A stretch of DNA of 64,000 nucleotides from Bacteroidaceae bacterium (GTDB lineage: Bacteria; Bacteroidota; Bacteroidia; Bacteroidales; Bacteroidaceae). The notes under the pieces are model-generated. The model saw only the letters and a program-made list of their open reading frames with translations. It was not told the origin of the DNA and did not search any database. Shown piece by piece: positions 1-64,000 of the stretch (position 1 is its first letter; the number at the start of each line of letters is the position of its first letter). The DNA is taken from the NCBI GenBank assembly GCA_017483765.1, contig JAFUVE010000060.1, positions 1 to 64,000 on the forward strand, in the 5' to 3' direction. The position numbers and the translations under genes were made by a program.

Positions 1-19
1 ATTTGAAATTTGAAATTTA

Positions 20-84
20 GCCATCCGGATGATTTGGGTGAAAGTGCCATCCGGATGATTTGGGTGAAAGTGCCATCCGGACGG
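20..84. repeat. 26-bp tandem repeat, about 2.5 copies
   Basis: Two identical 26-bp units begin at 20 and 46, each starting GCCATCCGGATGATTTGGG. A partial third begins at 72, and a degenerate fragment of the unit start recurs near 126. No coding potential is evident. A short ATTTGAA heptamer run (1-19) precedes it. Confidence 0.85.
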
Positions 85-93
85 AATGGTATT

Positions 94-121
94 AGTTGAA
101 AGTTTTCAGTTTTCAGTTTTC
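94..121. repeat. Heptamer array (AGTTTTC)
   Basis: AGTTGAA is followed by three exact AGTTTTC units. This is one of about a dozen 7-bp-period arrays in the spacers of this window. Confidence 0.8.
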
Positions 122-137
122 AGTGCCATGCGGACGA

Positions 138-209
138 TATTCACTCAACACTGGGAGCGTTGGTGGGGCTGAGAGAGGCTGATGCCAGCCAGGAACCCCG
201 TGGGGGCGG
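138..209. repeat. Dispersed repeat family 1, copy 1
   Basis: It starts TATTCACTCAACACTGGGAG, has a central GTTGGTGGGG and ends in a CCCGTGGGG-like block. Related copies lie at 4435-4503, 12426-12510, 12517-12590 and 36543-36604. The 68-codon minus-strand frame through it is an artefact of the repeat. Confidence 0.7.
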
Positions 210-227
210 AGGAGCTGCAGTGATATA

Positions 228-269
228 TAAAAAACGACAAGGACATGACGGTTGGTCGTCATGTCCTTG
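228..269 (-). terminator. Rho-independent terminator of the M16 protease operon
   Basis: The 13-bp arms CAAGGACATGACG (238-250) and CGTCATGTCCTTG (257-269) pair perfectly. Read on the minus strand, the hairpin is followed by TCGTTTTTTATA. It lies about 50 bases past the stop codon at 317, so it closes the minus-strand operon that starts near 9.2 kb. Confidence 0.9.
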
Positions 270-316
270 ATGTTGGTTGGTGTGCGTGCAGCCGGTAAAC
301 GGCTTTGCCTGTCTTT

Positions 317-3124
317 TTATTCTGAGAGCATGGTGACTTCGATGCATCGCTTGGCCTGCAGGAATGCCTTTGCCATGTTCTGCACATCCTGTGGCGTCAT
401 CTGCTCCACCATCTTGCAGTAGTCCTTGTCGAAGTCCGTGTCGTCGTCGAGCTCATGCCAGATGATGTACTCCCAGTAGTCGTTGGTGATCTCCATCTGC
501 GCATACTGCTTGATGAGATACTGCTTCACCTTCTGCATGCTGGACTCGAGCGGTCCGTTGTCGGCGATGTGCTTCAGCTGCTGATAGATGATGGGGTTGA
601 GCTCCTCGTATCTGTCGGGATTCGCGTTGTATGAGATTTTGAGCATGGCGTCAGGCGTCTCCTCCTTGTCGAGGTTGAAGCTGACGCTGACCCCGTAGGT
701 CCCGCCTTTCTCTTCTCTCACGCTGTCGGTGTATGCAATCTGGAGTGTGCGCTGCAGGAAGTCGAGAGCGAGGTCGTTCTTAGCAGAGAACGGTATGTCT
801 GCCGTGTAGTAAATGCTGACGTTGGCAAGCGGTGTTGCCATTTTCTTCGTGAACTTATGCACGGACTCGCCTCCTACGATTTTCGCCAGGTTGTCTTTGT
901 TGGCTTTCTCCTGTTTGTGGGTAGCCGGCAGGGAAGCGAGATACTGGCAAACCAGCGTCCTGATCTCGTCGATGTTGACATTACCCGTGATGACCGCCTT
1001 GAAGTTTGACGCGTCTGCAAACCTCTCTTTGTAAATTTGCAGAATACGGTCGTAGTCCGCCTTCTTCACCACCTCCTGCGTGACCGGCTGATGGCGCGGA
1101 TGGTTTCCGTACATGATGCTTGAGATGGAGTCGTTGTAGTCGACCCTTGGTGACGCATTGCGGTTGGTGAGGAATGAGAGTGTGCGGTTCTTGAGTCCTT
1201 CGAACGCCTCGTTGTCCTTCCTTGGCTGAGTGAAGTAGAGGTAAGCCAGCTCGAACATGGTTTTGGTCTCCTTGACGGAGCATGCTCCGCTGATGCTCTG
1301 ACTTGCCCTTCCCACCGACGGAGAAACGCTGACCGACTTGCCTGTGAGCATCTTCCTGAGCGTGGTGGCGTCGAACTCGCCCACACCCCCTTCCGTTGTG
1401 GCGCTGGTGATGAGCGAGAAGTTTGGAATGTCCTCGTCGCCATAGAGCGATGTTCCTCCTTCCGCCTTGATTTGCATGCTGACCTGGTCGGCGTTGAATT
1501 TTGTGGGCTTGACGTAGACCTTCATCCCGTTGCTGAGTACCATCTCCGTGTATCCGTGCTTGAACTCCTTCTCGCTGACGATGGTTCCCGGCTTCGGGAG
1601 TTGTGCAACGAGATTCTCGGCGATTTCCGGCTCGGTGTATGCGCTGTATTGCTGCTGTTGAGCCGCGCAGATGACCTGCTCGATGGTGCTCTCATCGGGG
1701 ATTTTGACGCTCTCCTTGTCGGGCGCGTAGAGCGCCACCACCTGGTTCTTGTCGCTGACGAGCTCGCTTACCGCCTTGTTCACCTCCTCGAGCGTGACAC
1801 TTTGGTCGAGCTGCTTTGCGTTCTGCAGCTCAAACTCCTCAGAGATGAGCGGTTCGCAGGTGAGGAAGTTGCTGACACATTTGTTGACGAAATAAGAGTT
1901 TCTTCTGTCGTTCCGCTCTTTGAACCTTCGTTCAGCCGCGTTCATGAAAATTTTCTTTGCCCTCTGGAGCTCAGATTCCACAAATCCGTGCTGCCTGATC
2001 CGCTCGAGAGCCGCAGTGGCTGCGAAGAGTCCGCCAATGATGTTGTCCTGCTTGCAGCTGACACTGAGCGAGAACGCCTCTTTCGTACGGCTGAGGAAGA
2101 ATGCCCCGTCGTGTCCTGACGCGCTCATGAAGGGTGCGTCAGGCTGCTGCCGGATTTCCGCGAGTCTGCTGTTCGTCATGTAGGCGATGAGGTCGGCGAT
2201 GTATCCGTCGCGCAGATACTGGTAGGAGTTCTTCTGGTCGTCGGGCGTCGGATTGTGCTTCATGTAGAGATGTGCGAGCACGATAGGCTGCTCCTTGTCC
2301 TTCTGGATGGCGACAATCATCTTCTCGTTGTCGTCGACCGGATAGTATATTCTCTCAGCCGGGTTTTGAGGCATGGGGATTTTGGAGAACAGTTTCCTGA
2401 CTTTCTTCTCCACCTTCTTTACGTCGAAGTCACCGACGACGACGATGGCCTGGAGGTCTGGACGATACCATTTCTCGTAGTAGTCCTTGAGGTCCTGGTA
2501 AGGGAAGTTTCTGACGATGTCCATGGATCCGATAGGCATGCAGTCCTCGTATTTTGATCCTTTGTAGACGGTAGGCATCGCGTCCTCCATCATACGTTGC
2601 ATGGCCATCCCCGCTCTTCTGGTTCTCCATTCCTCCTCAATGACCCCCCGCTCCTTGTCGATTTCCTTGTCGTCGAGCAGAATGTAGTGGCTCCAGTCGT
2701 TGAGCACGAGCAGGCAAGAGTCGAGCACTCCCTCTCTGCTGATGGGCGCAGAGCCGATGTGGTAGACCGTCTGGTCTACAGACGTGTAAGCATTGAGGTT
2801 CGCTCCGAATTTCACACCGATGGTCTCACACCACGGCACGATGCCCAGCTGCTTCCCCTTTCCCGGAAAGTGCTTCGTTCCGTTGAATGCCATGTGCTCG
2901 AGGAAGTGCGCGAGTCCCCTTTGTCTGGGCTCCTCGAGGATGGATCCCACCCTCTGTGCGATGTAGAAGTCGGCCAGTCCTTTCTCCTTAGCGTTGTGGC
3001 GGATGTAGTAAGTCAGTCCGTTGTCAAGTTTTCCAGTCACGAATGACGGGTCGGAAGGCAGTTGTGCCGCTGCCGAAACTGGCAGCAGCACAACTGCGAT
3101 AATGTATGCTAATAATTTCCTCAT
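317..3124 (-). CDS. M16 family zinc protease, PqqL/FusC-like (periplasmic)
   Basis: A 935-residue secreted metalloprotease. A signal peptide (about 1-20, ending SAAAQ) precedes the first M16 domain. The inverted zinc motif HFLEH is at 73-77, followed by FNGT, NAYTS and the distal acidic ligand in GVIEEEWR (about 163-165). A second, inactive M16 half fills the C-terminus, giving the four-domain architecture and roughly 930-residue length of PqqL and FusC. Those proteins are periplasmic M16 proteases encoded beside TonB-dependent receptors; FusC cleaves an imported iron protein. Here the gene ends an operon with a TonB receptor and two lipoproteins, 15 bp after the DUF4876 gene. A paralogue of the same length lies at 38622. 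Family assignment is firm; substrate is unknown, and a role in processing cargo taken up by the receptor is inference. Confidence 0.93.
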   Translation of the reverse strand: MRKLLAYIIAVVLLPVSAAAQLPSDPSFVTGKLDNGLTYYIRHNAKEKGLADFYIAQRVGSILEEPRQRGLAHFLEHMAFNGTKHFPGKGKQLGIVPWCETIGVKFGANLNAYTSVDQTVYHIGSAPISREGVLDSCLLVLNDWSHYILLDDKEIDKERGVIEEEWRTRRAGMAMQRMMEDAMPTVYKGSKYEDCMPIGSMDIVRNFPYQDLKDYYEKWYRPDLQAIVVVGDFDVKKVEKKVRKLFSKIPMPQNPAERIYYPVDDNEKMIVAIQKDKEQPIVLAHLYMKHNPTPDDQKNSYQYLRDGYIADLIAYMTNSRLAEIRQQPDAPFMSASGHDGAFFLSRTKEAFSLSVSCKQDNIIGGLFAATAALERIRQHGFVESELQRAKKIFMNAAERRFKERNDRRNSYFVNKCVSNFLTCEPLISEEFELQNAKQLDQSVTLEEVNKAVSELVSDKNQVVALYAPDKESVKIPDESTIEQVICAAQQQQYSAYTEPEIAENLVAQLPKPGTIVSEKEFKHGYTEMVLSNGMKVYVKPTKFNADQVSMQIKAEGGTSLYGDEDIPNFSLITSATTEGGVGEFDATTLRKMLTGKSVSVSPSVGRASQSISGACSVKETKTMFELAYLYFTQPRKDNEAFEGLKNRTLSFLTNRNASPRVDYNDSISSIMYGNHPRHQPVTQEVVKKADYDRILQIYKERFADASNFKAVITGNVNIDEIRTLVCQYLASLPATHKQEKANKDNLAKIVGGESVHKFTKKMATPLANVSIYYTADIPFSAKNDLALDFLQRTLQIAYTDSVREEKGGTYGVSVSFNLDKEETPDAMLKISYNANPDRYEELNPIIYQQLKHIADNGPLESSMQKVKQYLIKQYAQMEITNDYWEYIIWHELDDDTDFDKDYCKMVEQMTPQDVQNMAKAFLQAKRCIEVTMLSE

Positions 3125-3139
3125 GATTCTAAGTTCTTT

Positions 3140-4372
3140 TTATTTCAGGAAAGACGGCACAGCCTCAGCCTCGAAGTCGTTGGCCGAGTCGTTGGTGTCG
3201 ATATACTTACCGTTGGCGTCCGTCTTTCTGATGACCGACTTGTTGTAGCGCGTCTTGTCCTTGTCGATTTTACCGCAGTATGTCCAGCCCTTGTCGATAG
3301 AGGCGTCGAGCACGTTCCACTGCCAGTCGGACTCAACGCTGAGGTTCACTCCGTCGAGAATCCAGCTGTTCGGTACTTTGAATGTGTCCTTTGTCTGGTC
3401 GAATGTGTACTCCATGAAAGTCCAAGTATATGCAGCCGTGTATGCGTAGTTCTGTAGCCAGTTCTCCTTTGTCTCGTGCATTCGTGCGATGGCATATGAG
3501 TGGAATCCACGGTTGTGGAATCCAAACACGGTTGCTGTGTAGCAGTACCATTTGTCGAGGTTTTGTGCGCTTCCGTCCGGGTCAGTGAAGTTGGGGTTGG
3601 AGGACTCGTCATAGAATTCGAAGTCAGCATTGCTGAGGTCGAAGGAGTTGGCGTTGGCTTCCTTGTGGTTGACGGCATTGATGGCGAGAACGAGCTGTTT
3701 TCCCGGCTCCACCGCCACGCTCTTTCCGTTGCCCGGAATCATATATACTGCGTCCACAGAGAACGCCTCGCTCATGATGTCCGGGTCGTATTCCTGTTTG
3801 TCGATAGTGAGGAACTCAGACTCCAGCACAGCGATGCTGTCGGCATAGAGTGTGACGTCGCTGTTGTTGGTGATGACCATGTACTGGTCATTTCCGTACT
3901 GCTCTCCCTCCGGGGTGGTGGTTCCGGTGAAGAAAATCTCGCTGATGACGAATCCACCCTTCGCGGTGAACGATGAGACGCTGACTTTCACGTTGGGGTT
4001 CTGTCTGCTGATGCTGACCCCGTCGCTCTTGACGTCGAAGTCCTTCTGTCCAGCCACTCCGCCGAGTACGAAGTCAAGATGTCCGTTGGCGCTGACGTTG
4101 TACGTACCCTCCTCCACGTCGTTGAGCAGGATTGAGAAGTCGTTCCCGTTCTGCGTGAACTGTTCGCCAGTGAAGGTGTATGCCTTGTTGGTCTTCACGT
4201 TTGTGATGGTGGCGTTGAGATTAGAAAGCACCACCTGCTCGAGGTTCATCGGTGTCTCGATGGTGAGCGTGGAATCCTTGACTGTAGGCACACTGTCGTC
4301 GTCGGAGCAGGCTACGAAGGAGACTGCGATTGCGAGCATGGCAATCATGCTGATAAAAAAGTTCTTTTTCAT
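3140..4372 (-). CDS. DUF4876 surface lipoprotein
   Basis: A 410-residue lipoprotein. The signal peptide ends with the lipobox FVAC (Cys22), followed by SDDD, which resembles the acidic lipoprotein export signal of Bacteroidota and suggests display on the outer face of the outer membrane. An N-terminal beta-rich domain (about 33-135) resembles the whole of the small lipoprotein at 6103-6486. After it comes the DUF4876 body with FVISEIFFTGTTTPEG and a long segment describing features such as GNDQYMVITNNS, similar in style to lamin-tail-like beta folds. Function is not established for the family. It sits between an outer-membrane barrel and an M16 protease in one transcription unit, so a cargo-capture role with the TonB receptor is plausible. 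Confidence 0.85.
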   Translation of the reverse strand: MKKNFFISMIAMLAIAVSFVACSDDDSVPTVKDSTLTIETPMNLEQVVLSNLNATITNVKTNKAYTFTGEQFTQNGNDFSILLNDVEEGTYNVSANGHLDFVLGGVAGQKDFDVKSDGVSISRQNPNVKVSVSSFTAKGGFVISEIFFTGTTTPEGEQYGNDQYMVITNNSDVTLYADSIAVLESEFLTIDKQEYDPDIMSEAFSVDAVYMIPGNGKSVAVEPGKQLVLAINAVNHKEANANSFDLSNADFEFYDESSNPNFTDPDGSAQNLDKWYCYTATVFGFHNRGFHSYAIARMHETKENWLQNYAYTAAYTWTFMEYTFDQTKDTFKVPNSWILDGVNLSVESDWQWNVLDASIDKGWTYCGKIDKDKTRYNKSVIRKTDANGKYIDTNDSANDFEAEAVPSFLK

Positions 4373-4434
4373 TTTCTTTTTGATTTTAAATTTTAAATGG
4401 TTTTATATATTAGGTTTTTTTCAGAATTTTCATG

Positions 4435-4503
4435 TATTCACTCAACACCGGAGACGTTGCTGGGTAGTTATGGCGGGGGTGCCAGCCTGGGACGCCGTGG
4501 GGC
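4435..4503. repeat. Dispersed repeat family 1, copy 2
   Basis: TATTCACTCAACACCGGAG, then GACGTTGCTGGG, then GTGCCAGCCTGGGACGCC and GTGGGGCG. It fills most of the 145-bp spacer between the DUF6850 and DUF4876 genes of an otherwise tight operon. Confidence 0.75.
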
Positions 4504-4517
4504 GTTTTCTCCTTTTT

Positions 4518-6008
4518 TCAGAACGCCGCTCCGAGTGATATGTTCAGCAGGAACCTGCTGGCGTGGGCTGCCGAGATGTCAGTCGCTGCGTTCAGCTCGG
4601 CGAAAACCGCATATTTTGGGTTTTTGAGCTTATGGTCTGCCCTGATGCCCGCTCCAAAGCTTGTGATGCCCGCCTTCGTGAAATCATATTTGTGGTTGAC
4701 GTAATCCGTGATGGGAATAGACAGATCCGCAAACGGCATGTCGATTTTTTTGTCGATGTTGGCATAAAAAGCCGCCTGGGCATCAATTCTCAGCGTTGTG
4801 GCCTTGCCCGGCTGTAAGAATATCTGTCCCTTAGCCAATGCGAAGAGATGAGCCGCGCTGAGTTCCCTTTTTGGATAGGCATATTGCTCTTCCTGGCTGA
4901 CATATCCCAAGTTGAGCTGCGTGTTCCACGTCTTCCGTCCGTAGATCGCTCCGGCATGCAAGTCCGTGAACCGGCTCTTGTACATGGTGAGCTTGCCGAT
5001 GGTGGGGTAGGAGTTCACCTCCGACTTACCTCCAATCCTCTCGTCTCCGCTCCGTCTGGTGTGTTCCGCATGTAGGAAAAGAGCCGTCCTGCTGTTGGCG
5101 CTGCGTTTCCATCCGACGTTGGCTGCGATATGTTCGTCGTAGATGTCGGTGAGCGGCATGGAGTTGTAGTCAGCCAGCACCCGGTGGTAGCGTCGTTGCC
5201 GGAGCAGGATGTCGGCATAGAGTCCGTTCCCGGAAACCGGCAAGGCGCTTGCCGCGATGCTGAGTCCGCCGCCGTTGAAGTAGAGCCTTCGTTTGTCGCC
5301 CGAGAATCGTGCATAGTACGTGCCGAGTCCCGTCATCTGGTATTCGGTGCTGACTCCGAGCTCGTTGTAGAAATCCACGTTGTTTGTCTGCTTGTAGATG
5401 TTCCCCTCGAGCGATAACCCCAGCTTGTGTCTTGCGATTTCCCTGGCAGCACCAGCCCTCATCGTGAGGTCTGTGGTGATACCTCTCATTCTCGGGTCGC
5501 GGTCCCTGTATTCGTGTTCTGCGCTGAAGAGCAGTTCCGCTCCGAGAGCGAATTTGTTCAGTTCTGTGGCGTATGCCCCAGCGAAATAGTATCCCTCTTT
5601 CTTGGTGTCTCCCCCGATGGTGTCGGCCAGGATATACGGCTTGAGCTTCTCGTAGTCAGACGTGGAGTTCCATTTGATGTTTCTGACCGTTCCGTTCATG
5701 TATGCCGCGCTTCCCCAGACCGAGGTGCGTTCAGACAGTCTGAGGAACGTGTTGACTTCGAGGGAAGGCAGGGTGTGTCCGTCGCCAAGCTCCGGGGTGA
5801 ACGGCTTAGACTCATTGCGTTGGCTGAGCGAGACGCTGATTTCCGTTCTTGATTGCCGGAATGCGTCTTTGTGAATGGCGGGGTTGATCCATGCCGCCTG
5901 CTCGGTGGCCCGCCATAATGAAGAACGCTCCACTACGGCGCTGTCTGGCTCCTGTGCCTGTGCGGTGACAGTTGACAGGATAATCAGTAATATTATGATG
6001 CGTGACAT
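4518..6008 (-). CDS. DUF6850-type outer-membrane beta-barrel protein
   Basis: A 496-residue protein predicted to form an outer-membrane barrel. The start chosen is at 6008 (MSRIIILLIILS, signal peptide ending AQAQ). The frame stays open to 6071, but the extra 21 codons read through a dispersed repeat (6037-6054) and would bury the signal peptide. Alternating aromatic/polar strands run through the protein and it ends in a phenylalanine (LGAAF), as barrel proteins do. The family is found beside DUF4876 and TonB receptors in Bacteroidota; its function is unknown. It could be an accessory pore or receptor for the cargo handled by this operon. Family assignment is from recalled sequence character, so moderate. 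Confidence 0.78.
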   Translation of the reverse strand: MSRIIILLIILSTVTAQAQEPDSAVVERSSLWRATEQAAWINPAIHKDAFRQSRTEISVSLSQRNESKPFTPELGDGHTLPSLEVNTFLRLSERTSVWGSAAYMNGTVRNIKWNSTSDYEKLKPYILADTIGGDTKKEGYYFAGAYATELNKFALGAELLFSAEHEYRDRDPRMRGITTDLTMRAGAAREIARHKLGLSLEGNIYKQTNNVDFYNELGVSTEYQMTGLGTYYARFSGDKRRLYFNGGGLSIAASALPVSGNGLYADILLRQRRYHRVLADYNSMPLTDIYDEHIAANVGWKRSANSRTALFLHAEHTRRSGDERIGGKSEVNSYPTIGKLTMYKSRFTDLHAGAIYGRKTWNTQLNLGYVSQEEQYAYPKRELSAAHLFALAKGQIFLQPGKATTLRIDAQAAFYANIDKKIDMPFADLSIPITDYVNHKYDFTKAGITSFGAGIRADHKLKNPKYAVFAELNAATDISAAHASRFLLNISLGAAF

Positions 6009-6036
6009 TTCTTTTATTAGAGACATATATAAAAGG

Positions 6037-6054
6037 CGGACATACATAAAGTAA
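6037..6054. repeat. Dispersed repeat family 2, copy A (short)
   Basis: CGGACATACATAAAGTAA is identical to 54917-54934. Another copy of the same family, sharing a different part, lies at 55745-55773. This copy is just upstream of the DUF6850 start codon. Confidence 0.75.
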
Positions 6055-6102
6055 GTCCCTACGGTTGTCATTCTATATCAGACGGGGTGGTTTCATTTGC
6101 TG

Positions 6103-6486
6103 TTAATCGAGCAGTATGGCTTTGAGAGTGATGAGATTCTGGCTTTTGTCCATGATTTCAGCGTAGTCGGTCTGTGCCCTGAACTGGTGCATGACGACGC
6201 TTCCGCTATTGTCGTGATAGCTGAACACCCCTTCTATGCTGATGAGGTAAGGACCTCTGAGGAGCTCCACGGTGACAGTATTTCCGTTGAAATCAGCCGT
6301 AGTGGTGACTTTTCGTGAGTTGATGTTGGTGAAGACAGCCTGTGCCTGCACCCGTTCTATGTTTTCAGCCACATCGGTGGTAATAGCCAGCGTGGCGAAT
6401 GCGAAGATATCGTCCTCCTCTTTATGGCATGCTGACAGCATGCACATGATGGCTGCCATCAAAGCGGCAGAGCTTATAACTTTCAT
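6103..6486 (-). CDS. Small lipoprotein resembling the DUF4876 N-terminal domain
   Basis: A 127-residue lipoprotein with signal peptide and lipobox LSAC (Cys20), followed by HKEEDD, an acidic export-type stretch. The mature part aligns by eye with the first domain of the DUF4876 protein at 3140: LAITT with LTIET, AVFTNINSRK with ATITNVKTNK, and LLRGPYLISIEG with VEEGTYNVSANG. It is therefore probably a single immunoglobulin-like beta domain on a lipid anchor. The gene overlaps the end of the TonB receptor gene by 4 bp, implying translational coupling. Function unknown; it may be a small extracellular partner of the receptor. Confidence 0.85.
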   Translation of the reverse strand: MKVISSAALMAAIMCMLSACHKEEDDIFAFATLAITTDVAENIERVQAQAVFTNINSRKVTTTADFNGNTVTVELLRGPYLISIEGVFSYHDNSGSVVMHQFRAQTDYAEIMDKSQNLITLKAILLD

Positions 6487-9203
6487 AATTTCACATTGAG
6501 TTCAAGACCGAAATATGGGGTCACATGCCTTCTGATGGTTGCCCCGTTGCTTTTATAACTGGGATTGGCGTCGATGAGCTTGTTGCAGAACAGCGCCACG
6601 TTGAGTCTGTCGTTGAGCAGCTTCTTCGTCACCTTGAGGTTGATGTTCATGGAAAACGGCACCTTGTGCTTCTCGTACATAGACTCCGTGTTGTTTCTGA
6701 CAAGCCATCTGAGGTAAGCATCGTTCTCGTATTCCGGTTGCCAGTCGTGGATTGATCCGTCGGGCGCGATGTAGCGTGACGGGTAGTTGCTGACCGGTTT
6801 CCGTTGTGATGTGGTGAACCAAAGGCACTGAGCCGAGACCGAGAATCCGAGCCTGAGTTTCGGCACGTCGGTGTCTGCGGTGAAGTTGGTGTTGAACATC
6901 TCCCTGACCGACCCGTCATCGTCGTCGTAAAGTCCGACGTACTGAATTTGCTTTCCGTCGATGACCTGGCTGGGTCGGTATGTCTCCTGGATGGAGTTGT
7001 TGTATGTCGTCCGGAAATAGGCACCGTTGATGGTGAGCCTTGTGAGAATGACGGGGAACCTAACGGTCTCAATGGTGTACTCGATTCCTTGCTTGAGGGT
7101 GAGGCTTCCGTTGGTGTAGTTGCTGTATCCCATCAGTTCGTCCTCTTCGCTGAACGGCAGCAATTCGAGTTGCGGCTGCGTTGTGAGCGTTGCAGGGTCG
7201 ATGCCCGACGTGTCGTATTTCCGGTAGTGATAGCTTTCGTAGTACCCCTGGCTTCTGAATCCGGAGTTCATCTTTTCTCTGAACCACGTGACAGATATCC
7301 TGTTGCCTCCGATGTTGATGTCGGCGGAAACTTCCGCCTTCTTGTTTCTTGCCGGCTGAAGCTCCGTGTTTCTCGGGTCGCGTATGTAAGTCATGAGGTT
7401 GATACGCCTGAAGTCCGGGTTTTCGTGATAGTAGTTGAGCTGCACGAGGTCGATATAGAGCTTGTCGGGGAACAGCTGCTCCATGGTCGGCATCTTGGTG
7501 TGCTGTCCGAACCCCGCTGAAACTCTGAAAAATGCCGTCTTCCCGAACAGGTCGAATTTCGGGAATGTGTATCCGATGTTGGCTCTGAGGTCGGCATAGA
7601 ATTTTCCGTGCATTCTGTACTGCTCAGGCAAGTTGAGCATCTCGGTAGCCCTGATTCCCGCCACGAGGTCGATGGTTCCGGCAGACGTCTGCCATTTGAG
7701 CGTCTCCTCTGCGTAGAAGGAAATGCGCCGGTTGGCAGGAATGTCAGACAGCTTCCTTTGTCTTGTTGCGATTCCGGTGTAGATGGGCCTTGTGGGGTCG
7801 AATACCTGTCCTTTACCGAAGTTCTTGTCGACGTTCCAGTCCGCTCCGACAAGCAGTGAGTTGTGCAGAATGGTGGATGGCACCTGGAACGTAGCGTTGG
7901 CTTTGAGGAATGCGTTGAAAGGCTTTCCGTCCACCTCGTGGTGACCCGTATATTTATAAGGCAGAATATATGCGTCGTTGACCCCCTCCTCCCTTGACAG
8001 CGGTGCCACCGTGAGTCTTGACAGCTGTACGAATCTGGTCCGCTCGATGAGGTCGTGGTCGTATGCCAGTGCCACAGTCGCGTTCATGGACTTGAATAAG
8101 CTTCTGCTGTTTTTCGTCTTGTGGCTGAACGACGATGACAAAGCGAATCTGTTGTATGATGACTTGTAGCTGTCCTCTGTGTTGTTGTTGATGTCGGGGT
8201 CCTGCTTGTCGTTGTCGAATGATCCCGTGTAGTCCAGGTTCGTGGAAAGCGAGATGATGTTGTGGGTTTTTTCCCATTGCTTGTTGAGCCGGGTTGATAT
8301 GGTCAGTCGTTTGTAGTTTTCGAGCCTGTTGCGCGGGTCAGCCTTGGCGTTGAGGTAGTCAGCGCTGATGTTGAGACTGAGTTTTCTCTCTTTCCACTCG
8401 AATCCTTTAGCCGCATAGAACAGCTTGGAACTCATGTCTGCCTTGACACGTGCCTGAATGTCGTTTCCCCCCTTTCTTCTTTCGATTTTGACGAGTCCGC
8501 TGGTGAGGTCACCGTATTCGACGGACGGTATGCCCCTGACGATTTCCACTTTCTCAATGTCGTCGGTTGATATGGTCCTCATGTCGACTCCGTAGTTCGT
8601 GAAGTCCCTGCTTGTGGCCTGCGTGTCCCATGCGCCGCTGAGATATTGCATGTTTGCGTTCGTGCTGACAGGTGCTCCGTCGATGATGAAGCTCGTGCCG
8701 AGTGATGAGGTGGCGTAATTGGCACTACCTGTGGAAATCTCTCTGATGGCGATTACGTTAGGTGCGCTGAAAGACGGGTCGTGGCTTCTTCCTCCCGGCA
8801 GCAGCTCGAGCAAGTCGGCAAAGCTTGATGGCTGTAGATGCTCCATCGCATGCTTTTTGATGACAGATGATGTGGTCAGCCCTTGAGACTCCTGTGCGGT
8901 GACGACCACCTCTCCCAGTTTTTTGATTTCGGTTTGGAGCAGATACGTGTCGTTTGCCGTTCTTTGCGATGTGAGTGTCTTATATCCTAAATATGCGATT
9001 TTGATGCTCTTACATTCTTTTTTTAGTGTGAATCTTCCTTCGAAGTCCGTCACCGCCACGTTTTTTCCTCCTTCGATGTCGAAGATGACCGCTCCAATCA
9101 CCGGCTCTTTGGTCTCCCCGTCGAGCACAATGCCTTGTGCAATGTTCTGTGCGTTGGCGTAAGTCGCAGATAATAAAAGTAATAACAAAATTTTGAATCG
9201 CAT
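6483..9203 (-). CDS. TonB-dependent outer-membrane receptor
   Basis: A 906-residue receptor. A signal peptide (ending ANAQ, about 19) is followed by a carboxypeptidase-regulatory-like beta-sandwich (about 22-95, GIVLDGETKEPVIGA). A TonB-box-like stretch LGEVVVTAQ and a plug domain follow (about 110-240, with VEIVRGIPSVEYGDLTSGLV), then a 22-strand-type barrel to the C-terminus. No SusD partner is adjacent, and the length is below that of SusC, so this is not a Sus-type glycan importer. It is the first gene of a five-gene minus-strand operon ending in an M16 protease. The ligand is not evident; iron- or protein-derived cargo is suggested only by analogy with FusA-FusC and YddB-PqqL. Confidence 0.93.
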   Translation of the reverse strand: MRFKILLLLLLSATYANAQNIAQGIVLDGETKEPVIGAVIFDIEGGKNVAVTDFEGRFTLKKECKSIKIAYLGYKTLTSQRTANDTYLLQTEIKKLGEVVVTAQESQGLTTSSVIKKHAMEHLQPSSFADLLELLPGGRSHDPSFSAPNVIAIREISTGSANYATSSLGTSFIIDGAPVSTNANMQYLSGAWDTQATSRDFTNYGVDMRTISTDDIEKVEIVRGIPSVEYGDLTSGLVKIERRKGGNDIQARVKADMSSKLFYAAKGFEWKERKLSLNISADYLNAKADPRNRLENYKRLTISTRLNKQWEKTHNIISLSTNLDYTGSFDNDKQDPDINNNTEDSYKSSYNRFALSSSFSHKTKNSRSLFKSMNATVALAYDHDLIERTRFVQLSRLTVAPLSREEGVNDAYILPYKYTGHHEVDGKPFNAFLKANATFQVPSTILHNSLLVGADWNVDKNFGKGQVFDPTRPIYTGIATRQRKLSDIPANRRISFYAEETLKWQTSAGTIDLVAGIRATEMLNLPEQYRMHGKFYADLRANIGYTFPKFDLFGKTAFFRVSAGFGQHTKMPTMEQLFPDKLYIDLVQLNYYHENPDFRRINLMTYIRDPRNTELQPARNKKAEVSADINIGGNRISVTWFREKMNSGFRSQGYYESYHYRKYDTSGIDPATLTTQPQLELLPFSEEDELMGYSNYTNGSLTLKQGIEYTIETVRFPVILTRLTINGAYFRTTYNNSIQETYRPSQVIDGKQIQYVGLYDDDDGSVREMFNTNFTADTDVPKLRLGFSVSAQCLWFTTSQRKPVSNYPSRYIAPDGSIHDWQPEYENDAYLRWLVRNNTESMYEKHKVPFSMNINLKVTKKLLNDRLNVALFCNKLIDANPSYKSNGATIRRHVTPYFGLELNVKL

Positions 9204-9227
9204 CCTAACTAACTTAATTTTCAGGAT

Positions 9228-9260
9228 GCAAAGTTAGAGCAAAAATTAATGTTTGTCAAT
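9228..9260 (-). promoter_or_regulatory. Probable promoter of the TonB receptor operon
   Basis: On the minus strand a -7 box TAACTTTGC lies at 9228-9236, with ATTG (9257-9260) 20 bp upstream in place of TTTG. It is 25 bp ahead of the receptor start codon. No Fur-like or other clear operator was recognised. Confidence 0.6.
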
Positions 9261-9335
9261 ACCCAAAATTGAGTAAATTTATGCAATGAAATGTGATGTG
9301 TGGATGAAAATAACCAAAAGGCGCTGATTCAACGT

Positions 9336-9372
9336 AATATGCCTGTTGGATTTGACTTCCAACAGGCATATT
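9336..9372. terminator. Perfect 15-bp inverted repeat after the 9443 protease gene
   Basis: AATATGCCTGTTGGA (9336-9350) pairs perfectly with TCCAACAGGCATATT (9358-9372) around a 7-base loop. It sits 70 bp past the stop of the minus-strand M16 gene. There is no strong T-run, so it may be a stabilising 3' hairpin as well as a terminator. Confidence 0.65.
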
Positions 9373-9442
9373 GATAACTTCAGTTAATTATGAAAATGCG
9401 GATTGTTGACATCCACTAAACTGTCCGATAGGTTGGGTATGT

Positions 9443-12370
9443 TTAGTATCCGAAAATCTGCTCGAGTGTCAGAATGTTGACTTTTCCAATGCTGTTGAGG
9501 CGTTCCATGTCGAGGTCTTCGATGTTGCCGAGTATGATGTACTTGTACTTTCGGTCTTTGACATTAGTCTGCTGGAAGTTCTCGAGTCCGCGTAGTGTCA
9601 GCCTGCTTGCATCTCTGTAGATGTCCTCGTTGATGTCGTGGTCGAGCCCGAGTTTCTTAGCCTGGAACACGTAGTTGAGTAGTCCCGGTCCGACATAGCG
9701 TTCTGACTCGATCGTCTTCTTGAGGTTTTTCTTAGAGAGCGTGAATGCCTTGTCGGACATGGGCATGTTCTCGATGATGTCGTGGAAAACGTCGATGCAG
9801 TTGTCCATCTTGTCGTTCTGTGTGATGATGAAAGTGCGGAACGCATGCGGCTCTGTCTTCCTGTCCGGGATGGTGTAGATGGCGTTTGCCTGGTATGCCA
9901 GTCCCCGGCTTTCCCTGAGCTCCTGGAAGACGATGGTGTTCATCCCGCCTCCGAAGTATTCGTTGAAGAGTTTGATTTTCGGCACGAGTGTTGGGTCGTA
10001 AGTCTGTCCGTTGCAGGAGAACATAGCCATGTTGATAGCCTTTGAGTCGTAGTTAGCGATGAACACCTCGTTCTCTTCCACGGACAGCATCTTGAAGTGA
10101 TTGTCGGCCTTGGGCGGTATCGGGTTCTTTGAGGTCTTGTGTATGTTCTCCACGTGTTCCGCAATTTGATGAAGCGTCGACGGCCCATAGTAGAGTATGA
10201 TTTGCTTGTAGTCTGCCAGTTGCTTGACTTTGTTGACCATTTCTTGTGGGTTCATGCTTCTGAGCTCCTCCGCCGTCGGGATGTTGGTGTAGATGTTCTG
10301 CGGCCCGTAAACAGCGTATTGGTAGAGCCTGCTGTAGCATGCAGACTGGTCGGCTTTGTTGATTTCCCTGGACTTGATAGCGTCTTCTACGAAGGCGTCG
10401 TACACTTTCTGGTCGGGCTTGGCGTTTCTCACCCAATCCTCGAAGAGCTGCATGGCCTTAGCCTGGTTTTCGGCCAGTCCGCTGATGGAGATGTACGTCT
10501 GGTCCTCGTTGACCCTGATCCTGATGTTGCACGCCAGTGCGTAGAGCTGCTCCTGGATCTTGTCGTTCGTCAGTTTTTTCGTTCCGAGATAGTTGAAATA
10601 GTCGGTGGCATATGGCAGGAACTTGTCGGCCTTGCTTCCATGCTCGACGACATAAGTGAGACTGAAAATTCCGTTTTTCTCGTTCTTCCTGTACATGACG
10701 CTGTTTCCCTTCTTGAGCCTGTATGACTTGACGTCGTTTTCGAAGTCCACAAATTCAGGTAGAATCGGTTCCACGTTGTTGTGGAGGATAGAGTCCACGA
10801 ATGCCGTCTGCTTGTCGCGGTTCATCTCGATTGGCGAAATGGCCGGCTTGTCGATTTTCTTCTCGTTTGGGTCTGTCCCCTGCCGTTTGTACACGCATAC
10901 GTAGTTGTGGTCGGAGAGGTACTTGCGTGCGAAGTCGATGACCTCCTGTCGTTTCATCTTCTTGATTTTCTCGATTTTGTTGACCTCGTCATCCCATGTC
11001 CTCTCGTTGATGAACGCGTCAGCCATTCTGAGTGCGCTCGAGTTGTTGTCCTCCATCTCCCTCATCTCTTCGAGCTTCATGTTGTTGACGATGGCATCGA
11101 GCTTCTCCTGGCTGAACTCTCCTCTGAGCAGTTTTGCCACTTCGTCGAGCATGAGTTGCTTGGCCTCGTCGAGCGTCTGTCCCTGCTTAGGGTATGCAAG
11201 TGCGAGCATTGACGTGTAGTCGCTCATGTCGTCGAGAAATATGGACGAGGAGAGCACTTTCTGCTGCTGGTTGATGTTGATGTCGAAGAATCCGGCTTTC
11301 CCGTTGAACAGCAGTTTCTGAATGACCTCAGCATATTCGCAGTCCTTCTCCTTCATTCCCGGGAACCTCCATCCGACGACCACGAGCTCGCTCTCCTGTC
11401 CGAACACCTCCTTCTGCTGTATGCCCTTCAGCGGCTGCTCCTTGACATATTGTAAAGGCTGTACTCCCTCAGATGGTTTCCAGTCGCCGAAATGCTTGCT
11501 GATGATGTCCATGACATCGTCGGGCGACAGGTTTCCGCACATACAAATGGCCACATTGTTTGGCACGTAGTATTTCTGGAAGTAGTTCTTGATGTTGGTG
11601 ATGGACGGATTTTTGAGATGGTCCTGCGTTCCGATGACGGTCTGTTTTCCGTATGGGTGGTTGGGGTAGAGCATCTGGTTTGTCGCCTCGAGCACTTTCC
11701 TTATGTCCTGTGTGAGGCTTCTGTTGTATTCCTCGTAGACCGCCTCGAGCTCAGTGTGGAATCCTCTGACCACCATGTCCTTGAACCTGTTGGCCTGTAC
11801 AGCAGCCCAGTTGTCGATCTCGTTAGCCGGGATGTTCTCGACGTAGACCGTCTCGTCCTCGCTTGTGAATGCGTTGCTGCCTGTGGATCCGATTGCCGCC
11901 ATGAGCTTGTCGTATTCGTTTGCCACGGCGATTTTTGACGCCTCGTAGGATATGGAGTCAATGACATGGTAGATTTCCTTCCGTTTTAGGGGGTCGGTTG
12001 TGACGCGGTAGGTTTCGTATAGCTGCTCAATCTGGTCGAGCATAGGCTTTTCGGCCATGTAGTCCGTAGTTCCGAACTGTGATGTACCCTTGAACATGAT
12101 GTGCTCGAGGTAGTGTGCCAGCCCGGTGGTCTCCGCCGGGTCGTTCTTTCCTCCAGTCTTTACGGCGATGGCCGTCTGGATTCGTGGCTGGTCGTTGTTG
12201 ACCATGAGATAGACACGGAGTCCGTTGTCGAGCGTACACATCTTGACATGGCGCGGGTCTCCCTTGACGGTCTGGTAGTGATACCTGTCAGGCGAGAAGG
12301 GAATGGAGTCGTTCTGCGCGCAGATATTGATGGCAATTGCCCAGATGAGGGCGAGGATGGATTTTTTCAT
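9443..12370 (-). CDS. M16 family zinc protease (secreted, 975 aa)
   Basis: A 975-residue secreted M16 metalloprotease. The signal peptide ends ICAQ (about 19). HYLEH (86-90) is the zinc and catalytic motif, with FKGT after it, NAFTSEDETVY further on, and the distal glutamate in the ELEAVYEEYN region. A long inactive second half follows. It differs from the PqqL-like pair at 317 and 38622: it has a helical insert after the zinc motif (PLKRKEIYHVIDS) and a divergent C-terminal half, so it belongs to another M16 subgroup common in Bacteroidales. It may be transcribed from the DUF4954 or hflX side, since no promoter is visible in the repeat-filled spacer upstream. Substrate unknown, presumably periplasmic peptides. 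Confidence 0.92.
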   Translation of the reverse strand: MKKSILALIWAIAINICAQNDSIPFSPDRYHYQTVKGDPRHVKMCTLDNGLRVYLMVNNDQPRIQTAIAVKTGGKNDPAETTGLAHYLEHIMFKGTSQFGTTDYMAEKPMLDQIEQLYETYRVTTDPLKRKEIYHVIDSISYEASKIAVANEYDKLMAAIGSTGSNAFTSEDETVYVENIPANEIDNWAAVQANRFKDMVVRGFHTELEAVYEEYNRSLTQDIRKVLEATNQMLYPNHPYGKQTVIGTQDHLKNPSITNIKNYFQKYYVPNNVAICMCGNLSPDDVMDIISKHFGDWKPSEGVQPLQYVKEQPLKGIQQKEVFGQESELVVVGWRFPGMKEKDCEYAEVIQKLLFNGKAGFFDININQQQKVLSSSIFLDDMSDYTSMLALAYPKQGQTLDEAKQLMLDEVAKLLRGEFSQEKLDAIVNNMKLEEMREMEDNNSSALRMADAFINERTWDDEVNKIEKIKKMKRQEVIDFARKYLSDHNYVCVYKRQGTDPNEKKIDKPAISPIEMNRDKQTAFVDSILHNNVEPILPEFVDFENDVKSYRLKKGNSVMYRKNEKNGIFSLTYVVEHGSKADKFLPYATDYFNYLGTKKLTNDKIQEQLYALACNIRIRVNEDQTYISISGLAENQAKAMQLFEDWVRNAKPDQKVYDAFVEDAIKSREINKADQSACYSRLYQYAVYGPQNIYTNIPTAEELRSMNPQEMVNKVKQLADYKQIILYYGPSTLHQIAEHVENIHKTSKNPIPPKADNHFKMLSVEENEVFIANYDSKAINMAMFSCNGQTYDPTLVPKIKLFNEYFGGGMNTIVFQELRESRGLAYQANAIYTIPDRKTEPHAFRTFIITQNDKMDNCIDVFHDIIENMPMSDKAFTLSKKNLKKTIESERYVGPGLLNYVFQAKKLGLDHDINEDIYRDASRLTLRGLENFQQTNVKDRKYKYIILGNIEDLDMERLNSIGKVNILTLEQIFGY

Positions 12371-12415
12371 GTGTTTAGTTTAGAGTTGAGGGTTTATAGT
12401 TTAGAGTTTAGAGGG
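12371..12415. repeat. Heptamer array (AGTTTAG type)
   Basis: AGTTTAG, AGTTGAG, GGTTTAT, AGTTTAG and AGTTTAG run in a strict 7-bp register directly upstream of the M16 start codon. Confidence 0.75.
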
Positions 12416-12425
12416 ATGTTACTAA

Positions 12426-12590
12426 TGCAATGGCCACCCGACACCCGTGACGTTGGTGGGGAGTTTTTAAAGGTTGTGCCACACTGGAGGCCTGTGGGGC
12501 TGATGGGCTGATTATTTGCAATGGCCACCCGACACCCGTTGCGTTGGTGGGGATTTTAAGGGTTGTGCCACACTTTAGGTCTGTGGGGCT
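12426..12590. repeat. Dispersed repeat family 1, tandem copies 3 and 4
   Basis: Two diverged copies about 91 bp apart (starting 12426 and 12517). Each begins TGCAATGGCCACCCGACACC, continues through GTTGGTGGGG and GTTGTGCCACACT, and ends CTGTGGGGCT. The second copy abuts the DUF4954 stop codon at 12590. Confidence 0.85.
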
Positions 12591-14371
12591 TATTTGACGC
12601 CGGCGATGAAGGACCGGAAGAAGTCCTCCTCGACGTCTCCCATCTGGAATTCCTTCTCGGCGTCGTCCTTGATGAGCCTGAGCCAGAGGTTGTGTGCCTG
12701 CTCCGCCTTGGCAAGCCAGTCGTCAGTGTTGACGAACATGTCGTCGGCCTGCGACTGCATGATGCTGCGGGCATATGACGCCTCGTTGTCGAGGTAGTCC
12801 TCGCTGATTTGTGAGAGAATGAGCAGGATTTCGTCTGTGGAAGCCACATTCCCTTTCTTGATGTCGTGTACGAGCCTTGCGATTTCCTTCTCCGGCACAA
12901 TCATTCCCGCGAGGTCGATCCAGTTGTCAGCTCCCACCTCGTTTGCCTGGTTGTCGTCGTCAGTCCGCTTCATCACCTCGTATGCGAAAAGTCCGATGGC
13001 CATGTCGTAGTACTCGATTCCGCGTACAGCCGAATTTCGCTTGATGGTGCATCCGTTGTATTCAAGAAACTCTCCCTTGCTGGCGTCGAGCATTTTCTGC
13101 AGAAGCTGTTTCCCTCTGATGACCTGCTGAATGATGTATGGATTAGGGAACTGGAAGTTGATGATGTCCTTCCTTGCCTCCTTCGGTCTTTTGTCGCGTT
13201 TCGGCCATTTGTTGACGTCACGCCATGTTCCGACCGTTCGTATGTTGATTCCCGGTACGACAATGGTCTTGTTCTCTTTTCCGATGACGTAGGAGAAAGG
13301 AAGCTCCGACAGGTCGGGATGGTTCTCGATTTTCCCCATGACCATGGAGAATGGTCCGAACTGTGCGGGCCAGATGATGTGCGCCCCGCTTGCCGTCTTG
13401 CTTCCTCGGTCGAGCGTTCCGTAGTGTATGGGTCCCATCTTGTATGCGTGGTTGCTCTGGTTGGTTGATGATCCTGCGTTGTAGAAGGAGAACTTGCCAG
13501 CGATGAGCAGTGATGCCTTGTGGTGCGAGCAAGAGAAAGGCCCGAGGAAAGCTGCACAAGACTCTCCGTTGTCGAGGTAAGTGTTTGCGAACATGACCGT
13601 AGCCTCAGAGGAGTATCCTTTTCCGACATGGACGGTCTCTCCGATGAAGGAATTGTCGATTTTCGCCCCGTTGGTGATGCTGGCTCCGCATGCCGTTATT
13701 GAATTCTCGAGGATGACATCGTTTCCGATGACAGTAGGTGCCTCGTCCGAGCTCTGAATGGTAGAGTCTTCAATTTTGCTTGCCCCATTGATCTCAGCCG
13801 ATTCGCCGATGATGGTGTTGTAAATTTCCTTCACTCCCATGATTCTGCTTCCGTTTCCGATGCATCCTCTCTCCGGCTTGGTCCGCTGGCGCTGTTCGTT
13901 GAGGATCATGTCGTACACCTCTTTGTGGTCCATCATGAGCTGTGCGGTCTGTGCCGTGAGCTTGTCGTAGAGCACGATGTTTCCGTCGCCGGCCTCGTTG
14001 AGCACCGACAGCGTGTTTCCGATGGCGAAGTTAGGTGCTCCCTGTGTCGTGATGACTCCGACGTTGCATATCATGACGCTGTCCTGAATGTCGTAGTTTG
14101 CGATGTATCCCCCTACGTTCTCGATGAGGCAGCAGTCTCCGATGCTGACGTCCTTGAGTGTGGCGTTACGGATTCCGCACTTTACGGGAAATCCCTCCTC
14201 GAGCTCGATTCTTCCATTGAGCGACCCGATACGAATGTTACCGTAGAACCGTACGTTGAACACGCTGTTGGTCTTGAACTCGTCGTTGTCGACTTCGATG
14301 TTGGCCCAGTCCTCGGCATAGCAGCCTTGGTCCTCCAGCATGAAAATTTCTTTTTCAGTGAGTTTGCGCAT
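12590..14371 (-). CDS. DUF4954 protein, left-handed beta-helix (hexapeptide-repeat) fold
   Basis: A 593-residue cytoplasmic protein with no signal peptide. The N-terminal 300 residues show hexapeptide-type repeats (for example VSIGDCCLIENV, IENVGGYIANYDIQDSVMI, INGASKIEDSTIQ, IGNDVILENSI), typical of left-handed parallel beta-helix acyl- or sugar-nucleotide-transferase-like folds. GPFSCSHHKASLLIAGKFSFYNAGS follows in segments typical of DUF4954, then a helical C-terminal part. No enzymatic activity is assigned to the family. Length is slightly under the usual 600-odd residues but both ends look intact. It lies between hflX and an M16 gene on the same strand. Confidence 0.85.
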   Translation of the reverse strand: MRKLTEKEIFMLEDQGCYAEDWANIEVDNDEFKTNSVFNVRFYGNIRIGSLNGRIELEEGFPVKCGIRNATLKDVSIGDCCLIENVGGYIANYDIQDSVMICNVGVITTQGAPNFAIGNTLSVLNEAGDGNIVLYDKLTAQTAQLMMDHKEVYDMILNEQRQRTKPERGCIGNGSRIMGVKEIYNTIIGESAEINGASKIEDSTIQSSDEAPTVIGNDVILENSITACGASITNGAKIDNSFIGETVHVGKGYSSEATVMFANTYLDNGESCAAFLGPFSCSHHKASLLIAGKFSFYNAGSSTNQSNHAYKMGPIHYGTLDRGSKTASGAHIIWPAQFGPFSMVMGKIENHPDLSELPFSYVIGKENKTIVVPGINIRTVGTWRDVNKWPKRDKRPKEARKDIINFQFPNPYIIQQVIRGKQLLQKMLDASKGEFLEYNGCTIKRNSAVRGIEYYDMAIGLFAYEVMKRTDDDNQANEVGADNWIDLAGMIVPEKEIARLVHDIKKGNVASTDEILLILSQISEDYLDNEASYARSIMQSQADDMFVNTDDWLAKAEQAHNLWLRLIKDDAEKEFQMGDVEEDFFRSFIAGVK

Positions 14372-14381
14372 ATTGTTTTAG

Positions 14382-14403
14382 TTTAGAGTTTATTAGTTTA
14401 GAG
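14382..14403. repeat. Short heptamer array
   Basis: Two AGTTTAGAGT-type stretches in the DUF4954 leader, part of the AGT-anchored heptamer family. Confidence 0.5.
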
Positions 14404-14440
14404 TATGCCGTGCTTCGCCGGCAATTATTGCGAAACACAA

Positions 14441-14604
14441 GGTTTCGCCTACCTCTCCAGTGGGATGCTCTGCTTTTAGTTGGTTTCGCCTACCTCTCCA
14501 GTGGGATGCTCTGCTTTTAGTTGGTTTCGCCTACCTCTCCAGTGGGATGCTCTGCTTTTAGTTGGTTTCGCCTACCTCTTCAGTGGGATTCTTTCCTTTT
14601 ATTC
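14441..14604. repeat. 41-bp tandem repeat, 4 copies, reaching into the hflX stop codon
   Basis: Units start at 14441, 14482, 14523 and 14564. The first three are essentially identical (GGTTTCGCCTACCTCTCCAG...). The fourth is diverged and contains the hflX stop codon (14599-14601). The array fills the spacer between DUF4954 and hflX. Confidence 0.9.
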
Positions 14605-15918
14605 GGTTTCTCCCTGGTCGTTGTAGTTTTGGAAGAGGAAGTCGTTGTAGGGGTATTTCTGGACGTGTAGGTTCCGTACTTTCTTATATAGCAGCTCCTT
14701 GAGCTCGGTAATGTTCTGTTTTTTCGTGGCCGAAATGAAGAAGCAGTCGTCGCCGAGTTTTGCCATCCAAGTTGCCATGAGCTCTTCGAGCGTGATGTTC
14801 TCCTTGGTTTTCGGCGTGAGGTCGTCCGCTTCCTTCTCGATCCAAGTGTACGCGTCGATTTTGTTGAAGAGAATGATGGTGGGCTTGTCTGCCGCCTGCA
14901 GGTCGGCGAGCGTCTTGTCCACAATCTGTATTTGCTCCTCGAAGTCGGGATGGGAGATGTCGACCACATGGATGAGCAAGTCGGCCTCCCTTACCTCATC
15001 GAGCGTAGACTTGAACGAGTCAACGAGGTCGGTCGGCAGTTTCCGTATAAATCCCACGGTGTCGGAGAGCAGGAAAGGCAGGTTTTCGATGATGACCTTC
15101 CGTACGGTGGTGTCGAGGGTTGCGAAGAGTTTGTTTTCGGCGAAGACCTCGCTTTTTGATAGCAGGTTCATGAGCGTAGACTTGCCCACATTGGTGTATC
15201 CGACGAGTGCGACACGGATGAGCCTTCCCCTGTTCTTTCGCTGGGTGGATTTCTGTGTGTCGATTTCCTTGAGCCTCTCCTTGAGCAGCGCCATGCGCCC
15301 CCGGATAATCCGCTGGTCCATCTCAAGCTGCGTCTCACCCGGTCCCCTAAGTCCAACGCTACCTCCTCGTTGCCGTTCGAGGTGTGTCCAAAGGCGTGTC
15401 AGTCTGGGCAGCATGTACTTATACTGCGCCAGCTCCACCTGTGTCTTCGCCGCGGCAGTCTGTGCCCGCATGGCGAAGATGTCGAGGATGAGGGATGTCC
15501 GGTCGAGAATTTTCACCTGCAGCTCCTTCTCTATGTTCCTGATTTGCTTGGCTGTGAGTTCATCGTCGAAAATCACCATCCCAACGGTGTCGGGCAGATG
15601 CTGCTCGCTCGGGTCTGTGATGCCCAGCGACAACGCCTCTTCGAGTGCGTGGTCGTGAATGTCCTCACATTCTTTTATATAGTTCTTGATTTCCTCGAGT
15701 TTTCCGCTTCCGATGTATGTGACGCTGCTGGGTCCGTTCACCCGCTGCGTGTATCGTTTGATGACTTTAGCACCTGCGGTCTCGGCGAGGAACTCCAGCT
15801 CGTCGAGGTATTCAGCGGTTTTCCGCTCGTTCTGCTGTGGTGTGATCAGTCCCACGATGACCGCTGTCTCCACTTTACTCTCTGATATAACAAATTCTTT
15901 CATTTGTGTAAAATTCAC
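14599..15918 (-). CDS. hflX: GTPase HflX (ribosome-associated)
   Basis: A 439-residue HflX-family GTPase, which binds the large ribosomal subunit and helps split or rescue stalled ribosomes. The N-terminal HflX domain has YIGSGKLEEI (68-77) and IFDDELT (116-122). The signature GLRGPGETQLEMDQR is near 189-203. G domain: G1 GYTNVGKST (240-248), G3 DTVG (286-289), G4 NKID (352-355). A small insertion of about 25 residues follows the GSGK motif (around 83-110) relative to typical HflX. The final codons lie in the fourth unit of the 41-bp tandem repeat. A -7-like box is just upstream at 15927-15935. Confidence 0.96.
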   Translation of the reverse strand: MNFTQMKEFVISESKVETAVIVGLITPQQNERKTAEYLDELEFLAETAGAKVIKRYTQRVNGPSSVTYIGSGKLEEIKNYIKECEDIHDHALEEALSLGITDPSEQHLPDTVGMVIFDDELTAKQIRNIEKELQVKILDRTSLILDIFAMRAQTAAAKTQVELAQYKYMLPRLTRLWTHLERQRGGSVGLRGPGETQLEMDQRIIRGRMALLKERLKEIDTQKSTQRKNRGRLIRVALVGYTNVGKSTLMNLLSKSEVFAENKLFATLDTTVRKVIIENLPFLLSDTVGFIRKLPTDLVDSFKSTLDEVREADLLIHVVDISHPDFEEQIQIVDKTLADLQAADKPTIILFNKIDAYTWIEKEADDLTPKTKENITLEELMATWMAKLGDDCFFISATKKQNITELKELLYKKVRNLHVQKYPYNDFLFQNYNDQGETE

Positions 15919-15926
15919 TTATTTGG

Positions 15927-15935
15927 GCAAAGTTA
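15927..15935 (-). promoter_or_regulatory. -7 box of the hflX promoter
   Basis: TAACTTTGC on the minus strand, 9 bp ahead of the start codon. No good TTTG is seen 19-21 bp further upstream, so only the -7 element is supported. Confidence 0.5.
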
Positions 15936-16027
15936 CGAATAATTTTTTTTATAATGATAAAAAAGCTTGTGTTTAGGATGGTAATTTGCAAAAAAAAGCC
16001 TATTTTTGCAGGAAAAATTGAAAGGAG

Positions 16028-17665
16028 ATGAAAAATGCCTTTATAGGATATCATTGGCTGTTCACCATTTTGATTCTTTTATGTTGCTTTGGCTGTGAGA
16101 GGAATCAGGACAAAACGACAGATGTGGCAGTCGGAAGCCCCCCCCTGGATGATATTCCCGGTATAACGGAGCGGGTGATGACCTTTGCTGCTGACCAGCC
16201 GGAGCGTGCCATAGATATTGTTGACTCGCTCAGAGCGTCGGGGTTTCCTGCCCATGAGGCTGACTGGCTGCTCGCAAGAGTCTATAGCCAGTCATTGGAG
16301 GGAAAGTGGCTCGACTCTGCCATCGTCATCAGTGAACGGCTGATAAAACTGCCTGTTGCCGATGAAGACTTGGCATACAGGGAAGATGTATTGGAAACAT
16401 TGGTGAATGCCAGCCGTTTGCGCAAAGATGACAAGCGTGTTTTGCTATGGACGCGTGAGCTGATCACGCTGTGCCGTCAGAAAGGCGAGGAGGTCGAGGC
16501 TTTGCGAAACGAAGCTGAGATGGCTGTTGCCCTCTCTCATTCAGGTAATCGTGAAGATGGGCTTTCTATGGTTGACAGCGTTTTGTCAAGATTGGATAAC
16601 GCAAAGACGTTCAACGCAATGGATGCTTGGATTATAGCTTCTAAGCGCAAGATGTCGATACTGAAAGAGATGGGAAGCCATTCTGCTGTTATTCCCCTGG
16701 CTCATTCTGTCCTATCCTGTCTTGACCGCTACGAACAACACCCCGATGAATATCGCGATGGTTCTTATCGTGAGCCCTCAGATGATGACCGCAACGGTTA
16801 TATTGATTTCTATCGTGCCCAGGCTTTCGGATTTCTATCCGAGGCATACGCCCATACCGACTCAATCGAAAAGTCAGTTGACTTTCTTTCCCGTTTTGAA
16901 CGGAGCTACTTTGGAAAAACGCTCGACGGGAGGAAGATGATTGCTCCGACTTGGTGTCTGCTTGGCGAGGACGACAAGCTGGAATCCATGTATGATGACC
17001 TCACCACAGCACGTTTCCAGTCGAGACAACAACAAATGGAGATAGAAGAACAGAAAATCCGTGCGTCGGCATCCCAAAAGGTTGCCGGTGGTCTTGCCGT
17101 GATTGTGCTGCTGTTGTTCGCATTGATGTTCCTCCTCCACCGCCAACACCGCATCATCAATCGGAAGAACAAGGTGTTGACAGGACAGATTATCGACGCC
17201 CTGGAATATAAGAAAAAGTACTGGGAACTCAGGGAGGCAGAACAGGATCCAATCGGCGAAAGTCCTGAAACCGTCGGAAACGAAAAGTCCGGTTCTTCAG
17301 ACGATATCGGTATGGACAAGATGAGCAATGCGGAACTTTTCGAATTCCTGAGCTATGTGATTCGCCGTGAATGCCTGTTTCTTGATTCCTCTTTTGGAAG
17401 ACAGACGCTCACCGAACGATTTCATCTTTCGCCAAACCGTGTGGGGGCGGCCTTTTCTTTGGGTGACGAACATAGCTCATTACCTGGATTCATCCGCAAC
17501 CTACGCTTGGAACATGCCTGCCTTCTGCTCATCGACAATCCTGAAATGTCTATTGATGAGGTGGCCACCGCTTCCGGCTTTGCCAATTATTCTGTCTTCG
17601 CACGCTATTTCAAGCAGAAATACGACATAACTCCTTCTGAATACCGCCGTCAGCAGCAGGACTGA
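16028..17665 (+). CDS. Membrane-anchored TPR-like / AraC-type transcriptional regulator
   Basis: A 545-residue regulator of a Bacteroidota type that joins an extracytoplasmic helical-repeat sensor to a cytoplasmic AraC DNA-binding domain. The N-terminus has a lipoprotein-like signal (LLCCFGC, Cys23), so the sensor may also be tethered at its N-terminal end. Residues about 40-330 are helical and TPR-like. A coiled stretch (330-347) leads to one membrane helix (about 350-370, GLAVIVLLLFALMFLL). The C-terminal 100 residues form the AraC HTH pair, with SIDEVATASGFANYSVFARY and the signature end FKQKYDITPSEYRR. An AAAGGAG lies directly against the ATG. It precedes the giant surface-protein locus on the same strand, and paired direct repeats upstream of that locus (17827-17859) could be its binding site; this is inference. 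Confidence 0.9.
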   Translation: MKNAFIGYHWLFTILILLCCFGCERNQDKTTDVAVGSPPLDDIPGITERVMTFAADQPERAIDIVDSLRASGFPAHEADWLLARVYSQSLEGKWLDSAIVISERLIKLPVADEDLAYREDVLETLVNASRLRKDDKRVLLWTRELITLCRQKGEEVEALRNEAEMAVALSHSGNREDGLSMVDSVLSRLDNAKTFNAMDAWIIASKRKMSILKEMGSHSAVIPLAHSVLSCLDRYEQHPDEYRDGSYREPSDDDRNGYIDFYRAQAFGFLSEAYAHTDSIEKSVDFLSRFERSYFGKTLDGRKMIAPTWCLLGEDDKLESMYDDLTTARFQSRQQQMEIEEQKIRASASQKVAGGLAVIVLLLFALMFLLHRQHRIINRKNKVLTGQIIDALEYKKKYWELREAEQDPIGESPETVGNEKSGSSDDIGMDKMSNAELFEFLSYVIRRECLFLDSSFGRQTLTERFHLSPNRVGAAFSLGDEHSSLPGFIRNLRLEHACLLLIDNPEMSIDEVATASGFANYSVFARYFKQKYDITPSEYRRQQQD

Positions 17666-17749
17666 CTATTCGAGAATGAAACGAAATCAAAATGATTTTG
17701 GATTCTATTAACTAATCATTGTTTCACTTGTGATAATATTGCGGGGGTG

Positions 17750-17770
17750 TTCTAAAGTGTTTTTTTAGAA
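17750..17770 (+). terminator. Weak terminator-like hairpin after the AraC regulator
   Basis: TTCTAAA (17750-17756) pairs with TTTAGAA (17764-17770), with T-rich loop and flank. The stem is AT-only, so support is weak. Confidence 0.35.
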
Positions 17771-17826
17771 AACCCTTTTTCGTGTTGTTCTGTTCCTCTT
17801 CTTCCTATAAGTGTGAGTGTCTCTGT

Positions 17827-17898
17827 TATGACCATTTGTAAAATAATATGACCATTTGTCTATCAATTTTAAGATGTGGTCAAAAATACTTAATTTTG
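17827..17898 (+). promoter_or_regulatory. Promoter with two upstream direct repeats, for the giant-protein locus
   Basis: Two identical 13-mers TATGACCATTTGT start at 17827 and 17847, exactly 20 bp apart (two helical turns). They are followed by TTTT (17867-17870), a 20-bp spacer and the -7 box TAATTTTG (17891-17898). The geometry (paired direct repeats immediately upstream of the -33 box) fits an AraC-family activator site. The rest of the 380-bp spacer 17666-18047 is AT-rich with no other recognised feature. Confidence 0.6.
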
Positions 17899-18047
17899 TA
17901 TGCTTTTTATATAAATTTTTAAGGGATTTGCATTTTTTTAATTTACATGATTTGCTGGAGAATGATTTTCGTTGCTGTTTTTTCGGAGATTTCATGAATA
18001 ATAGTGAATGTCCGTTAAGAGAGAATGAAAAGATTATATAATATTAA

Positions 18048-18257
18048 ATGAAAAGAAGTCTTTATGTGTTGGCTGTTGCTCTTTTGTGCTGCGGTCAGAG
18101 CGTGAAAGCCCAGAACGGTTATGACGACACCAAACATGAGGTGGCAGTCAGCTACGGACTGTATTCCAACTCCCAAATCATAGACCTTTATAGTGTTTAT
18201 AGTATATTTTTTTTGATTTTCAATAACATCCAACTACCGATTTTATGGAAAACTTAA
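18048..18257 (+). pseudogene. Truncated outer-membrane protein, 5' fragment (69 codons)
   Basis: The frame encodes a convincing signal peptide (MKRSLYVLAVALLCC... ending VKAQ) and then NGYDDTKHEVAVSYGLYSNS, which looks like the first strands of a Bacteroidales outer-membrane barrel protein. After about codon 46 the sequence turns into low-complexity hydrophobic residues and stops, overlapping the start of the giant gene by 13 bp. No continuation of the barrel was found nearby. It is most likely the 5' remnant of a gene interrupted by rearrangement. A short translated leader peptide that couples to the downstream gene is the alternative. Confidence 0.55.
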
Positions 18258-21200
18258 CGTTGAATGAAATGAGCAAGAGAAGACATCTGTTCAAATCACG
18301 GTGGCTTCCGGTTTCTTTGCTGGCACTGCTGCTTTCATTTTCATGGTTGTCAGCCGTGGAAGCAAGCGCACAGACATCGGCGGAAGAACTTTTGGAAACC
18401 ACCGGCAACTACACCGTGAGCCTGTTCGGACAGACCACGGTGAAACTAAAGATGCCGATCTATGGCAAAAAAAGCACTGACCACTGGATTTCCCATGCCG
18501 AGGTTTATGTTTATGATGTGAAAAACACGTCGTACAAGCCTTTACTGCTGAAAGTCCAGATTACGAAAAACGACGACATCTCCGACGGTGCTTCCAAGGT
18601 GAACTATGGTTTCACAAGCGATGTTCCTGGCTTGGTGGAGCTGATAGATTACACAGGTGGCAACCTGGCTATTTCCTCGACGAAGAAAACTCATGACATT
18701 CCGTTCAACGGGACGGACGACTCGTGGGCAGAGTTCGAGTGGGAAGTTCCGCTTCAGTTTTTGGGCAAGGAGCTCCAGTTCGATTTCTCTGTGACGCTTT
18801 CGAATACGAACAGCCATAACTATAAGAGTCTGAGTGTGCCGTCGAAGAAGATCAAGGTGCCGGAGAAAGCTGATGTGATGTATCCGATGCTGACCCAGGC
18901 TGTGATTTCGTCAGAGGAGAGATATGTGGGCGAAATTCAGGTTCCCTGGATGATTGCAGTGGCCGACACGTCGGTCACCATGGCTGTTTATGGCTATAAG
19001 GACGAGGCTGGCAAATGGCAGCAGAAGGAGCTGAACAAGGCCGCGTCGGGCATGATACGCCTGAACGCCACAGAGAACTACGACTCGCTGTACGTGGAGG
19101 TCAACTACATCCAGTGGCGCACGAAGAATGGGAAAGGCATAAAAGAGGAGCTGAAAAATCTCAGGAGCGACTACTACAATGTTCCAATGCTCCATGAGCC
19201 TCAAGAACTGACCGCAACGATTAAGGACGATAAGAAGGCGACGGTGGAACTGACTTGGAAGATAGGCGACGTGGGTCATGAGGACCTGATTGACCCCGAC
19301 ATTTTCCAAATCCAGCGCTCAATCTCCGGGAGTATTGATGATTTTGTGGATATAGGAACAGCCGTGTTCGATGCGGACTCGGCATCCTACTATTTCGAGG
19401 ACAACACCCTGCTTTCCTCGATAAAGGAGAGCGATTTCATAGCAGACGGAAGGGTGAATCCCGTTTACCGTGTTCGTCGTGGTACCTCTGCTTTCTGGGG
19501 TTGGGATAACAACCCGCTATCTGTAACCGCAACATTGAATTCTCCCGACCTGTGGCTGATTTCTGTTGACAAAGCCACCGGAGTGTTGTCAGACGCAGAG
19601 AAACATGTGCTGGACGTGAGCTGGGAATACAGGGAAAGTAACGCACAGAACTATTTTGTCTGGAACGACAACGCCGAGATGAGCTTATTGGTCAGAATGT
19701 ATCGCAGCGACAATACCATGGTTGACAGCACCCTGTATGTGCTGAGTGAAGATGAGATTCTGAAGTGTTCCAAACGTATAGTCCTGCCCCGTTCCTGCGT
19801 AAACTATGAGGTGGTGATCAAGACAGATCAGAAGTCCTCTGTAATCGGCAATTACACGAAAAAAATCCATAAGATTGGCTCAGTAGCTGACTGGCAGGAA
19901 TTTGTCCACATCGTTGACACAGGCTATGACTCTTATGCCGAGGGTTGCTTGACGGCTGACATCGAGCTGGATTATGATTCTAAGAATATCATAGACACCC
20001 GGTATTTCATGGGTGTGCTCGACGGCGACGGACACAGCATCACATTGAAAGGTTTCCAGAAACCTCTGATAGGCTCATCGAACAATGCCGTCATCAAGAA
20101 CCTGATCATAAAGGGAACGCTTTCTCCCAACAACAAAAATTATACCTCAGGATTTGTAGGGTCGGCATACAGCACCACATTTATCAACTGCCAGATGGAT
20201 GCCGAGTTTACTAAATCAAACTCGCCTGTTGCCTGGGGCGGTTTCGTCGGTGTTGTCAATTACGGTGGCTTCATGACTTTCCGTAATTGTCTTTACACCG
20301 GCAGTCTTCCAGAGGATCTTGTCAGCAGTGGGATGCATGGAAATTTTGCAGGATTCATGGGACATACTCCGGCAAATGAATCTGTTCTATTCACGTTGGC
20401 AAACTGCGTATTCGCACCTAAGACACCATACGTGGGTGAAGGTACATTCCTGCCTAATGGCACCGGTAAGGCAACAATCGTGAGTCTCTGCAGCACTTGC
20501 TATGTCGTGCCAAAGGAAGGCGACAAGAACGCATACCGTGACTATATGAACGTTTTGCCGGAGGACAACCAGGCTCGCTTTGGCGTTCTTGGTGGACAGT
20601 GGGAGCAGACCACCGAATGGCCTTATATCAAACCGGCCAACTCAAACAAATCTATGCCTCAAGGGACATCTGAATTCCTGGTTCAGGTGCCAAACCTCTA
20701 TTTTAATCCGTCAGGCGCAGTTAAAAAGAACTCCCTGGAGGCCACCACCCGCCAGAGCAGCGTGATGCTGACCTGGGAGGTCGAGGGCGGTGCCGTTGAC
20801 TATTTCCAGGTTTTCAGACGCGTGAGAGGCAGTGATGCCGAATGGGACTTGATTGCCCCTGCAGTAGGCGAGCTGGGTTATGAGGATACCGACGTGTCTC
20901 CAATCGTATTGTATGAATATAAGGTGCGTTCAGCCATTGACTGTGAGGGAATGCATTACACCGAAACCGAGGTTGTCAACGGAGAGTGTGAGCACACAGG
21001 AAAACTGGAGGGCTATGTGCGTTATCCCGACGGAACGGGACTGTCGGGCATTACTGTATGGGTGACCGCCAACGGAGAGGAATACGAGCTTCACACCGAC
21101 GATAAAGGTCATTATGAGCGCGACGGGCTGTCATATTTCGGACAGAACACGATTACCTACGCCGTGACACCGGAAGGTGTGGAGCTGGAAGAGGGATTCA

Positions 21201-24200
21201 CGAGTGCCGGTGCCGAGTTCAACGGCCAGACCAATTATGCCCTGGTACGTGACTTCATCGTAGTTTCCGGCTATAAATTTGCAGGAAAAGTGATGTACAA
21301 CGGCACCAGCATCCCTGTTCCGGGCGTCCAGTTCCAGGTGAACGGACATACGGTTCACGGCTCATCAGGCAAACCGTTGGAAACCGACAACGAAGGCCGG
21401 TTCCTCTTCTATGTGAACAAAGGCAACAACAAGATTCAGGCCATGCTCGACAACCATGAGTTCTATGAGGGCGGCTGGTATAAAGGCGAGATTGGCCGCA
21501 CGTACGGCTATGACTTCCATGAAGATGTGAGCGTGGCTTATTTCTATGATGACACCAAGGTGAAGCTGATTGGACGTGTAGCAGGAGGAAGCAAGCAAGG
21601 AGATTTGCCGCTTGGCAACAGCCTCTCCCACAACAACCTGGGCGACACCATCGTGATGGTTCTGGCCTTGGAGGGCGACAACAAGTCGCGTCTGGTGTTC
21701 GACAATATCGACCCGCTGAAAGAACGTACCGACACCGTGTTCTATCATCAGAAGCACGACAACACGTTCGATTACCACACCGAGATGACGACCACCCGTC
21801 GCAACGTGAAAATCTGGCCTGACGTACATACCGGCGAGTTTGAGGTGTCGCTGCCTCCTGTGAAATTCAAGGTTCAGCAGATTTATGCCACCGGCTACGC
21901 CACCCTGTTCCATGAAGGCCAGGCGAACGACGTGATAGACCTTACCGAAGCGCTGATTCCCAAGACAGAGACCTTCACCGGTCCGTTCAACAGCTATGGA
22001 GGTGCTGATGTTCAGGAGGTGACCGTGGAATACAATGCCATATACAACAAGATTTGGCATTCACCGGTTGAGTTGACCTATGAGCAGTTGGGATTCAACA
22101 ACTTCGGTTATGTTGGCGACGAGAATTACAGCTTCAGCAGCCTTGACGGCAAAAAAGCCGTGGTGCCGCTGGCCTATCAGGTTCATACCGATGAAAAGGG
22201 CACTGCCGCCACGAAGGTGGAGTACACCTTCGGTCATCCTGTGTTCAGCATCGAGCATCAGTATCCTTTCAAGCTTGCAGCCGTAGAGCGTTATTATTGG
22301 AACAACAACGTGCTGAGCGACACCATCGACGTGGTGAAACTGAAAGGCGGTTCGGTGGCCATCCAGAACGGCATGATCAGCTCCACTCACCGGGAGGATG
22401 TCGATTTGGACGAGAATGGAGAGGCTACCGTGGTCATACAGGCTAATCAGATTCCTTATCTTCTGACCGGCGAGGATGCCCTCCGCACCGTCACCATGAC
22501 TCTGACGCTTGACGGGAGCAACTACGAGGCTGATCCGATTGATGCCTACGTTCTGAATGTGTATTCCCAGCCGGGAGCCAAGGATATCGTGAGTGTGGAT
22601 CAGCCCATATTGGTGGATATTCTTCGCGACCCTCCCGGCGGCGGCAGTAAGGCCACTCTGAGCAAGGGGTCGGAATTGAAGTACAGCTATTCCATGGATA
22701 TGGAGTGGAAGCTGGGCACTGCCGTCAGCTTCAAGCAGGGCTCTTCCATCGCGAACTTCACCGGCATTGTTGCCGCTCCGATGGGAGGAGGTGGCGTGTC
22801 TGGTTTCAACTATGGCGCGGAGACTGACTGGGAGACGAGCATAGACCTGATTGCCAATGGAAAGGGAAAACGTGGCTTCTCCTACACGATGAAAGCCGGT
22901 AATGACATTTCCACAAGCGACAGCCCGAAGCTGGTGGGTGCTCCTGCCGATGTGTTCATCGGCATCCAGCAGAGTGTGACCGTCACCCCCGCCATTGCCA
23001 TACGCGCCGTTCCCGATGCATCGTTCCAGCAGATGGGCGGTGCGGTGAAGTCTGGCCAGGTGCTTGAAATCGCTTCGGGCGAGGATGCCGAAGGCAACGT
23101 CTTCCACCTCGTGCGCGATGAGGCTTTGGCTGTCGGACCGAAGTTCCAGTCCACTTTCATGCACACCCAGAAGCATATCATCACGAATATCCTTCCTGAT
23201 TTGATGAACAGGGCGAAGGCTTTGATGTTCACCGGCACTCAGGCCGAGGCCCAGCAAGTGGCAGACCAGACGCAGAAACCCGTATATCTCTCACTGCTCG
23301 ACCCGGATGATGAGAATTTCGCCGTATATAATACGATAGGCGGACGATACTTCTCTTATACGAACAGGACTGCTGATATAGCCGGAATGCATTACCGCAT
23401 CATCCTGCCCAGCAGCTATAACGACGGCACAGACTTCATTGACGAGGTTTATCATCTGAACCAGACAGCGCTGACATGGACGAAAATGCTCGCACAGAAC
23501 GAGAAGGAGAAGCTCAGTGCCACCGAGCTGGTGAAGAATTTTGATATTGACGGCGGTGTTGGCACAAGCTATGAGGAGGAATTCGAGGCCGGATACGAAT
23601 ATGCCTACAGCCTGAATATTCCTATCTTCACCGACATCTACGACAATTTCTTCGGGACGGACGCCGGTGAATATGTTGCCGGTGGAGTTGCAGGACTGGC
23701 ATCCGAGCTTGCCGGCCCTCTGTTCAAATACCTTTCGTCATTAGGCAAGCTGACCAAAGAGTCGGGTGCCATAGCCAAGGGATATAATCTCGGCAAAACC
23801 GAGGTGGAAATTGAATTTATTGGCACCAAACTGTCGATAGACTTCACTCCTGCCCTTGAATTCGGCACAACTCCTGAGTTCGGCAAGGGCCGCTCCTGGA
23901 GCCGCAAGGAGAGCTTCGACATCGGCATGGACAGAAAGAGTCATCTGAACTTCGATGTCTATCGTGTGAATTCGTTGAACGTGAAGGATATTGCCGACAG
24001 CGAGCAGGATGTGTTCACTTCCGAGAAATTCTATGAATATGTGACTTACGACCGCGGATATCTCAAGCGCTACTTCGCCACCAACGGCTTCAAGTACTCG
24101 AAGAGTTTTGTTTACCGCACCCGCGGCGGCGCCACCTGCCGCCCTTACGAAGGCCAGCGTGTGACATCATTCTACAAGAGCGGCGAGGTGCTTGATGCGG

Positions 24201-27200
24201 CAACGAAGCAAATCGAGAAGCCGGTCATCCGCATGGACAAGCAGAGCGTGAGCGGCGTACCGTTCGGTGAGTCAGCCCGCTTCCAGCTTTATCTGGCCAA
24301 CGAGAGCGAGAGTCCTGCAAATGTGTATCCCGAGTTGAAGCTGTATCTCGACGACAAGAGCAATCCAAACGGTGCCATCCTGAAAGTTGACGGAGTTCCA
24401 CTGACTTGGGACGGTCTGTCGATCAGCATGGAGCCGGGAAAAATCACGGAGAAGACCCTGGATGTGAGTGCCGGCGACACCTTCGACTATGAAGGCATTA
24501 CCATCGGCTTGCAGTCGAGCGAGGAGGTTGAAATTTTCGACGAGGTGTCGTTCGATGTCCACTTCCTGCGCACGGCTGGAACAGTCAATATATCTAACCC
24601 CGGCGACAAGTGGGTGATGAACACCGACGCGCCGCACGACAAAAACGGCTACCATATTCCTGTGACCATCGACGGGTTCAACAAGAACCAGCCCAATTTC
24701 GACCATATCGAGTTCCAGTATAAGGAAAGCGCACGTGGCGATGACTTCTGGGTGAACTTATGTTCGTACTACGAGGATGAGGATCTGTTCAACAAGGCTA
24801 GCGGCGTGAAGGAGATGATTCCTGAGAACGGCAGCATCTACACCCAGTTCTATGGCGAGGGTGAGTTCTTTGAGAAGGCCTACGACCTGCGGGCCGTGCT
24901 GTTCTGCCGCAACGACAATGACTTCATCACCTCTTCGTCGAAAGTGCTGAGCGGCATCAAGGACACCCGCCGGCCGAAGCTCTTCGGAACTCCCGAGCCG
25001 ACAAGCGGCGTTCTGAATATCGGTGACAACATCGTGTTCAACTTCTCCGAGGCCATCGAGCACAACTATCTGGACGACGTAGTGAACTTCGACGTTCGCG
25101 GCGAGGTGAACAACGACGACCTCACCCGTCAGGTCTGCCTGCAGTTCACCGGCATCGGAGGAGCTCAAAGCGAGGCTCGCCGCAACCTCTCCAACAAGGA
25201 TGTGACCATAGAGATGACCATCAAACCCGATGACACAGGCAAGACCATGCCGCTTTTCTCTCACGGAACGTCGAAGACCGGCCTGCAGTTGCTGCTCACG
25301 GGTGACAAATACCTGCAAGTGATTCTCCCTGGCGGATACAGTGGACAGACAAAAACCACCTACACTTCCACCGAACGTATCAATTCCCGTGACTTTGTGC
25401 ATGTGGCACTGGTGCTCACAACGCCCGACACCTTGAGGAACACCCAGATGATGAAGATGTATATCGGAAACAAGTGCGTGGGCACGCATGAAATCACGCC
25501 CTACACCGGCAGCGGAAAGCTTCTCTTCGGCTCATCGAACGAGAACAGCACCCGCACCCGTACCTACTACAGCGGCCGCATGATGGAGGCCCGTGTGTGG
25601 TACCGTGCGTTCGACTCCAGCCTGTTCGAGATTTACGGCGACCAGCGCCTCTCCGGCTATGAGATGGGGTTGGTGGATTACTATCCGATGAACGAAGGTC
25701 TGGGCGACCTGGCCACCGACAAGGCCCAAGGCGCCACCTTGCAGCTGAACGACGGTGTGACTTGGAGCCAGCCCGACGGCATGTCGCTGCATATCGACTT
25801 GAAAGACGAGGGTATTCCATTGAACAAAGACTATTTCAACCGTAGCAGTGAATTCGACTATACGCTGATGTTCTGGTTCAAGACCGACCAGAAAGGACGT
25901 GGCGTTCTCATCAGCAACGGATCGGGTGATGCCGACGAGAACGGCGCAGAAAACCGTTTCAGCATTGAGTTCGACGCCAATAAGCTGATGTTCAAGAACA
26001 ATGGCCGCGAACAAGCGGTTCAGGGCTACTGGAGCGACGGCATGTGGCACCATTTCGCCATGACGCTGAACCGCTCCCGCAATGTGGGTAACATCTACGT
26101 GGATCAGACGTTGCGGTCCACTTTCCCTGCTGATCCTATCGGCGGAATAGTTGGAGGCAACCCGATGCTTGGCGCCGCGCTGAAAGAAAAAATGGTGGAC
26201 GGCAATGTTGTCCTTGAGGACACCCGCAACTGGCTGACCGGCAACTTGGACGAAATCTGCATGTTTGCCCAGGCGCTCCCTCTTGCGCTGATTAAAAGCT
26301 ACAGCACCAAATGTCCTCAGGGCGACGAGACCGGCCTGATTTTCTACATGAGCTTCAGCCATGAAGAGGATCTTCACGACGGCAGCATCGAAGTGGCGCC
26401 TTATATTTACAGCCAGAAGAAATATACGAACCTCGACGGAACATTGGTATATGAGAAGGACCCGGAGACACAGAAGGACACCACTACGCCTAAGCGCGAC
26501 TATATCTTTGCCAAGGACTACAGCAAGCAGTCTGTTCTCGACCATATCGACAGCAACATAGGTGCTCCAACGAGCGCGTTCAAGGAACTGGAGCGTCTGC
26601 AGTTCAGTTTCGTAGGCAAGGACAACCAGCTGCTTGTCAATATTGACGAGATGGACGAGAAGATCAACAAGCGCAACATTTATGTGACAGTCCGTGACAT
26701 CCCCGACATGAACGGCAACGAGCTGGCATCTCCTGTGACCGCCTGCTATTTCATAGACCGTAATCCACTTCGCTGGGAAATGAAAACCTATAATGTCGAT
26801 CTGATGTATGGCGAGGGTGCCACCCTGGAGGTTGACATTGAGAACGTCAGCGCCACCTCCCATGTCTATACCATCCAGAATTGTCCGAAATGGCTTCGTG
26901 TAACCCCTGTCTCCAATGTGATAGACGCTCGTAGCGAGACCACTCTTGTGATAAAGATAGATAAGAACCTGGATGTCGGTTTCTACGACAACATCCTCTA
27001 CCTGACCGACGAGAACGGCCTGTCCGAGCCCCTGGCCATCAATGTCACGGTTGAGGGCAACGAGCCTGAATGGACAGTCCGAGACGAGGAAAAACGCTAC
27101 AGCATGAGCCTGATTGGACAGGTGATGATTCAGGATGAGATTGACACGGATGAGCGTGATATCGTGGGTGTGTTCGGTTCAAACGGCAAATGTCTCGGCA

Positions 27201-28429
27201 CTGCTCATATAGAATATGACGAGAATACCGGTGTCAATGGTCTGTATCTCACCATCTACAATGGCAGTACGGATCCAGTTCCGCTTTCCTTCTGTCTGTG
27301 GAGATATTCCACCGGGCGCGTGATGCAGCTGAATCTCACATCGATGGATGTCATCAGCTTCAAAGCCAACGATGTAGTTGGGAAGGACAAGCCGGTTGTG
27401 CTGGTAGCCGATATTTCCTTCGTTCAGACATTGGAGCTGGCCAAGGGTTGGAACTGGATATCCCCTAACGTTTATAATGACAGCTGGGCAGTTGACCTGA
27501 TGGGCTTCATGAGCTTATTCAGCTGGAATAACGGAGATGTGTGGACAGACAACACGAGCAATGTGACGATGACCTACACAGATGGTGACTGGATGATGAC
27601 CGACCCTCAAAGCAAATTCCAGATGAATCCTCAGCACATGTACTGCGTTTATGTGAGTGAGGCCAAGATTCTTCAGATGTCCGGCAGCATTCTCAACCAG
27701 GTTTATCAGCGGACAATTCCATTGAAACACGGATGGAACAGCATCGGATACACTCCAATGGTGAGCCTTCCAGTTGAAACGGCATTGACCGACTATTTCG
27801 ACGACGCATCAGACGGCGATGTCATCAAGAGCCATTCTCAGTTTGCCGTCCTTACAATCACCTCTAACAACAGCCATATCTGGAACGGCAATCTCAAGTA
27901 TATGCATCCTGGCGAGGGATATATGCTCTTGCATCAGAAAGAGAATTCGTGCGAGTTCACCTATCCTTACTATGAGCCAGGAAGCGTGTTCTTCGAGTCG
28001 TCGTTCGACAGCGCAGATGACGGTGTGAAGGCCAGGAAGGCCACAACCATGTGTATGGCAGCTGTGACAGAGGGCGTTGAGCTGGAGGCCGGCGACCAGT
28101 TGGTTGCCTTCAGTGATGGAGAACCGTGCGGAACGGCCGTTGCACAAGAGGATGACGGTGTGTTCTACATGAGCATGAGCGCTGAGTCCCGCAGCCCGAT
28201 CTGGTTTGCCATCAGGCGCGGAGATGACTTGATAGCCAGCACACGTGAGACGATGCGCTATGAGGCCAACAAGGTGATAGGCCGTCCTGATGATCCGACC
28301 ACCATCAGCTTTATCCATTCAGACATCGAACAGGAGGGTTGGTACACGCTCAGCGGCATCAAGCTGACAGGCAAGCCCACCCGTGAGGGCATCTACATCT
28401 ACAACGGAAAGAAAGTGCATATCAAGTGA
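18245..28429 (+). CDS. Giant multidomain LamG surface protein (3394 aa)
   Basis: A very large exported protein, probably a surface adhesin. The signal peptide ends near 43 (VEASAQ). Approximate regions: beta-sandwich/Fn3-like segments (100-560); a GLUG-like beta-helix region (560-680, DGDGHSITLKGF and AVIKNLIIKGTL); two carboxypeptidase-regulatory-like domains (918-1010, 1007-1090); a long beta-rich middle with LRDPPGGGSKATLSKGS (about 1460); two LamG/concanavalin-like domains (2296-2468 and 2532-2690, the latter with YWSDGMWHHFAMTLN); and a BACON-like domain (2855-2940). C-terminal modules follow: VFGSNGKCLGTA (about 2990), GWNWISPNV (3064 on) and AFSDGEPCGTA (about 3280). The end, GWYTLSGIKLTGKPTREGIY through YNGKKVHIK, resembles Bacteroidota C-terminal sorting tails. 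Two alternative methionines lie within the first 9 codons. The ligand is not evident. Confidence 0.9.
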   Translation: MENLTLNEMSKRRHLFKSRWLPVSLLALLLSFSWLSAVEASAQTSAEELLETTGNYTVSLFGQTTVKLKMPIYGKKSTDHWISHAEVYVYDVKNTSYKPLLLKVQITKNDDISDGASKVNYGFTSDVPGLVELIDYTGGNLAISSTKKTHDIPFNGTDDSWAEFEWEVPLQFLGKELQFDFSVTLSNTNSHNYKSLSVPSKKIKVPEKADVMYPMLTQAVISSEERYVGEIQVPWMIAVADTSVTMAVYGYKDEAGKWQQKELNKAASGMIRLNATENYDSLYVEVNYIQWRTKNGKGIKEELKNLRSDYYNVPMLHEPQELTATIKDDKKATVELTWKIGDVGHEDLIDPDIFQIQRSISGSIDDFVDIGTAVFDADSASYYFEDNTLLSSIKESDFIADGRVNPVYRVRRGTSAFWGWDNNPLSVTATLNSPDLWLISVDKATGVLSDAEKHVLDVSWEYRESNAQNYFVWNDNAEMSLLVRMYRSDNTMVDSTLYVLSEDEILKCSKRIVLPRSCVNYEVVIKTDQKSSVIGNYTKKIHKIGSVADWQEFVHIVDTGYDSYAEGCLTADIELDYDSKNIIDTRYFMGVLDGDGHSITLKGFQKPLIGSSNNAVIKNLIIKGTLSPNNKNYTSGFVGSAYSTTFINCQMDAEFTKSNSPVAWGGFVGVVNYGGFMTFRNCLYTGSLPEDLVSSGMHGNFAGFMGHTPANESVLFTLANCVFAPKTPYVGEGTFLPNGTGKATIVSLCSTCYVVPKEGDKNAYRDYMNVLPEDNQARFGVLGGQWEQTTEWPYIKPANSNKSMPQGTSEFLVQVPNLYFNPSGAVKKNSLEATTRQSSVMLTWEVEGGAVDYFQVFRRVRGSDAEWDLIAPAVGELGYEDTDVSPIVLYEYKVRSAIDCEGMHYTETEVVNGECEHTGKLEGYVRYPDGTGLSGITVWVTANGEEYELHTDDKGHYERDGLSYFGQNTITYAVTPEGVELEEGFTSAGAEFNGQTNYALVRDFIVVSGYKFAGKVMYNGTSIPVPGVQFQVNGHTVHGSSGKPLETDNEGRFLFYVNKGNNKIQAMLDNHEFYEGGWYKGEIGRTYGYDFHEDVSVAYFYDDTKVKLIGRVAGGSKQGDLPLGNSLSHNNLGDTIVMVLALEGDNKSRLVFDNIDPLKERTDTVFYHQKHDNTFDYHTEMTTTRRNVKIWPDVHTGEFEVSLPPVKFKVQQIYATGYATLFHEGQANDVIDLTEALIPKTETFTGPFNSYGGADVQEVTVEYNAIYNKIWHSPVELTYEQLGFNNFGYVGDENYSFSSLDGKKAVVPLAYQVHTDEKGTAATKVEYTFGHPVFSIEHQYPFKLAAVERYYWNNNVLSDTIDVVKLKGGSVAIQNGMISSTHREDVDLDENGEATVVIQANQIPYLLTGEDALRTVTMTLTLDGSNYEADPIDAYVLNVYSQPGAKDIVSVDQPILVDILRDPPGGGSKATLSKGSELKYSYSMDMEWKLGTAVSFKQGSSIANFTGIVAAPMGGGGVSGFNYGAETDWETSIDLIANGKGKRGFSYTMKAGNDISTSDSPKLVGAPADVFIGIQQSVTVTPAIAIRAVPDASFQQMGGAVKSGQVLEIASGEDAEGNVFHLVRDEALAVGPKFQSTFMHTQKHIITNILPDLMNRAKALMFTGTQAEAQQVADQTQKPVYLSLLDPDDENFAVYNTIGGRYFSYTNRTADIAGMHYRIILPSSYNDGTDFIDEVYHLNQTALTWTKMLAQNEKEKLSATELVKNFDIDGGVGTSYEEEFEAGYEYAYSLNIPIFTDIYDNFFGTDAGEYVAGGVAGLASELAGPLFKYLSSLGKLTKESGAIAKGYNLGKTEVEIEFIGTKLSIDFTPALEFGTTPEFGKGRSWSRKESFDIGMDRKSHLNFDVYRVNSLNVKDIADSEQDVFTSEKFYEYVTYDRGYLKRYFATNGFKYSKSFVYRTRGGATCRPYEGQRVTSFYKSGEVLDAATKQIEKPVIRMDKQSVSGVPFGESARFQLYLANESESPANVYPELKLYLDDKSNPNGAILKVDGVPLTWDGLSISMEPGKITEKTLDVSAGDTFDYEGITIGLQSSEEVEIFDEVSFDVHFLRTAGTVNISNPGDKWVMNTDAPHDKNGYHIPVTIDGFNKNQPNFDHIEFQYKESARGDDFWVNLCSYYEDEDLFNKASGVKEMIPENGSIYTQFYGEGEFFEKAYDLRAVLFCRNDNDFITSSSKVLSGIKDTRRPKLFGTPEPTSGVLNIGDNIVFNFSEAIEHNYLDDVVNFDVRGEVNNDDLTRQVCLQFTGIGGAQSEARRNLSNKDVTIEMTIKPDDTGKTMPLFSHGTSKTGLQLLLTGDKYLQVILPGGYSGQTKTTYTSTERINSRDFVHVALVLTTPDTLRNTQMMKMYIGNKCVGTHEITPYTGSGKLLFGSSNENSTRTRTYYSGRMMEARVWYRAFDSSLFEIYGDQRLSGYEMGLVDYYPMNEGLGDLATDKAQGATLQLNDGVTWSQPDGMSLHIDLKDEGIPLNKDYFNRSSEFDYTLMFWFKTDQKGRGVLISNGSGDADENGAENRFSIEFDANKLMFKNNGREQAVQGYWSDGMWHHFAMTLNRSRNVGNIYVDQTLRSTFPADPIGGIVGGNPMLGAALKEKMVDGNVVLEDTRNWLTGNLDEICMFAQALPLALIKSYSTKCPQGDETGLIFYMSFSHEEDLHDGSIEVAPYIYSQKKYTNLDGTLVYEKDPETQKDTTTPKRDYIFAKDYSKQSVLDHIDSNIGAPTSAFKELERLQFSFVGKDNQLLVNIDEMDEKINKRNIYVTVRDIPDMNGNELASPVTACYFIDRNPLRWEMKTYNVDLMYGEGATLEVDIENVSATSHVYTIQNCPKWLRVTPVSNVIDARSETTLVIKIDKNLDVGFYDNILYLTDENGLSEPLAINVTVEGNEPEWTVRDEEKRYSMSLIGQVMIQDEIDTDERDIVGVFGSNGKCLGTAHIEYDENTGVNGLYLTIYNGSTDPVPLSFCLWRYSTGRVMQLNLTSMDVISFKANDVVGKDKPVVLVADISFVQTLELAKGWNWISPNVYNDSWAVDLMGFMSLFSWNNGDVWTDNTSNVTMTYTDGDWMMTDPQSKFQMNPQHMYCVYVSEAKILQMSGSILNQVYQRTIPLKHGWNSIGYTPMVSLPVETALTDYFDDASDGDVIKSHSQFAVLTITSNNSHIWNGNLKYMHPGEGYMLLHQKENSCEFTYPYYEPGSVFFESSFDSADDGVKARKATTMCMAAVTEGVELEAGDQLVAFSDGEPCGTAVAQEDDGVFYMSMSAESRSPIWFAIRRGDDLIASTRETMRYEANKVIGRPDDPTTISFIHSDIEQEGWYTLSGIKLTGKPTREGIYIYNGKKVHIK

Positions 28430-28446
28430 AACTTGTTTTATGGAAT

Positions 28447-28470
28447 GGAGACGCTCCGTGTAGCGTCTCC
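28447..28470 (+). terminator. Intergenic hairpin after the giant gene
   Basis: GGAGACGCT (28447-28455) pairs with AGCGTCTCC (28462-28470) over a 6-base loop. There is no T-run, only an A-run downstream. It lies in the 74-bp gap before the next gene and may attenuate or protect the transcript. Confidence 0.6.
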
Positions 28471-28503
28471 GTCCAATTACAAAAAAAGAAAAACCATAAT
28501 CAG

Positions 28504-29340
28504 ATGAAAATACAATTATTAAGCTTAGCAATGTTTGCATCACTTGCACTGATGACGGGTTGCAGCAAGTCAGACGATGACGAGAGCAATACCAACAGCG
28601 GCGGTGATGGAACAGGGCGCGCCCGTTACGAGTGGCTTTCGATGAACGACAAAGCCCTCTCGCTGGACATTGACTTCGCCGGCAATGACTCCAAGCCGGA
28701 CTGGCAAAGCCCCTCTCCGGCCGATTATGAAAGCTGGATGATTTATCAGGTGACTTTGCCCTACGAACTAAGAAGCTGGGCAAGTGAGGATGACCTTATG
28801 GCGGTGTTCATCAATGACAAGATACGTGTGGTGGCAAGCCCGGCGATTAAAGACTTGGCCTACAGTCAGACTTATGAGACGTATATCCTCAAAATTCTGG
28901 GCAATACAGAGAACACCATGCGGCAGCAGTTCGATTATAAGTACTACAGCGCACGGTTGAACCGCATCTTTGAAATGCAGACTATCGGACATTTCAACCC
29001 AGAAACGGTGCTGGGTGTGGACACAGAGTTTTGTCTTCTCGACTTGGCACGTGAGTCGGTGGATGACATTTATCCGGTGGTCTGCACGCTCGAACTTGAA
29101 CTCCCTGAGGAACTGACGGAGGAGAGTGATGATACAGAATCCTATATCGCAGTATTCGTCGGTAATGAATGTCGCGGCATCGCCAAGATCAAGGCAAAGG
29201 AGGATGAAGTCAGATTATTCGCTTACGGAAAGAAATCAGGCGAGAAAGCCGACATTTATTGCATCAATTATTCCTATTATACGAAGCTGAAGCCTACCGT
29301 CTCTCTTGAGAACGACACACTGCTCATTAGTCTGGAGTAA
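28504..29340 (+). CDS. Surface lipoprotein sharing modules with the giant protein
   Basis: A 278-residue lipoprotein. The start at 28504 (MKIQLLSLAMFASLALMTGC) is chosen because it gives a proper signal and lipobox. The frame is open from 28426, but the extra codons read through the hairpin at 28447-28470. Cys20 is followed by SKSDDDES, an acidic export-type signal. Two tandem modules of about 100 residues follow. The second contains YIAVFVGNECRGIAKI, and the first DDLMAVFINDKIRVVA; both resemble C-terminal modules of the upstream giant protein (DIVGVFGSNGKCLGTAHI; DQLVAFSDGEPCGTAV). It is probably cotranscribed with the giant gene and may act as its anchor or binding partner. Function is otherwise unknown. 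Confidence 0.8.
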   Translation: MKIQLLSLAMFASLALMTGCSKSDDDESNTNSGGDGTGRARYEWLSMNDKALSLDIDFAGNDSKPDWQSPSPADYESWMIYQVTLPYELRSWASEDDLMAVFINDKIRVVASPAIKDLAYSQTYETYILKILGNTENTMRQQFDYKYYSARLNRIFEMQTIGHFNPETVLGVDTEFCLLDLARESVDDIYPVVCTLELELPEELTEESDDTESYIAVFVGNECRGIAKIKAKEDEVRLFAYGKKSGEKADIYCINYSYYTKLKPTVSLENDTLLISLE

Positions 29341-29360
29341 AACTTCTCAGCCCTTTGGGG

Positions 29361-29380
29361 CGTTCCGCTATAGTGGAATG
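29361..29380 (+). terminator. Intergenic hairpin
   Basis: CGTTCCGCTA (29361-29370) faces TAGTGGAATG (29371-29380), pairing in RNA with two G-U wobbles. It lies between the lipoprotein and fimbrillin genes and has no T-run. Confidence 0.4.
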
Positions 29381-29426
29381 CTCATGCTATGGCAAATATT
29401 GAATAAACATCATTTACTTATACGCA

Positions 29427-30494
29427 ATGAACATTAAAAATCTTTTACTGCTGATTCCGCTGCTGGCACTGACGGCCTGCTCGTCGGACGACGGCGAGTC
29501 GGATGATTCCGGCAACAAGCGGCCGGCATCCGGTGTGCCTATTGATATCGAAGTGAGCGAAGCCCCCCTCAGCGACCCGGAGGGAGCTGGCACACGCGCC
29601 GCCATCACCTATAAGAACACCCTCAGTGGATTTTATATGAAATACCTGACGACACCGCCCCAAAAAACCTACACTGAAGCAAAAGCAAGCCGCACGGACG
29701 CTGACCACAAGTGGGAGACCGATGCTCAGTGGCCGTCTGGGGTGGATGCTGATACGCCATGTTATTTCTATGCCTACGCCAATGTGGATTACGAAGGAAC
29801 AGACTATTCCGATTTCAACTACGACGAAGACACGAATTATAGTCCCGACGGACAGTCTCTGGACTTCTCCATAGACGAACTGACAAACGGACAGATGGAC
29901 TTGCTCGTCGCCACTCAGACGATGTCGCAGAACGAGAACCAGACCCAGCACAAGCCAGTCCACTTCCAGTTCCATCACGCCTGTGCCGCATTGCAGTTTT
30001 CCATCTGCAAGACCGAGGCGCTGAGCGACTTCAATGTCCGGGTGGAGAAAGTGGTGATTCACAATATCAAGAAACACGGCACGTATAACTTTTCCAATGA
30101 CAGCTGGAGTGTAAACACTGACGTTCCCAATGACACCTATGCAAACTACACGCTGGCTTCGTCCACGCCTATGACGGTGACGACAGCGCAGACACTGCTT
30201 GCCACGAGCCAGGATGATTACATGTTTGTCATTCCCCAGACCGTGAATAAATGGAACAGAAGCCGGTACACTATAGAGTCCAACGATGCTTCGGGCGGTC
30301 CGAAGGCTGCCTATCTGGAAATCAAATGTTCCATCATTAAGGGAGAAAAGGACTATTCAGATGAAGGCTCAGTTTATCTGCCTTTCGGCGACACGTGGGA
30401 AATGAGCATGATTCACCGTTATGTCATCAGGATGGGAACAAATCTGAGAGACCGTGCCGGCTGGAGTGTTTTCACTAATACGTCCAATTCATAA
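29427..30494 (+). CDS. Fimbrillin-like lipoprotein
   Basis: A 355-residue lipoprotein of the fimbrillin (Mfa/FimA-like) superfamily. The signal peptide ends with lipobox LTAC (Cys18), then SSDDGESDD, an acidic export-type stretch. Family landmarks are HACAALQFSICK (a typical core strand of the first fimbrillin domain), VEKVVIHNIKKHGTYNFSND and the late FVIPQTVNKW, which matches the usual position of the second domain. Such proteins polymerise into, or cap, type V fimbriae on the Bacteroidales surface. No mfa/fim accessory genes are adjacent, so it may be a non-polymerising surface protein working with the giant LamG protein upstream. Confidence 0.82.
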   Translation: MNIKNLLLLIPLLALTACSSDDGESDDSGNKRPASGVPIDIEVSEAPLSDPEGAGTRAAITYKNTLSGFYMKYLTTPPQKTYTEAKASRTDADHKWETDAQWPSGVDADTPCYFYAYANVDYEGTDYSDFNYDEDTNYSPDGQSLDFSIDELTNGQMDLLVATQTMSQNENQTQHKPVHFQFHHACAALQFSICKTEALSDFNVRVEKVVIHNIKKHGTYNFSNDSWSVNTDVPNDTYANYTLASSTPMTVTTAQTLLATSQDDYMFVIPQTVNKWNRSRYTIESNDASGGPKAAYLEIKCSIIKGEKDYSDEGSVYLPFGDTWEMSMIHRYVIRMGTNLRDRAGWSVFTNTSNS

Positions 30495-30527
30495 CTGTTT
30501 TCTATAAAAGTAAAAAGTTTCGCAATA

Positions 30528-30752
30528 ATGAAAAAAACATATATTAAGCCCATTTCTCAACAATTTTTCTCATCCTTTCTCACTGAGACGATGAGTCCGA
30601 GCGGCACCCATTCCATCGACCCGTTCAAGGAATCCACTCCCGTGGACATAGGTGGTGACGAAGAAGACGTAGCAGCTCCTTCCAGTACGAAATCGCGAGA
30701 TGAAATCCTTTGGGGAACCAAAGAGCCCACTCCCCCTACTGGTTTGTGGTGA
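30528..30752 (+). CDS. Small MKKTYIKP-type peptide (74 aa), function unknown
   Basis: A 74-residue protein starting MKKTYIKPISQQFF, a leader type seen on many small Prevotella/Bacteroides proteins. The rest is hydrophilic and acidic (PVDIGGDEEDVAAPSS), ends TPPTGLW, and has no cysteine and no membrane segment. It follows the fimbrillin-like gene by 33 bp and is followed by a strong terminator, so it is the last gene of the locus. I do not recognise its function. A secreted or processed peptide is one possibility, but no modification enzyme is nearby. Confidence 0.65.
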   Translation: MKKTYIKPISQQFFSSFLTETMSPSGTHSIDPFKESTPVDIGGDEEDVAAPSSTKSRDEILWGTKEPTPPTGLW

Positions 30753-30781
30753 CTCTGTTGTCTGGCGACATTTTTTTGTAA

Positions 30782-30835
30782 AAACAGACCGCTGTCCGTG
30801 CTGAAGCTATGCTTTGCAGGGACAGCGGTCTGTTT
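30782..30835 (+). terminator. Strong terminator of the giant-protein locus
   Basis: The 16-bp perfect arms AAACAGACCGCTGTCC (30782-30797) and GGACAGCGGTCTGTTT (30820-30835) enclose a 22-base loop. TTTTTTT precedes the stem, so it may work from both sides. Confidence 0.85.
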
Positions 30836-30905
30836 GCGTCTTGCTGTGTCGGACGGGGATGTAAAGAAAAAGGAAATTGCTTATTTGTATGATTTCCGCT
30901 TTAGT

Positions 30906-32261
30906 TTATACCCCGTCGGGCTGTGTGAGGAATTTGATGTATTCGTTGGATGCTGCAGGTGAGCAGATGGTGAAGATGTTGTTTGCGAAGAGGATGTCGG
31001 TGATGTTGTTGTTTCGAACGTAGTCCGTCATGTTTTTGCAGAAATATCTGTAGTCGACCACATGCACCTCTTCAAACGATCCGAAGAGGTATCCTGGAAT
31101 TGCATTTCCGAAACTGTCCTTGAGGATGAGTGCCCTCCTTGCGTTATGCTGGTTGGTTCTCACCTGTGTGATACGCGTGTCAGTCCCCATAAACGTGCAG
31201 TATGCCCCTCCGCTACCGTCTGGGAACTTGAAGAAATAATCTCCCTTGACCGGCGGATGTTCAGCAATGACATCGTAGTTTTTGTTGATGTCGTAAGTGA
31301 TGTATGTTGTCTCATACTGAATATCGGCCGGCGGTGTCCAGTATACGAAGTCTTCCGGAGAATTTTTGATGGTGATGTCCTTGGAATACCCGTACATGCT
31401 GCCCACGTATCTGCGTACCACCTTCTCGTCATATTCGCTGAGTTCACGGAACGGTACTCCCGCCACCTTTGCGAACTGCCTTGCTGCATAGTAAGCCCCC
31501 CTTGGTGCCCAGTGGTGGTCTGTTCTCAGGAATATGTCCTCGTCGGCATGGTTTGCCAGGGCCGTGTACACGTCCACTGCCTTGACGCTGTCGCCAAGGT
31601 GGGCATATACGTTGTTGATGGTCGGCCGCTCCTCCTTAGTGGCTGACTTTGCGTTGTCGGGGCAGTAGAACTCCACAGCTGTCGGTATGGCCATGCAGTA
31701 GACGTTGACTGATGGTCCGAATGTTTCCTTGTATTTGTTGCAAGCGTCGGCATACCAGTCTCCGTAGTTAGGCTTGCCTCCATAGGACATGAGTGCCCTG
31801 GCCGATCCTTCCTTTCCCAACACGATGATTCCGGCATGTGCGATGCGTGTCTTTTCGTTTGCCGTGAGTTTGTTGGTGTACTGTCCGATTTCGCGGTTGT
31901 CGCCCGGCTCAGCGTCCGGTGCTTGTTCCATCGCGTTGGCAAGCGAGTCCGCCTCTTCGTTGACGTTGTCTTCGGCCGCATGGAATGTGATGCCTTCTTC
32001 GTTCTTGAAGAGAGCCATGCTCTGCCTGATGGTCATGCTGAGCGCCATGAGTTTGTCTCGGTATGGCTCGCTGTCGCTGAACCATGTGGACACGCTGTCA
32101 GTAAACTCTCCGTTAGCCAGTTTCTGAATAGAGAACTGAGGAAAATGGGCGAGCTCCCGCTTCTCCAGCTCAGATACTTCGGGTCTGGGGAAGAAGTTGA
32201 ACACGACGGCGAAGGCCGCGATGAAGAGCGTGATGATTATGATGTAGAGTTTGTTGTGCAC
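30906..32261 (-). CDS. DHHW-family (AlgX/AlgJ-like) acetyltransferase-type protein
   Basis: A 451-residue protein with an N-terminal membrane anchor (about 5-24) and the typical family opening ELEKRELAHFPQFS. The core has LRTDHHWAPRGAYYAA, the DHHW motif equivalent to the Asp/His pair of AlgX and AlgJ. ILKDSFGNAIPGYLF carries the presumed nucleophilic serine. In alginate-type systems these periplasmic SGNH-like enzymes take acyl groups passed across the membrane by an MBOAT protein and place them on glycan. Here the MBOAT gene lies two genes upstream in the same minus-strand unit, which supports that role. The target glycan is unknown, since no polymer biosynthesis genes are near. Confidence 0.88.
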   Translation of the reverse strand: MHNKLYIIIITLFIAAFAVVFNFFPRPEVSELEKRELAHFPQFSIQKLANGEFTDSVSTWFSDSEPYRDKLMALSMTIRQSMALFKNEEGITFHAAEDNVNEEADSLANAMEQAPDAEPGDNREIGQYTNKLTANEKTRIAHAGIIVLGKEGSARALMSYGGKPNYGDWYADACNKYKETFGPSVNVYCMAIPTAVEFYCPDNAKSATKEERPTINNVYAHLGDSVKAVDVYTALANHADEDIFLRTDHHWAPRGAYYAARQFAKVAGVPFRELSEYDEKVVRRYVGSMYGYSKDITIKNSPEDFVYWTPPADIQYETTYITYDINKNYDVIAEHPPVKGDYFFKFPDGSGGAYCTFMGTDTRITQVRTNQHNARRALILKDSFGNAIPGYLFGSFEEVHVVDYRYFCKNMTDYVRNNNITDILFANNIFTICSPAASNEYIKFLTQPDGV

Positions 32262-32266
32262 GTTTG

Positions 32267-32308
32267 TTGAGAGTTTAGAGTTGAGAGTTTAGAGTTGAGA
32301 GTTTAGAG
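32267..32308. repeat. Heptamer array (TTGAGAG/TTTAGAG)
   Basis: Six 7-bp units alternate TTGAGAG and TTTAGAG just upstream of the DHHW start codon. Confidence 0.8.
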
Positions 32309-32336
32309 GGAAGTATGTGCGGAAAGACTGGAGAAC

Positions 32337-32388
32337 CTGGATATACCGGAAAGTCTGGATATACCGGAAAGTCTGGATATACCGGAGA
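32337..32388. repeat. 9/18-bp tandem array (CTGGATATACCGGAAAGT)
   Basis: Nearly three copies of an 18-bp unit, itself two 9-mers of the form NNNCYGGAN. It occupies the spacer between the two DHHW genes. Confidence 0.85.
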
Positions 32389-32408
32389 GATTGCCCCATG
32401 GAAAAAAG

Positions 32409-33677
32409 CTATTGTGTGAGGTAGCGGTTGAGGTTGTTGGTGATTTTCTGGTCGCACATGAATCCGATGCAGTTGCAGAAGAGCACGTCTGTGATTTTGT
32501 TGTCGTTGATGTAGCTTACGATGTTCTTCTTGAAATAACGGCTGTCGACGACGTGGATTTGTTCAAAGGAATAGAAGAAATATCCAGGCAATGCGTTACC
32601 GAAACTGTCCTTGAGGATGAGCAGTCGGCGCCCGTTGTTGGTGCTGGTCTCCACTTTTGTGATTTTTGCGTCACCTCCCATGAATGTGCAGTAGGCTCCG
32701 CTGCTTCCGTCCTTGTAGGAATGGAAAAATGGTCCTTCCTTAGGCTCGTTCGCTCCGATGACCGTCTGCCCTTTCATTCTGTAGTTGATGTAAGTAGTTT
32801 TGTAGTCTACGTCCCTTGGCACATAGTAAACGAAGTCCTCGGGGTTGTTCTTGAGTTCCGGGTCGTGTGTGTAGTAGGAGTACATGGTTCCGAGGAAACG
32901 TCTTACCACCTTCTCGTCGTAGCTGTCGAGATTTCTGAATGGCACCCCTGCCACCTTTGCGAACTGCCTTGCCGCATAGAAAGCTCCGAGAGGCATCCAG
33001 TGGTGGTCGGTCCGGGAATATATGGGCTCGTTGACGTGCTTGCTGAGCGCCGTGTATGCGTCGACGGCATGTACTTCGGGTTCGAGATGCGCATAGATGT
33101 TGTTGAGCGCACTGAGCTGCCCGTTTCCGGTCCACGACTTCGCCATGTCGGGTGTGTAGAATTCTCCGTTCGACGGGATGGGCATGACATAGACATTGAC
33201 ACGTCCGTCGAATGTGCGGTAGTATTTGTTTGCTACTTCGGCGTAGTTAGCGCCTTTGGATGATCCTCCGCTTCCCCATCCGCCGAATGCTCTTACACGG
33301 CTTCCGCTTCCCACGATGATGATGCCACGTGCCGTCTTCCTTGCTCGGTCGCTTGGATTGAACCTGTTGACATAAGGTTCTACGACTCGGTTTTCCGCCG
33401 GGCAGTCGTCTTCCTCGTTGTATGCTCCTGAAATGGGTGTTCCCGTCTGCTGCATCATGGATGCTTGCTGCGCCTGGTTTTGGAAGGGCTGGCTCTGTTC
33501 GGGCAGCATCTGCTCAGGCTGTAGCCGTTGCGGCATGTTTTGTGGCTGGTTTTCCACTTTGTTGAACGCATCCTGGATTTCATCTCGGAACTCGGCGTTG
33601 GCCGGGTCGTTGAGGTCAACCTGTGCGGAAGCGAGAGTGGTTGAGAATAATGCGAGGAGAATTGCTAATTTCTTCAT
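32409..33677 (-). CDS. Second DHHW-family (AlgX/AlgJ-like) protein, Q/P/M-rich linker
   Basis: A 422-residue paralogue of the 30906 protein. It has a cleavable signal peptide (ending LASAQ, about 19) instead of the membrane anchor. A low-complexity segment rich in Gln, Pro and Met follows (about 44-85) in place of the usual family opening. The catalytic core is intact: SRTDHHWMPLGAFYAA and ILKDSFGNALPGYFF. It is likely a soluble periplasmic member of the same O-acylation system as the adjacent MBOAT protein. The pairing of an anchored and a soluble DHHW protein recalls AlgJ and AlgX, although the roles here are inferred. Confidence 0.87.
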   Translation of the reverse strand: MKKLAILLALFSTTLASAQVDLNDPANAEFRDEIQDAFNKVENQPQNMPQRLQPEQMLPEQSQPFQNQAQQASMMQQTGTPISGAYNEEDDCPAENRVVEPYVNRFNPSDRARKTARGIIIVGSGSRVRAFGGWGSGGSSKGANYAEVANKYYRTFDGRVNVYVMPIPSNGEFYTPDMAKSWTGNGQLSALNNIYAHLEPEVHAVDAYTALSKHVNEPIYSRTDHHWMPLGAFYAARQFAKVAGVPFRNLDSYDEKVVRRFLGTMYSYYTHDPELKNNPEDFVYYVPRDVDYKTTYINYRMKGQTVIGANEPKEGPFFHSYKDGSSGAYCTFMGGDAKITKVETSTNNGRRLLILKDSFGNALPGYFFYSFEQIHVVDSRYFKKNIVSYINDNKITDVLFCNCIGFMCDQKITNNLNRYLTQ

Positions 33678-33690
33678 TTTTCTTTTTTTT

Positions 33691-33742
33691 AGATGAGCTG
33701 GATGGACTAGATGTTCTAGATATTCTAGATGGACTAGATGCC
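33691..33742. repeat. 9-bp tandem array (NNNCTAGAT)
   Basis: Successive 9-mers GGACTAGAT, GTTCTAGAT, ATTCTAGAT and GGACTAGAT lie between the MBOAT stop and the DHHW start. Confidence 0.8.
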
Positions 33743-33788
33743 ATCGATGTTTATTGGGGGTAGCTCTATTTTGAAATTATATAAATCA

Positions 33789-35234
33789 TTAGAATCGTGT
33801 GTAGAGGAAGGCGTTGTTTGTGGCTCCGACGAGGAGGGCTACGCTGACGATGAGTATGGCCGCAGAAACGAGGAGCTTTGTTGCAAACTTGATGTTTGCG
33901 TTGAGGGTAGGGCTGGTCATCGTCAGTCGGTCGGTCCTGCTGATGAGCCATTGCCTTACAGGCATGACGAGGATAATAGCCATGATCCAGAGCAATAGCC
34001 GGTCGGTGAAAGCAGTGGTAGTGATGATGTTGTGGAATACCTCAGTCTGTCCGAAGAACGCCTTAAGGAACTGCTTGAGCCTTGTGAAGTCTGTGAAGTA
34101 GAATATCCCGAATCCGATGACTACGATGAGAGTGTTGTAGACGTGGAGCAGGAAAGTGGGTATCTTGTCAATCACCTTGAGTATGGTGTGCTTCTCGATG
34201 ACGAGCAGTATGCCGTAATAAAGTCCCCAGATGATGAAGTTCCAGCTGGCTCCGTGCCACATGCCTGTGAGAAACCACACGGTGAAGATGTTGAGCATCT
34301 GGTGGCGTCGGTTTCCTCCCATGGGGATGTAGACATAGTCTCGGAAGAACGTACCGAGTGATATGTGCCATCTTCTCCAGAACTCTGTGACCGTCTTGCT
34401 GACGAGCGGATGGTCGAAGTTCTCGTTGAAATGGAATCCCATGCACCTACCGAGTCCGATGGCCATGTCTGAGTATCCAGAGAAGTCGAAGTAGATTTGT
34501 AGGGTGAAAGCAACAGCTCCGATCCATGCTCCTGTGGTTGTGATGTCTGCCAGTCCGTTCTTTAGGAACTGGTCTGCCACCTCACCGAGCTGGTTTGCGA
34601 TGATGACTTTCTTTCCGAGTCCGCATAGGAATCGGAAAATGCCTTCCGCCATGTCGTCAGTGCTGACTTTTCGTTTCTTTATCTCAGCCTGCACCGTTGA
34701 ATATCGGACAATAGGTCCGGCAATGAGCTGCGGGAACATGGATATGTAGAGCAGCAGGTTGAAGTAGTTGTGCTGTGCTGGCGACTGCTTTCTATAGACG
34801 TCGATGAGATACGAGATGGACTGGAATGTGTAGAAACTGATACCTATTGGCAGCGCGATAGTCGGCACGCTGACCTGGATTCCGATGTCGTTGAGCGTCT
34901 GCGCGAAGAATCCGAGGTATTTGAAGATGCATATGATAGCGATGTTTGCGATGAGTCCGAGCACGAGTGCCGCTTTTCTGTGCCGCTTCTGCTTGTCGAT
35001 GACCATCCCCGCCAGATAGTTGAGGAAAACGGAGAAAATCATCAGAAAGACATATACGGGTTCTCCCCATGAATAGAAGATGAGTGAGAACATGATAAGC
35101 ACCCAGTTCCTGACCCTGCAGTTCTGAACGGGGTTTCCCTGGAGCCATTTCTTGTCGATGAGGCTTCCGATGATATATAGGATGGCGAATGCCGGAATGA
35201 AGACGAACAGGAAGAATAAATCGGAGAAAACCAT
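33789..35234 (-). CDS. MBOAT family O-acyltransferase (AlgI-like)
   Basis: A 481-residue polytopic inner-membrane protein with many hydrophobic segments. MBOAT landmarks are present: FDFSGYSDMAIGLGRCMGF, FWRRWHISLGTFFRDYVYI and the catalytic histidine in LTGMWHGASWNFIIWG. The family moves acyl groups from cytosolic donors across the membrane to periplasmic acceptors; AlgI of the alginate system is the model. The genes flanking it are two DHHW proteins and an SGNH hydrolase, the expected partners. The length of about 480 is typical. The glycan acceptor cannot be read from the window. Confidence 0.94.
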   Translation of the reverse strand: MVFSDLFFLFVFIPAFAILYIIGSLIDKKWLQGNPVQNCRVRNWVLIMFSLIFYSWGEPVYVFLMIFSVFLNYLAGMVIDKQKRHRKAALVLGLIANIAIICIFKYLGFFAQTLNDIGIQVSVPTIALPIGISFYTFQSISYLIDVYRKQSPAQHNYFNLLLYISMFPQLIAGPIVRYSTVQAEIKKRKVSTDDMAEGIFRFLCGLGKKVIIANQLGEVADQFLKNGLADITTTGAWIGAVAFTLQIYFDFSGYSDMAIGLGRCMGFHFNENFDHPLVSKTVTEFWRRWHISLGTFFRDYVYIPMGGNRRHQMLNIFTVWFLTGMWHGASWNFIIWGLYYGILLVIEKHTILKVIDKIPTFLLHVYNTLIVVIGFGIFYFTDFTRLKQFLKAFFGQTEVFHNIITTTAFTDRLLLWIMAIILVMPVRQWLISRTDRLTMTSPTLNANIKFATKLLVSAAILIVSVALLVGATNNAFLYTRF

Positions 35235-35287
35235 TGGGATTTACTATTTACTATTTATTTGATTATTTTTATATTCAGCTATTTTTT

Positions 35288-35322
35288 AGTTGAGAGTTTA
35301 GAGTTTAGAGTTGAGAGTAAAG
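35288..35322. repeat. Heptamer array (AGTTGAG/AGTTTAG)
   Basis: AGTTGAG, AGTTTAG, AGTTTAG, AGTTGAG and AGTAAAG in exact 7-bp register, ending at the SGNH gene stop codon. Confidence 0.85.
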
Positions 35323-36180
35323 TTACTCAGATTCGGTGTTATTTGTTCCGATAAGCTGTGATATGGCGTTGTTGAGCAGTCTTGCGTTGTTTCGTGCGCC
35401 TGCTTGGGATGTGTGAACGCCGTCGTAGGTGTTGGTGTGACGTTTTTCTTCGACTTTTCTGTCGATGAATTCCTCCGTGTCCATACGTATGATTCCGATT
35501 CCGATTCCGATTTTTTCCGCCATGGTCTGCAGAACGTCTCCGAATATGTGTATGTCCTGAGTCGGCACCTTTGTGGTCTGCATGGGAGAGAGAATGATGA
35601 TTCTGGCTTCCGGGAACGCCTGATGCAGGAGTTCATAATTGAACCGAACGGACTCGGTGAGGCTGAGCACTTGGTTGACTGGCTTGGCTATGATGCTGGC
35701 CGCATCTTCTGCCATGGCCTTGTCTGCAGCCATGGTGTATAGTCCCGGCCGCTTGCTTCGGAACCATATATCGTTAGTCCCCGCACCGATGATGATGATG
35801 TGGGGTGTGGCCTGCTTTCCTTCCTGCACTGCCTGCTTGAGTCTGACGACCTGGTTGTAGATGACATTGTCGTTGCCCAAGGTTCCAATATTCTCCTCCG
35901 GATTAAACTTTGTGGCTTTTGTGTTGGTCCATGTCGCTCCGCTTCTTGCATAGCTCTTGATAGATGCCGGCTGAAAAAGTTCCTTGAACCATTTGTTCCA
36001 TCCCCTGGGCTTGTCACAGTCGTCGCCTCCAATCCAGGTGTTGGAGTCGCCGAGCAGAACGACATGTAGTGTGGGATGGGGCTCCTGCGTTTGCGGTGTG
36101 TCCGGGTTGTTTGCACTCAGTTGCTGAATGTTCAGCATGACAAAAAGCAGCATACTGAGCAAAATCGATATTTTTTTCAT
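35323..36180 (-). CDS. Secreted SGNH/GDSL hydrolase
   Basis: A 285-residue protein with a signal peptide (about 1-24, ending LSAN). All four SGNH blocks are visible: GDSNTW (Ser46), the glycine block near SGATWT, GAGTNDIW, and the Asp/His block YDGVHTSQAG near the C-terminus. It is probably a periplasmic acylesterase or acyltransferase acting on O-acylated glycan. The gene leads the minus-strand unit with MBOAT and two DHHW genes. A -7-like box TAACTTTGC lies 65 bp upstream on the minus strand. Confidence 0.9.
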   Translation of the reverse strand: MKKISILLSMLLFVMLNIQQLSANNPDTPQTQEPHPTLHVVLLGDSNTWIGGDDCDKPRGWNKWFKELFQPASIKSYARSGATWTNTKATKFNPEENIGTLGNDNVIYNQVVRLKQAVQEGKQATPHIIIIGAGTNDIWFRSKRPGLYTMAADKAMAEDAASIIAKPVNQVLSLTESVRFNYELLHQAFPEARIIILSPMQTTKVPTQDIHIFGDVLQTMAEKIGIGIGIIRMDTEEFIDRKVEEKRHTNTYDGVHTSQAGARNNARLLNNAISQLIGTNNTESE

Positions 36181-36244
36181 TCTAATCCAATTATTTTCCT
36201 TTGCTGTCCAGCACCTCGCATGGTGCTGAATATGATAATTTTCT

Positions 36245-36253
36245 GCAAAGTTA
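36245..36253 (-). promoter_or_regulatory. -7 box for the SGNH-MBOAT-DHHW operon
   Basis: Minus-strand TAACTTTGC. The -33 region is not convincing. The surrounding spacer (36181-36783) also holds a heptamer run (36296-36330), the 9-bp array, a dispersed repeat and the nadB promoter. Confidence 0.5.
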
Positions 36254-36352
36254 GCAATATATTTTGAGAAACGAGGGGCAATTATGTATATTTAACAGTT
36301 GAGGGAAGTTTAGAGTTGAGAGTTTAGGGTGATATTAGATTTGGTGATGGGA

Positions 36353-36519
36353 GGACAGGTCGGACGGGTCAGACTGGTCTGACAGGTCGGACGGGTCAGA
36401 CAGGTCGGACGGGTCGGACAGGTCGGACAGGTCAGACGGGTCGGACAGGTCAGACAGGTCGGACAGGTCAGACAGGTCGGACAGGTCGGACAGGCCGGAC
36501 AGGTCGGAGGACAGGTCGG
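36353..36519. repeat. 9-bp tandem array (GGACAGGTC), about 18 units
   Basis: Consecutive 9-mers vary around GGACAGGTC, GGACGGGTC and AGACAGGTC. The same unit, in the same orientation, forms a second array at 41745-41945. The minus-strand frame through it would encode Thr-Cys-Pro repeats but lacks other gene features. Confidence 0.92.
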
Positions 36520-36542
36520 GCTGGATGGGGCGGACGGTCTGG

Positions 36543-36604
36543 TATTCACTTAACAGCGGGGATGTTGGTGGGGCATGGAAAAGGTTGTGCAGACAGAAAG
36601 GTGT
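36543..36604. repeat. Dispersed repeat family 1, copy 5 (diverged)
   Basis: TATTCACTTAACAGCGGGG, then ATGTTGGTGGGG and GGTTGTGC, matching the start and middle of the other copies. Confidence 0.6.
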
Positions 36605-36642
36605 GGTGAGCAGTTGGTTTTTTGAAAAAAAGTGGTTTTTGT

Positions 36643-36673
36643 TTTGTGTTGTTGATGATTATTTGTAATTTTG
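36643..36673 (+). promoter_or_regulatory. nadB promoter
   Basis: TTTG (36643-36646), 19 bp, TAATTTTG (36666-36673): a full match to the Bacteroidota consensus. The leader to the ATG at 36784 is about 100 bases. No NadR-type operator was recognised. Confidence 0.75.
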
Positions 36674-36783
36674 CATATTGTATTGGTTCGAACGAGCTAG
36701 TTCTAACAGATATGAGATAATAATTATAAACTGATATATACTGATAAATAATAGTGAGACTAACTAAAAATTCTAAATAATAT

Positions 36784-38385
36784 ATGATACGCAAATATGA
36801 TTTTCTGATTATCGGCTCAGGTGTGGCCGGAATGAGTTATGCTCTGAAAGTGGCTCGCGCCAAGAAGGGCAAGATTGCCATCATCTGCAAGACGACGATG
36901 GAGGAAGCTAATACTGCCAAAGCCCAGGGTGGTATCGCCTCCGTGACAAACATGCTTGTCGACAATTTCGAGAAGCATATCGAGGACACGATGATAGCCG
37001 GCGACTATATCAGCGACCGTGAGGCAGTGGAGCAGGTAGTGCGCAACGCTCCTGCACAGATCAAGGAACTGGTGGAGTGGGGCGTAAACTTCGACAAGAA
37101 CGAAAACGGGGACTTCGACCTTCACCGTGAGGGTGGCCATTCCGAGTTCCGCATCCTTCATCATGCTGACGACACCGGTTTCGAGATACAGCGCGGCCTG
37201 ATAGAGGCTGTCCGCCGGAATCCCGATATCGAAGTGCTTGAAAATCATTTTGCCGTTGAGATTATCACGCAGCACCATCTCGGCATGCGCGTGACCCGCC
37301 GTACCCCTGGCATTGAATGCTATGGCGCCTACGTGCTGAATCCCGAGACGGGTAAGGTGGACACCTACCTGTCAAAAATCACGCTGATGGCAACCGGCGG
37401 AACGGGAGCCATCTATGCCACGACTTCCAATCCCAATATCGCGACTGGCGACGGCATCGCCATGGTATACCGTGCGAAAGGCAAGGTGAAAGACATGGAG
37501 TTCGTTCAGTTCCACCCGACCGTATTGTTCAACCCTCAGGAGACACACCCTGCCTACCTGATTACCGAGGCTATGCGCGGTTACGGCGGCATACTCCGCC
37601 TTCCCAACGGTGAGGAGTTCATGCAGAAATACGATGAGCGCCTGAGTCTGGCTCCTCGCGACATCGTGGCCCGCGCAATCGACAACGAGATGAAGATTCA
37701 CGCCCTCGACCACGTCTGCCTTGACGTGACCCACAAAGACCCAGAAGAGACGAAACATCATTTCCCTAATATCTATGCGAAATGCCTGTCGATAGGCATC
37801 GACATCACGAAAGACTATATTCCAGTTGCTCCTTCTGCTCACTATATGTGTGGCGGTATCAAGGTGGACCTCGACGGCTGCTCGAGCATCCTCCGTCTTT
37901 ATGCCATCGGCGAATGTTCGTGCACAGGCCTTCATGGCGGCAACCGTCTTGCCTCCAATTCCCTGATAGAGGCCGTGGTCTATGCCGACGCTGCCGCCAA
38001 GCACTCATTGTCTGTAGTGGACGACTATGACTTCAACGAGAAAGTTCCAGAATGGAACGACGAAGGAACGCTGACGAACGAGGAGAAGGTGCTGATAGCC
38101 CAGGACGTGAAGGAAGTTGGCCAGATCATGTCAACTTATGTGGGCATCGTAAGGTCGGATCTTCGTCTTCACCGTGCCTGGGAGCGTCTGGACTTGCTGT
38201 TTGAGGAGACCGAGCACCTGTTCAAGAAAGTGAAGCCCACACGCGACATCTGTGAGCTGCGCAATATGATCAATGTAGGTTACCTCATCACCCGCCAGGC
38301 ACTGGAACGCAAGGAAAGCCGCGGACTCCACTACACTGTTGACTACCCGAAGCATGCGCTCGACGAGAAGAAGGGATTCAAGTAG
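36784..38385 (+). CDS. nadB: L-aspartate oxidase NadB
   Basis: A 533-residue FAD enzyme that oxidises L-aspartate to iminoaspartate, the first step of de novo NAD synthesis. The FAD-binding motif is LIIGSGVAGMSYAL (near residue 8), followed by NTAKAQGGIASV. The substrate-region arginines lie in TDxxx-like HREGGHSEFRILHHADDTG, and CTGLHGGNRLASNSLIEAVV is the C-terminal FAD contact. The helical C-terminus is characteristic of NadB rather than SdhA/FrdA. The partner genes nadA and nadC are not adjacent. It has its own promoter. Confidence 0.95.
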   Translation: MIRKYDFLIIGSGVAGMSYALKVARAKKGKIAIICKTTMEEANTAKAQGGIASVTNMLVDNFEKHIEDTMIAGDYISDREAVEQVVRNAPAQIKELVEWGVNFDKNENGDFDLHREGGHSEFRILHHADDTGFEIQRGLIEAVRRNPDIEVLENHFAVEIITQHHLGMRVTRRTPGIECYGAYVLNPETGKVDTYLSKITLMATGGTGAIYATTSNPNIATGDGIAMVYRAKGKVKDMEFVQFHPTVLFNPQETHPAYLITEAMRGYGGILRLPNGEEFMQKYDERLSLAPRDIVARAIDNEMKIHALDHVCLDVTHKDPEETKHHFPNIYAKCLSIGIDITKDYIPVAPSAHYMCGGIKVDLDGCSSILRLYAIGECSCTGLHGGNRLASNSLIEAVVYADAAAKHSLSVVDDYDFNEKVPEWNDEGTLTNEEKVLIAQDVKEVGQIMSTYVGIVRSDLRLHRAWERLDLLFEETEHLFKKVKPTRDICELRNMINVGYLITRQALERKESRGLHYTVDYPKHALDEKKGFK

Positions 38386-38386
38386 T

Positions 38387-38412
38387 TGAGAGTTTAGGGT
38401 TTAAAGTTTAGG
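38387..38412. repeat. Heptamer array
   Basis: TTGAGAG, TTTAGGG, TTTAAAG and TTTAGGA directly after the nadB stop codon. Confidence 0.7.
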
Positions 38413-38450
38413 ACTTTAGTTAATTGGACAGAAAAAACTCAGAGCCAGGG

Positions 38451-38469
38451 GCCGCAACGATGTTGCGGC
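38451..38469 (+). terminator. Hairpin after nadB
   Basis: GCCGCAAC (38451-38458) and GTTGCGGC (38462-38469) around a 3-base loop. A T-run is missing. No clear promoter was found for the next gene in 38470-38621. Confidence 0.5.
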
Positions 38470-38621
38470 ATAGGACGACAAGCGAGAAAAAAAGCAAAAA
38501 AACAAAAAAAAATACGATTCCCTTGTAGTTTTTATGAAGTTTCTGCGTCTAAATGGTCAGAAACGAGTTTTTAACTCAATAAGAAAGACAGCAATACTAT
38601 TTTAAAAACAAAACAAACGCA

Positions 38622-41429
38622 ATGAAAAAGTTATTCATGATGGCGATAGGTCTGCTTCTCAGCATGACTGCATTCGCCCAGATGGATCAGCCGCTTCCGT
38701 TGGACCCTAACGTGCGTGTAGGAAAACTGGACAACGGCCTGACTTATTACATCCGGCACAATGAATGGCCGGAACAGCGAGTAGACTTCTACATCGCCCA
38801 GAAGGTGGGCTCGATGCAGGAGGAAGACAACCAGCGTGGTCTGGCCCATTTCCTGGAGCATATGTGCTTCAACGGCACGACCCATTTCCCCGGCAACAAG
38901 CTGAAGACCTATCTTGAGAGCATAGGCGTGAAGTTCGGTGAGAACCTGAACGCCTACACGAGCTTTGATGAGACCGTTTACAACATCAACAACGTGAAGT
39001 CCACGAACCTGGGCGCAATAGACTCCTGTCTGCTGATTCTCCACGACTGGAGCCACGACCTGCTGCTGGAAGACGGCGAGATCGACAAGGAGCGTGGTGT
39101 GATCAACGAAGAGTGGCGTATGCGCCGCAGCGCCATGCAACGTATGTATGAAGGTGCTCTTCCCGACATCTACCCTGGTTCAAAGTATGCTGACCGCATG
39201 CCAATCGGCACGATGGACATCGTGATGAACTTCCCTTACAACGACCTCCGTTCCTACTATAAGAAATGGTATCGCCCTGACCTTCAAGCTGTCATCGTTG
39301 TGGGTGATGTAGACGTGGACCGCATAGAGGGCAAGATCAAGGAAATCTTCGCCGACATCCAGGCTCCCGCAGCAGACGCTGCCGTTCGTGAATACTTCCC
39401 AGTTCCCGACACCGCAGAGCCCCTCGTGAGCATCCAGAAGGATAAGGAGATGACTTCCAGCGCCATCATGCTGATGATGAAACACGACAACATGAGCCGT
39501 GAAGAGAAAGGCAGTGTGATGAAGCTGATCAGCGACTATCTCGACGCAGCAGTCAGCAACATGTTTGCCAGCCGCATAGAGGAAATCCTTCAGAAGCCGA
39601 ATCCTCCCTTCATCTCAGCCAGCTTGAGCGACGACGACTACTTCGTAGCCAAGACAAAGGACGCCCTGACCGGTGTAGTGGAGTTCAAGGACAACGGCCA
39701 GGATGCCGCATTGGCAGCCCTTTACCGTGAGATGCTCCGCTTTGGCCGCTTCGGCTTCACGGAGAGTGAGTACGACCGTTTCCAGCAGGAATACCTGTCG
39801 CAGCTTGAGGACCGCTATGCAAAGAAGGACAAGGTGCAGAACACCCGCTATGTCAACCAGTGTGTCCGCCACTTCCTCGACGGCGATGCCATGCCTGGAA
39901 TCGAGGTTGAGTATCAGATGATGAAGATGCTCGTACCGAATCTTCCTGTAAGCATGATCAACGAAGGGTTGAAGGAGGCCGTTTCGGAGAACGACTCCAA
40001 TCTGGTGATGGTGATGTTCGCTCCTGAAAAGGACGGCATCGTCCTCCCGACGAAAGAACATCTTGTGAACTTGATGAAGCAAGTCAGAGCCGAGAATATC
40101 GAGGCCTATGTGGAGGAAGTGAACACCGACCCTCTTATCACAGAGGAGTTGAAGGGCAGCAAGGTGAAGAGTGTGACCGACGGTGCTTTCGACAGCAAGG
40201 TGATTACCTTGGGCAATGGCGTTGTAATCCATGTAAAGAAAACCGACTACACTCCTAACAGCATCTCGATGCGCGCTGTAAGCTGGGGTGGTGACTCCTA
40301 CTACAGCAACGACGAGTATCTGAACGCCTCAAACATTGACGATGTGAATCTCGGCGGCTACGGTAATTTCAGTGCCACTGACCTGAAGAAACGTCTTGCC
40401 GGCATCCAGGCTAGCGCAGATCCCTCAGTTGGCAACCGCACAGAAGGTGTGAATGGCCAGTGCGTTGTGAAAGACTTCGAGACGATGCTTCAGCTGACTT
40501 ATCTGACCTTCACCTCTCCTCGCCGTGACGATGATGCCTTCAAGTCGTATACCGACCGTATGCGTCAGGCTCTGGCTAATCAGGATTTGTCGCCGACGAC
40601 AGCATTGCAGGACACAGTTGTCAGCGTTGTATACAATAACAATGTACGTGCAAAGCGTCTGAAAGCCTCAGACATCGACAAGCTGAACTACGACCGTATG
40701 CTGGAGATATACAAAGAGCGTTTTGCCGACGGCGACGATTTCGAGTTCTACTTTGTTGGCGACATCGACTTAGACGAGGCAACTCCTCTATTCGAAAAAT
40801 ACCTGGGCTCTCTGCCTGTTCTCCCTGGCAGCGAGAAGATGAAAGGCATCGACCAGCGTATCGCAAAGGGCAAGAAGGTGAATGTGTTCGAGAAAGAGCT
40901 TCAGACACCTAATGCCATCGTGATATTCCTGTACCATGCCCCGATGAAGGACACTCCTCGCAACGAGATGGTGATGGACATGCTTCAGCAGCTGATGACG
41001 ATGCACTACACCGAGAGCGTACGTGAGGACGAAGGTGGTGCCTACGGTGTGCCCACCCAGGGTTCCGTGACCGACTATCCCGAGGAAATCGCCGAGTTCA
41101 TCGTTCAGTTGCCCACCGCTCCTGAGAAGCGTGCCCGCATGACCGAGCTGGTCTATGAGGGTGTTGACAAGATGTGTGCCGACGGCCCGAAGGCAGAGGA
41201 TCTGCAGAAGGTGAAGGAGTACATGCACCGCAAGCATGCCGAGGATTTGAAGAAGAACGCATTCTGGATGGGTGCCATGGTGAAACAGAGCCGTTACAAC
41301 TTCGACGAGGTGACAGGCTACGATGCCATGGTTGACGAGATCAGTGCGAAGGAAATCCAAGACTTCGCCAAGAAGGTGTTCAAGAGCGGCAACGTGATTG
41401 AGGTTGGTATGACCAGCCCGGTGAAATAA
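38622..41429 (+). CDS. M16 family zinc protease, PqqL-like paralogue (periplasmic)
   Basis: A 935-residue protease, the same length and architecture as the one at 317. It has a signal peptide (ending TAFAQ, 20), the zinc motif HFLEH (76-80) with CFNGTTHFPG, NAYTSFDETVYNI, and GVINEEWRMRRSAMQRMYEG with the distal glutamate. IGTMDIVMNFPYNDLR and KKWYRPDLQAVIVVGDVDVD match the 317 protein almost residue for residue. The inactive C-terminal half includes REDEGGAYGVP. Unlike its paralogue it has no receptor or lipoprotein neighbours and ends at its own hairpin, so it probably serves general periplasmic peptide breakdown. Substrate unknown. Confidence 0.94.
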   Translation: MKKLFMMAIGLLLSMTAFAQMDQPLPLDPNVRVGKLDNGLTYYIRHNEWPEQRVDFYIAQKVGSMQEEDNQRGLAHFLEHMCFNGTTHFPGNKLKTYLESIGVKFGENLNAYTSFDETVYNINNVKSTNLGAIDSCLLILHDWSHDLLLEDGEIDKERGVINEEWRMRRSAMQRMYEGALPDIYPGSKYADRMPIGTMDIVMNFPYNDLRSYYKKWYRPDLQAVIVVGDVDVDRIEGKIKEIFADIQAPAADAAVREYFPVPDTAEPLVSIQKDKEMTSSAIMLMMKHDNMSREEKGSVMKLISDYLDAAVSNMFASRIEEILQKPNPPFISASLSDDDYFVAKTKDALTGVVEFKDNGQDAALAALYREMLRFGRFGFTESEYDRFQQEYLSQLEDRYAKKDKVQNTRYVNQCVRHFLDGDAMPGIEVEYQMMKMLVPNLPVSMINEGLKEAVSENDSNLVMVMFAPEKDGIVLPTKEHLVNLMKQVRAENIEAYVEEVNTDPLITEELKGSKVKSVTDGAFDSKVITLGNGVVIHVKKTDYTPNSISMRAVSWGGDSYYSNDEYLNASNIDDVNLGGYGNFSATDLKKRLAGIQASADPSVGNRTEGVNGQCVVKDFETMLQLTYLTFTSPRRDDDAFKSYTDRMRQALANQDLSPTTALQDTVVSVVYNNNVRAKRLKASDIDKLNYDRMLEIYKERFADGDDFEFYFVGDIDLDEATPLFEKYLGSLPVLPGSEKMKGIDQRIAKGKKVNVFEKELQTPNAIVIFLYHAPMKDTPRNEMVMDMLQQLMTMHYTESVREDEGGAYGVPTQGSVTDYPEEIAEFIVQLPTAPEKRARMTELVYEGVDKMCADGPKAEDLQKVKEYMHRKHAEDLKKNAFWMGAMVKQSRYNFDEVTGYDAMVDEISAKEIQDFAKKVFKSGNVIEVGMTSPVK

Positions 41430-41434
41430 ACAAA

Positions 41435-41470
41435 TTTTGAAGTTTGAAATTTGAAGTTTGAACTTTAGAA
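41435..41470. repeat. Heptamer array (GAAGTTT)
   Basis: GAAGTTT, GAAATTT, GAAGTTT and GAACTTT in 7-bp register after the protease stop codon. Confidence 0.75.
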
Positions 41471-41483
41471 TTAGTACAAAAAG

Positions 41484-41511
41484 AGCGTGTCACATGATGC
41501 AGTGGCACGCT
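41484..41511 (+). terminator. Terminator of the 38622 protease gene
   Basis: AGCGTGTCAC (41484-41493) pairs with GTGGCACGCT (41502-41511, one wobble) and is followed by TTCTTCT. Its stem is closely related to the next hairpin at 41553-41582. Confidence 0.75.
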
Positions 41512-41552
41512 TTCTTCTATGCTTTTATAGGCTTGAGCTCAGCGTCAGAAAA

Positions 41553-41582
41553 AAGCGTGCCACATAAGAATGTGGCACGCTT
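41553..41582 (-). terminator. tRNA-Ala terminator
   Basis: AAGCGTGCCACA (41553-41564) and TGTGGCACGCTT (41571-41582) form a perfect 12-bp stem, 12 bp past the tRNA 3' end. On the minus strand it is followed by a T-run (the plus-strand AAAAA before 41553). Confidence 0.85.
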
Positions 41583-41593
41583 AATTCTGTTTG

Positions 41594-41667
41594 TGGAGTA
41601 TACAGGACTCGAACCTGCCACCTTTTGACTGCCAGTCAAACGCTCTAGCCAGATGAGCTAATACCCC
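41594..41667 (-). tRNA. tRNA-Ala (anticodon GGC)
   Basis: A 74-base cloverleaf on the minus strand. Acceptor arms GGGGTAT and ATACTCC pair with the G3-U70 wobble that identifies alanine tRNAs. The D-arm is GCTC...GAGC, the anticodon stem TTTGA/TCAAA, the loop CTGGCAG giving anticodon GGC, and the T-arm contains GGTTCGAGTCC. The discriminator is A; CCA is not encoded. Confidence 0.96.
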
Positions 41668-41675
41668 ATGACTTT

Positions 41676-41707
41676 GCAAAGTTAGTGATAAAGATTGGAA
41701 TATGCAA
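41676..41707 (-). promoter_or_regulatory. tRNA-Ala promoter
   Basis: On the minus strand TAACTTTGC (41676-41684) lies 8 bp from the mature tRNA 5' end, with TTGC (41704-41707) 19 bp upstream as the -33 box. Confidence 0.7.
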
Positions 41708-41744
41708 GCGTTTGTGTGAATTTTTTTGAAAAAATAAGTGGAAG

Positions 41745-41945
41745 GATAGGTCGGACAAGTCGGACTGGTCAGACAGGTCGGACGGGTCGGACAGGTCGGA
41801 CAGGTCAGACAGGTCGGACGGGTCGGACGGGTCAGACAGGTCGGACGGGTCAGACAGGTCGGACGGGTCAGACAAGTCGGACGGGTCGGACTGGTCAGAC
41901 AAGTCGGACAAGTCAGACGGGTCAGACAAGTCGGACGGGTCGGAT
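41745..41945. repeat. 9-bp tandem array (GGACAGGTC), about 22 units
   Basis: An unbroken series of 9-mers (GGACAAGTC, GGACTGGTC, AGACAGGTC, GGACGGGTC and variants). It is the same unit and orientation as 36353-36519. It sits upstream of the tRNA promoter and 34 bp past the stop of the next minus-strand gene. All frames stay open because of the 3-codon period. Confidence 0.93.
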
Positions 41946-41978
41946 GAAAAGAAGTTGGCGGTAGAAAAAATGGCCGGG

Positions 41979-42857
41979 CTATTTGAAATCGAGGTGGACG
42001 AAAACCGGGTAGTGGTCGGATGGCAGCCTTCGTTTGGGCTTTGCCCCTTTTTTTGATGGTGCCCAGTATGCGTTGGTCAGGATGGCATATCTGTCCACCC
42101 GGTATTGCGGTGACACAAAGATGTGGTCAATACGGCTTTCGTTTCTGTCCTTCTGGTTGTAGTTGTTGAATGTTCCGTTTTCTGCAAATCTGATTCTGCA
42201 GGCCTCGTAGCAGTCGGAGAGATAGCCGGACTGAGTGAGGAATCGGTAAACATCCTCGAATTGGTCTCCGTTGAAATCTCCGGTTAGGATGACAGGTGTC
42301 TCATCTGATGCAAGCAGCCTGATTCTCTCCATGACGAGCTTGGCCCCTTCTGTTCTTGCTTTCTTCCCCGTGTGGTCGAGGTGGAGGTTGAAGAAAAGGA
42401 AAGTTATGCCGGTGTTGACTTGCCGGAACCGTCCCCATGTGCAGATTCTTGGGCATACGGCGTCCCACCCAATTCCCGGCGTGTCGGGTGTCTCTGAAAT
42501 CCAGAAATGGCCTTGTTCCAGGAGTTCAATTTTCTTGAGGTCGAAGAAGATGGGTGCATACTCTCCTTTTTGCTTCCCGTCTTCTCGTCCGCATCCGATG
42601 TAGTCGTAGCCGTCAAGAAGCTTCAACATGTCGGTGAGCTGGTTGTGCTTCACTTCCTGGGCACCGAAGATGTCCGGGTGCTCAAAGTTGATTTGCGCAC
42701 AGACAACCGGGCATCTTTGCTTCCATCCGTTTCCCTTCCGGGTGTCGTTGCTGTTCTCGTAACGGATGTTGTATGTTGCCACGTAGGTGGGCTGTGCGTT
42801 GACATGGGAAAAGACAATGACCAACAGCACAGAGATTAACAAACGATAGTTCTTCAT
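41979..42857 (-). CDS. Secreted endonuclease/exonuclease/phosphatase-fold protein
   Basis: A 292-residue protein with a signal peptide (ending VNAQ, 22). The metal-dependent EEP fold is clear: YNIRYEN, GAQEVKHNQL (metal-binding Glu), FNLHLDH, LTGDFNGDQ, ESRIDHIFVS and the terminal SDHYPVFVHLDF with the catalytic Asp/His. Family members act on nucleic acids, phospholipids or inositol phosphates, and the secreted Bacteroidales type is not specifically characterised. A -7-like box TATCTTTGC lies 16 bp upstream (42873-42881, minus). Confidence 0.92.
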   Translation of the reverse strand: MKNYRLLISVLLVIVFSHVNAQPTYVATYNIRYENSNDTRKGNGWKQRCPVVCAQINFEHPDIFGAQEVKHNQLTDMLKLLDGYDYIGCGREDGKQKGEYAPIFFDLKKIELLEQGHFWISETPDTPGIGWDAVCPRICTWGRFRQVNTGITFLFFNLHLDHTGKKARTEGAKLVMERIRLLASDETPVILTGDFNGDQFEDVYRFLTQSGYLSDCYEACRIRFAENGTFNNYNQKDRNESRIDHIFVSPQYRVDRYAILTNAYWAPSKKGAKPKRRLPSDHYPVFVHLDFK

Positions 42858-42891
42858 CTTATGGAATTTTTTGCAAAGATAATGTTTTTTC

Positions 42892-42926
42892 GGTGAAAAG
42901 TGAAGAGCGAGGAGTGAAAAGTGTAT
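42892..42926. repeat. Heptamer array (AGTGAAA)
   Basis: GGTGAAA, AGTGAAG, AGCGAGG, AGTGAAA and AGTGTAT in 7-bp register. The same sequence type recurs at 57304-57338. Confidence 0.8.
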
Positions 42927-43028
42927 TTACCCCTCTAATGGTTTTCTTTTTTGTGATGTGATTGTGGATGTGTTCTCTTTTTTGACGTTTAAGAAGGAGA
43001 AGCAAAATGTAGATTTTTGATTACTTAT

Positions 43029-43060
43029 TTGCTGAAGTGAAATATTTGTGTTACCTTTGG
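43029..43060 (+). promoter_or_regulatory. Promoter of the GH92 gene
   Basis: TTTG (43029-43032), 20 bp, TACCTTTG (43053-43060). Because the -7 box overlaps the upstream in-frame ATG region (43037), translation must start at 43091. Confidence 0.75.
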
Positions 43061-43090
43061 AAATCTGTAACAAATGAAAACAAGGAATCC

Positions 43091-45262
43091 ATGAGGAAAA
43101 TGCTGAAATACATTCTTATGCTGTGTCCGTTAGTCGGGCTGGCAGTTGAGGACCCCGTCTCCTATGTGAATCCCCTGATGGGCACTGACTCGAGCCGTGA
43201 GCTGTCGGCCGGCAACACATACCCTTCCGTGAGTATGCCATGGGGCATGAACAGCTGGACTGCCCAGACGGGTAAATCGGACAGCCGCTGGCAATACACT
43301 TATAACAGCCGCCAGATTTATGGTATCAAGCAAACCCACAGCCCCTCTCCCTGGATTAACGACTATGGTCAGTTCGCCGTGATGGCAACGACGGGGCACC
43401 CTTATTTCACGGAGGACCGTCGCGCCTCTTGGTTCTCCCACAAGTCAGAAACCGCAACTCCTTATTATTACAAGGTTTATCTGGCAGACTGGGACGTGGT
43501 GGCCGAGCTGGCCCCCACCGAGCGTTCAGCCATCATGCGATTCACTTATCCCGAGAGCGACAAGTCGAATTTGGTGATAGACGCGCTGGAAGGTGGGTCG
43601 AAAGTTGAGGTAGACGTGGGCCGACGACGTATCAGTGGCTATAGCGTCAAAAACAATGGTGGCGTCCCTTCGAATTTCCGCTGCTATTTCGTGATGGAGC
43701 TGAACCATGATTTTGTCGTGAGCCAGAAGGTAAACGGCAGTCACCAGGGTGCCGTCCTCACCATGCGAACCCGTAGGAATGAGCCAGTTGAACTCCGGGT
43801 CGCCTCCTCGTTTATCAGTGAGGATCAGGCCTTTGAGAATCTGAAAGAGCTGGGTTCGGACACGTTTGATGAAGTGAAGTCCAAAGGCCGTTCAAGATGG
43901 AATGAAGTTCTGGGACGGATTGAGATAGCCGATAGTTCTGACATCGACCGTCTGCGCACCTTCTACAGCTGCCTTTACCGGGCCTTGTTGTTTCCCCGCC
44001 GTTTCTATGAGGTGGACACAGAAGGCAAAATCCTCCATTACAGTCCTTACAACGGCAAAGTAGAGCAAGGGTATCTGTATACCGACACCGGCTTCTGGGA
44101 CACCTTCCGTGCGTTGTTTCCCTTGCTGAACCTTGCTTACCCCAGTGAGAACATGAAAATTCAGTCCGGGCTTGTGAATGTCTATAAGGAGAGCGGTTTC
44201 CTTCCCGAATGGGCAAGTCCCGGACATCGTAATTGTATGGTAGGCAACAACTCCGCCTCCGTGGTAGCCGATGCCTACCTGAAGCTCCGTGACGCTCAGG
44301 GCCGCGTGGACTATGACATGGCGACACTGTGGGAAGCGGTGACCCATGGTGCCCATTCCGTCCATCCGAAGGTTAGTTCGACGGGCCGGAAGGGCTATGA
44401 ATATTACGACCGCCTGGGGTATGTCCCTTGTGATGTCGGAATCAACGAGAGTGTTGCCCGTACATTGGAGTATGCCTATGACGACTGGTGTATCTGGCGT
44501 CTGGGCAAAGCCTTGGGAAAACCGGATTCTGAAATCGATCCGTATCTCAAAAGTTCCGATAACTACCGCAATGTGTTCAGCCCGGAATATAGCCTGATGC
44601 GGGGACGTAAGGAGAACGGCGGGTGGGAGAGCCCGTTCAATCCCCTGAAATGGGGCGGTTCGTTTACTGAGGGTAATGCCTGGCACTACACATGGTCGGT
44701 GTTTCATGATGTTGACGGACTGATAGAGCTGATGGGTGGACGTGACAGCTTCTGTCAGATGCTGGACTCCGTCTTTTCCATTCCTCCAGTCTTTGATGCC
44801 AGCTATTATGGCCGTGTGATTCATGAAATCCGTGAGATGCAGGTGATGAACATGGGTAATTATGCCCACGGCAACCAGCCTGCGCAGCATATGATCTACC
44901 TTTATGATTATTGCGGTCATCCTGAGAAGGCCCGTTATTGGATAGGTGAGGCCATGGCCCGCCTTTATTCTCCCACCCCCGACGGCTATTGCGGTGATGA
45001 GGACAATGGGCAGACTTCAGCTTGGTATGTTTTCTCCGCAATGGGTTTTTACCCTGTTTGTCCTGCAAGCGATGAGTATGCTGCCGGTGTTCCCGCTTTC
45101 CGTCACATTGTTCTCCACCGTGAGGACGGCACGCATTTGGACATTGTCCGTGAGGGCCGGGATGGCGACGGGAGTATCCATTGCGACGGTGGCCAACTCG
45201 ATCGTCCCTTCATCAGTTTTGACCAACTGCGTCACTCAAAGACTCTGAACTTCGGATTCTGA
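43091..45262 (+). CDS. GH92 family glycoside hydrolase (alpha-mannosidase type)
   Basis: A 723-residue exported enzyme starting MRKMLKYILMLCPLVGLA. An in-frame ATG at 43037 is rejected because it lies inside the promoter. The GH92 N-terminal domain begins DPVSYVNPLMGTDSS with AGNTYPSVSMPWGMNSW. The catalytic (alpha/alpha)6 domain shows YTDTGFWDTFRALFPL, GNAWHYTWSVFHD, and GYCGDEDNGQTSAWYVFSAM, which holds the catalytic acid and calcium ligands. GH92 enzymes are calcium-dependent exo-alpha-mannosidases, common in Bacteroidales that use host or yeast N-glycans. No Sus-type importer is adjacent, so this is a lone gene rather than part of a utilisation locus. Confidence 0.93.
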   Translation: MRKMLKYILMLCPLVGLAVEDPVSYVNPLMGTDSSRELSAGNTYPSVSMPWGMNSWTAQTGKSDSRWQYTYNSRQIYGIKQTHSPSPWINDYGQFAVMATTGHPYFTEDRRASWFSHKSETATPYYYKVYLADWDVVAELAPTERSAIMRFTYPESDKSNLVIDALEGGSKVEVDVGRRRISGYSVKNNGGVPSNFRCYFVMELNHDFVVSQKVNGSHQGAVLTMRTRRNEPVELRVASSFISEDQAFENLKELGSDTFDEVKSKGRSRWNEVLGRIEIADSSDIDRLRTFYSCLYRALLFPRRFYEVDTEGKILHYSPYNGKVEQGYLYTDTGFWDTFRALFPLLNLAYPSENMKIQSGLVNVYKESGFLPEWASPGHRNCMVGNNSASVVADAYLKLRDAQGRVDYDMATLWEAVTHGAHSVHPKVSSTGRKGYEYYDRLGYVPCDVGINESVARTLEYAYDDWCIWRLGKALGKPDSEIDPYLKSSDNYRNVFSPEYSLMRGRKENGGWESPFNPLKWGGSFTEGNAWHYTWSVFHDVDGLIELMGGRDSFCQMLDSVFSIPPVFDASYYGRVIHEIREMQVMNMGNYAHGNQPAQHMIYLYDYCGHPEKARYWIGEAMARLYSPTPDGYCGDEDNGQTSAWYVFSAMGFYPVCPASDEYAAGVPAFRHIVLHREDGTHLDIVREGRDGDGSIHCDGGQLDRPFISFDQLRHSKTLNFGF

Positions 45263-45388
45263 ACGTGGCGGGGCGGGGGACCTGATCGTGAACGGACTGT
45301 GAAATCATCTGCATCAACAGATTTTCTGCCTGTGTGTGAAGAAAAATCCACCTTATATATAAAAAACTATAAAAAATGACTTGTTTTT

Positions 45389-45420
45389 TTTGTAGTTATC
45401 TTTGCTTTTGCTAACTTTGC
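45389..45420 (+). promoter_or_regulatory. topA promoter
   Basis: TTTG (45389-45392), 19 bp, TAACTTTGC (45412-45420). A second -7-like TATCTTTG lies at 45397-45404. This placement supports the start codon at 45471 over the open upstream frame from 45402. Confidence 0.75.
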
Positions 45421-45470
45421 CCCCACTTTTGGAAAAGTCAGAAGCAAAACAGCATACATTATATAAAGAA

Positions 45471-47822
45471 ATGGCAAAAAATCTGGTAATAGTAGAGTCC
45501 CCTGCCAAGGCCAAGACCTTGGAAAAATTCCTTGGCAGCGACTACAAGGTTATGTCAAGCTACGGACATATCCGCGACTTGAAGAAAAAGGATTTCAGTG
45601 TGAACACCGATGATTTTTCTCCAGTATATGAGATACCTGAGGACAAGACCGAGGTGGTGAGCAAACTGAAGAAAGCCTCTCAGAGCGCCGAGAGCGTGTG
45701 GCTGGCCTCCGATGAGGACCGCGAGGGAGAGGCGATATCTTGGCATCTGGCCCATGTCCTGGGACTGGATGTAGCGCATACGAAGCGCATTGTGTTCCAT
45801 GAGATTACTAAAACCGCAATCCTGGAGGCCATCCAGCATCCCCGCACGATAGACACCAACCTTGTGAACGCCCAGCAGGCCCGTCGAGTGCTCGACCGCA
45901 TTGTGGGCTTCAAACTTTCTCCCGTTCTGTGGAAGAAACTGAAACCCCAGCTATCAGCCGGCCGTGTTCAGAATGTAGCCGTGCGTCTGATCGTGGAGCG
46001 TGAGCGCGACATCCAGAAATTCCATCCCGAATCCTCCTATAAGGTGACCGCCGAATTCGTGGCGCTGGATGATTCCGGCAAACCGACGGACGTGATGCTG
46101 AAAGCCGATTATGAGCAGCGTTTTGCCACTGAGGAAGAGGCAGCCCGCTTTTTGGAGGAATGCAAGAACCGTCGCTTCGTGATAACCGATATCAGCAAGA
46201 AGCCGATGCATAAGTTCCCTGCTCCTCCCTTCACGACATCCACTCTTCAGCAGGAGGCAGCCCGCAAGCTGGGATTCTCCGTAGCCCAGACCATGTCTGT
46301 TGCCCAGCACCTATATGAGTCTGGACAGATTACCTATATGCGAACCGACTCGGTGAACCTTTCCTCACTGTGTATCAACGCCTCTAAGAAGGAGATCGTG
46401 GATAAATTAGGCGAAAAGTACTCCAAGGTACGTAAATACCAGACGAAATCGAAAGGCGCCCAGGAAGCCCACGAGGCCATCCGCCCTACCTATATGTCGG
46501 AGCATGAGATCAAGGGAACAGCCAACGAGAAGCGCCTCTACGACCTTATCTGGAAGCGCACCATAGCCTCCCAGATGGCCGACGCCGAGATAGAGAAGAC
46601 CACCATCCATATCTCTCTGGAACCAGAAGGAGATAATGCATTGTCTTCCAAATCAATAGACGGTATGTTCGTGGCCAACGGCGAGGTTGTGACATTTGAC
46701 GGCTTCCTTCGTGTTTACCGCGAGTCGTTCGACGACGACCAGGACAGCGGTGAGATTGAGTCAGCCCTTGACGCCAGCCTGCACGCAGGCCAGCTGCTGG
46801 GCTATAACGAATTGACCGCCACCCAGCATTTCACACAGGGTCCTCTCCGCTTCACGGAGGCTTCGCTGGTGCGCAAGCTGGAGGAACTGGGAATCGGTCG
46901 TCCTTCCACTTACGCCCCGACCATCTCCACCATCCAGCAGCGCGAGTACGTTGAGAAAGGCGACAAGAAGGGTGAGAAGCGGACGTATGTCATCCTGAGC
47001 CAGAAGCCCGGCAAGACCCTTTCGAAGAGCGAGAAGAGCGAGGTCGTTGGCAAGGAGAAGGGCAAACTGCTTCCCACCGACACCGGCATCGTGGTGAATG
47101 ACTTCCTGGTGGAGTATTTCCCCACAATCGTGGATTATAACTTCACCGCCAATGTAGAGAAAGAATTTGACGAGATAGCCGACGGCAAGGAAGAATGGCA
47201 GCAGATGATGCGCGACTTCTATGATGACCTGATGCCAGAGGTTGACAAGGTGATGAATATCCAGCTTGACCACAAGGTTGGAGAGCGCGTGCTGGGCAAG
47301 GAGCCCGGAACCGGCCGCGAGGTGACCGTTAAAATCGGCCGCTTCGGTCCGATTGTTCAGATTGGTTCCGCCGGTGACGACGAGAAGCCGAAGTTCGCCC
47401 AGCTGAACAAAGGACAGAGCATCCACAGCATCACGCTGAAAGAGGCATTGGAACTCTTCAAACTTCCCCGCGTTCTGGGCGAATACCAGGGCGAGGAGGT
47501 GAAGGTAGGCACCGGCCGTTTTGGTCCGTATATCTATTACAAGAAACAGTATGTCTCCATTCCTAAAGGTCAGGATCCGATGACGTTGACCCTTGACGAC
47601 GCAACACAGCTGATAGAGGAGAAGAAGCAGCAGGATGCGGCAAAGCATCTCCGCAAGTTTGACGAGGAGCCGGAGCTTGAGATCATGAACGGCCGTTTCG
47701 GTCCTTATATCGCTTACAAAGGGAAGAACTACCGCATCCCGAAGACCATCAAGGAGCCCGAGACGCTGAGTCTGGAGAAGTGCATGGAAATCGTAGAGAA
47801 AGCAGACTCCAAGAAGAAGTGA
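45471..47822 (+). CDS. topA: DNA topoisomerase I (type IA)
   Basis: A 783-residue type IA topoisomerase that relaxes negative supercoils. The start MAKNLVIVESPAKAKTLEKF is chosen over an upstream ATG that lies before the promoter. The TOPRIM domain has the VESPAKA motif and SDEDREGEAISWHL. The active-site tyrosine is Y289 in ITYMRTDSVNLS. Instead of zinc fingers, the C-terminus carries at least three topoisomerase C-terminal repeats, marked by GRFGPIVQIG, GRFGPYIYYKK and GRFGPYIAYKG. It is the first gene of a likely transcription unit with aroK. Confidence 0.97.
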   Translation: MAKNLVIVESPAKAKTLEKFLGSDYKVMSSYGHIRDLKKKDFSVNTDDFSPVYEIPEDKTEVVSKLKKASQSAESVWLASDEDREGEAISWHLAHVLGLDVAHTKRIVFHEITKTAILEAIQHPRTIDTNLVNAQQARRVLDRIVGFKLSPVLWKKLKPQLSAGRVQNVAVRLIVERERDIQKFHPESSYKVTAEFVALDDSGKPTDVMLKADYEQRFATEEEAARFLEECKNRRFVITDISKKPMHKFPAPPFTTSTLQQEAARKLGFSVAQTMSVAQHLYESGQITYMRTDSVNLSSLCINASKKEIVDKLGEKYSKVRKYQTKSKGAQEAHEAIRPTYMSEHEIKGTANEKRLYDLIWKRTIASQMADAEIEKTTIHISLEPEGDNALSSKSIDGMFVANGEVVTFDGFLRVYRESFDDDQDSGEIESALDASLHAGQLLGYNELTATQHFTQGPLRFTEASLVRKLEELGIGRPSTYAPTISTIQQREYVEKGDKKGEKRTYVILSQKPGKTLSKSEKSEVVGKEKGKLLPTDTGIVVNDFLVEYFPTIVDYNFTANVEKEFDEIADGKEEWQQMMRDFYDDLMPEVDKVMNIQLDHKVGERVLGKEPGTGREVTVKIGRFGPIVQIGSAGDDEKPKFAQLNKGQSIHSITLKEALELFKLPRVLGEYQGEEVKVGTGRFGPYIYYKKQYVSIPKGQDPMTLTLDDATQLIEEKKQQDAAKHLRKFDEEPELEIMNGRFGPYIAYKGKNYRIPKTIKEPETLSLEKCMEIVEKADSKKK

Positions 47823-47859
47823 TTCCCGTTTAAGGTTTGTCCAAGAATACACAGAAATC

Positions 47860-48390
47860 ATGCAGCGGATAGTACTGATAGGTTATATGGGAGCCGGGAA
47901 GACGACGATAGGCCGTGTGCTTGCCCGGAAATTGGAGTTGGAGTTTTTCGACCTCGACTGGTACATAGAGGCCCGCTATCGGATGAAAATCCCCCAGATT
48001 TTCTCTGAGCGCGGGGAAAGTGGCTTCCGTGAGCTGGAGCGCCTGATGCTTCATGAAGTATGCGAGATGGAGGACGTGGTCATCGCCTGTGGCGGTGGCA
48101 CCCCCTGCTTCTTCGACAACATGGACTACATCAATGCGCAGTCGGAGAGCTTCTATCTGAAGGCTGAACCGGAGGTGCTGAAAGCCCATCTGCTGATGGG
48201 GAAATCCCAACGTCCCCTGATTCAGGGTAAAAGCCCAGATGAACTGACAGCCTATATCAAGGAGTCCCTTCAGGTGCGCTCACCGTTCTATGAGCAGGCC
48301 AAGCACGTGGTTCCGATAGAGGTGATCCACACGAAGGCCCAGATCAACCACTATGTGGAGGAGATAGAAAAAAGTATAAATAAAAGCTAG
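47860..48390 (+). CDS. aroK: Shikimate kinase
   Basis: A 176-residue kinase that phosphorylates shikimate at the 3-position in aromatic amino acid synthesis. The P-loop GYMGAGKT is at 8-15, followed by FFDLDWYIEAR (substrate Asp) and the central GGGTPCF (substrate-binding glycines). The lid is near SQRPLIQG. It starts 37 bp after topA, so it is probably cotranscribed. Length is standard. Confidence 0.95.
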   Translation: MQRIVLIGYMGAGKTTIGRVLARKLELEFFDLDWYIEARYRMKIPQIFSERGESGFRELERLMLHEVCEMEDVVIACGGGTPCFFDNMDYINAQSESFYLKAEPEVLKAHLLMGKSQRPLIQGKSPDELTAYIKESLQVRSPFYEQAKHVVPIEVIHTKAQINHYVEEIEKSINKS

Positions 48391-48396
48391 ATTTTT

Positions 48397-48446
48397 CATA
48401 AGAACTAGATATGCTGGAATTTTCAGACTTTCCGGATATTCCATAG
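48397..48446. repeat. 9-bp degenerate array (NNNCYRGAN)
   Basis: Successive 9-mers GAACTAGAT, ATGCTGGAA, TTTTCAGAC, TTTCCGGAT and ATTCCATAG lie directly after the aroK stop codon. Confidence 0.6.
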
Positions 48447-48499
48447 AAAAAACGAGATATTTACTGCAAAAAAGAAACTCAAATCACATCATCCGATTC

Positions 48500-50395
48500 A
48501 TGAGAAAATGGCGCATAGAAGATTCCCAGGAACTATATAGCATCGACGGCTGGGGGGTGAATTATTTCCATATCAACGACAAGGGACATGTTGTGGCCAC
48601 ACCGCTGAAGAACGGTGTGGAGGTAGACCTGAAAGATGTGATGGACGAGCTGTCGCTCCGTGACATCTCCGCTCCCGTGTTGGTTCGTTTTCCCGATATC
48701 ATAGACAACCGTATCGAGAAGACCGCCACATGCTTTCAGAATGCCGCCCGAGAGTATGAATACAAGTCGGAGAGTTTCATCATCTATCCCATCAAGGTGA
48801 ATCAGATCAGTCCCGTGGTGGAGGAGGTGATCAGTCATGGCAAGAAGTACAATCTGGGTCTCGAGGCCGGTTCAAAGCCCGAGCTTCATGCCGTTCTGGC
48901 CGTGAATATGGACAGCGACTCGCTGATTATCTGCAACGGGTATAAAGACCAGAGCTATATTGAGCTGGCGTTGCTGGCACAGAAGATGGGCAAGCGCCTC
49001 TTCATCGTTGTGGAGAAACTGAACGAACTCGACGTGATTATCGAGACCGCCAAGCAGCTGAACGTCCGCCCCAATATCGGCATCCGCATCAAGCTGGCTG
49101 CCAGTGGCAGCGGCAAATGGGAGGAGAGTGGCGGCGACGCGTCAAAATTCGGCCTTACCTGCGGCGAGCTTCTCTCTGCCATAGACGTCCTTCAGGAGAA
49201 TCATATGGAGGACTGTCTGAAACTGATCCATTTCCATATCGGAAGCCAGATTACCAAGATACGCCGTATACAGAACGCTCTCCGTGAGGCAGCCCAGTTC
49301 TATGTCCATCTGCGTCAGATGGGTTTCGGAGTGGAGTTCGTGGACTGTGGCGGCGGACTGGGCGTGGACTACGACGGTTCGCGTTCCGCCAACAGTGAGA
49401 GCAGTGTGAACTACAGTATTCAGGAATATATCAATAACTGCGTCTACACGTTCGTCGAGGCAGCGAATCTTAACAACGTGCCTCACCCGAATCTGATCAC
49501 AGAAGGTGGCCGGTCGATAGCCGCCCACCATGCCGTACTGATATTGGAGGTGCTTGGAGCCGCCGAGCTGCCCGTGATGCCCGAGGAATTCGAGGTGACA
49601 GAAGACGCCCATCAGATGTCCAAGGAACTCTATGAAATCTGGGACAATCTGTCGACCCGCTCGATGCTTGAGGACTGGCATGACGCCCAGCAAATCCGCG
49701 AGGAGGCCCTCGAGCTGTTTGCCCATGGCATGCTGGACCTGAAGACCCGCGCCGAAATCGAGCGTATGTTCTGGGCCGTAGCCAAGGAGGTGAACACGCT
49801 GGCACATACGATGAAACATGCTCCGGAAGAATTCCGTACACTCGACAAGCTGCTGGCTGACAAGTATTTCTGTAATTTCTCCATTTTCCATTCGCTTCCT
49901 GACTCCTGGGCCATCGACCAGTTGTTCCCCATCATGCCCATCCATCGCCTTGAAGAGAAACCCACACACAATGCCACGCTTCAGGACATCACGTGCGACT
50001 CCGACGGAAAAATCACGAATTTCGTGTCGCATCAGACCGTAAGCAGTTTCATCCCCCTTCACAACCTCAATCCGAAGAAAGGTCCGTACTATGTGGGCGT
50101 GTTCCTTGTGGGTGCTTATCAGGAGATTCTGGGCGATATGCACAACCTGTTCGGTGACACGAATGCCGTTCATATCCAGGTGACCGAGGACTCGTATGAG
50201 ATAAACCATATCATAGACGGTGAGACCGTGGCCGATGTGCTGAGCTATGTTCAGTACAACCCTAAGCGTATGGTCCGCAATTTGGAGATTTGGGCACGAA
50301 AGGCCGTTCAGCAGGGCAAGATCACGCTTGAGGAAGGCAAGGAATTCCTCGCCACTTATCGCTCCGGCCTGTATGGATATACCTATTTGGAATAA
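48500..50395 (+). CDS. speA: Biosynthetic arginine decarboxylase
   Basis: A 631-residue PLP enzyme converting arginine to agmatine, the entry to putrescine and spermidine synthesis. YPIKVNQ carries the PLP lysine (K99) in the alanine-racemase-like barrel. GLEAGSKPEL, FHIGSQITKI, VDCGGGLGVDYDG and EGGRSIAAHHAVLI are family blocks. The C-terminal beta domain includes LVGAYQEILGDMHNLFGD. Full length for the family (630-660). It is 3 bp upstream of an Lrp-family regulator. Confidence 0.96.
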   Translation: MRKWRIEDSQELYSIDGWGVNYFHINDKGHVVATPLKNGVEVDLKDVMDELSLRDISAPVLVRFPDIIDNRIEKTATCFQNAAREYEYKSESFIIYPIKVNQISPVVEEVISHGKKYNLGLEAGSKPELHAVLAVNMDSDSLIICNGYKDQSYIELALLAQKMGKRLFIVVEKLNELDVIIETAKQLNVRPNIGIRIKLAASGSGKWEESGGDASKFGLTCGELLSAIDVLQENHMEDCLKLIHFHIGSQITKIRRIQNALREAAQFYVHLRQMGFGVEFVDCGGGLGVDYDGSRSANSESSVNYSIQEYINNCVYTFVEAANLNNVPHPNLITEGGRSIAAHHAVLILEVLGAAELPVMPEEFEVTEDAHQMSKELYEIWDNLSTRSMLEDWHDAQQIREEALELFAHGMLDLKTRAEIERMFWAVAKEVNTLAHTMKHAPEEFRTLDKLLADKYFCNFSIFHSLPDSWAIDQLFPIMPIHRLEEKPTHNATLQDITCDSDGKITNFVSHQTVSSFIPLHNLNPKKGPYYVGVFLVGAYQEILGDMHNLFGDTNAVHIQVTEDSYEINHIIDGETVADVLSYVQYNPKRMVRNLEIWARKAVQQGKITLEEGKEFLATYRSGLYGYTYLE

Positions 50396-50398
50396 GAG

Positions 50399-50860
50399 AT
50401 GGTACAGCTGGATCAGACAGACTTGAAGATACTTCGTGCTTTGCAGAATAATGCAAAGCTGACGACAAAGGAGCTGGCTGAGGCGGTAGACCTCAGCACG
50501 ACTCCTGTGTTTGAGCGCCTGAAACGCATGGAGCGTCAGGGCGTGATCAAGAAGTATGTTGCCATTTTGGACCCTGCTAAGATCGGCGCGGGTTTTATGG
50601 TGTTCTGCAATGTGAAGATGCGTCAGATGAACCAGGACATCGCGAATAATTTTGAGCGTCGCATACAGGAGTTTCCAGAGGTGACTGAATGCTACAACAC
50701 GTCAGGAAACTTCGATTTTCTGCTTAAGATTTACGTGAAGGACATGAAGGAATACCGCGAGTTCATATTGAACAAGCTGGGCACGGTTGAGTATCTCGGT
50801 TCATTGGAGAGTACTTTTGTTATGAACGAGGTAAAGCATGAGTATGGTGTGAACGTTTGA
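50399..50860 (+). CDS. Lrp/AsnC family transcriptional regulator
   Basis: A 153-residue regulator. The N-terminal winged HTH (about 5-60) has LDQTDLKILRALQNNAKLTT and VDLSTTPVFERLKRMERQGV. The C-terminal RAM ligand-binding domain follows, ending VEYLGSLESTFVMNEVKHEY. It lies 3 bp after speA, so it is translated from the same message and may sense an amino acid linked to that step. The specific effector is unknown. Confidence 0.94.
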   Translation: MVQLDQTDLKILRALQNNAKLTTKELAEAVDLSTTPVFERLKRMERQGVIKKYVAILDPAKIGAGFMVFCNVKMRQMNQDIANNFERRIQEFPEVTECYNTSGNFDFLLKIYVKDMKEYREFILNKLGTVEYLGSLESTFVMNEVKHEYGVNV

Positions 50861-50964
50861 CTCCCTTGAGCCTGAGAAAGTGCCATTTACTGTTTGCAAT
50901 GTGCTGTTTTTGTGAATAATAGCTGACTTGTTTTTTTTGATTGATGCATTTCAGCTGTGCATCG

Positions 50965-52032
50965 TCAGTTTACTTCAGATTTCGTTTTTTTGAGAATGCT
51001 GACAAGTGAACGCTTGATGTGGAAGGTCTGGTAAATTGTGTCGCCGTCGATGTCGATGCCTTCCGACTCATGCTGTGTCAGCATATCGAACTTTTTGACA
51101 ATGCGGCGGCTGTCGGGGTCATATATGGCGATGTGTGCGTCCATCGGGTTTTTCTTGCTGGCCGACCCCCCTAATGAAAGATATACTTTCCCGTCATGGA
51201 AAACACAGTCTTGCAGGTTTCCGCATTTTGCTTCCACCATAAATGGTTCTCCTTCGTATACAATAGTTTCCGTGATGTCACCGTTTCCATTCGTCTTGAA
51301 ACGGAATTCTCTTGCCATGAAGTCAACCGTCTGCTTGGCAGTGGCTCCGCTGCTTATCTCCTCGTCGTATCCGAAAAGCCATCCTTTGCCGTTTGAGAAA
51401 TCGAATGCCGCGATGAAATTCGGGAGTCTCATCCCCCCAAGTTTGAGCCTGAAATAACGGATGAGCTTACACGTCCGTATCTTCTTCGAGTCATTTCCAA
51501 CGTGGTTCCAAAGCATATTGTAGTTGTGGTTGATGTCAACTACAGCCACGGTACCGTATCGCTCTCCGTCAACGATGGTGTTGTCGCCCAGCATCACGTA
51601 CAAGAACGGCAGTCCTCCCTCTTCTTTCCTATACCCCGGCTCCTGTGAATACTCGTTGCTGAAGCATACGGATCCCAAATGCATGGCATTGGCGTATGCC
51701 GGTGCTTCCGACATCGGAATGTAGAAGGCGTCCACTTGCGACATGGTTCTTAGGTCCATCACCTGGCAGTAGCCGCCGTTTCGGAATTGGTAGAGCCTGT
51801 GTCTATGTATAGCTATTCCCTGTGGCGTGATGCTGTTGTTGAAACGAAGGCGTGGGTTGATTTTTGTCTTTCCGTCGGGATAAGTCCGACGCCTGCTGTA
51901 GATGCGTGTTTTGCTGATATGCTCAGTGATGGCGCCCACCTGTTGTGGCTGGCAACTGCTGATGGTCTGTGCTTTCGGAGCAGTGGTCAGTGCCGTCAGT
52001 AGCATGGCGATAATGAGTGTTTTGTGTTTCAT
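50965..52032 (-). CDS. Secreted protein of unknown function (beta-propeller-like)
   Basis: A 355-residue exported protein. The start at 52032 (MKHKTLIIAMLLTALTT, signal ending PKAQ) is preferred. The in-frame ATG at 52050 overlaps a minus-strand -7 box TAAATTTGC (52047-52055). The mature part has repeated beta motifs such as GIAIHRHRLYQFRNGGYCQV, TVAVVDINHNY, DCVFHDGKVYLSLGG and EGIDIDGDTIYQTFHI, suggesting a propeller of several blades. I do not recognise a characterised family. It converges on the lrp gene with about 100 bp between. Confidence 0.75.
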   Translation of the reverse strand: MKHKTLIIAMLLTALTTAPKAQTISSCQPQQVGAITEHISKTRIYSRRRTYPDGKTKINPRLRFNNSITPQGIAIHRHRLYQFRNGGYCQVMDLRTMSQVDAFYIPMSEAPAYANAMHLGSVCFSNEYSQEPGYRKEEGGLPFLYVMLGDNTIVDGERYGTVAVVDINHNYNMLWNHVGNDSKKIRTCKLIRYFRLKLGGMRLPNFIAAFDFSNGKGWLFGYDEEISSGATAKQTVDFMAREFRFKTNGNGDITETIVYEGEPFMVEAKCGNLQDCVFHDGKVYLSLGGSASKKNPMDAHIAIYDPDSRRIVKKFDMLTQHESEGIDIDGDTIYQTFHIKRSLVSILKKTKSEVN

Positions 52033-52046
52033 TCTGTTCGTTTTTT

Positions 52047-52055
52047 GCAAATTTA
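52047..52055 (-). promoter_or_regulatory. -7 box of the secreted propeller-like gene
   Basis: Minus-strand TAAATTTGC 15 bp ahead of the chosen start; the -33 element is unclear. It decides the start codon at 52032. Confidence 0.5.
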
Positions 52056-52241
52056 TAGAAAAAAATCGGATTAATAAGCCTGTTGAATCAAGAAATTGGC
52101 TTATTCATTTAGTGGAACGATAATGAAAATGTCAGAAAAGACAAAGGCAATGAAGTGGTTATTCATGTGTGTGTTGGTTGTGCTACTGTTCTTTTATTAT
52201 GTTTTTTATCCAAGGACGTATGGGAGTCCGATTTTTTTTTG

Positions 52242-52249
52242 TAAATTTG
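52242..52249 (+). promoter_or_regulatory. -7 box of the GH115 gene
   Basis: TAAATTTG with a poor TATG (52219-52222) 19 bp upstream. It directly abuts the in-frame ATG at 52251, which therefore cannot be the real start. Confidence 0.5.
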
Positions 52250-52283
52250 CATGAGAAAGCAATCTCTCCCAAACTACAAGAAA

Positions 52284-54749
52284 ATGAAGAAACTACGATT
52301 GATTCTGTTGTGTCTGTTCTGCCTTGTGGCATTGCGTATGTCGGCACTCATAATGTATGACGGCAGTCATGCTGTCAGTTATCATGTGAACGGTAAGTCC
52401 TCCCCTGTGGTGGGTGTGGCCCTGGATATGTTCGGCAGCGACATGGAGCAGGTGACCGGCGCGCGTGCCGTATCTGAAAAGAACGGCGTGATTCAGGTTT
52501 ATCAGCTTGACCGGAATATGAAGCTCAAACCGGGCTTGCAGCAGCAAGGCTGTCCTGTAGCTGATGTGGCAGCCCACATGGACGCCTTTTGGATAGGCGT
52601 GCGTGACGGCAAGGTTCTTGTGGTTGGCAATAACGGTCGTGGCTGTGCCTATGGACTGTTGGAACTGTCGCGTATGGCCGGCGTCTCGCCTTGGGTGTGG
52701 TGGGGCGACGTGGTTCCTGAAAAGCGTGACAAGCTGACCATTGATGACAGTTTTACGACATACCAGAGTCCTTCCGTGGCTTACCGCGGCATCTTTATCA
52801 ACGATGAGGACTGGAGCCTGCGTGAGTGGTCGTCGAAGACCTTCGAGCCCCTTGGGGTGAAGGGGTCCATCGGCCCGAAAACCTATAAGGAGATTTTCAA
52901 GCTGCTGCTGCGACTGCGTGCCAATATGATCTGGCCTGCGATGCATGAGGGGACAACCGGGTTCTTCACGGTGAAAGGCAATCAGGCCGTGGCCGACTCT
53001 TGCGGCATTCTGATCGGCACTTCGCATTGCGAGCCATTGCTCCGCAACAACGTGGCGGAGTGGGACGTGAAGCAACGTGGGGCCTACAATTATATCACGA
53101 ACAAAGCATCAGTGCTTGATTACTGGACGGAGCGCCTGAAGGAGGTTGCCGGAACAGAGGATTTCTTCACCATCGGCATGCGCGGCATCCACGACGGTTC
53201 GATGGAGGGTGTGAAGACCCGAGAGGAGAAACTGAATGGGCTTCAGCAGGTGATAGACGATCAGCGGGAGCTGCTGAAGAAATATGTGAACAAGGACGTG
53301 ACGAAGATTCCCCAGGTGTTTATCCCCTACAAGGAAGTTCTGGAGATCATGGAGAGCGGCTTGCGCGTTCCCGATGACGTGACACTGATGTGGTGCGACG
53401 ACAACTACGGCTATATGACCCGCCTGAGCGACAGTGAACAACAGCGGCGCAGTGGCGGCGGTGGTGTTTATTACCACTTGAGCTACTGGGGGCGTCCCCA
53501 TGACTACCTGTGGCTGACGACCACTCAGCCCGGCTTGATCTATTCGGAGATGAAGTCCGCCTACGACCATAATTGCCGTAAACTATGGATTGTGAACTGT
53601 CATGATCCGAAGGTGGCGGCCTACGACCTGGAGTTCTTTCTCGACATGGCCTGGAATATCGACTGCGTGAGGCCCAACACCATAGGCCAGCATCTGGAGC
53701 GCTGGCTCAGCACCCAGTTCGGTCAGCAAGCCGGAAAACGCCTCTCTCCGATTATGGCCAACTTCTATCGTCTGAGCGCCATGCGCAAACCCGAGTTCAT
53801 GGGATGGACCCAGGTGGAGCTCGACAAGAAGAAGTATGCACGTGGTTGGTCGCCTGTCGTTGACAGCGATTTCTCGATGACCGAATTCGGCGGCGAGCTT
53901 GAACGCTATGTGAATCAATATGCCGTGCTCTGCCAGAAGCTGAAGGAAATCAGCCTTGACATCCGCCCAGAATTGCAAGATGCCTATTTCGCAGCCGTGA
54001 CCTATCCCGTATGTGCCGCTGCCGCCATGGCAGAGAAGCAGCTGGAGGCACAGAAAGCGCGTAATACGCAGGGCGAGGATTGCAAAACGGCTGCTGAACA
54101 TTCGATGTCGGCCTATCGTGAGATCCAGCGTCTCACCGACTATTACAATAACGAGATGTCGGACGGCAAGTGGAAAGGCTTGATGAGTATGGCTCCCCGT
54201 GGCCTTTATGTTTTCGGCGAGCCCACACTCCCTGTCTCCTCCGACGGCAGCCTCATGCGTGACTATCATCAATACGATCAGCCGACCCCCGTGCCAGAAG
54301 GAGATGACTACATAGCCAACGACGCATGCAATTATACCAGTTCCACCACGCAGCTGAATCCAGTCCAGCTCCTGGGCCATTCCCTCCAGGCCGTTCCCCT
54401 GCCCAAGGGCGAGTCCGTCCGCTATCGGTTTATCACGGAGCAGGAAGGAGAAGCCGTTTTGTACACCGCCATGATTCCGACCCAGCCCAACGACAAGGGC
54501 GACTTGCGCTACAGCGTCGCCATAGACGACGGTGAACCAGTCGTGATTTCCCTTAAGGAGAAATACCGTTCTGAATACTGGAAGCAGAGCGTGCTCCGCG
54601 GCCAGGCCTTGAAGAAAACTCCTGTGAATCTGAGCAAAGGCCCTCACACGCTGACAGTGAAAGCCCTTGACGACCACATCATCTTCGACCAATGGATGGT
54701 GGACTTCAAAAAGGACCGGCAATTCTATTTGCTTCCAGTGGGCAAATAA
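52284..54749 (+). CDS. GH115 family glycoside hydrolase (xylan alpha-1,2-glucuronidase type)
   Basis: An 821-residue exported enzyme, start MKKLRLILLCLFCLVALRMS. An ATG at 52251 is rejected because it touches the promoter -7 box. The GH115 core shows SVAYRGIFINDEDWSL, LRANMIWPAMHEGT, GILIGTSHCEPLLRNN, TIGMRGIHDG and MWCDDNYGYMTRLS. A C-terminal carbohydrate-binding-like domain follows (about 680-821, with HIIFDQWMVDFK). The family removes 4-O-methyl-glucuronic acid from glucuronoxylan. As with the GH92 gene, no importer or regulator is adjacent. GH115 proteins are often longer than 800 residues, so this is a compact but complete member. Confidence 0.92.
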   Translation: MKKLRLILLCLFCLVALRMSALIMYDGSHAVSYHVNGKSSPVVGVALDMFGSDMEQVTGARAVSEKNGVIQVYQLDRNMKLKPGLQQQGCPVADVAAHMDAFWIGVRDGKVLVVGNNGRGCAYGLLELSRMAGVSPWVWWGDVVPEKRDKLTIDDSFTTYQSPSVAYRGIFINDEDWSLREWSSKTFEPLGVKGSIGPKTYKEIFKLLLRLRANMIWPAMHEGTTGFFTVKGNQAVADSCGILIGTSHCEPLLRNNVAEWDVKQRGAYNYITNKASVLDYWTERLKEVAGTEDFFTIGMRGIHDGSMEGVKTREEKLNGLQQVIDDQRELLKKYVNKDVTKIPQVFIPYKEVLEIMESGLRVPDDVTLMWCDDNYGYMTRLSDSEQQRRSGGGGVYYHLSYWGRPHDYLWLTTTQPGLIYSEMKSAYDHNCRKLWIVNCHDPKVAAYDLEFFLDMAWNIDCVRPNTIGQHLERWLSTQFGQQAGKRLSPIMANFYRLSAMRKPEFMGWTQVELDKKKYARGWSPVVDSDFSMTEFGGELERYVNQYAVLCQKLKEISLDIRPELQDAYFAAVTYPVCAAAAMAEKQLEAQKARNTQGEDCKTAAEHSMSAYREIQRLTDYYNNEMSDGKWKGLMSMAPRGLYVFGEPTLPVSSDGSLMRDYHQYDQPTPVPEGDDYIANDACNYTSSTTQLNPVQLLGHSLQAVPLPKGESVRYRFITEQEGEAVLYTAMIPTQPNDKGDLRYSVAIDDGEPVVISLKEKYRSEYWKQSVLRGQALKKTPVNLSKGPHTLTVKALDDHIIFDQWMVDFKKDRQFYLLPVGK

Positions 54750-54760
54750 AATGAAATTTA

Positions 54761-54792
54761 TTTGTTTATATCCCTACTTATTCGTAACTTCG
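54761..54792 (+). promoter_or_regulatory. Promoter of the trxA-rpoN block
   Basis: TTTG (54761-54764), 20 bp, TAACTTCG (54785-54792). It implies an untranslated leader of about 250 bases before trxA. Confidence 0.7.
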
Positions 54793-54896
54793 CAGAATAA
54801 AAAGTGTGGCATAAATTTTGCTATGTCTTTTTAGTGATAGAAAATCAATAATAAACCGTAAAAAATATGTTGCCTCGTTTTGATGAAGACGAGAAG

Positions 54897-54934
54897 ACAA
54901 GACGATAGTCAACTGACGGACATACATAAAGTAA
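54897..54934. repeat. Dispersed repeat family 2, copy B
   Basis: It contains ACAAGACGATAGTCAACTGA followed by CGGACATACATAAAGTAA. The first 29 bp match 55745-55773 with 2 differences; the last 18 bp equal 6037-6054 exactly. Confidence 0.8.
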
Positions 54935-54960
54935 TCAATGGTCTTTACACCCCCTTCGGT

Positions 54961-54978
54961 TCCCCCGTTATCGGGGGA
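54961..54978 (+). promoter_or_regulatory. GC-rich hairpin in the trxA leader
   Basis: TCCCCCG (54961-54967) and CGGGGGA (54972-54978) around a TTAT loop, about 70 bp ahead of trxA, without a T-run. A leader structure rather than a terminator is likely. Confidence 0.55.
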
Positions 54979-55046
54979 CAGAAACCCTACAGTCAACTGG
55001 AAAGTGAGGCAAGTTATTTTTTTACATCAATAAATTAGAATACAAA

Positions 55047-55355
55047 ATGGAAATTACAAAAGACAACTTTAGTGAGATAGTCAATGGCGGCAAGCCCGTG
55101 ATGATAGACTTTTGGGCCACATGGTGTGGTCCTTGCCGCCGTGTAGCCCCCGTAATCGAACAGCTGGCTCAGGAATATGAGGGTCAGGCCATCGTGGGGA
55201 AGGTCGACGTTGAGGAGCAGGACGAGCTTGCAGCCCAGTTCGGCATCCGCAATATCCCTACGGTTCTTTTCCTGAAGAATGGAGAGGTGGTCGACAAGGT
55301 GGTCGGCGCAATGGCCAAACCCGCTTATGAAGAGAAGCTGAAGGCTTTGTTGTAA
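55047..55355 (+). CDS. trxA: Thioredoxin
   Basis: A 102-residue cytoplasmic thioredoxin. The active site WCGPC spans 26-30, with FWATWCGPCRR. GIRNIPTVLFLKNG holds the cis-proline. It reduces protein disulfides and donates electrons to reductases. It begins a co-directional housekeeping run, 17 bp ahead of the next gene. Confidence 0.97.
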   Translation: MEITKDNFSEIVNGGKPVMIDFWATWCGPCRRVAPVIEQLAQEYEGQAIVGKVDVEEQDELAAQFGIRNIPTVLFLKNGEVVDKVVGAMAKPAYEEKLKALL

Positions 55356-55372
55356 GGAAAAAAGTTGACATT

Positions 55373-55711
55373 ATGAGTGCGATAGACGATGAGCTGATGC
55401 AGGGAGCGGCTGAAGATGCCGCAGAGATAGAATATATCCGCAACTATCTCCCCCAGGAGTTGAAAGAGAAATACTCCGACGACGACCTATACTACATCCT
55501 CGACGTAATCATAGAGTATTACACTCAGAACGGCGTGTTTGACGCTGCTCCCGACGACGAGGGCTATGTTGAGATCGATCTCGACAAGGCAGTGGACTAT
55601 GTCGTGAAGAAAGCGAAGAAGGAGCACATGGGCGACTATGATCCCGACGATGTGCTTCTCGTCGTTCAGGCAGACTTTGACTACAACGAAGGCGAAGAAG
55701 GTGAAGAGTGA
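55373..55711 (+). CDS. Small acidic conserved protein, function unknown
   Basis: A 112-residue, strongly acidic cytoplasmic protein with no signal or membrane segment. Visible features are an N-terminal helix (IDDELMQGAAEDAAEIEYI), YSDDDLYYILDVIIEYY and an acidic tail ending EGEEGEE. It lies between trxA and rpoN with short gaps, which suggests real expression. I do not recognise a function. Confidence 0.8.
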   Translation: MSAIDDELMQGAAEDAAEIEYIRNYLPQELKEKYSDDDLYYILDVIIEYYTQNGVFDAAPDDEGYVEIDLDKAVDYVVKKAKKEHMGDYDPDDVLLVVQADFDYNEGEEGEE

Positions 55712-55744
55712 CGGGTGACCGTTGCTCTTTATTTCATAGAGAAT

Positions 55745-55773
55745 ACAAGACGAAAGTCAACCGACGGACATAC
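55745..55773. repeat. Dispersed repeat family 2, copy C
   Basis: 29 bp differing from 54897-54925 at 2 positions. It lies in the open frame ahead of the rpoN start, which explains why that frame extends upstream. Confidence 0.8.
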
Positions 55774-55804
55774 TTCAACAAATAACAGTCAGACCCAAAA
55801 ATTG

Positions 55805-57295
55805 ATGGAGCGCAAGCAGGGAACCCAAGTGAGACAGACAGCGACGGCAGAGACCACCATCCGTGTGAGTCAGCAGCAGTTGCTTACTGCCCAGTTGCTG
55901 GAACTGGGCGAGGACGCGTTGATGGAGCGAGTGGAGAATGAGCTGAACGAAAACGTGGCGCTCGAAGAGGGCAGCGATAAAGATTCCGACAGCGAAGATG
56001 ACGCTCCTTATGAAGACGAAGTCTTTGACGAAGGGCGTTCGTCTGACGATCCATCGGCCGGTTGGGATGACGACAGCGAAGAATTGCCGGTCTATACGGC
56101 CGGTGGTGGCGAGAGCCGTTCAGAGATTCCTTTAGGCGACACGAAGTCGTTTGTCGACGAACTGCTGAGTCAGACCGGCGACCATGAGATGGCCGACGAA
56201 AAGCAGGAAGAGCTCGTGAGGTACCTGATAGGCTCGCTGAACGACAATGGCTTTATCGACCGCCCTTTGCCGAGTATCAGCGACGACCTCCTGTTCAATC
56301 ACAATGTGGACGCATCTGTGGAGGAGCTGGAAGCCGCCCTGAACGTGCTTCAACACTTCGACCCAGCCGGCATCGGCGCCCGCGACCTTCGTGAGTGCAT
56401 GCAATTACAGCTTGACCGAAAGATCTCAGACACTCCCAAGGCCGGCAACCTGCATCGTCTGATGGTGCTGGGTCTGGCACGTCAGGCCGTGACGGAATAT
56501 TTCGATTTGTTTAAAAACAATGAGCGTCAGAAGCTGAAGGAGAAACTGGATGTTCCAGATGACATTTTTTCCGATGTGCTTGACGCGCTTCACAAGCTGA
56601 ACCCCCGTCCGGGTCTGTCCTTGAACGAAGGCTCCGGCGACCGTTCCCACCGAGTGGTGCCAGACTTCATCATAGAGACGAGCGTAGACGGCAACATCAG
56701 CTTCAGCCTTCGCGGGAGCCGGATTCCCCCTCTGCGTGTGAGCCGAGCCTATCAAGAGCTGATAGCTGCATCCTCACGCACGACGTTGAGCGCATCGCAG
56801 AAAGAGGACTTGAAATACGTGAAGTCCAACGTGGAGCGTGCCGAGAATTTTATAGAGGCACTTCGCAAACGCCGTGACACGCTTTACCGCACGATGCATG
56901 CCATCATCCAGCGTCAGCGCGCTTTCATGCTGAGCCAGGACGACAGCGACCTCCTCCCTTTGACCGGCGGCGAGATAGCCAAGGCCGTCGGTGTTGACGG
57001 GTCTACCATCTCACGTGCGGTCTCCAGCCGTTACGCCTTGCTCGACGGCACCCTTTACCCTCTGAAACAGTTCTTCCTCCGCACGCGGCGAAATGCCGAG
57101 GGAGAGGAGGTGATGAAAACTCAGGTGGCCAGCATGCTTCAGGAAGTGATAGATGGAGAAGATAAGTCGAATCCGTTGAGCGATAGTGAAATATCGGATA
57201 TTTTGGTCAGCCGTGGCTTGAATATCCGCCGCAGGACCGTGGCGAAATACCGCGACCAGTTAGGCATCCCCGTTGCCAAGATGAGGCGGAAATGA
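55805..57295 (+). CDS. rpoN: RNA polymerase sigma-54 factor
   Basis: A 496-residue sigma-54. The start at 55805 (MERKQGTQVRQTAT) is chosen; the frame is open from 55715 but that stretch contains a dispersed repeat. Region I is glutamine/leucine-rich (RVSQQQLLTAQLLELGEDAL), the acidic region II follows, and then the core-binding domain with HFDPAGIGARDLRECM. The HTH is near GGEIAKAVGVDGSTISRAVS. The C-terminus carries the RpoN box IRRRTVAKYRDQLGIP. It directs transcription from -24/-12 promoters with AAA+ activators, none of which is encoded in this window. Confidence 0.96.
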   Translation: MERKQGTQVRQTATAETTIRVSQQQLLTAQLLELGEDALMERVENELNENVALEEGSDKDSDSEDDAPYEDEVFDEGRSSDDPSAGWDDDSEELPVYTAGGGESRSEIPLGDTKSFVDELLSQTGDHEMADEKQEELVRYLIGSLNDNGFIDRPLPSISDDLLFNHNVDASVEELEAALNVLQHFDPAGIGARDLRECMQLQLDRKISDTPKAGNLHRLMVLGLARQAVTEYFDLFKNNERQKLKEKLDVPDDIFSDVLDALHKLNPRPGLSLNEGSGDRSHRVVPDFIIETSVDGNISFSLRGSRIPPLRVSRAYQELIAASSRTTLSASQKEDLKYVKSNVERAENFIEALRKRRDTLYRTMHAIIQRQRAFMLSQDDSDLLPLTGGEIAKAVGVDGSTISRAVSSRYALLDGTLYPLKQFFLRTRRNAEGEEVMKTQVASMLQEVIDGEDKSNPLSDSEISDILVSRGLNIRRRTVAKYRDQLGIPVAKMRRK

Positions 57296-57303
57296 GTTGT
57301 TTT

Positions 57304-57338
57304 AGTGAAAAGTGAATAGTGAATAGTGGAAAGTGAAA
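57304..57338. repeat. Heptamer array (AGTGAAT)
   Basis: AGTGAAA, AGTGAAT, AGTGAAT, AGTGGAA and AGTGAAA in exact 7-bp register in the spacer after rpoN. Confidence 0.85.
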
Positions 57339-57353
57339 CAAACAAGGAAAAAG

Positions 57354-57986
57354 ATGGAGACAAACACAATAGGAAGAGAATTTATCGCTCCTGCAAAGAC
57401 GTTTACCCAGATATTCTCTCCGTTCTATGCCCCGATGTGGGCGATCTTGTGGTTGCTGGTGTTCAGCAACTACCGCCACATCCCGCTGAAGCCAAAGCTG
57501 TTCATACTTTTGGTGGTGTTGGTGTTCACGGTGATTGTCCCGAAGGTGATGATCTTTCTTCTGCGTCGTGAGCTGAACCTGAGCCGCTGGCAGTTCGACA
57601 TGCGGTCTAACCGCCATCTTCAGTATGGCATCGCGTTTGTCTGCTCTCTGACGTGCATGATATTTCTGATGCGCCGTTGGAGTGCCTTTCCTTTTCTTTC
57701 CGGCGTCATTGTGTCGGCCTTAGTGGCAGAGATTGTGTGCTTGGTCATCAACATGTGGTGGAAAATCAGTGTCCACATGGTGGGTATCGGCGGACTGGCC
57801 GGACTGGTTGTCGCTTTCAGCAACCGCTTCGTGTTCGATCCCGTTCTTCCGACTTGTGTGATTATTCTTTTGGGCGGCCTGATGGGCACGTCGCAGATGA
57901 TTCTTCGTCAGCACACGTTGCTTCAGCTGCTCGTAGGATTTATAGTCGGGCTTCTTTGTGCCCGGTGCACTTTTATGTTTTGGTAA
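57354..57986 (+). CDS. PAP2-like membrane protein with degenerate catalytic motifs
   Basis: A 210-residue inner-membrane protein with about six hydrophobic segments. The start could be 57354 (METNTIGREF) or 57333; the former is clear of the heptamer array. Towards the C-terminus the spacing of phosphatidic acid phosphatase (PAP2) motifs is visible. ISVHMVG stands at the PSGH motif and SQMILRQHTLLQLLVG at the S-R-x5-H-x3-D-x3-G motif, with the Arg and Asp both replaced by Gln and only the histidines kept. It may have lost phosphatase activity. It sits between rpoN and purE, an order I recall as common in Bacteroidales. Confidence 0.8.
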   Translation: METNTIGREFIAPAKTFTQIFSPFYAPMWAILWLLVFSNYRHIPLKPKLFILLVVLVFTVIVPKVMIFLLRRELNLSRWQFDMRSNRHLQYGIAFVCSLTCMIFLMRRWSAFPFLSGVIVSALVAEIVCLVINMWWKISVHMVGIGGLAGLVVAFSNRFVFDPVLPTCVIILLGGLMGTSQMILRQHTLLQLLVGFIVGLLCARCTFMFW

Positions 57987-58011
57987 GTAAAAGATTCAAT
58001 ATTCAAATACA

Positions 58012-58518
58012 ATGCAAGCGAGAGTAAGTATCATAATGGGCAGCACATCGGACATGCCGGTGATGGAAAAGGCTGCCAAGTTTTTTGACGAGTGGGAAAT
58101 CCCGTTTGAGCTGGTGGCTCTGTCGGCCCATCGTACTCCTTCAGAAGTGGAGGAATTTGCCCGTGGCGCGCAGTCTCGTGGCATCGAGGTGATCATAGCC
58201 GGCGCCGGCATGGCAGCCGCATTGCCAGGCGTGATAGCCGCCAATACGACTTTGCCGGTGATTGGTGTTCCAATCAAGGGCAGTGTGCTGGACGGCGTTG
58301 ACGCGCTTTATTCAATTCTTCAGATGCCTCCAGGAATCCCCGTGGCCACAGTGGCCATCAACGGAGCGATGAATGCTGCAATCCTGGCCGTACAGATTAT
58401 GTCGGTAGGCGACAAGTCGCTGGCAGAGCGTCTTCTGGCTTATAAGGAGTCGTTGAAGGAAAAGATAAAGAAGGCCAACGAGGATTTGAGCAAGATGGAA
58501 TTTAAGTTTAAGGTTTAG
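58012..58518 (+). CDS. purE: N5-carboxyaminoimidazole ribonucleotide mutase
   Basis: A 168-residue class I PurE, which moves the carboxyl group of N5-CAIR to form CAIR in purine synthesis. The nucleotide-binding GSTSDMPVMEKA, the catalytic ALSAHRTPSEV and AGAGMAAALPGVIAANT are all present. The partner purK is not adjacent. The gene starts 25 bp after the PAP2-like gene. Confidence 0.96.
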   Translation: MQARVSIIMGSTSDMPVMEKAAKFFDEWEIPFELVALSAHRTPSEVEEFARGAQSRGIEVIIAGAGMAAALPGVIAANTTLPVIGVPIKGSVLDGVDALYSILQMPPGIPVATVAINGAMNAAILAVQIMSVGDKSLAERLLAYKESLKEKIKKANEDLSKMEFKFKV

Positions 58519-58532
58519 AGGGGTTTAGAGTT

Positions 58533-58604
58533 ATTCTAGGCTTTCTAGTCATTCTAGGCTTTCTAGTTATTCTAGGTTTTTCAGGCTTTCTTGGCTTTTT
58601 GGAG
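58533..58604. repeat. 9/18-bp tandem array (ATTCTAGGCTTTCTAGTC)
   Basis: Eight 9-mers of the form NNNCTAGNN (ATTCTAGGC, TTTCTAGTC and decaying variants) follow purE, preceded by a short TTTAGAG-type run (58501-58531). Confidence 0.85.
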
Positions 58605-58632
58605 GTTATTAAGAAATTAAAAATAAGCGAAA

Positions 58633-60027
58633 ATGTCATATAAACGACGGAAAACGACAGATGTGAATGTGGGTGGGTTGCTGATTGGCAGCAACTATCC
58701 GATTCGGATTCAGTCGATGGCCAATACGTCGACGATGGATACGGACGGCTCAGTGGCGCAGGCGCTACGAATAGCTGAAGCCGGCGGCGAGCTGGTCCGA
58801 TTCACCACTCAGGGACAGCGTGAGGCACAGAACATGGCCAATATCCGCGCCGGCCTGCGTGCGAGCGGATGTCAGGTTCCGCTTTGCGCTGATGTCCATT
58901 ACAATGCCGCCGTGGCCGATACTGCAGCCACGATATGCGAGAAGGTCCGGATTAATCCCGGCAACTATGTGGACCCCGGCCGTAAGTTCAAGCATATAGA
59001 CTATACCGATGCAGAGTATGCTGCAGAGTTGGATAAGATAGCTGCCCGCTTTGTTCCATTTCTGAACATTTGCAAGGCCCATGGCACCGCCATCCGCATA
59101 GGCGTGAACCACGGCTCTCTGTCCGACCGCATCATGTCGCGCTATGGCGACACGCCTGAGGGCATGGTGGAGTCGTGTATGGAATTTCTCCGTCTGTGTG
59201 TGCGTGAGAATTTCAACGACGTGGTGATCAGCATCAAGGCCAGCAATACGGTGGTGATGGTCCGTACGGGTCGTCTGCTGGTTCTCCAGATGGATAAAGA
59301 AGGCATGAGTTTTCCGCTCCATTTAGGTGTGACCGAAGCCGGCGAGGGCGAGGACGGGCGCATCAAGAGTGCTGTAGGCATCGGTGCCCTTCTCTGTGAG
59401 GGCATCGGCGACACGATACGCGTGTCGTTGTCGGAGGCTCCTGAACGTGAGATTCCCGTTGCACGCAAGCTTGTGGAGAGCATTGCGGAGTGTGCGTCCA
59501 AGCGAGAGACGGCAGCCCGTGAGATTCACGACGACACACTGACACTGGAATTCTCGGAGAGCGACTGGGAGAGTCTTCAGCTGAAGGCGTCGATGACCGC
59601 CGGCGCTCTGCTTATCGACGGGAAGGCGCATGAGCTGACGATCAAGAACGACGGTTTTTCCTCAGATCGCCTTCGCGAACTCTCAGACTCGATATTGCAG
59701 GCCGCCCGCGTACGTTTCACGAAGACGGAGTTCATCAGTTGTCCCGGCTGCGGCCGGACACTTTATGACTTGGAGGGCACAATCGCCCGCATCAAATCCG
59801 CTGTTCTCTCAGCCACTTCAGAGCACCCTGAGCTGAAACATCTGAAAATCGGCATTATGGGATGTATCGTGAATGGTCCTGGCGAGATGGCCGATGCCGA
59901 CTACGGATATGTAGGAGCCGGCGTAGGCCGCGTGAGCCTTTACAAAGGGAAGGAGTGCGTAGAGAAGAACATTCCTGAATCAGAGGCCGTTGAGCACCTG
60001 ATGAAGTTGATTACGATGGAAATTTAG
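58633..60027 (+). CDS. ispG: 4-hydroxy-3-methylbut-2-enyl diphosphate synthase (IspG/GcpE)
   Basis: A 464-residue iron-sulfur enzyme of the MEP isoprenoid pathway. The N-terminal TIM barrel has IQSMANTSTMDT, VPLCADVHYN, RINPGNYVDPG and LHLGVTEAGEGEDG. The C-terminal cluster domain has CPGCGRTLYDLE (near 369) and GCIVNGPGEMADADYG (near 409), supplying three cysteines and one glutamate to the 4Fe-4S cluster. The roughly 90-residue stretch between them (about 275-360) is much shorter than the full A* domain of the long form known from plants, Chlamydia and many Bacteroidetes. Part of that domain appears to be deleted, while its last helices (ELSDSILQAARVRFTKTEFI) remain. Confidence 0.95.
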   Translation: MSYKRRKTTDVNVGGLLIGSNYPIRIQSMANTSTMDTDGSVAQALRIAEAGGELVRFTTQGQREAQNMANIRAGLRASGCQVPLCADVHYNAAVADTAATICEKVRINPGNYVDPGRKFKHIDYTDAEYAAELDKIAARFVPFLNICKAHGTAIRIGVNHGSLSDRIMSRYGDTPEGMVESCMEFLRLCVRENFNDVVISIKASNTVVMVRTGRLLVLQMDKEGMSFPLHLGVTEAGEGEDGRIKSAVGIGALLCEGIGDTIRVSLSEAPEREIPVARKLVESIAECASKRETAAREIHDDTLTLEFSESDWESLQLKASMTAGALLIDGKAHELTIKNDGFSSDRLRELSDSILQAARVRFTKTEFISCPGCGRTLYDLEGTIARIKSAVLSATSEHPELKHLKIGIMGCIVNGPGEMADADYGYVGAGVGRVSLYKGKECVEKNIPESEAVEHLMKLITMEI

Positions 60028-60029
60028 TT

Positions 60030-60105
60030 TCCGCGATTTCGATGCTTTGAGGTTTCTGAAGTTATGATGCTTCGATATTTCGATATTACGATGCTTAGAT
60101 ATTAA
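60030..60105. repeat. 8/9-bp degenerate array (TTCGATATT type)
   Basis: TTTCGATGC, TTTGAGGTT, TCTGAAGTT and ATGATGCTT, then TTCGATAT-type 8-mers, directly after the ispG stop codon. Confidence 0.55.
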
Positions 60106-60143
60106 TATTATAAAAAATAAAAAAAAGCAAACAATATAAAATA

Positions 60144-61655
60144 ATGGAACAGAATTTATTGATTTACAATACGCTGACTCGCAGCAAAGAACTGTTTAAA
60201 CCGCTTAATGCTCCCTTTGTGGGGATGTATGTGTGCGGTCCTACGGTCTATGGGGATGCCCATCTGGGACATGCCCGTCCTGCTATCACGTTCGACATTA
60301 TATTCCGCTATTTGAAGCATATCGGCTATAAGGTTCGCTATGTGCGTAACATCACGGATGTCGGCCATCTGGAGCATGACGCCGACGAGGGTGAGGATAA
60401 AATCGCCAAGAAAGCCCGTGTGGAGCAGCTGGAGCCGATGGAGGTGGCGCAGTACTATACTAACCGCTACCACGACGCCATGGCGGCATTGAACGTGTTG
60501 CCTCCCAGCATCGAACCCCATGCCACCGGCCATATCATTGAGCAGATAGAGCTGGTGAAGGAAATCCTGGCCAACGGCTTCGCCTATGAGAGCAACGGCT
60601 CCGTCTATTTCGATATAGAGAAATACAATGAGAAGTACAAATATGGGCGTCTGTCGGGCCGTAACCTGGATGACATCATCAACAACTCCCGTGAGCTGGC
60701 CGGAGTGGGGGAGAAGCATAACCAGGCTGACTTTGCCTTGTGGAAGAAGGCCCAGCCCGAGCATATCATGCGTTGGCCCAGTCCATGGAGCGATGGCTTC
60801 CCCGGCTGGCACTGCGAGTGCACTGCGATGGGCCGTAAGTATCTGGGCAGCCATTTTGACATTCACGGCGGCGGCATGGACTTGGTGTTCCCTCATCATG
60901 AGTGTGAGATTGCGCAGTCTGTGGCCAGTCAGGGTGACGACATGGTGCATTACTGGGTACACAACAACATGATCACGATTAACGGCCAGAAGATGGGCAA
61001 GAGCTTAGGCAATTTCATCACGTTGCCTGAGTTCTTCGAGGGCAGTCACAAGAGTCTTGACAAGGCGTACAGTCCGATGACCATCCGCTTCTTCATTCTT
61101 CAGGCTCACTACCGCTCTACGGTGGACTTCAGCAACGAAGCCCTTCAGGCCGCCGAGAAGGGGCTTGAACGTCTGCTCGACGCCTACAGCGCGCTGAAAC
61201 GCATCGTTCCTTCCGATCCAGACGGCAAACTGCCTTCTGTGGAGATGTCGTATGTGGACGAGCTTCGTTCCCAGTGCTACGACGCGATGAACGACGACTT
61301 CGCCACACCAAACGTGATCAGCCATCTCTTTGATGCCAGCCGTGTCATCAATTCCGCCGCCGACAAGAAGTCATCGATGTCGTCGGATGTGCTGTCTGCC
61401 TTGGCTCAGGTGTTTGAGACCTTCGCCTTCGACTTGCTTGGACTCCGTCCGTCGTCCGCAGCTGCAGGCGGTGCCGACAATTCCGCCCGTGAGGAGGCAT
61501 TCGGCAAGGTGGTCGACATGCTGCTGGAGCAGCGTCTGAAAGCCAAGGCCAACAAGGACTGGGCAACGAGCGACCTTATCCGCGACAACCTGACATCGCT
61601 GGGCTTCGAGGTGAAGGACACGAAGGACGGCTTCACTTGGAAGCTGCTGGTGTGA
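60144..61655 (+). CDS. cysS: Cysteine--tRNA ligase
   Basis: A 503-residue class I synthetase. The HIGH-type motif HLGH is at 40-43, with [12 protein letters not shown] supplying the first zinc cysteine (C31). WHCECTAMG and HHECEIAQS give the other zinc ligands. KMGKSLGNF (near 283) is the KMSKS-type loop. The anticodon-binding domain ends [15 protein letters not shown]. Length is typical. It is preceded by a repeat-rich spacer and no clear promoter. Confidence 0.97.
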
Positions 61656-61668
61656 GACAGTTTTGTGC

Positions 61669-61706
61669 TATAGATATTCTAGATTCTCTAGATATTCCAG
61701 AAATTA
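61669..61706. repeat. 9-bp array (ATTCTAGAT)
   Basis: ATTCTAGAT, TCTCTAGAT and ATTCCAGAA in register, directly after cysS. Confidence 0.7.
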
Positions 61707-61733
61707 AAATACACTTTTTAAAAGAATTTTAGA

Positions 61734-61928
61734 ATGGAAAAACTGACAAGAATAATGCTGTGCGTGTCTGCCATATTCGCACTGGTGATGGCCGGTCTTT
61801 GCGTCTATGCGGCCCAGGCTGACTCCATGTGGTATATGATAGGCGTGTTATGCCTGTTCGTGGCTATATGGTTTGGCTATTCGTTCTTCCGGTCTGGCAA
61901 AGACGACAGGGACAAGGACAAGCAATAA
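61734..61928 (+). CDS. Small two-helix membrane protein (64 aa)
   Basis: A 64-residue protein with two hydrophobic segments (about 6-26 and 32-50), a short polar turn QADSM, and a charged tail ending KDDRDKDKQ. It follows cysS and ends at a strong terminator. I do not recognise the family. Confidence 0.7.
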   Translation: MEKLTRIMLCVSAIFALVMAGLCVYAAQADSMWYMIGVLCLFVAIWFGYSFFRSGKDDRDKDKQ

Positions 61929-61943
61929 CAGAACAAAAAAATA

Positions 61944-61979
61944 AATGCGGCCAGCAAGCATATGCTTGTTGGCCGCATT
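61944..61979. terminator. Bidirectional terminator between the small membrane gene and the SGNH gene
   Basis: AATGCGGCCAGCAAGCA (61944-61960) pairs with TGCTTGTTGGCCGCATT (61963-61979, one wobble). A-runs lie upstream. It separates two converging genes. Confidence 0.88.
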
Positions 61980-62026
61980 CATTATATTCTGTGATTCGAA
62001 AAAAATACTCTGTGATTCGAAAAAAC

Positions 62027-63037
62027 TTATCTGCGTATCTCGCTGTTGTATGCGTTGAGCATGGCCTCGGCGAGGAGTGAGCCCATGAGCTTGTAGCCAG
62101 CTACGGTGAGGTGGATTCTGTCTCTCTGCATGAGCTGCGCGTTCCACCAGTTGTTGGCAGCATATTGTGTTCCTCCAATGTTGTGGAAGTGGTCCCACAC
62201 GGCGATTCCGTTGTTCTGACCGAAATTCAGAATGTTGTTTGCAACGGACTCATAGGTCTGGAGTGGTACTTTGACCCCGTTTTTTGTGGCAAATGATCCT
62301 GGAGGCGTTGTGAGCAGGAACTGGACATTTGGGTTGTGACGGCGTATTCCGTCTACCAGTCTGTGGAGCACCTGTGTGTTGTTGTCGTAGTTGAAGTTTC
62401 CGTGTGCCTCGTTTCCGCCGAAGCTGATGATGACGAGGTCAGGACGCTTAGCTGCCACTTGCTGCAGCAGTGCTTCGCTGGTGAATTTAGATGCCCTTGC
62501 TCCGTTGATTCCGATGAAGTCGACTTTCACTCTGTTTTTTCCGTCGTTGTTGAGGTTGCTTTCCAGCACCTTTGCGATGGTCTGCGGGAAGATGTTTCCT
62601 CTGACGTGGCTGTCGCCGATTTGCAGGATTCGTATCGTGCGGTTTCCCTTTGCGATTTCCTTGAACAGAGATCGGAGATTCCCGCTTCCTGTGATGCGGT
62701 TGGCTTTCACTCCCTTGAATGATGCCGGCATGGCAACGTTAGACACAGCGACGGGCTCAGCCATCATGTCGTATGACTCCTCAAGCACCAGTCTCGGGGA
62801 TGCCATACTGGAACCGAGGTTGAGCTTGTCTACCTCTGCCTTTACAGGTGTGGGCGATGGCATGCCGATTTCCGACATAGCCACGATATTCTCATAAATC
62901 TCTTTCGAGTCGTCGTCTCCCGGTCCGGGAATGTTGCTTGCTGATGCTGTGAAAGCGTTTGTTGCCAATGCCACAGACAGCATCATTATCGTTGTTTTCT
63001 TAAAAAAATGCATAATTCTTCTGTTTATTTCATTCAT
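62027..63037 (-). CDS. Secreted SGNH/GDSL hydrolase
   Basis: A 336-residue protein with a signal peptide (starting at 63037, or possibly at MHFFKKTT, 63013; cleavage near FTASA). A linker of about 100 residues precedes the SGNH domain. The catalytic blocks are QIGDSHVRGN (Ser), GINGARAS, ISFGGNEAHGN (Asn) and DRIHLTVAGYKLMG (Asp/His). Related enzymes often sit beside MBOAT/DHHW genes and act on glycan acyl groups, but here the gene is isolated. A -7 box TAACTTTGC lies at 63088-63096 (minus). Confidence 0.9.
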   Translation of the reverse strand: MNEINRRIMHFFKKTTIMMLSVALATNAFTASASNIPGPGDDDSKEIYENIVAMSEIGMPSPTPVKAEVDKLNLGSSMASPRLVLEESYDMMAEPVAVSNVAMPASFKGVKANRITGSGNLRSLFKEIAKGNRTIRILQIGDSHVRGNIFPQTIAKVLESNLNNDGKNRVKVDFIGINGARASKFTSEALLQQVAAKRPDLVIISFGGNEAHGNFNYDNNTQVLHRLVDGIRRHNPNVQFLLTTPPGSFATKNGVKVPLQTYESVANNILNFGQNNGIAVWDHFHNIGGTQYAANNWWNAQLMQRDRIHLTVAGYKLMGSLLAEAMLNAYNSEIRR

Positions 63038-63087
63038 TTTAAAAGTGTGTTAGCCCTAAAAACAATATCTTTCCATGATTTTCCGAT

Positions 63088-63096
63088 GCAAAGTTA
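63088..63096 (-). promoter_or_regulatory. -7 box of the SGNH gene at 62027
   Basis: Minus-strand TAACTTTGC, about 50 bp ahead of the first ATG; the -33 element is unclear. Confidence 0.5.
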
Positions 63097-63178
63097 CGAA
63101 AAAAATGGGTATTTTGGACTGTTTTGAAGTGTGGTTTAAACAATTTTAAACGAATGCCGTGTATATTAAGACTTTTTT

Positions 63179-63220
63179 AGATTTCAGATTTCAGTTGTTA
63201 GTTTTCAGTTTTCAGTTGTT
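63179..63220. repeat. Heptamer array (AGATTTC/AGTTTTC)
   Basis: AGATTTC, AGATTTC, AGTTGTT, AGTTTTC, AGTTTTC and AGTTGTT in exact 7-bp register between two divergent promoters. Confidence 0.88.
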
Positions 63221-63300
63221 TACTTTTTCTTTTGTAATCAGTATGACTTTATTCGCAATCGTGCAAAAATGTTGGTTTGCGGAGAAATGCAAGTGGAAAG

Positions 63301-63332
63301 TTTGTGGATAAGGAATATTATTCGTAAATTCG
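63301..63332 (+). promoter_or_regulatory. Promoter of the PafA-like gene
   Basis: TTTG (63301-63304), 20 bp, TAAATTCG (63325-63332), about 20 bp ahead of the start codon. No phosphate-responsive operator was recognised. Confidence 0.7.
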
Positions 63333-63353
63333 CAGAAAATAAAACCTTATCAT

Positions 63354-64000
63354 ATGAGACGAATTGTGATGTTGTTGGTGATGCTTGCCGGTCTGATGAC
63401 TGGCCAGTCACAAGAATTGAAAGAGTTGGAGCAGCCGAAGCTGGTGGTCGGCTTGGTTGTGGACCAGATGCGTTGGGACTACCTGACCCGTTATGCCGGA
63501 AACTATTGTGATGGCGGATTCAAGCGTCTGATGCGTGAGGGCTATAACTGTAATCGCTGCCTGATCAACTATATACCTGCAATCACAGCCGTGGGACACG
63601 CGGCCATCTACACGGGCAGCATACCCGCCTTGACCGGCATTACCGGCAACACGCTGGAACTGAACGGCCGCTTCACCTATTGCACTGACGACACGACGGT
63701 GCGTGGTCTAGGCACCATAGATAAAAACGGGAAGCCTAACCCCGACGTGTCCGCCGGCCATAACTCTCCCCGCAACATGCTTGTTCGCACAGTGACAGAC
63801 CAGCTCCGCCTGGCCACGAATTTCCGTTCGAAGGTGATCGGAGTGGCGCTGAAGGACCGTGCTTCGATATTACCAGCCGGCCACAGTGCCAACGCCGCTT
63901 ACTGGATGGACTCCCATTCGATGAATTTCGTGTCGAGCACATACTATATGGACTCCTTGCCGCAGTGGGTGGTGGACTTCAACAACCGCAAGCTGGGTGA
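63354..64000 (+). CDS. PafA-like alkaline phosphatase, 5' part (cut by window end)
   Basis: 215 codons are visible and the frame is still open at the window end. A signal peptide (MRRIVMLLVMLAGLMTGQSQ) is followed by the alkaline phosphatase superfamily start VVGLVVDQMRWDYLTRY (metal ligand Asp37). ITAVGH carries the presumed nucleophile Thr78. GITGN supplies the active-site Asn (about 99), and LKDRASILPAGH the Lys167/Arg169 pair typical of PafA. PafA-type enzymes are phosphate-insensitive periplasmic phosphomonoesterases of Bacteroidota. The downstream metal-binding His/Asp residues lie outside the window. Confidence 0.9.
   Translation, partial: MRRIVMLLVMLAGLMTGQSQELKELEQPKLVVGLVVDQMRWDYLTRYAGNYCDGGFKRLMREGYNCNRCLINYIPAITAVGHAAIYTGSIPALTGITGNTLELNGRFTYCTDDTTVRGLGTIDKNGKPNPDVSAGHNSPRNMLVRTVTDQLRLATNFRSKVIGVALKDRASILPAGHSANAAYWMDSHSMNFVSSTYYMDSLPQWVVDFNNRKLG

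Follow-up and report, generated by a model that had tools for sequence, protein, structure and literature searches.

Described systems with related components

The import of whole proteins and their digestion for iron, or iron piracy, is known from a few Proteobacteria. The closest described systems are the Pectobacterium Fus system and the E. coli YddB-PqqL system, in which the gene of a PqqL/FusC-type M16 protease adjoins that of a TonB-dependent receptor and expression is described as iron-dependent in the known cases (PMC6793856). In the genome of E. coli K-12 pqqL adjoins yddB, and yddA is also seen there.

A second group of comparators is found among iron-regulated DUF4876-TonB loci, reported as PG1019-22, BT1933-39, BT3625-33 and P. 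intermedia PIN17_RS07775-90; in the first three a DUF4876 lipoprotein gene lies beside a TonB receptor gene (PMC10434189). Without iron, expression is reported to rise 20.8–214.5-fold for PG1019-22, about 37–128-fold for BT3625-33 and 5.2–33.2-fold or more for the P. intermedia TonB systems; flavodoxin counts among the low-iron genes of P. intermedia (159–164-fold; PMC10434189), and Hmu genes are reported to change together with the DUF4876 genes. The terms 'M16', 'PqqL' and 'insulinase' do not occur in the text of PMC10434189, so these data concern homologous loci, and literature searches found no description of an M16 branch of such loci; the search for M16 with TonB in Prevotella listed a single paper, on a mobile element of P. 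gingivalis. The Flavobacterium BfpR/HfpR systems were considered as relatives and set aside, as the passages of PMC9331221 that were consulted name no such partner genes and its text contains neither 'DUF' nor 'lipoprotein'.

Organization of the operon

The window, a 64,000-nucleotide stretch at the start of a Bacteroidaceae contig (JAFUVE010000060.1), contains five open reading frames, all on the minus strand at coordinates 9203–317, that form a single receptor-to-M16 cluster with spacings of −4, 31, 145 and 15 bp. They code for a 906-residue TonB-dependent receptor (6483–9203), a 127-residue small lipoprotein (6103–6486), a 517-residue DUF6850 protein (4518–6071), a 410-residue DUF4876 lipoprotein (3140–4372) and a 935-residue M16 metallopeptidase (317–3124). 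The promoter (9229–9268, minus strand) contains the element TTTTGGGTATTG-N20-TAACTTTG, which is kept in related operons, and the last gene is followed by a hairpin terminator (238–269, minus strand) with 13 pairs and a T-rich tail, TCGTTTTTTA. A reading of this DNA from its sequence alone had described five minus-strand genes between one promoter and one terminator, and the frames, the hairpin and a conserved promoter were all recovered.

The hairpin has one of the scan's two longest stems, although terminator-like sites in positions 1–12000 are no commoner than in shuffled sequence (12 vs 13.5). The same holds for promoter-like sites (6 vs 7.3), and the promoter of the sequence-only reading is not listed in the sigma-70 scan of the region; its sequence at 9229–9268 fits the Bacteroidota promoter type TAnnTTTG.

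A second, different M16 gene (9443–12370), not mentioned in the sequence-only reading, is situated directly upstream on the same strand. It was rejected as a member of the operon, since no such M16 is present among the 80 relative loci listed and a 15-bp perfect inverted repeat (9336–9372) separates it from the operon promoter. The repeat has no T-run after it; it is a possible transcription boundary and may act as a terminator.

Predicted products

The receptor matches Pfam CarbopepD_reg_2 and Plug. Its only matches among solved structures (E 0.001) are to the N-terminal regions of TonB receptors, SusC-like and others, and neither FusA nor YddB is among these matches; its best BLASTP match to YddB has an E value of 0.21, which is no detectable similarity. 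The DUF4876 protein has a lipobox cysteine (Cys22) followed by SDDDS, matches PF16215 at E 3.2e-62 (210 bits, against a curated cut-off of 27.9), and has a solved homologue, PDB 4q1z 'Putative lipoprotein' (E 3.7e-93). The small lipoprotein (Cys20, then HKEEDD) has no Pfam matches and is homologous to the N-terminal domain of DUF4876, with a profile-profile probability of 98.7 and E 1.8e-16 over DUF4876 positions 4–126. Both lipoproteins are predicted to be surface-exposed.

The DUF6850 protein matches PF21012 at E 5e-97 (326 bits, against a curated cut-off of 27), and its translation may in fact begin downstream of 6071. It is a probable outer-membrane beta-barrel, and 132 of 152 DUF6850 family frames end in an aromatic residue. 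Searches for a solved homologue, for relatives in viral contigs and for a paper on DUF6850 each returned none. In none of the five operon proteins does Pfam reveal a SusD domain, such as a SusCD-type PUL would have in a lipoprotein next to the receptor, or a match to HmuY, such as a HmuY-family haemophore would give. The latter distinguishes them from Hmu haem uptake, a TonB system of low iron whose lipoprotein is haemophore-like.

The M16 protein, with a signal peptide recognized by eye, contains Peptidase_M16 and M16_C domains. It was proposed from sequence to be of the PqqL/FusC type, and this assignment stands: it matches PqqL (6ofs; 267 bits, E 4e-78, residues 20–923) and FusC (6b03; 105 bits, E 3.5e-29, residues 16–932) over full length, with a far weaker and partial match to pitrilysin (52 bits, residues 31–271). 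The full-length similarity is not peculiar to the operon copy, as it is shared by an unlinked paralogue at 38622–41429. This paralogue, also missing from the sequence-only reading, is 40% identical to the operon protease. The closest solved relative of the operon M16 is PDB 9ldy, 'Peptidase, M16 family' (724 bits), which is nearer to the paralogue (808 bits); a literature search for the entry code 9LDY found no paper.

The catalytic residues of the operon M16 are intact, with HFLEH at residue 73 followed at a distance by GVIEEEW. HF[LM]EH is present in all 46 aligned M16s, as is a glutamate at the position of the last E of GVIEEEW, which we take from the family motif to be the distal zinc ligand. 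A spacing between the catalytic motifs that is four residues longer was considered as a mark of the operon M16s and rejected, as it is present in three unlinked copies (L231, L236, L237).

Linkage of the five genes

Of 59 loci fetched from across the Bacteroidales, 57 contain the receptor, DUF4876 and DUF6850 genes together, and this gene set is therefore beyond chance. The M16 gene is closely behind the others in 4 of these loci; none is close by in the other 55, so it is not needed for the importer to work. Many loci that lack the M16 have an ABC transporter and DUF4857 in its place, and some contain S46, C25-like, met-zincin or other proteases; an ABC ATPase is present in 23 of 80 hand-picked operon neighbours.

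The picture is different among closer relatives. Each of the first 30 named relatives found by DUF4876, which are from Prevotella, Segatella, Hoylesella and rumen MAGs, has the M16, although it is absent from three relatives of comparable similarity (L168, L169, L213). Rumen Prevotella are the source of many of the closest relatives of the window. Hand counts within the family place an M16 within 6 kb and on the same strand at 16 of 65 DUF6850 positions, and put 14 of the 15 M16 matches above 950 bits (window included) beside DUF6850. In the window's genus DUF6850 is above cut-off in 2 of 13 genomes, which are incomplete, and one of these two has the M16.

The five-gene linkage is thus real but patchy. 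The neighbourhood survey called for by the sequence-only reading gives a divided answer, with linkage retained by a sizeable set of relatives and scarce across the order, and a draw across the order alone would have argued for weak linkage. That reading had held two outcomes to count against it, a lack of conserved M16 linkage in related genomes and an M16 placed away from PqqL/FusC, and neither was found. Its step from the length and motifs of the protease to import is weakened: PqqL-type M16s (E 1e-60 or better) are present in 194 of 295 Bacteroidales genomes, constituting a general family of which some copies stand alone, and none of 40 stretches fetched around high-scoring M16s of the order contains DUF4876 or DUF6850. 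Length and motifs alone therefore do not imply import.

Origins of the operon proteases

The clade containing the window's M16 has 30 rows, of which 29 are in operons of this kind, and its members adjoin receptors from widely separated branches of the receptor tree; the protease swapped receptors yet remained with this importer. The idea that the window's M16 is a mere resident of its family was discarded: it had unlinked company in the first tree and joined operon relatives once these were added.

Taken as a whole, the operon M16s fail to group as a single clade (AU p 0.0064 and 0.0092), although long branches (L072, L078, L080) weaken both these tests and the placing of the far group. One tree unites the Muribaculaceae-type and Prevotella-type operon M16s (SH-aLRT 99) and two others separate them; because of this disagreement we claim at least two origins and not three. 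Plural origins fit the earlier suggestion of an independent version of protease-associated import.

The promoter element and iron

A relaxed form of the promoter element is present in 35 of 38 operons of the window's type, window included, with a reversed control giving 0 of 38. It occurs in 13 of 19 other M16 operons compared with 5 of 25 close loci without the M16, and is lacking from four distant M16 operons (L053, L072, L078, L080). An inverted repeat within the element (AGGTA...TACCT) is not kept in all operons and is not claimed. Among 24 other sites read in related genomes, six are upstream of TonB receptor genes, three of flavodoxin genes and two of TetR genes. The window's own assembly, which is 70% complete, contains the element once and has no flavodoxin found in it, so a regulon is not demonstrated there.

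The link to iron gains support from the published responses of the homologous loci together with the shared promoter element, and iron shortage probably induces the operon. In P. intermedia OMA14 the loci PIOMA14_I_0804-08 and PIOMA14_I_1877-79 are candidate counterparts. The iron role put forward in the sequence-only reading is thus strengthened as regards regulation, with homologues that are induced without iron and an element common to flavodoxin and TetR genes, while its proposals of a cargo and of proteolysis of an imported protein are still inference.

Proposed function and alternatives

The reading we favour, with somewhat better than even confidence, is that the five genes constitute one iron-starvation operon for TonB-driven import with its own periplasmic protease. 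The DUF4876 lipoprotein and its small relative would capture cargo at the cell surface, the receptor would carry it, or part of it, across the outer membrane with DUF6850 as an accessory barrel, and in the periplasm the M16 protease would enclose what has been imported, a protein or peptide, and cut it, most likely freeing iron or an iron-bearing cofactor. The nature of the cargo, the passage of protein and the role of proteolysis as the iron-releasing step are the conjectural parts of this scheme. PqqL-type M16s that stand apart from the importer elsewhere count against it, and the protease may have a broader job in clearing peptides.

The mode of operation is most likely similar to that of Fus and YddB-PqqL, with which the operon shares full-length similarity of the M16, a receptor gene in the same operon and a linkage that is conserved though patchy. 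It differs in having a receptor unlike YddB, in lacking an ABC transporter gene (yddA in E. coli), in its additional DUF4876, small lipoprotein and DUF6850 genes, seen here in Bacteroidota only, and in a protease that belongs to a Bacteroidales family with stand-alone copies. It also differs from BT3625-33, which includes ABC transporter, PepSY and DUF4857 genes (PMC10434189).

Several other explanations account for part of these observations. An importer of haem or iron chelates, with no passage of protein across the membrane, is rather unlikely in our estimate. Its surface lipoproteins would remove haem or chelated iron from proteins of a host or plant, and the M16 would do no more than clear stray peptides in the periplasm or break down peptide carriers there. 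This alternative would accommodate the reported co-variation of the P. gingivalis DUF4876 genes with Hmu genes in several data sets, a ChaN haem-binding protein encoded beside a related importer (L080), a neighbour protein (L045) with a HmuY-like stretch below cut-off, and the absence of the M16 from most such loci; however, for a passenger it would be strange to have a dedicated M16 clade that accompanies the importer from one receptor lineage to another, and equally strange that other proteases occur at the same importer. That protease variety, with M16, S46 dipeptidyl peptidases, C25-like and met-zincin enzymes, would suit a nutritional role in which oligopeptides or small proteins are taken up and the proteases supply amino acids rather than iron, and Prevotella genomes are described as rich in secretory peptidases (PMC9045265). 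Such a role is harder to reconcile with a promoter element common to flavodoxin and TetR genes and with the strong iron regulation reported for homologues, and we consider it quite improbable.

The two remaining explanations are much less probable still. Acquisition of zinc or another metal, with an operon that answers to zinc and the M16 as only a zinc enzyme of the regulon, draws on the M16 being a zinc peptidase by family; the promoter element is upstream of flavodoxin genes, flavodoxin being reported as responsive to low iron in P. intermedia (PMC10434189), and we give this explanation very little credence. A patchy neighbourhood without a common function, in which a resident peptidase gene has come to lie behind the other four by chance in some lineages, is similarly remote and already disfavoured. 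The frequency of PqqL-type M16s in Bacteroidales, the 55 of 59 loci without one close by and the single M16 operon among the 13 genomes of the window's genus are what such a neighbourhood would give, but the best M16 matches of the family are beside DUF6850 in 14 of 15 cases compared with 0 of 40 high-scoring stretches of the order with DUF4876 or DUF6850, the operon M16s have more than one origin, they changed receptors but kept to these operons, and they share a promoter element.

More tentatively, and in our view doubtfully, the favoured iron-starvation operon could be one form of a general, modular Bacteroidota platform for iron piracy, in which a single receptor-DUF4876-DUF6850 importer has various proteases plugged in: PqqL-type M16s on two or more occasions, and also S46 dipeptidyl peptidases, met-zincins and gingipain-like cysteine peptidases that have HEAT repeats. 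Each protease would digest different captured iron proteins, and in rumen Prevotella the cargo could be plant iron proteins such as ferredoxin.

If the strategy of iron piracy did arise separately in Prevotella and its relatives, inhabitants of the human gut and mouth and of the rumen, then DUF4876 and DUF6850, strongly iron-regulated families of unknown function, would acquire a function and become a system in which the captured iron proteins and the release of iron by a dedicated protease can be tested. The promoter element would provide a marker for reading the low-iron regulon of Prevotella and its relatives.

Organization of the operon and its surroundings

Five neighbouring genes are transcribed on the minus strand from 9203 to 317 and encode, in order of transcription, a TonB-dependent receptor (906 aa), a small lipoprotein (127 aa), a DUF6850 protein (517 aa), a DUF4876 lipoprotein (410 aa) and an M16 metallopeptidase (935 aa). 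Pfam supports four of the five proteins, the spacings between the genes are -4, 31, 145 and 15 bp, and a hairpin is located at 238–269, downstream of the M16 gene. The sequence-only reading had proposed a five-gene minus-strand operon with a downstream terminator, and this is the arrangement seen. A perfect 15 bp inverted repeat (9336–9372) lies between the operon and the gene immediately upstream on the same strand (9443–12370, minus), which codes for a two-domain M16 protein of another kind (975 aa). No M16 of that type appears among the 80 loci around the best 80 of at least 509 DUF4876 relatives; M16 genes of other such kinds are situated near the importer (the receptor, DUF4876 and DUF6850 genes) at the fetched loci L042, L044, L060, L064, L065 and L076.

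Elsewhere in the window, a single open frame of 3394 aa (18245–28429, plus) encodes a giant protein that looks secreted, and two lipoprotein-like genes (28426–30494) lie downstream of it. A cluster that by eye resembles an alginate-type O-acetylation locus occupies 30906–36180 (minus) with two AlgJ/X-like, one MBOAT-like and one SGNH hydrolase-like gene, and the contig end (1–130) contains short direct repeats of the types gccatccggatgatttgggtgaaagt and ttttcagttttcag.

The M16 protease

The operon M16 carries the motifs HFLEH and GVIEEEW; all 46 aligned M16s retain HF[LM]EH together with the final glutamate of the second motif. It is closest by sequence to the solved M16 peptidase 9ldy (724 bits) and matches PqqL (267 bits) and FusC (105 bits) over the full length, whereas pitrilysin matches at 52 bits over part of the length only. 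A position away from PqqL and FusC, named beforehand as one of two outcomes that would speak against the proposal, is not what these comparisons give. A PqqL-type paralogue of 935 aa is present at 38622–41429 (plus) with 40% identity to the operon copy, and is nearer to 9ldy and FusC than that copy is.

Linkage of the protease and the importer

A DUF4876 scan of named genomes gave at least 509 relatives among at least 594 pattern matches, and the best 80 were analysed. The M16 gene is present in all of the first 30 (25 at 58–66% identity, then five at 43–47%), which come from Prevotella, Segatella, Xylanibacter, Hoylesella and many rumen MAGs; the complete set of five is present in 29, and the contig of the other (L160) is cut just before DUF4876. 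Three loci of similar likeness but lower in the list (L168, L169 and L213) are without M16. Over all 80 loci, chosen by likeness to the window and thus not a survey figure, M16 occurs in 43.

DUF6850 scores above the cut-off in 47 of 295 genomes drawn evenly from the order. The survey comprises 59 fetched DUF6850 places that score 77 bits or more and do not belong to the window; two fragment matches (~29 bits) fall outside this set, and L091, a weak place in the window's own genome, has no DUF6850 by profile and was not counted. Receptor, DUF4876 and DUF6850 occur together within the fetched stretch in 57 of the 59, the exceptions being L067 (contig-cut) and L084 (without partners); the receptor is split over two frames in L044 and runs off the contig in L071. 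A full-length PqqL-type M16 then follows in four of the 59, adjoining DUF6850 in L053, L072 and L078 and four genes further on in L080. In L070, another PqqL-type M16 starts ~8 kb downstream in the same gene run, at the edge of the fetched stretch. PqqL-type M16s are found at E ≤1e-60 in 194 of the 295 genomes, and neither DUF4876 nor DUF6850 is present in 40 fetched stretches around high-scoring M16 matches. Across the order, therefore, importer and M16 mostly occur separately. A lack of conserved M16 linkage in related genomes, the other outcome named beforehand against the proposal, is not what was seen, since the linkage is kept in a large group of relatives.

The family census (201 genomes) contains 65 DUF6850 places of at least 118 bits, excluding three weaker ones above the cut-off, and by hand count at least 16 of them, the window included, have an M16 match within 6 kb on the same strand. 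Among the matches listed, 14 of 15 M16 matches above 950 bits, again with the window, adjoin DUF6850; the exception is the genome place G334. In the window's genus, DUF6850 is above the cut-off in two of 13 genomes (56–89% complete; the window's, 70%), and the other of these (G420) has neither DUF4876 nor M16 in 15 kb.

History of the protease

In a tree of operon and unlinked M16s (quick search, LG+G4, no bootstrap), the window's M16 belongs to a 30-row clade (SH-aLRT 100) of which 29 rows are in operons with the importer, two row pairs among these being the same genome twice. On a receptor tree of 103 rows, 39 with M16, M16 presence requires 11 changes, where shuffles need 31.4. The M16s of L222, L225, L226, L234 and L235 nest among Prevotella-type M16s and the receptors tested from this set (L222, L225 and L226) sit in a far branch, so that the M16 changed receptors and stayed with the importer. 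The M16s of L053, L072, L078 and L080 form a second group separate from the window's. A single clade for the operon M16s was rejected (AU p 0.0064 with five rows, 0.0092 with fourteen), a result to be taken with caution as some branches are long; on the Muribaculaceae-type M16s as a further origin the trees disagree.

Accessory proteins

The 127-aa protein matches no Pfam family, and its profile aligns with DUF4876 positions 4–126 (profile–profile probability 98.7, E 1.8e-16), which makes it a free-standing relative of its neighbour's N-terminal domain. An acidic stretch after the lipobox cysteine is the export signal of Bacteroidota surface lipoproteins, and both lipoproteins have one (SDDDS in DUF4876, HKEEDD in the 127-aa protein); in window-type operons, two or more acidic residues fall within +3 to +8 in 35 of 37 cases for the small lipoprotein and in 39 of 41 frames for DUF4876. 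DUF4876 has a solved relative, 4q1z; the structure search made gave none for DUF6850. Outer-membrane barrels as a rule end in an aromatic residue after an alternating strand. With same-genome duplicates counted, 132 of 152 DUF6850 frames have a C-terminal aromatic residue and 131 a strand-like alternation ahead of it, a pattern that looks as in such barrels.

Other genes at the importer

The unannotated operon genes with 150 aa or more number 206. From these, 80 were picked by hand, mostly the longer ones and one per ABC cluster, and scanned; they include 23 ABC ATPases, 12 proteins with HEAT repeats, 7 Fer4_5 proteins and 5 S46 peptidases. Eighty flanking genes outside operons, a weak control because the sets are unmatched, gave 2 ABC ATPases, 3 S9 peptidases and S46 no more than once, outside the 25 families listed. 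Found at single loci are a met-zincin domain, a C69 peptidase, ChaN and a papain-like protein that contains an HmuY-like stretch.

The motifs HxHG and DAC-x-NG are invariant in ten of ten aligned HEAT proteins and are similar to the catalytic pair found in gingipain-type (clan CD) cysteine peptidases. Pfam C25 matched one tested HEAT protein below the cut-off, and a PDB search matched the HEAT part only. These proteins may represent a gingipain-like cysteine peptidase family, so far undescribed, with ties to the importer. Secreted-looking examples of ~730 aa with both motifs are encoded downstream of DUF6850 in L032–L036, L044, L045, L060 and L064. Other secreted-looking proteins (~580–593 aa) lie between DUF6850 and M16 in L221 (8911–12648), L229 (9434–11176) and L230 (5701–7443), and L038 and L070 have proteins alike by eye after DUF6850. 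L080 (10411–17817) has the importer genes followed by a ChaN-type haem-binding protein, a half-size M16 pair and the full-length PqqL-type M16.

Promoter element and regulation

An element recurs upstream of the receptor gene, consisting of TTTTTAGGTATTG, ~20 bases and TAnnTTTG. Its relaxed form (GTATT, 13–22 bases, TAnnTTT), searched in an interval that starts 300 bases ahead of the called frame and ends 200 bases inside it, is present in 35 of 38 window-type operons and in 13 of 19 further operons with M16 (reversed controls 0), compared with 5 of the 25 close loci that lack M16 (control 3) and 7 of the 48 distant loci (control 5). A few genomes are counted twice. The four far M16 operons were counted with the distant loci, and all of them lack the element.

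The strict element was found at 44 sites, spread over 11 of the 13 genomes examined, and nowhere in the reversed control. Of the thirty sites read, six belong to this operon. The remaining 24 lie ahead of six TonB receptor genes, three flavodoxin genes in three genomes, two TetR regulator genes of a single genome, one gene each for an LCM methyltransferase, a DeoC-type aldolase and an LRR protein, four genes without a Pfam match, and six short or absent frames. The TTTTNRGTATTG-N20-TAnnTTTG element likely marks a low-iron regulon of flavodoxin, TetR, TonB receptor and DeoC-type aldolase genes in Prevotella-group genomes (L239–L267). The window's assembly has the element once, at the operon, and no flavodoxin was found there, so this reading rests on relatives. 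In the available part of PMC10434189, flavodoxin, TetR and TonB genes are among the most induced in iron-starved P. intermedia.

Published homologues and proposed mode of operation

That source reports that without iron PG1019-22 rise 20.8–214.5-fold and BT3625-33 ~37–128-fold; PG1019-21, BT1938-9 and PIN17_RS07775-90 are set side by side in the legend of its Fig. 1. It also gives, for P. intermedia OMA14, a TonB system of five tags (PIOMA14_I_0804-08) up 5.2–33.2-fold and PIOMA14_I_1877-79 ('TonB-dep. receptor, peptidase, 50S protein') up 9.4–72.4-fold (PMC10434189). Either could be the operon's counterpart; we lean to PIOMA14_I_0804-08 because it has five tags and P. falsenii (L179) and P. 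aurantiaca (L176) carry the five genes, the P. falsenii M16 in two frames. In available excerpts, the haemin response of a P. gingivalis DUF4876 gene goes the same way as that of hmuY (log2 -5.42; PMC10470040), and PG1019 comes first among the P. gingivalis genes tabulated as raised in periodontitis (PMC5807917). A literature search found no paper linking M16 to DUF4876-TonB loci.

The operon's receptor is not of the YddB kind and the operon is without an ABC transporter gene, and for these reasons it is not filed as a member of Fus/YddB-PqqL; its mode of operation is most likely similar to theirs. The gene set, its linkage, the M16 clade and the promoter element are established, an iron link of the operon is supported, and we infer a cargo, its import as protein and its digestion. 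Iron shortage would switch the operon on, the putative surface lipoproteins would capture cargo, the receptor would bring it in, DUF6850 may help in the outer membrane, and the M16 protease would digest the cargo in the periplasm and free iron.
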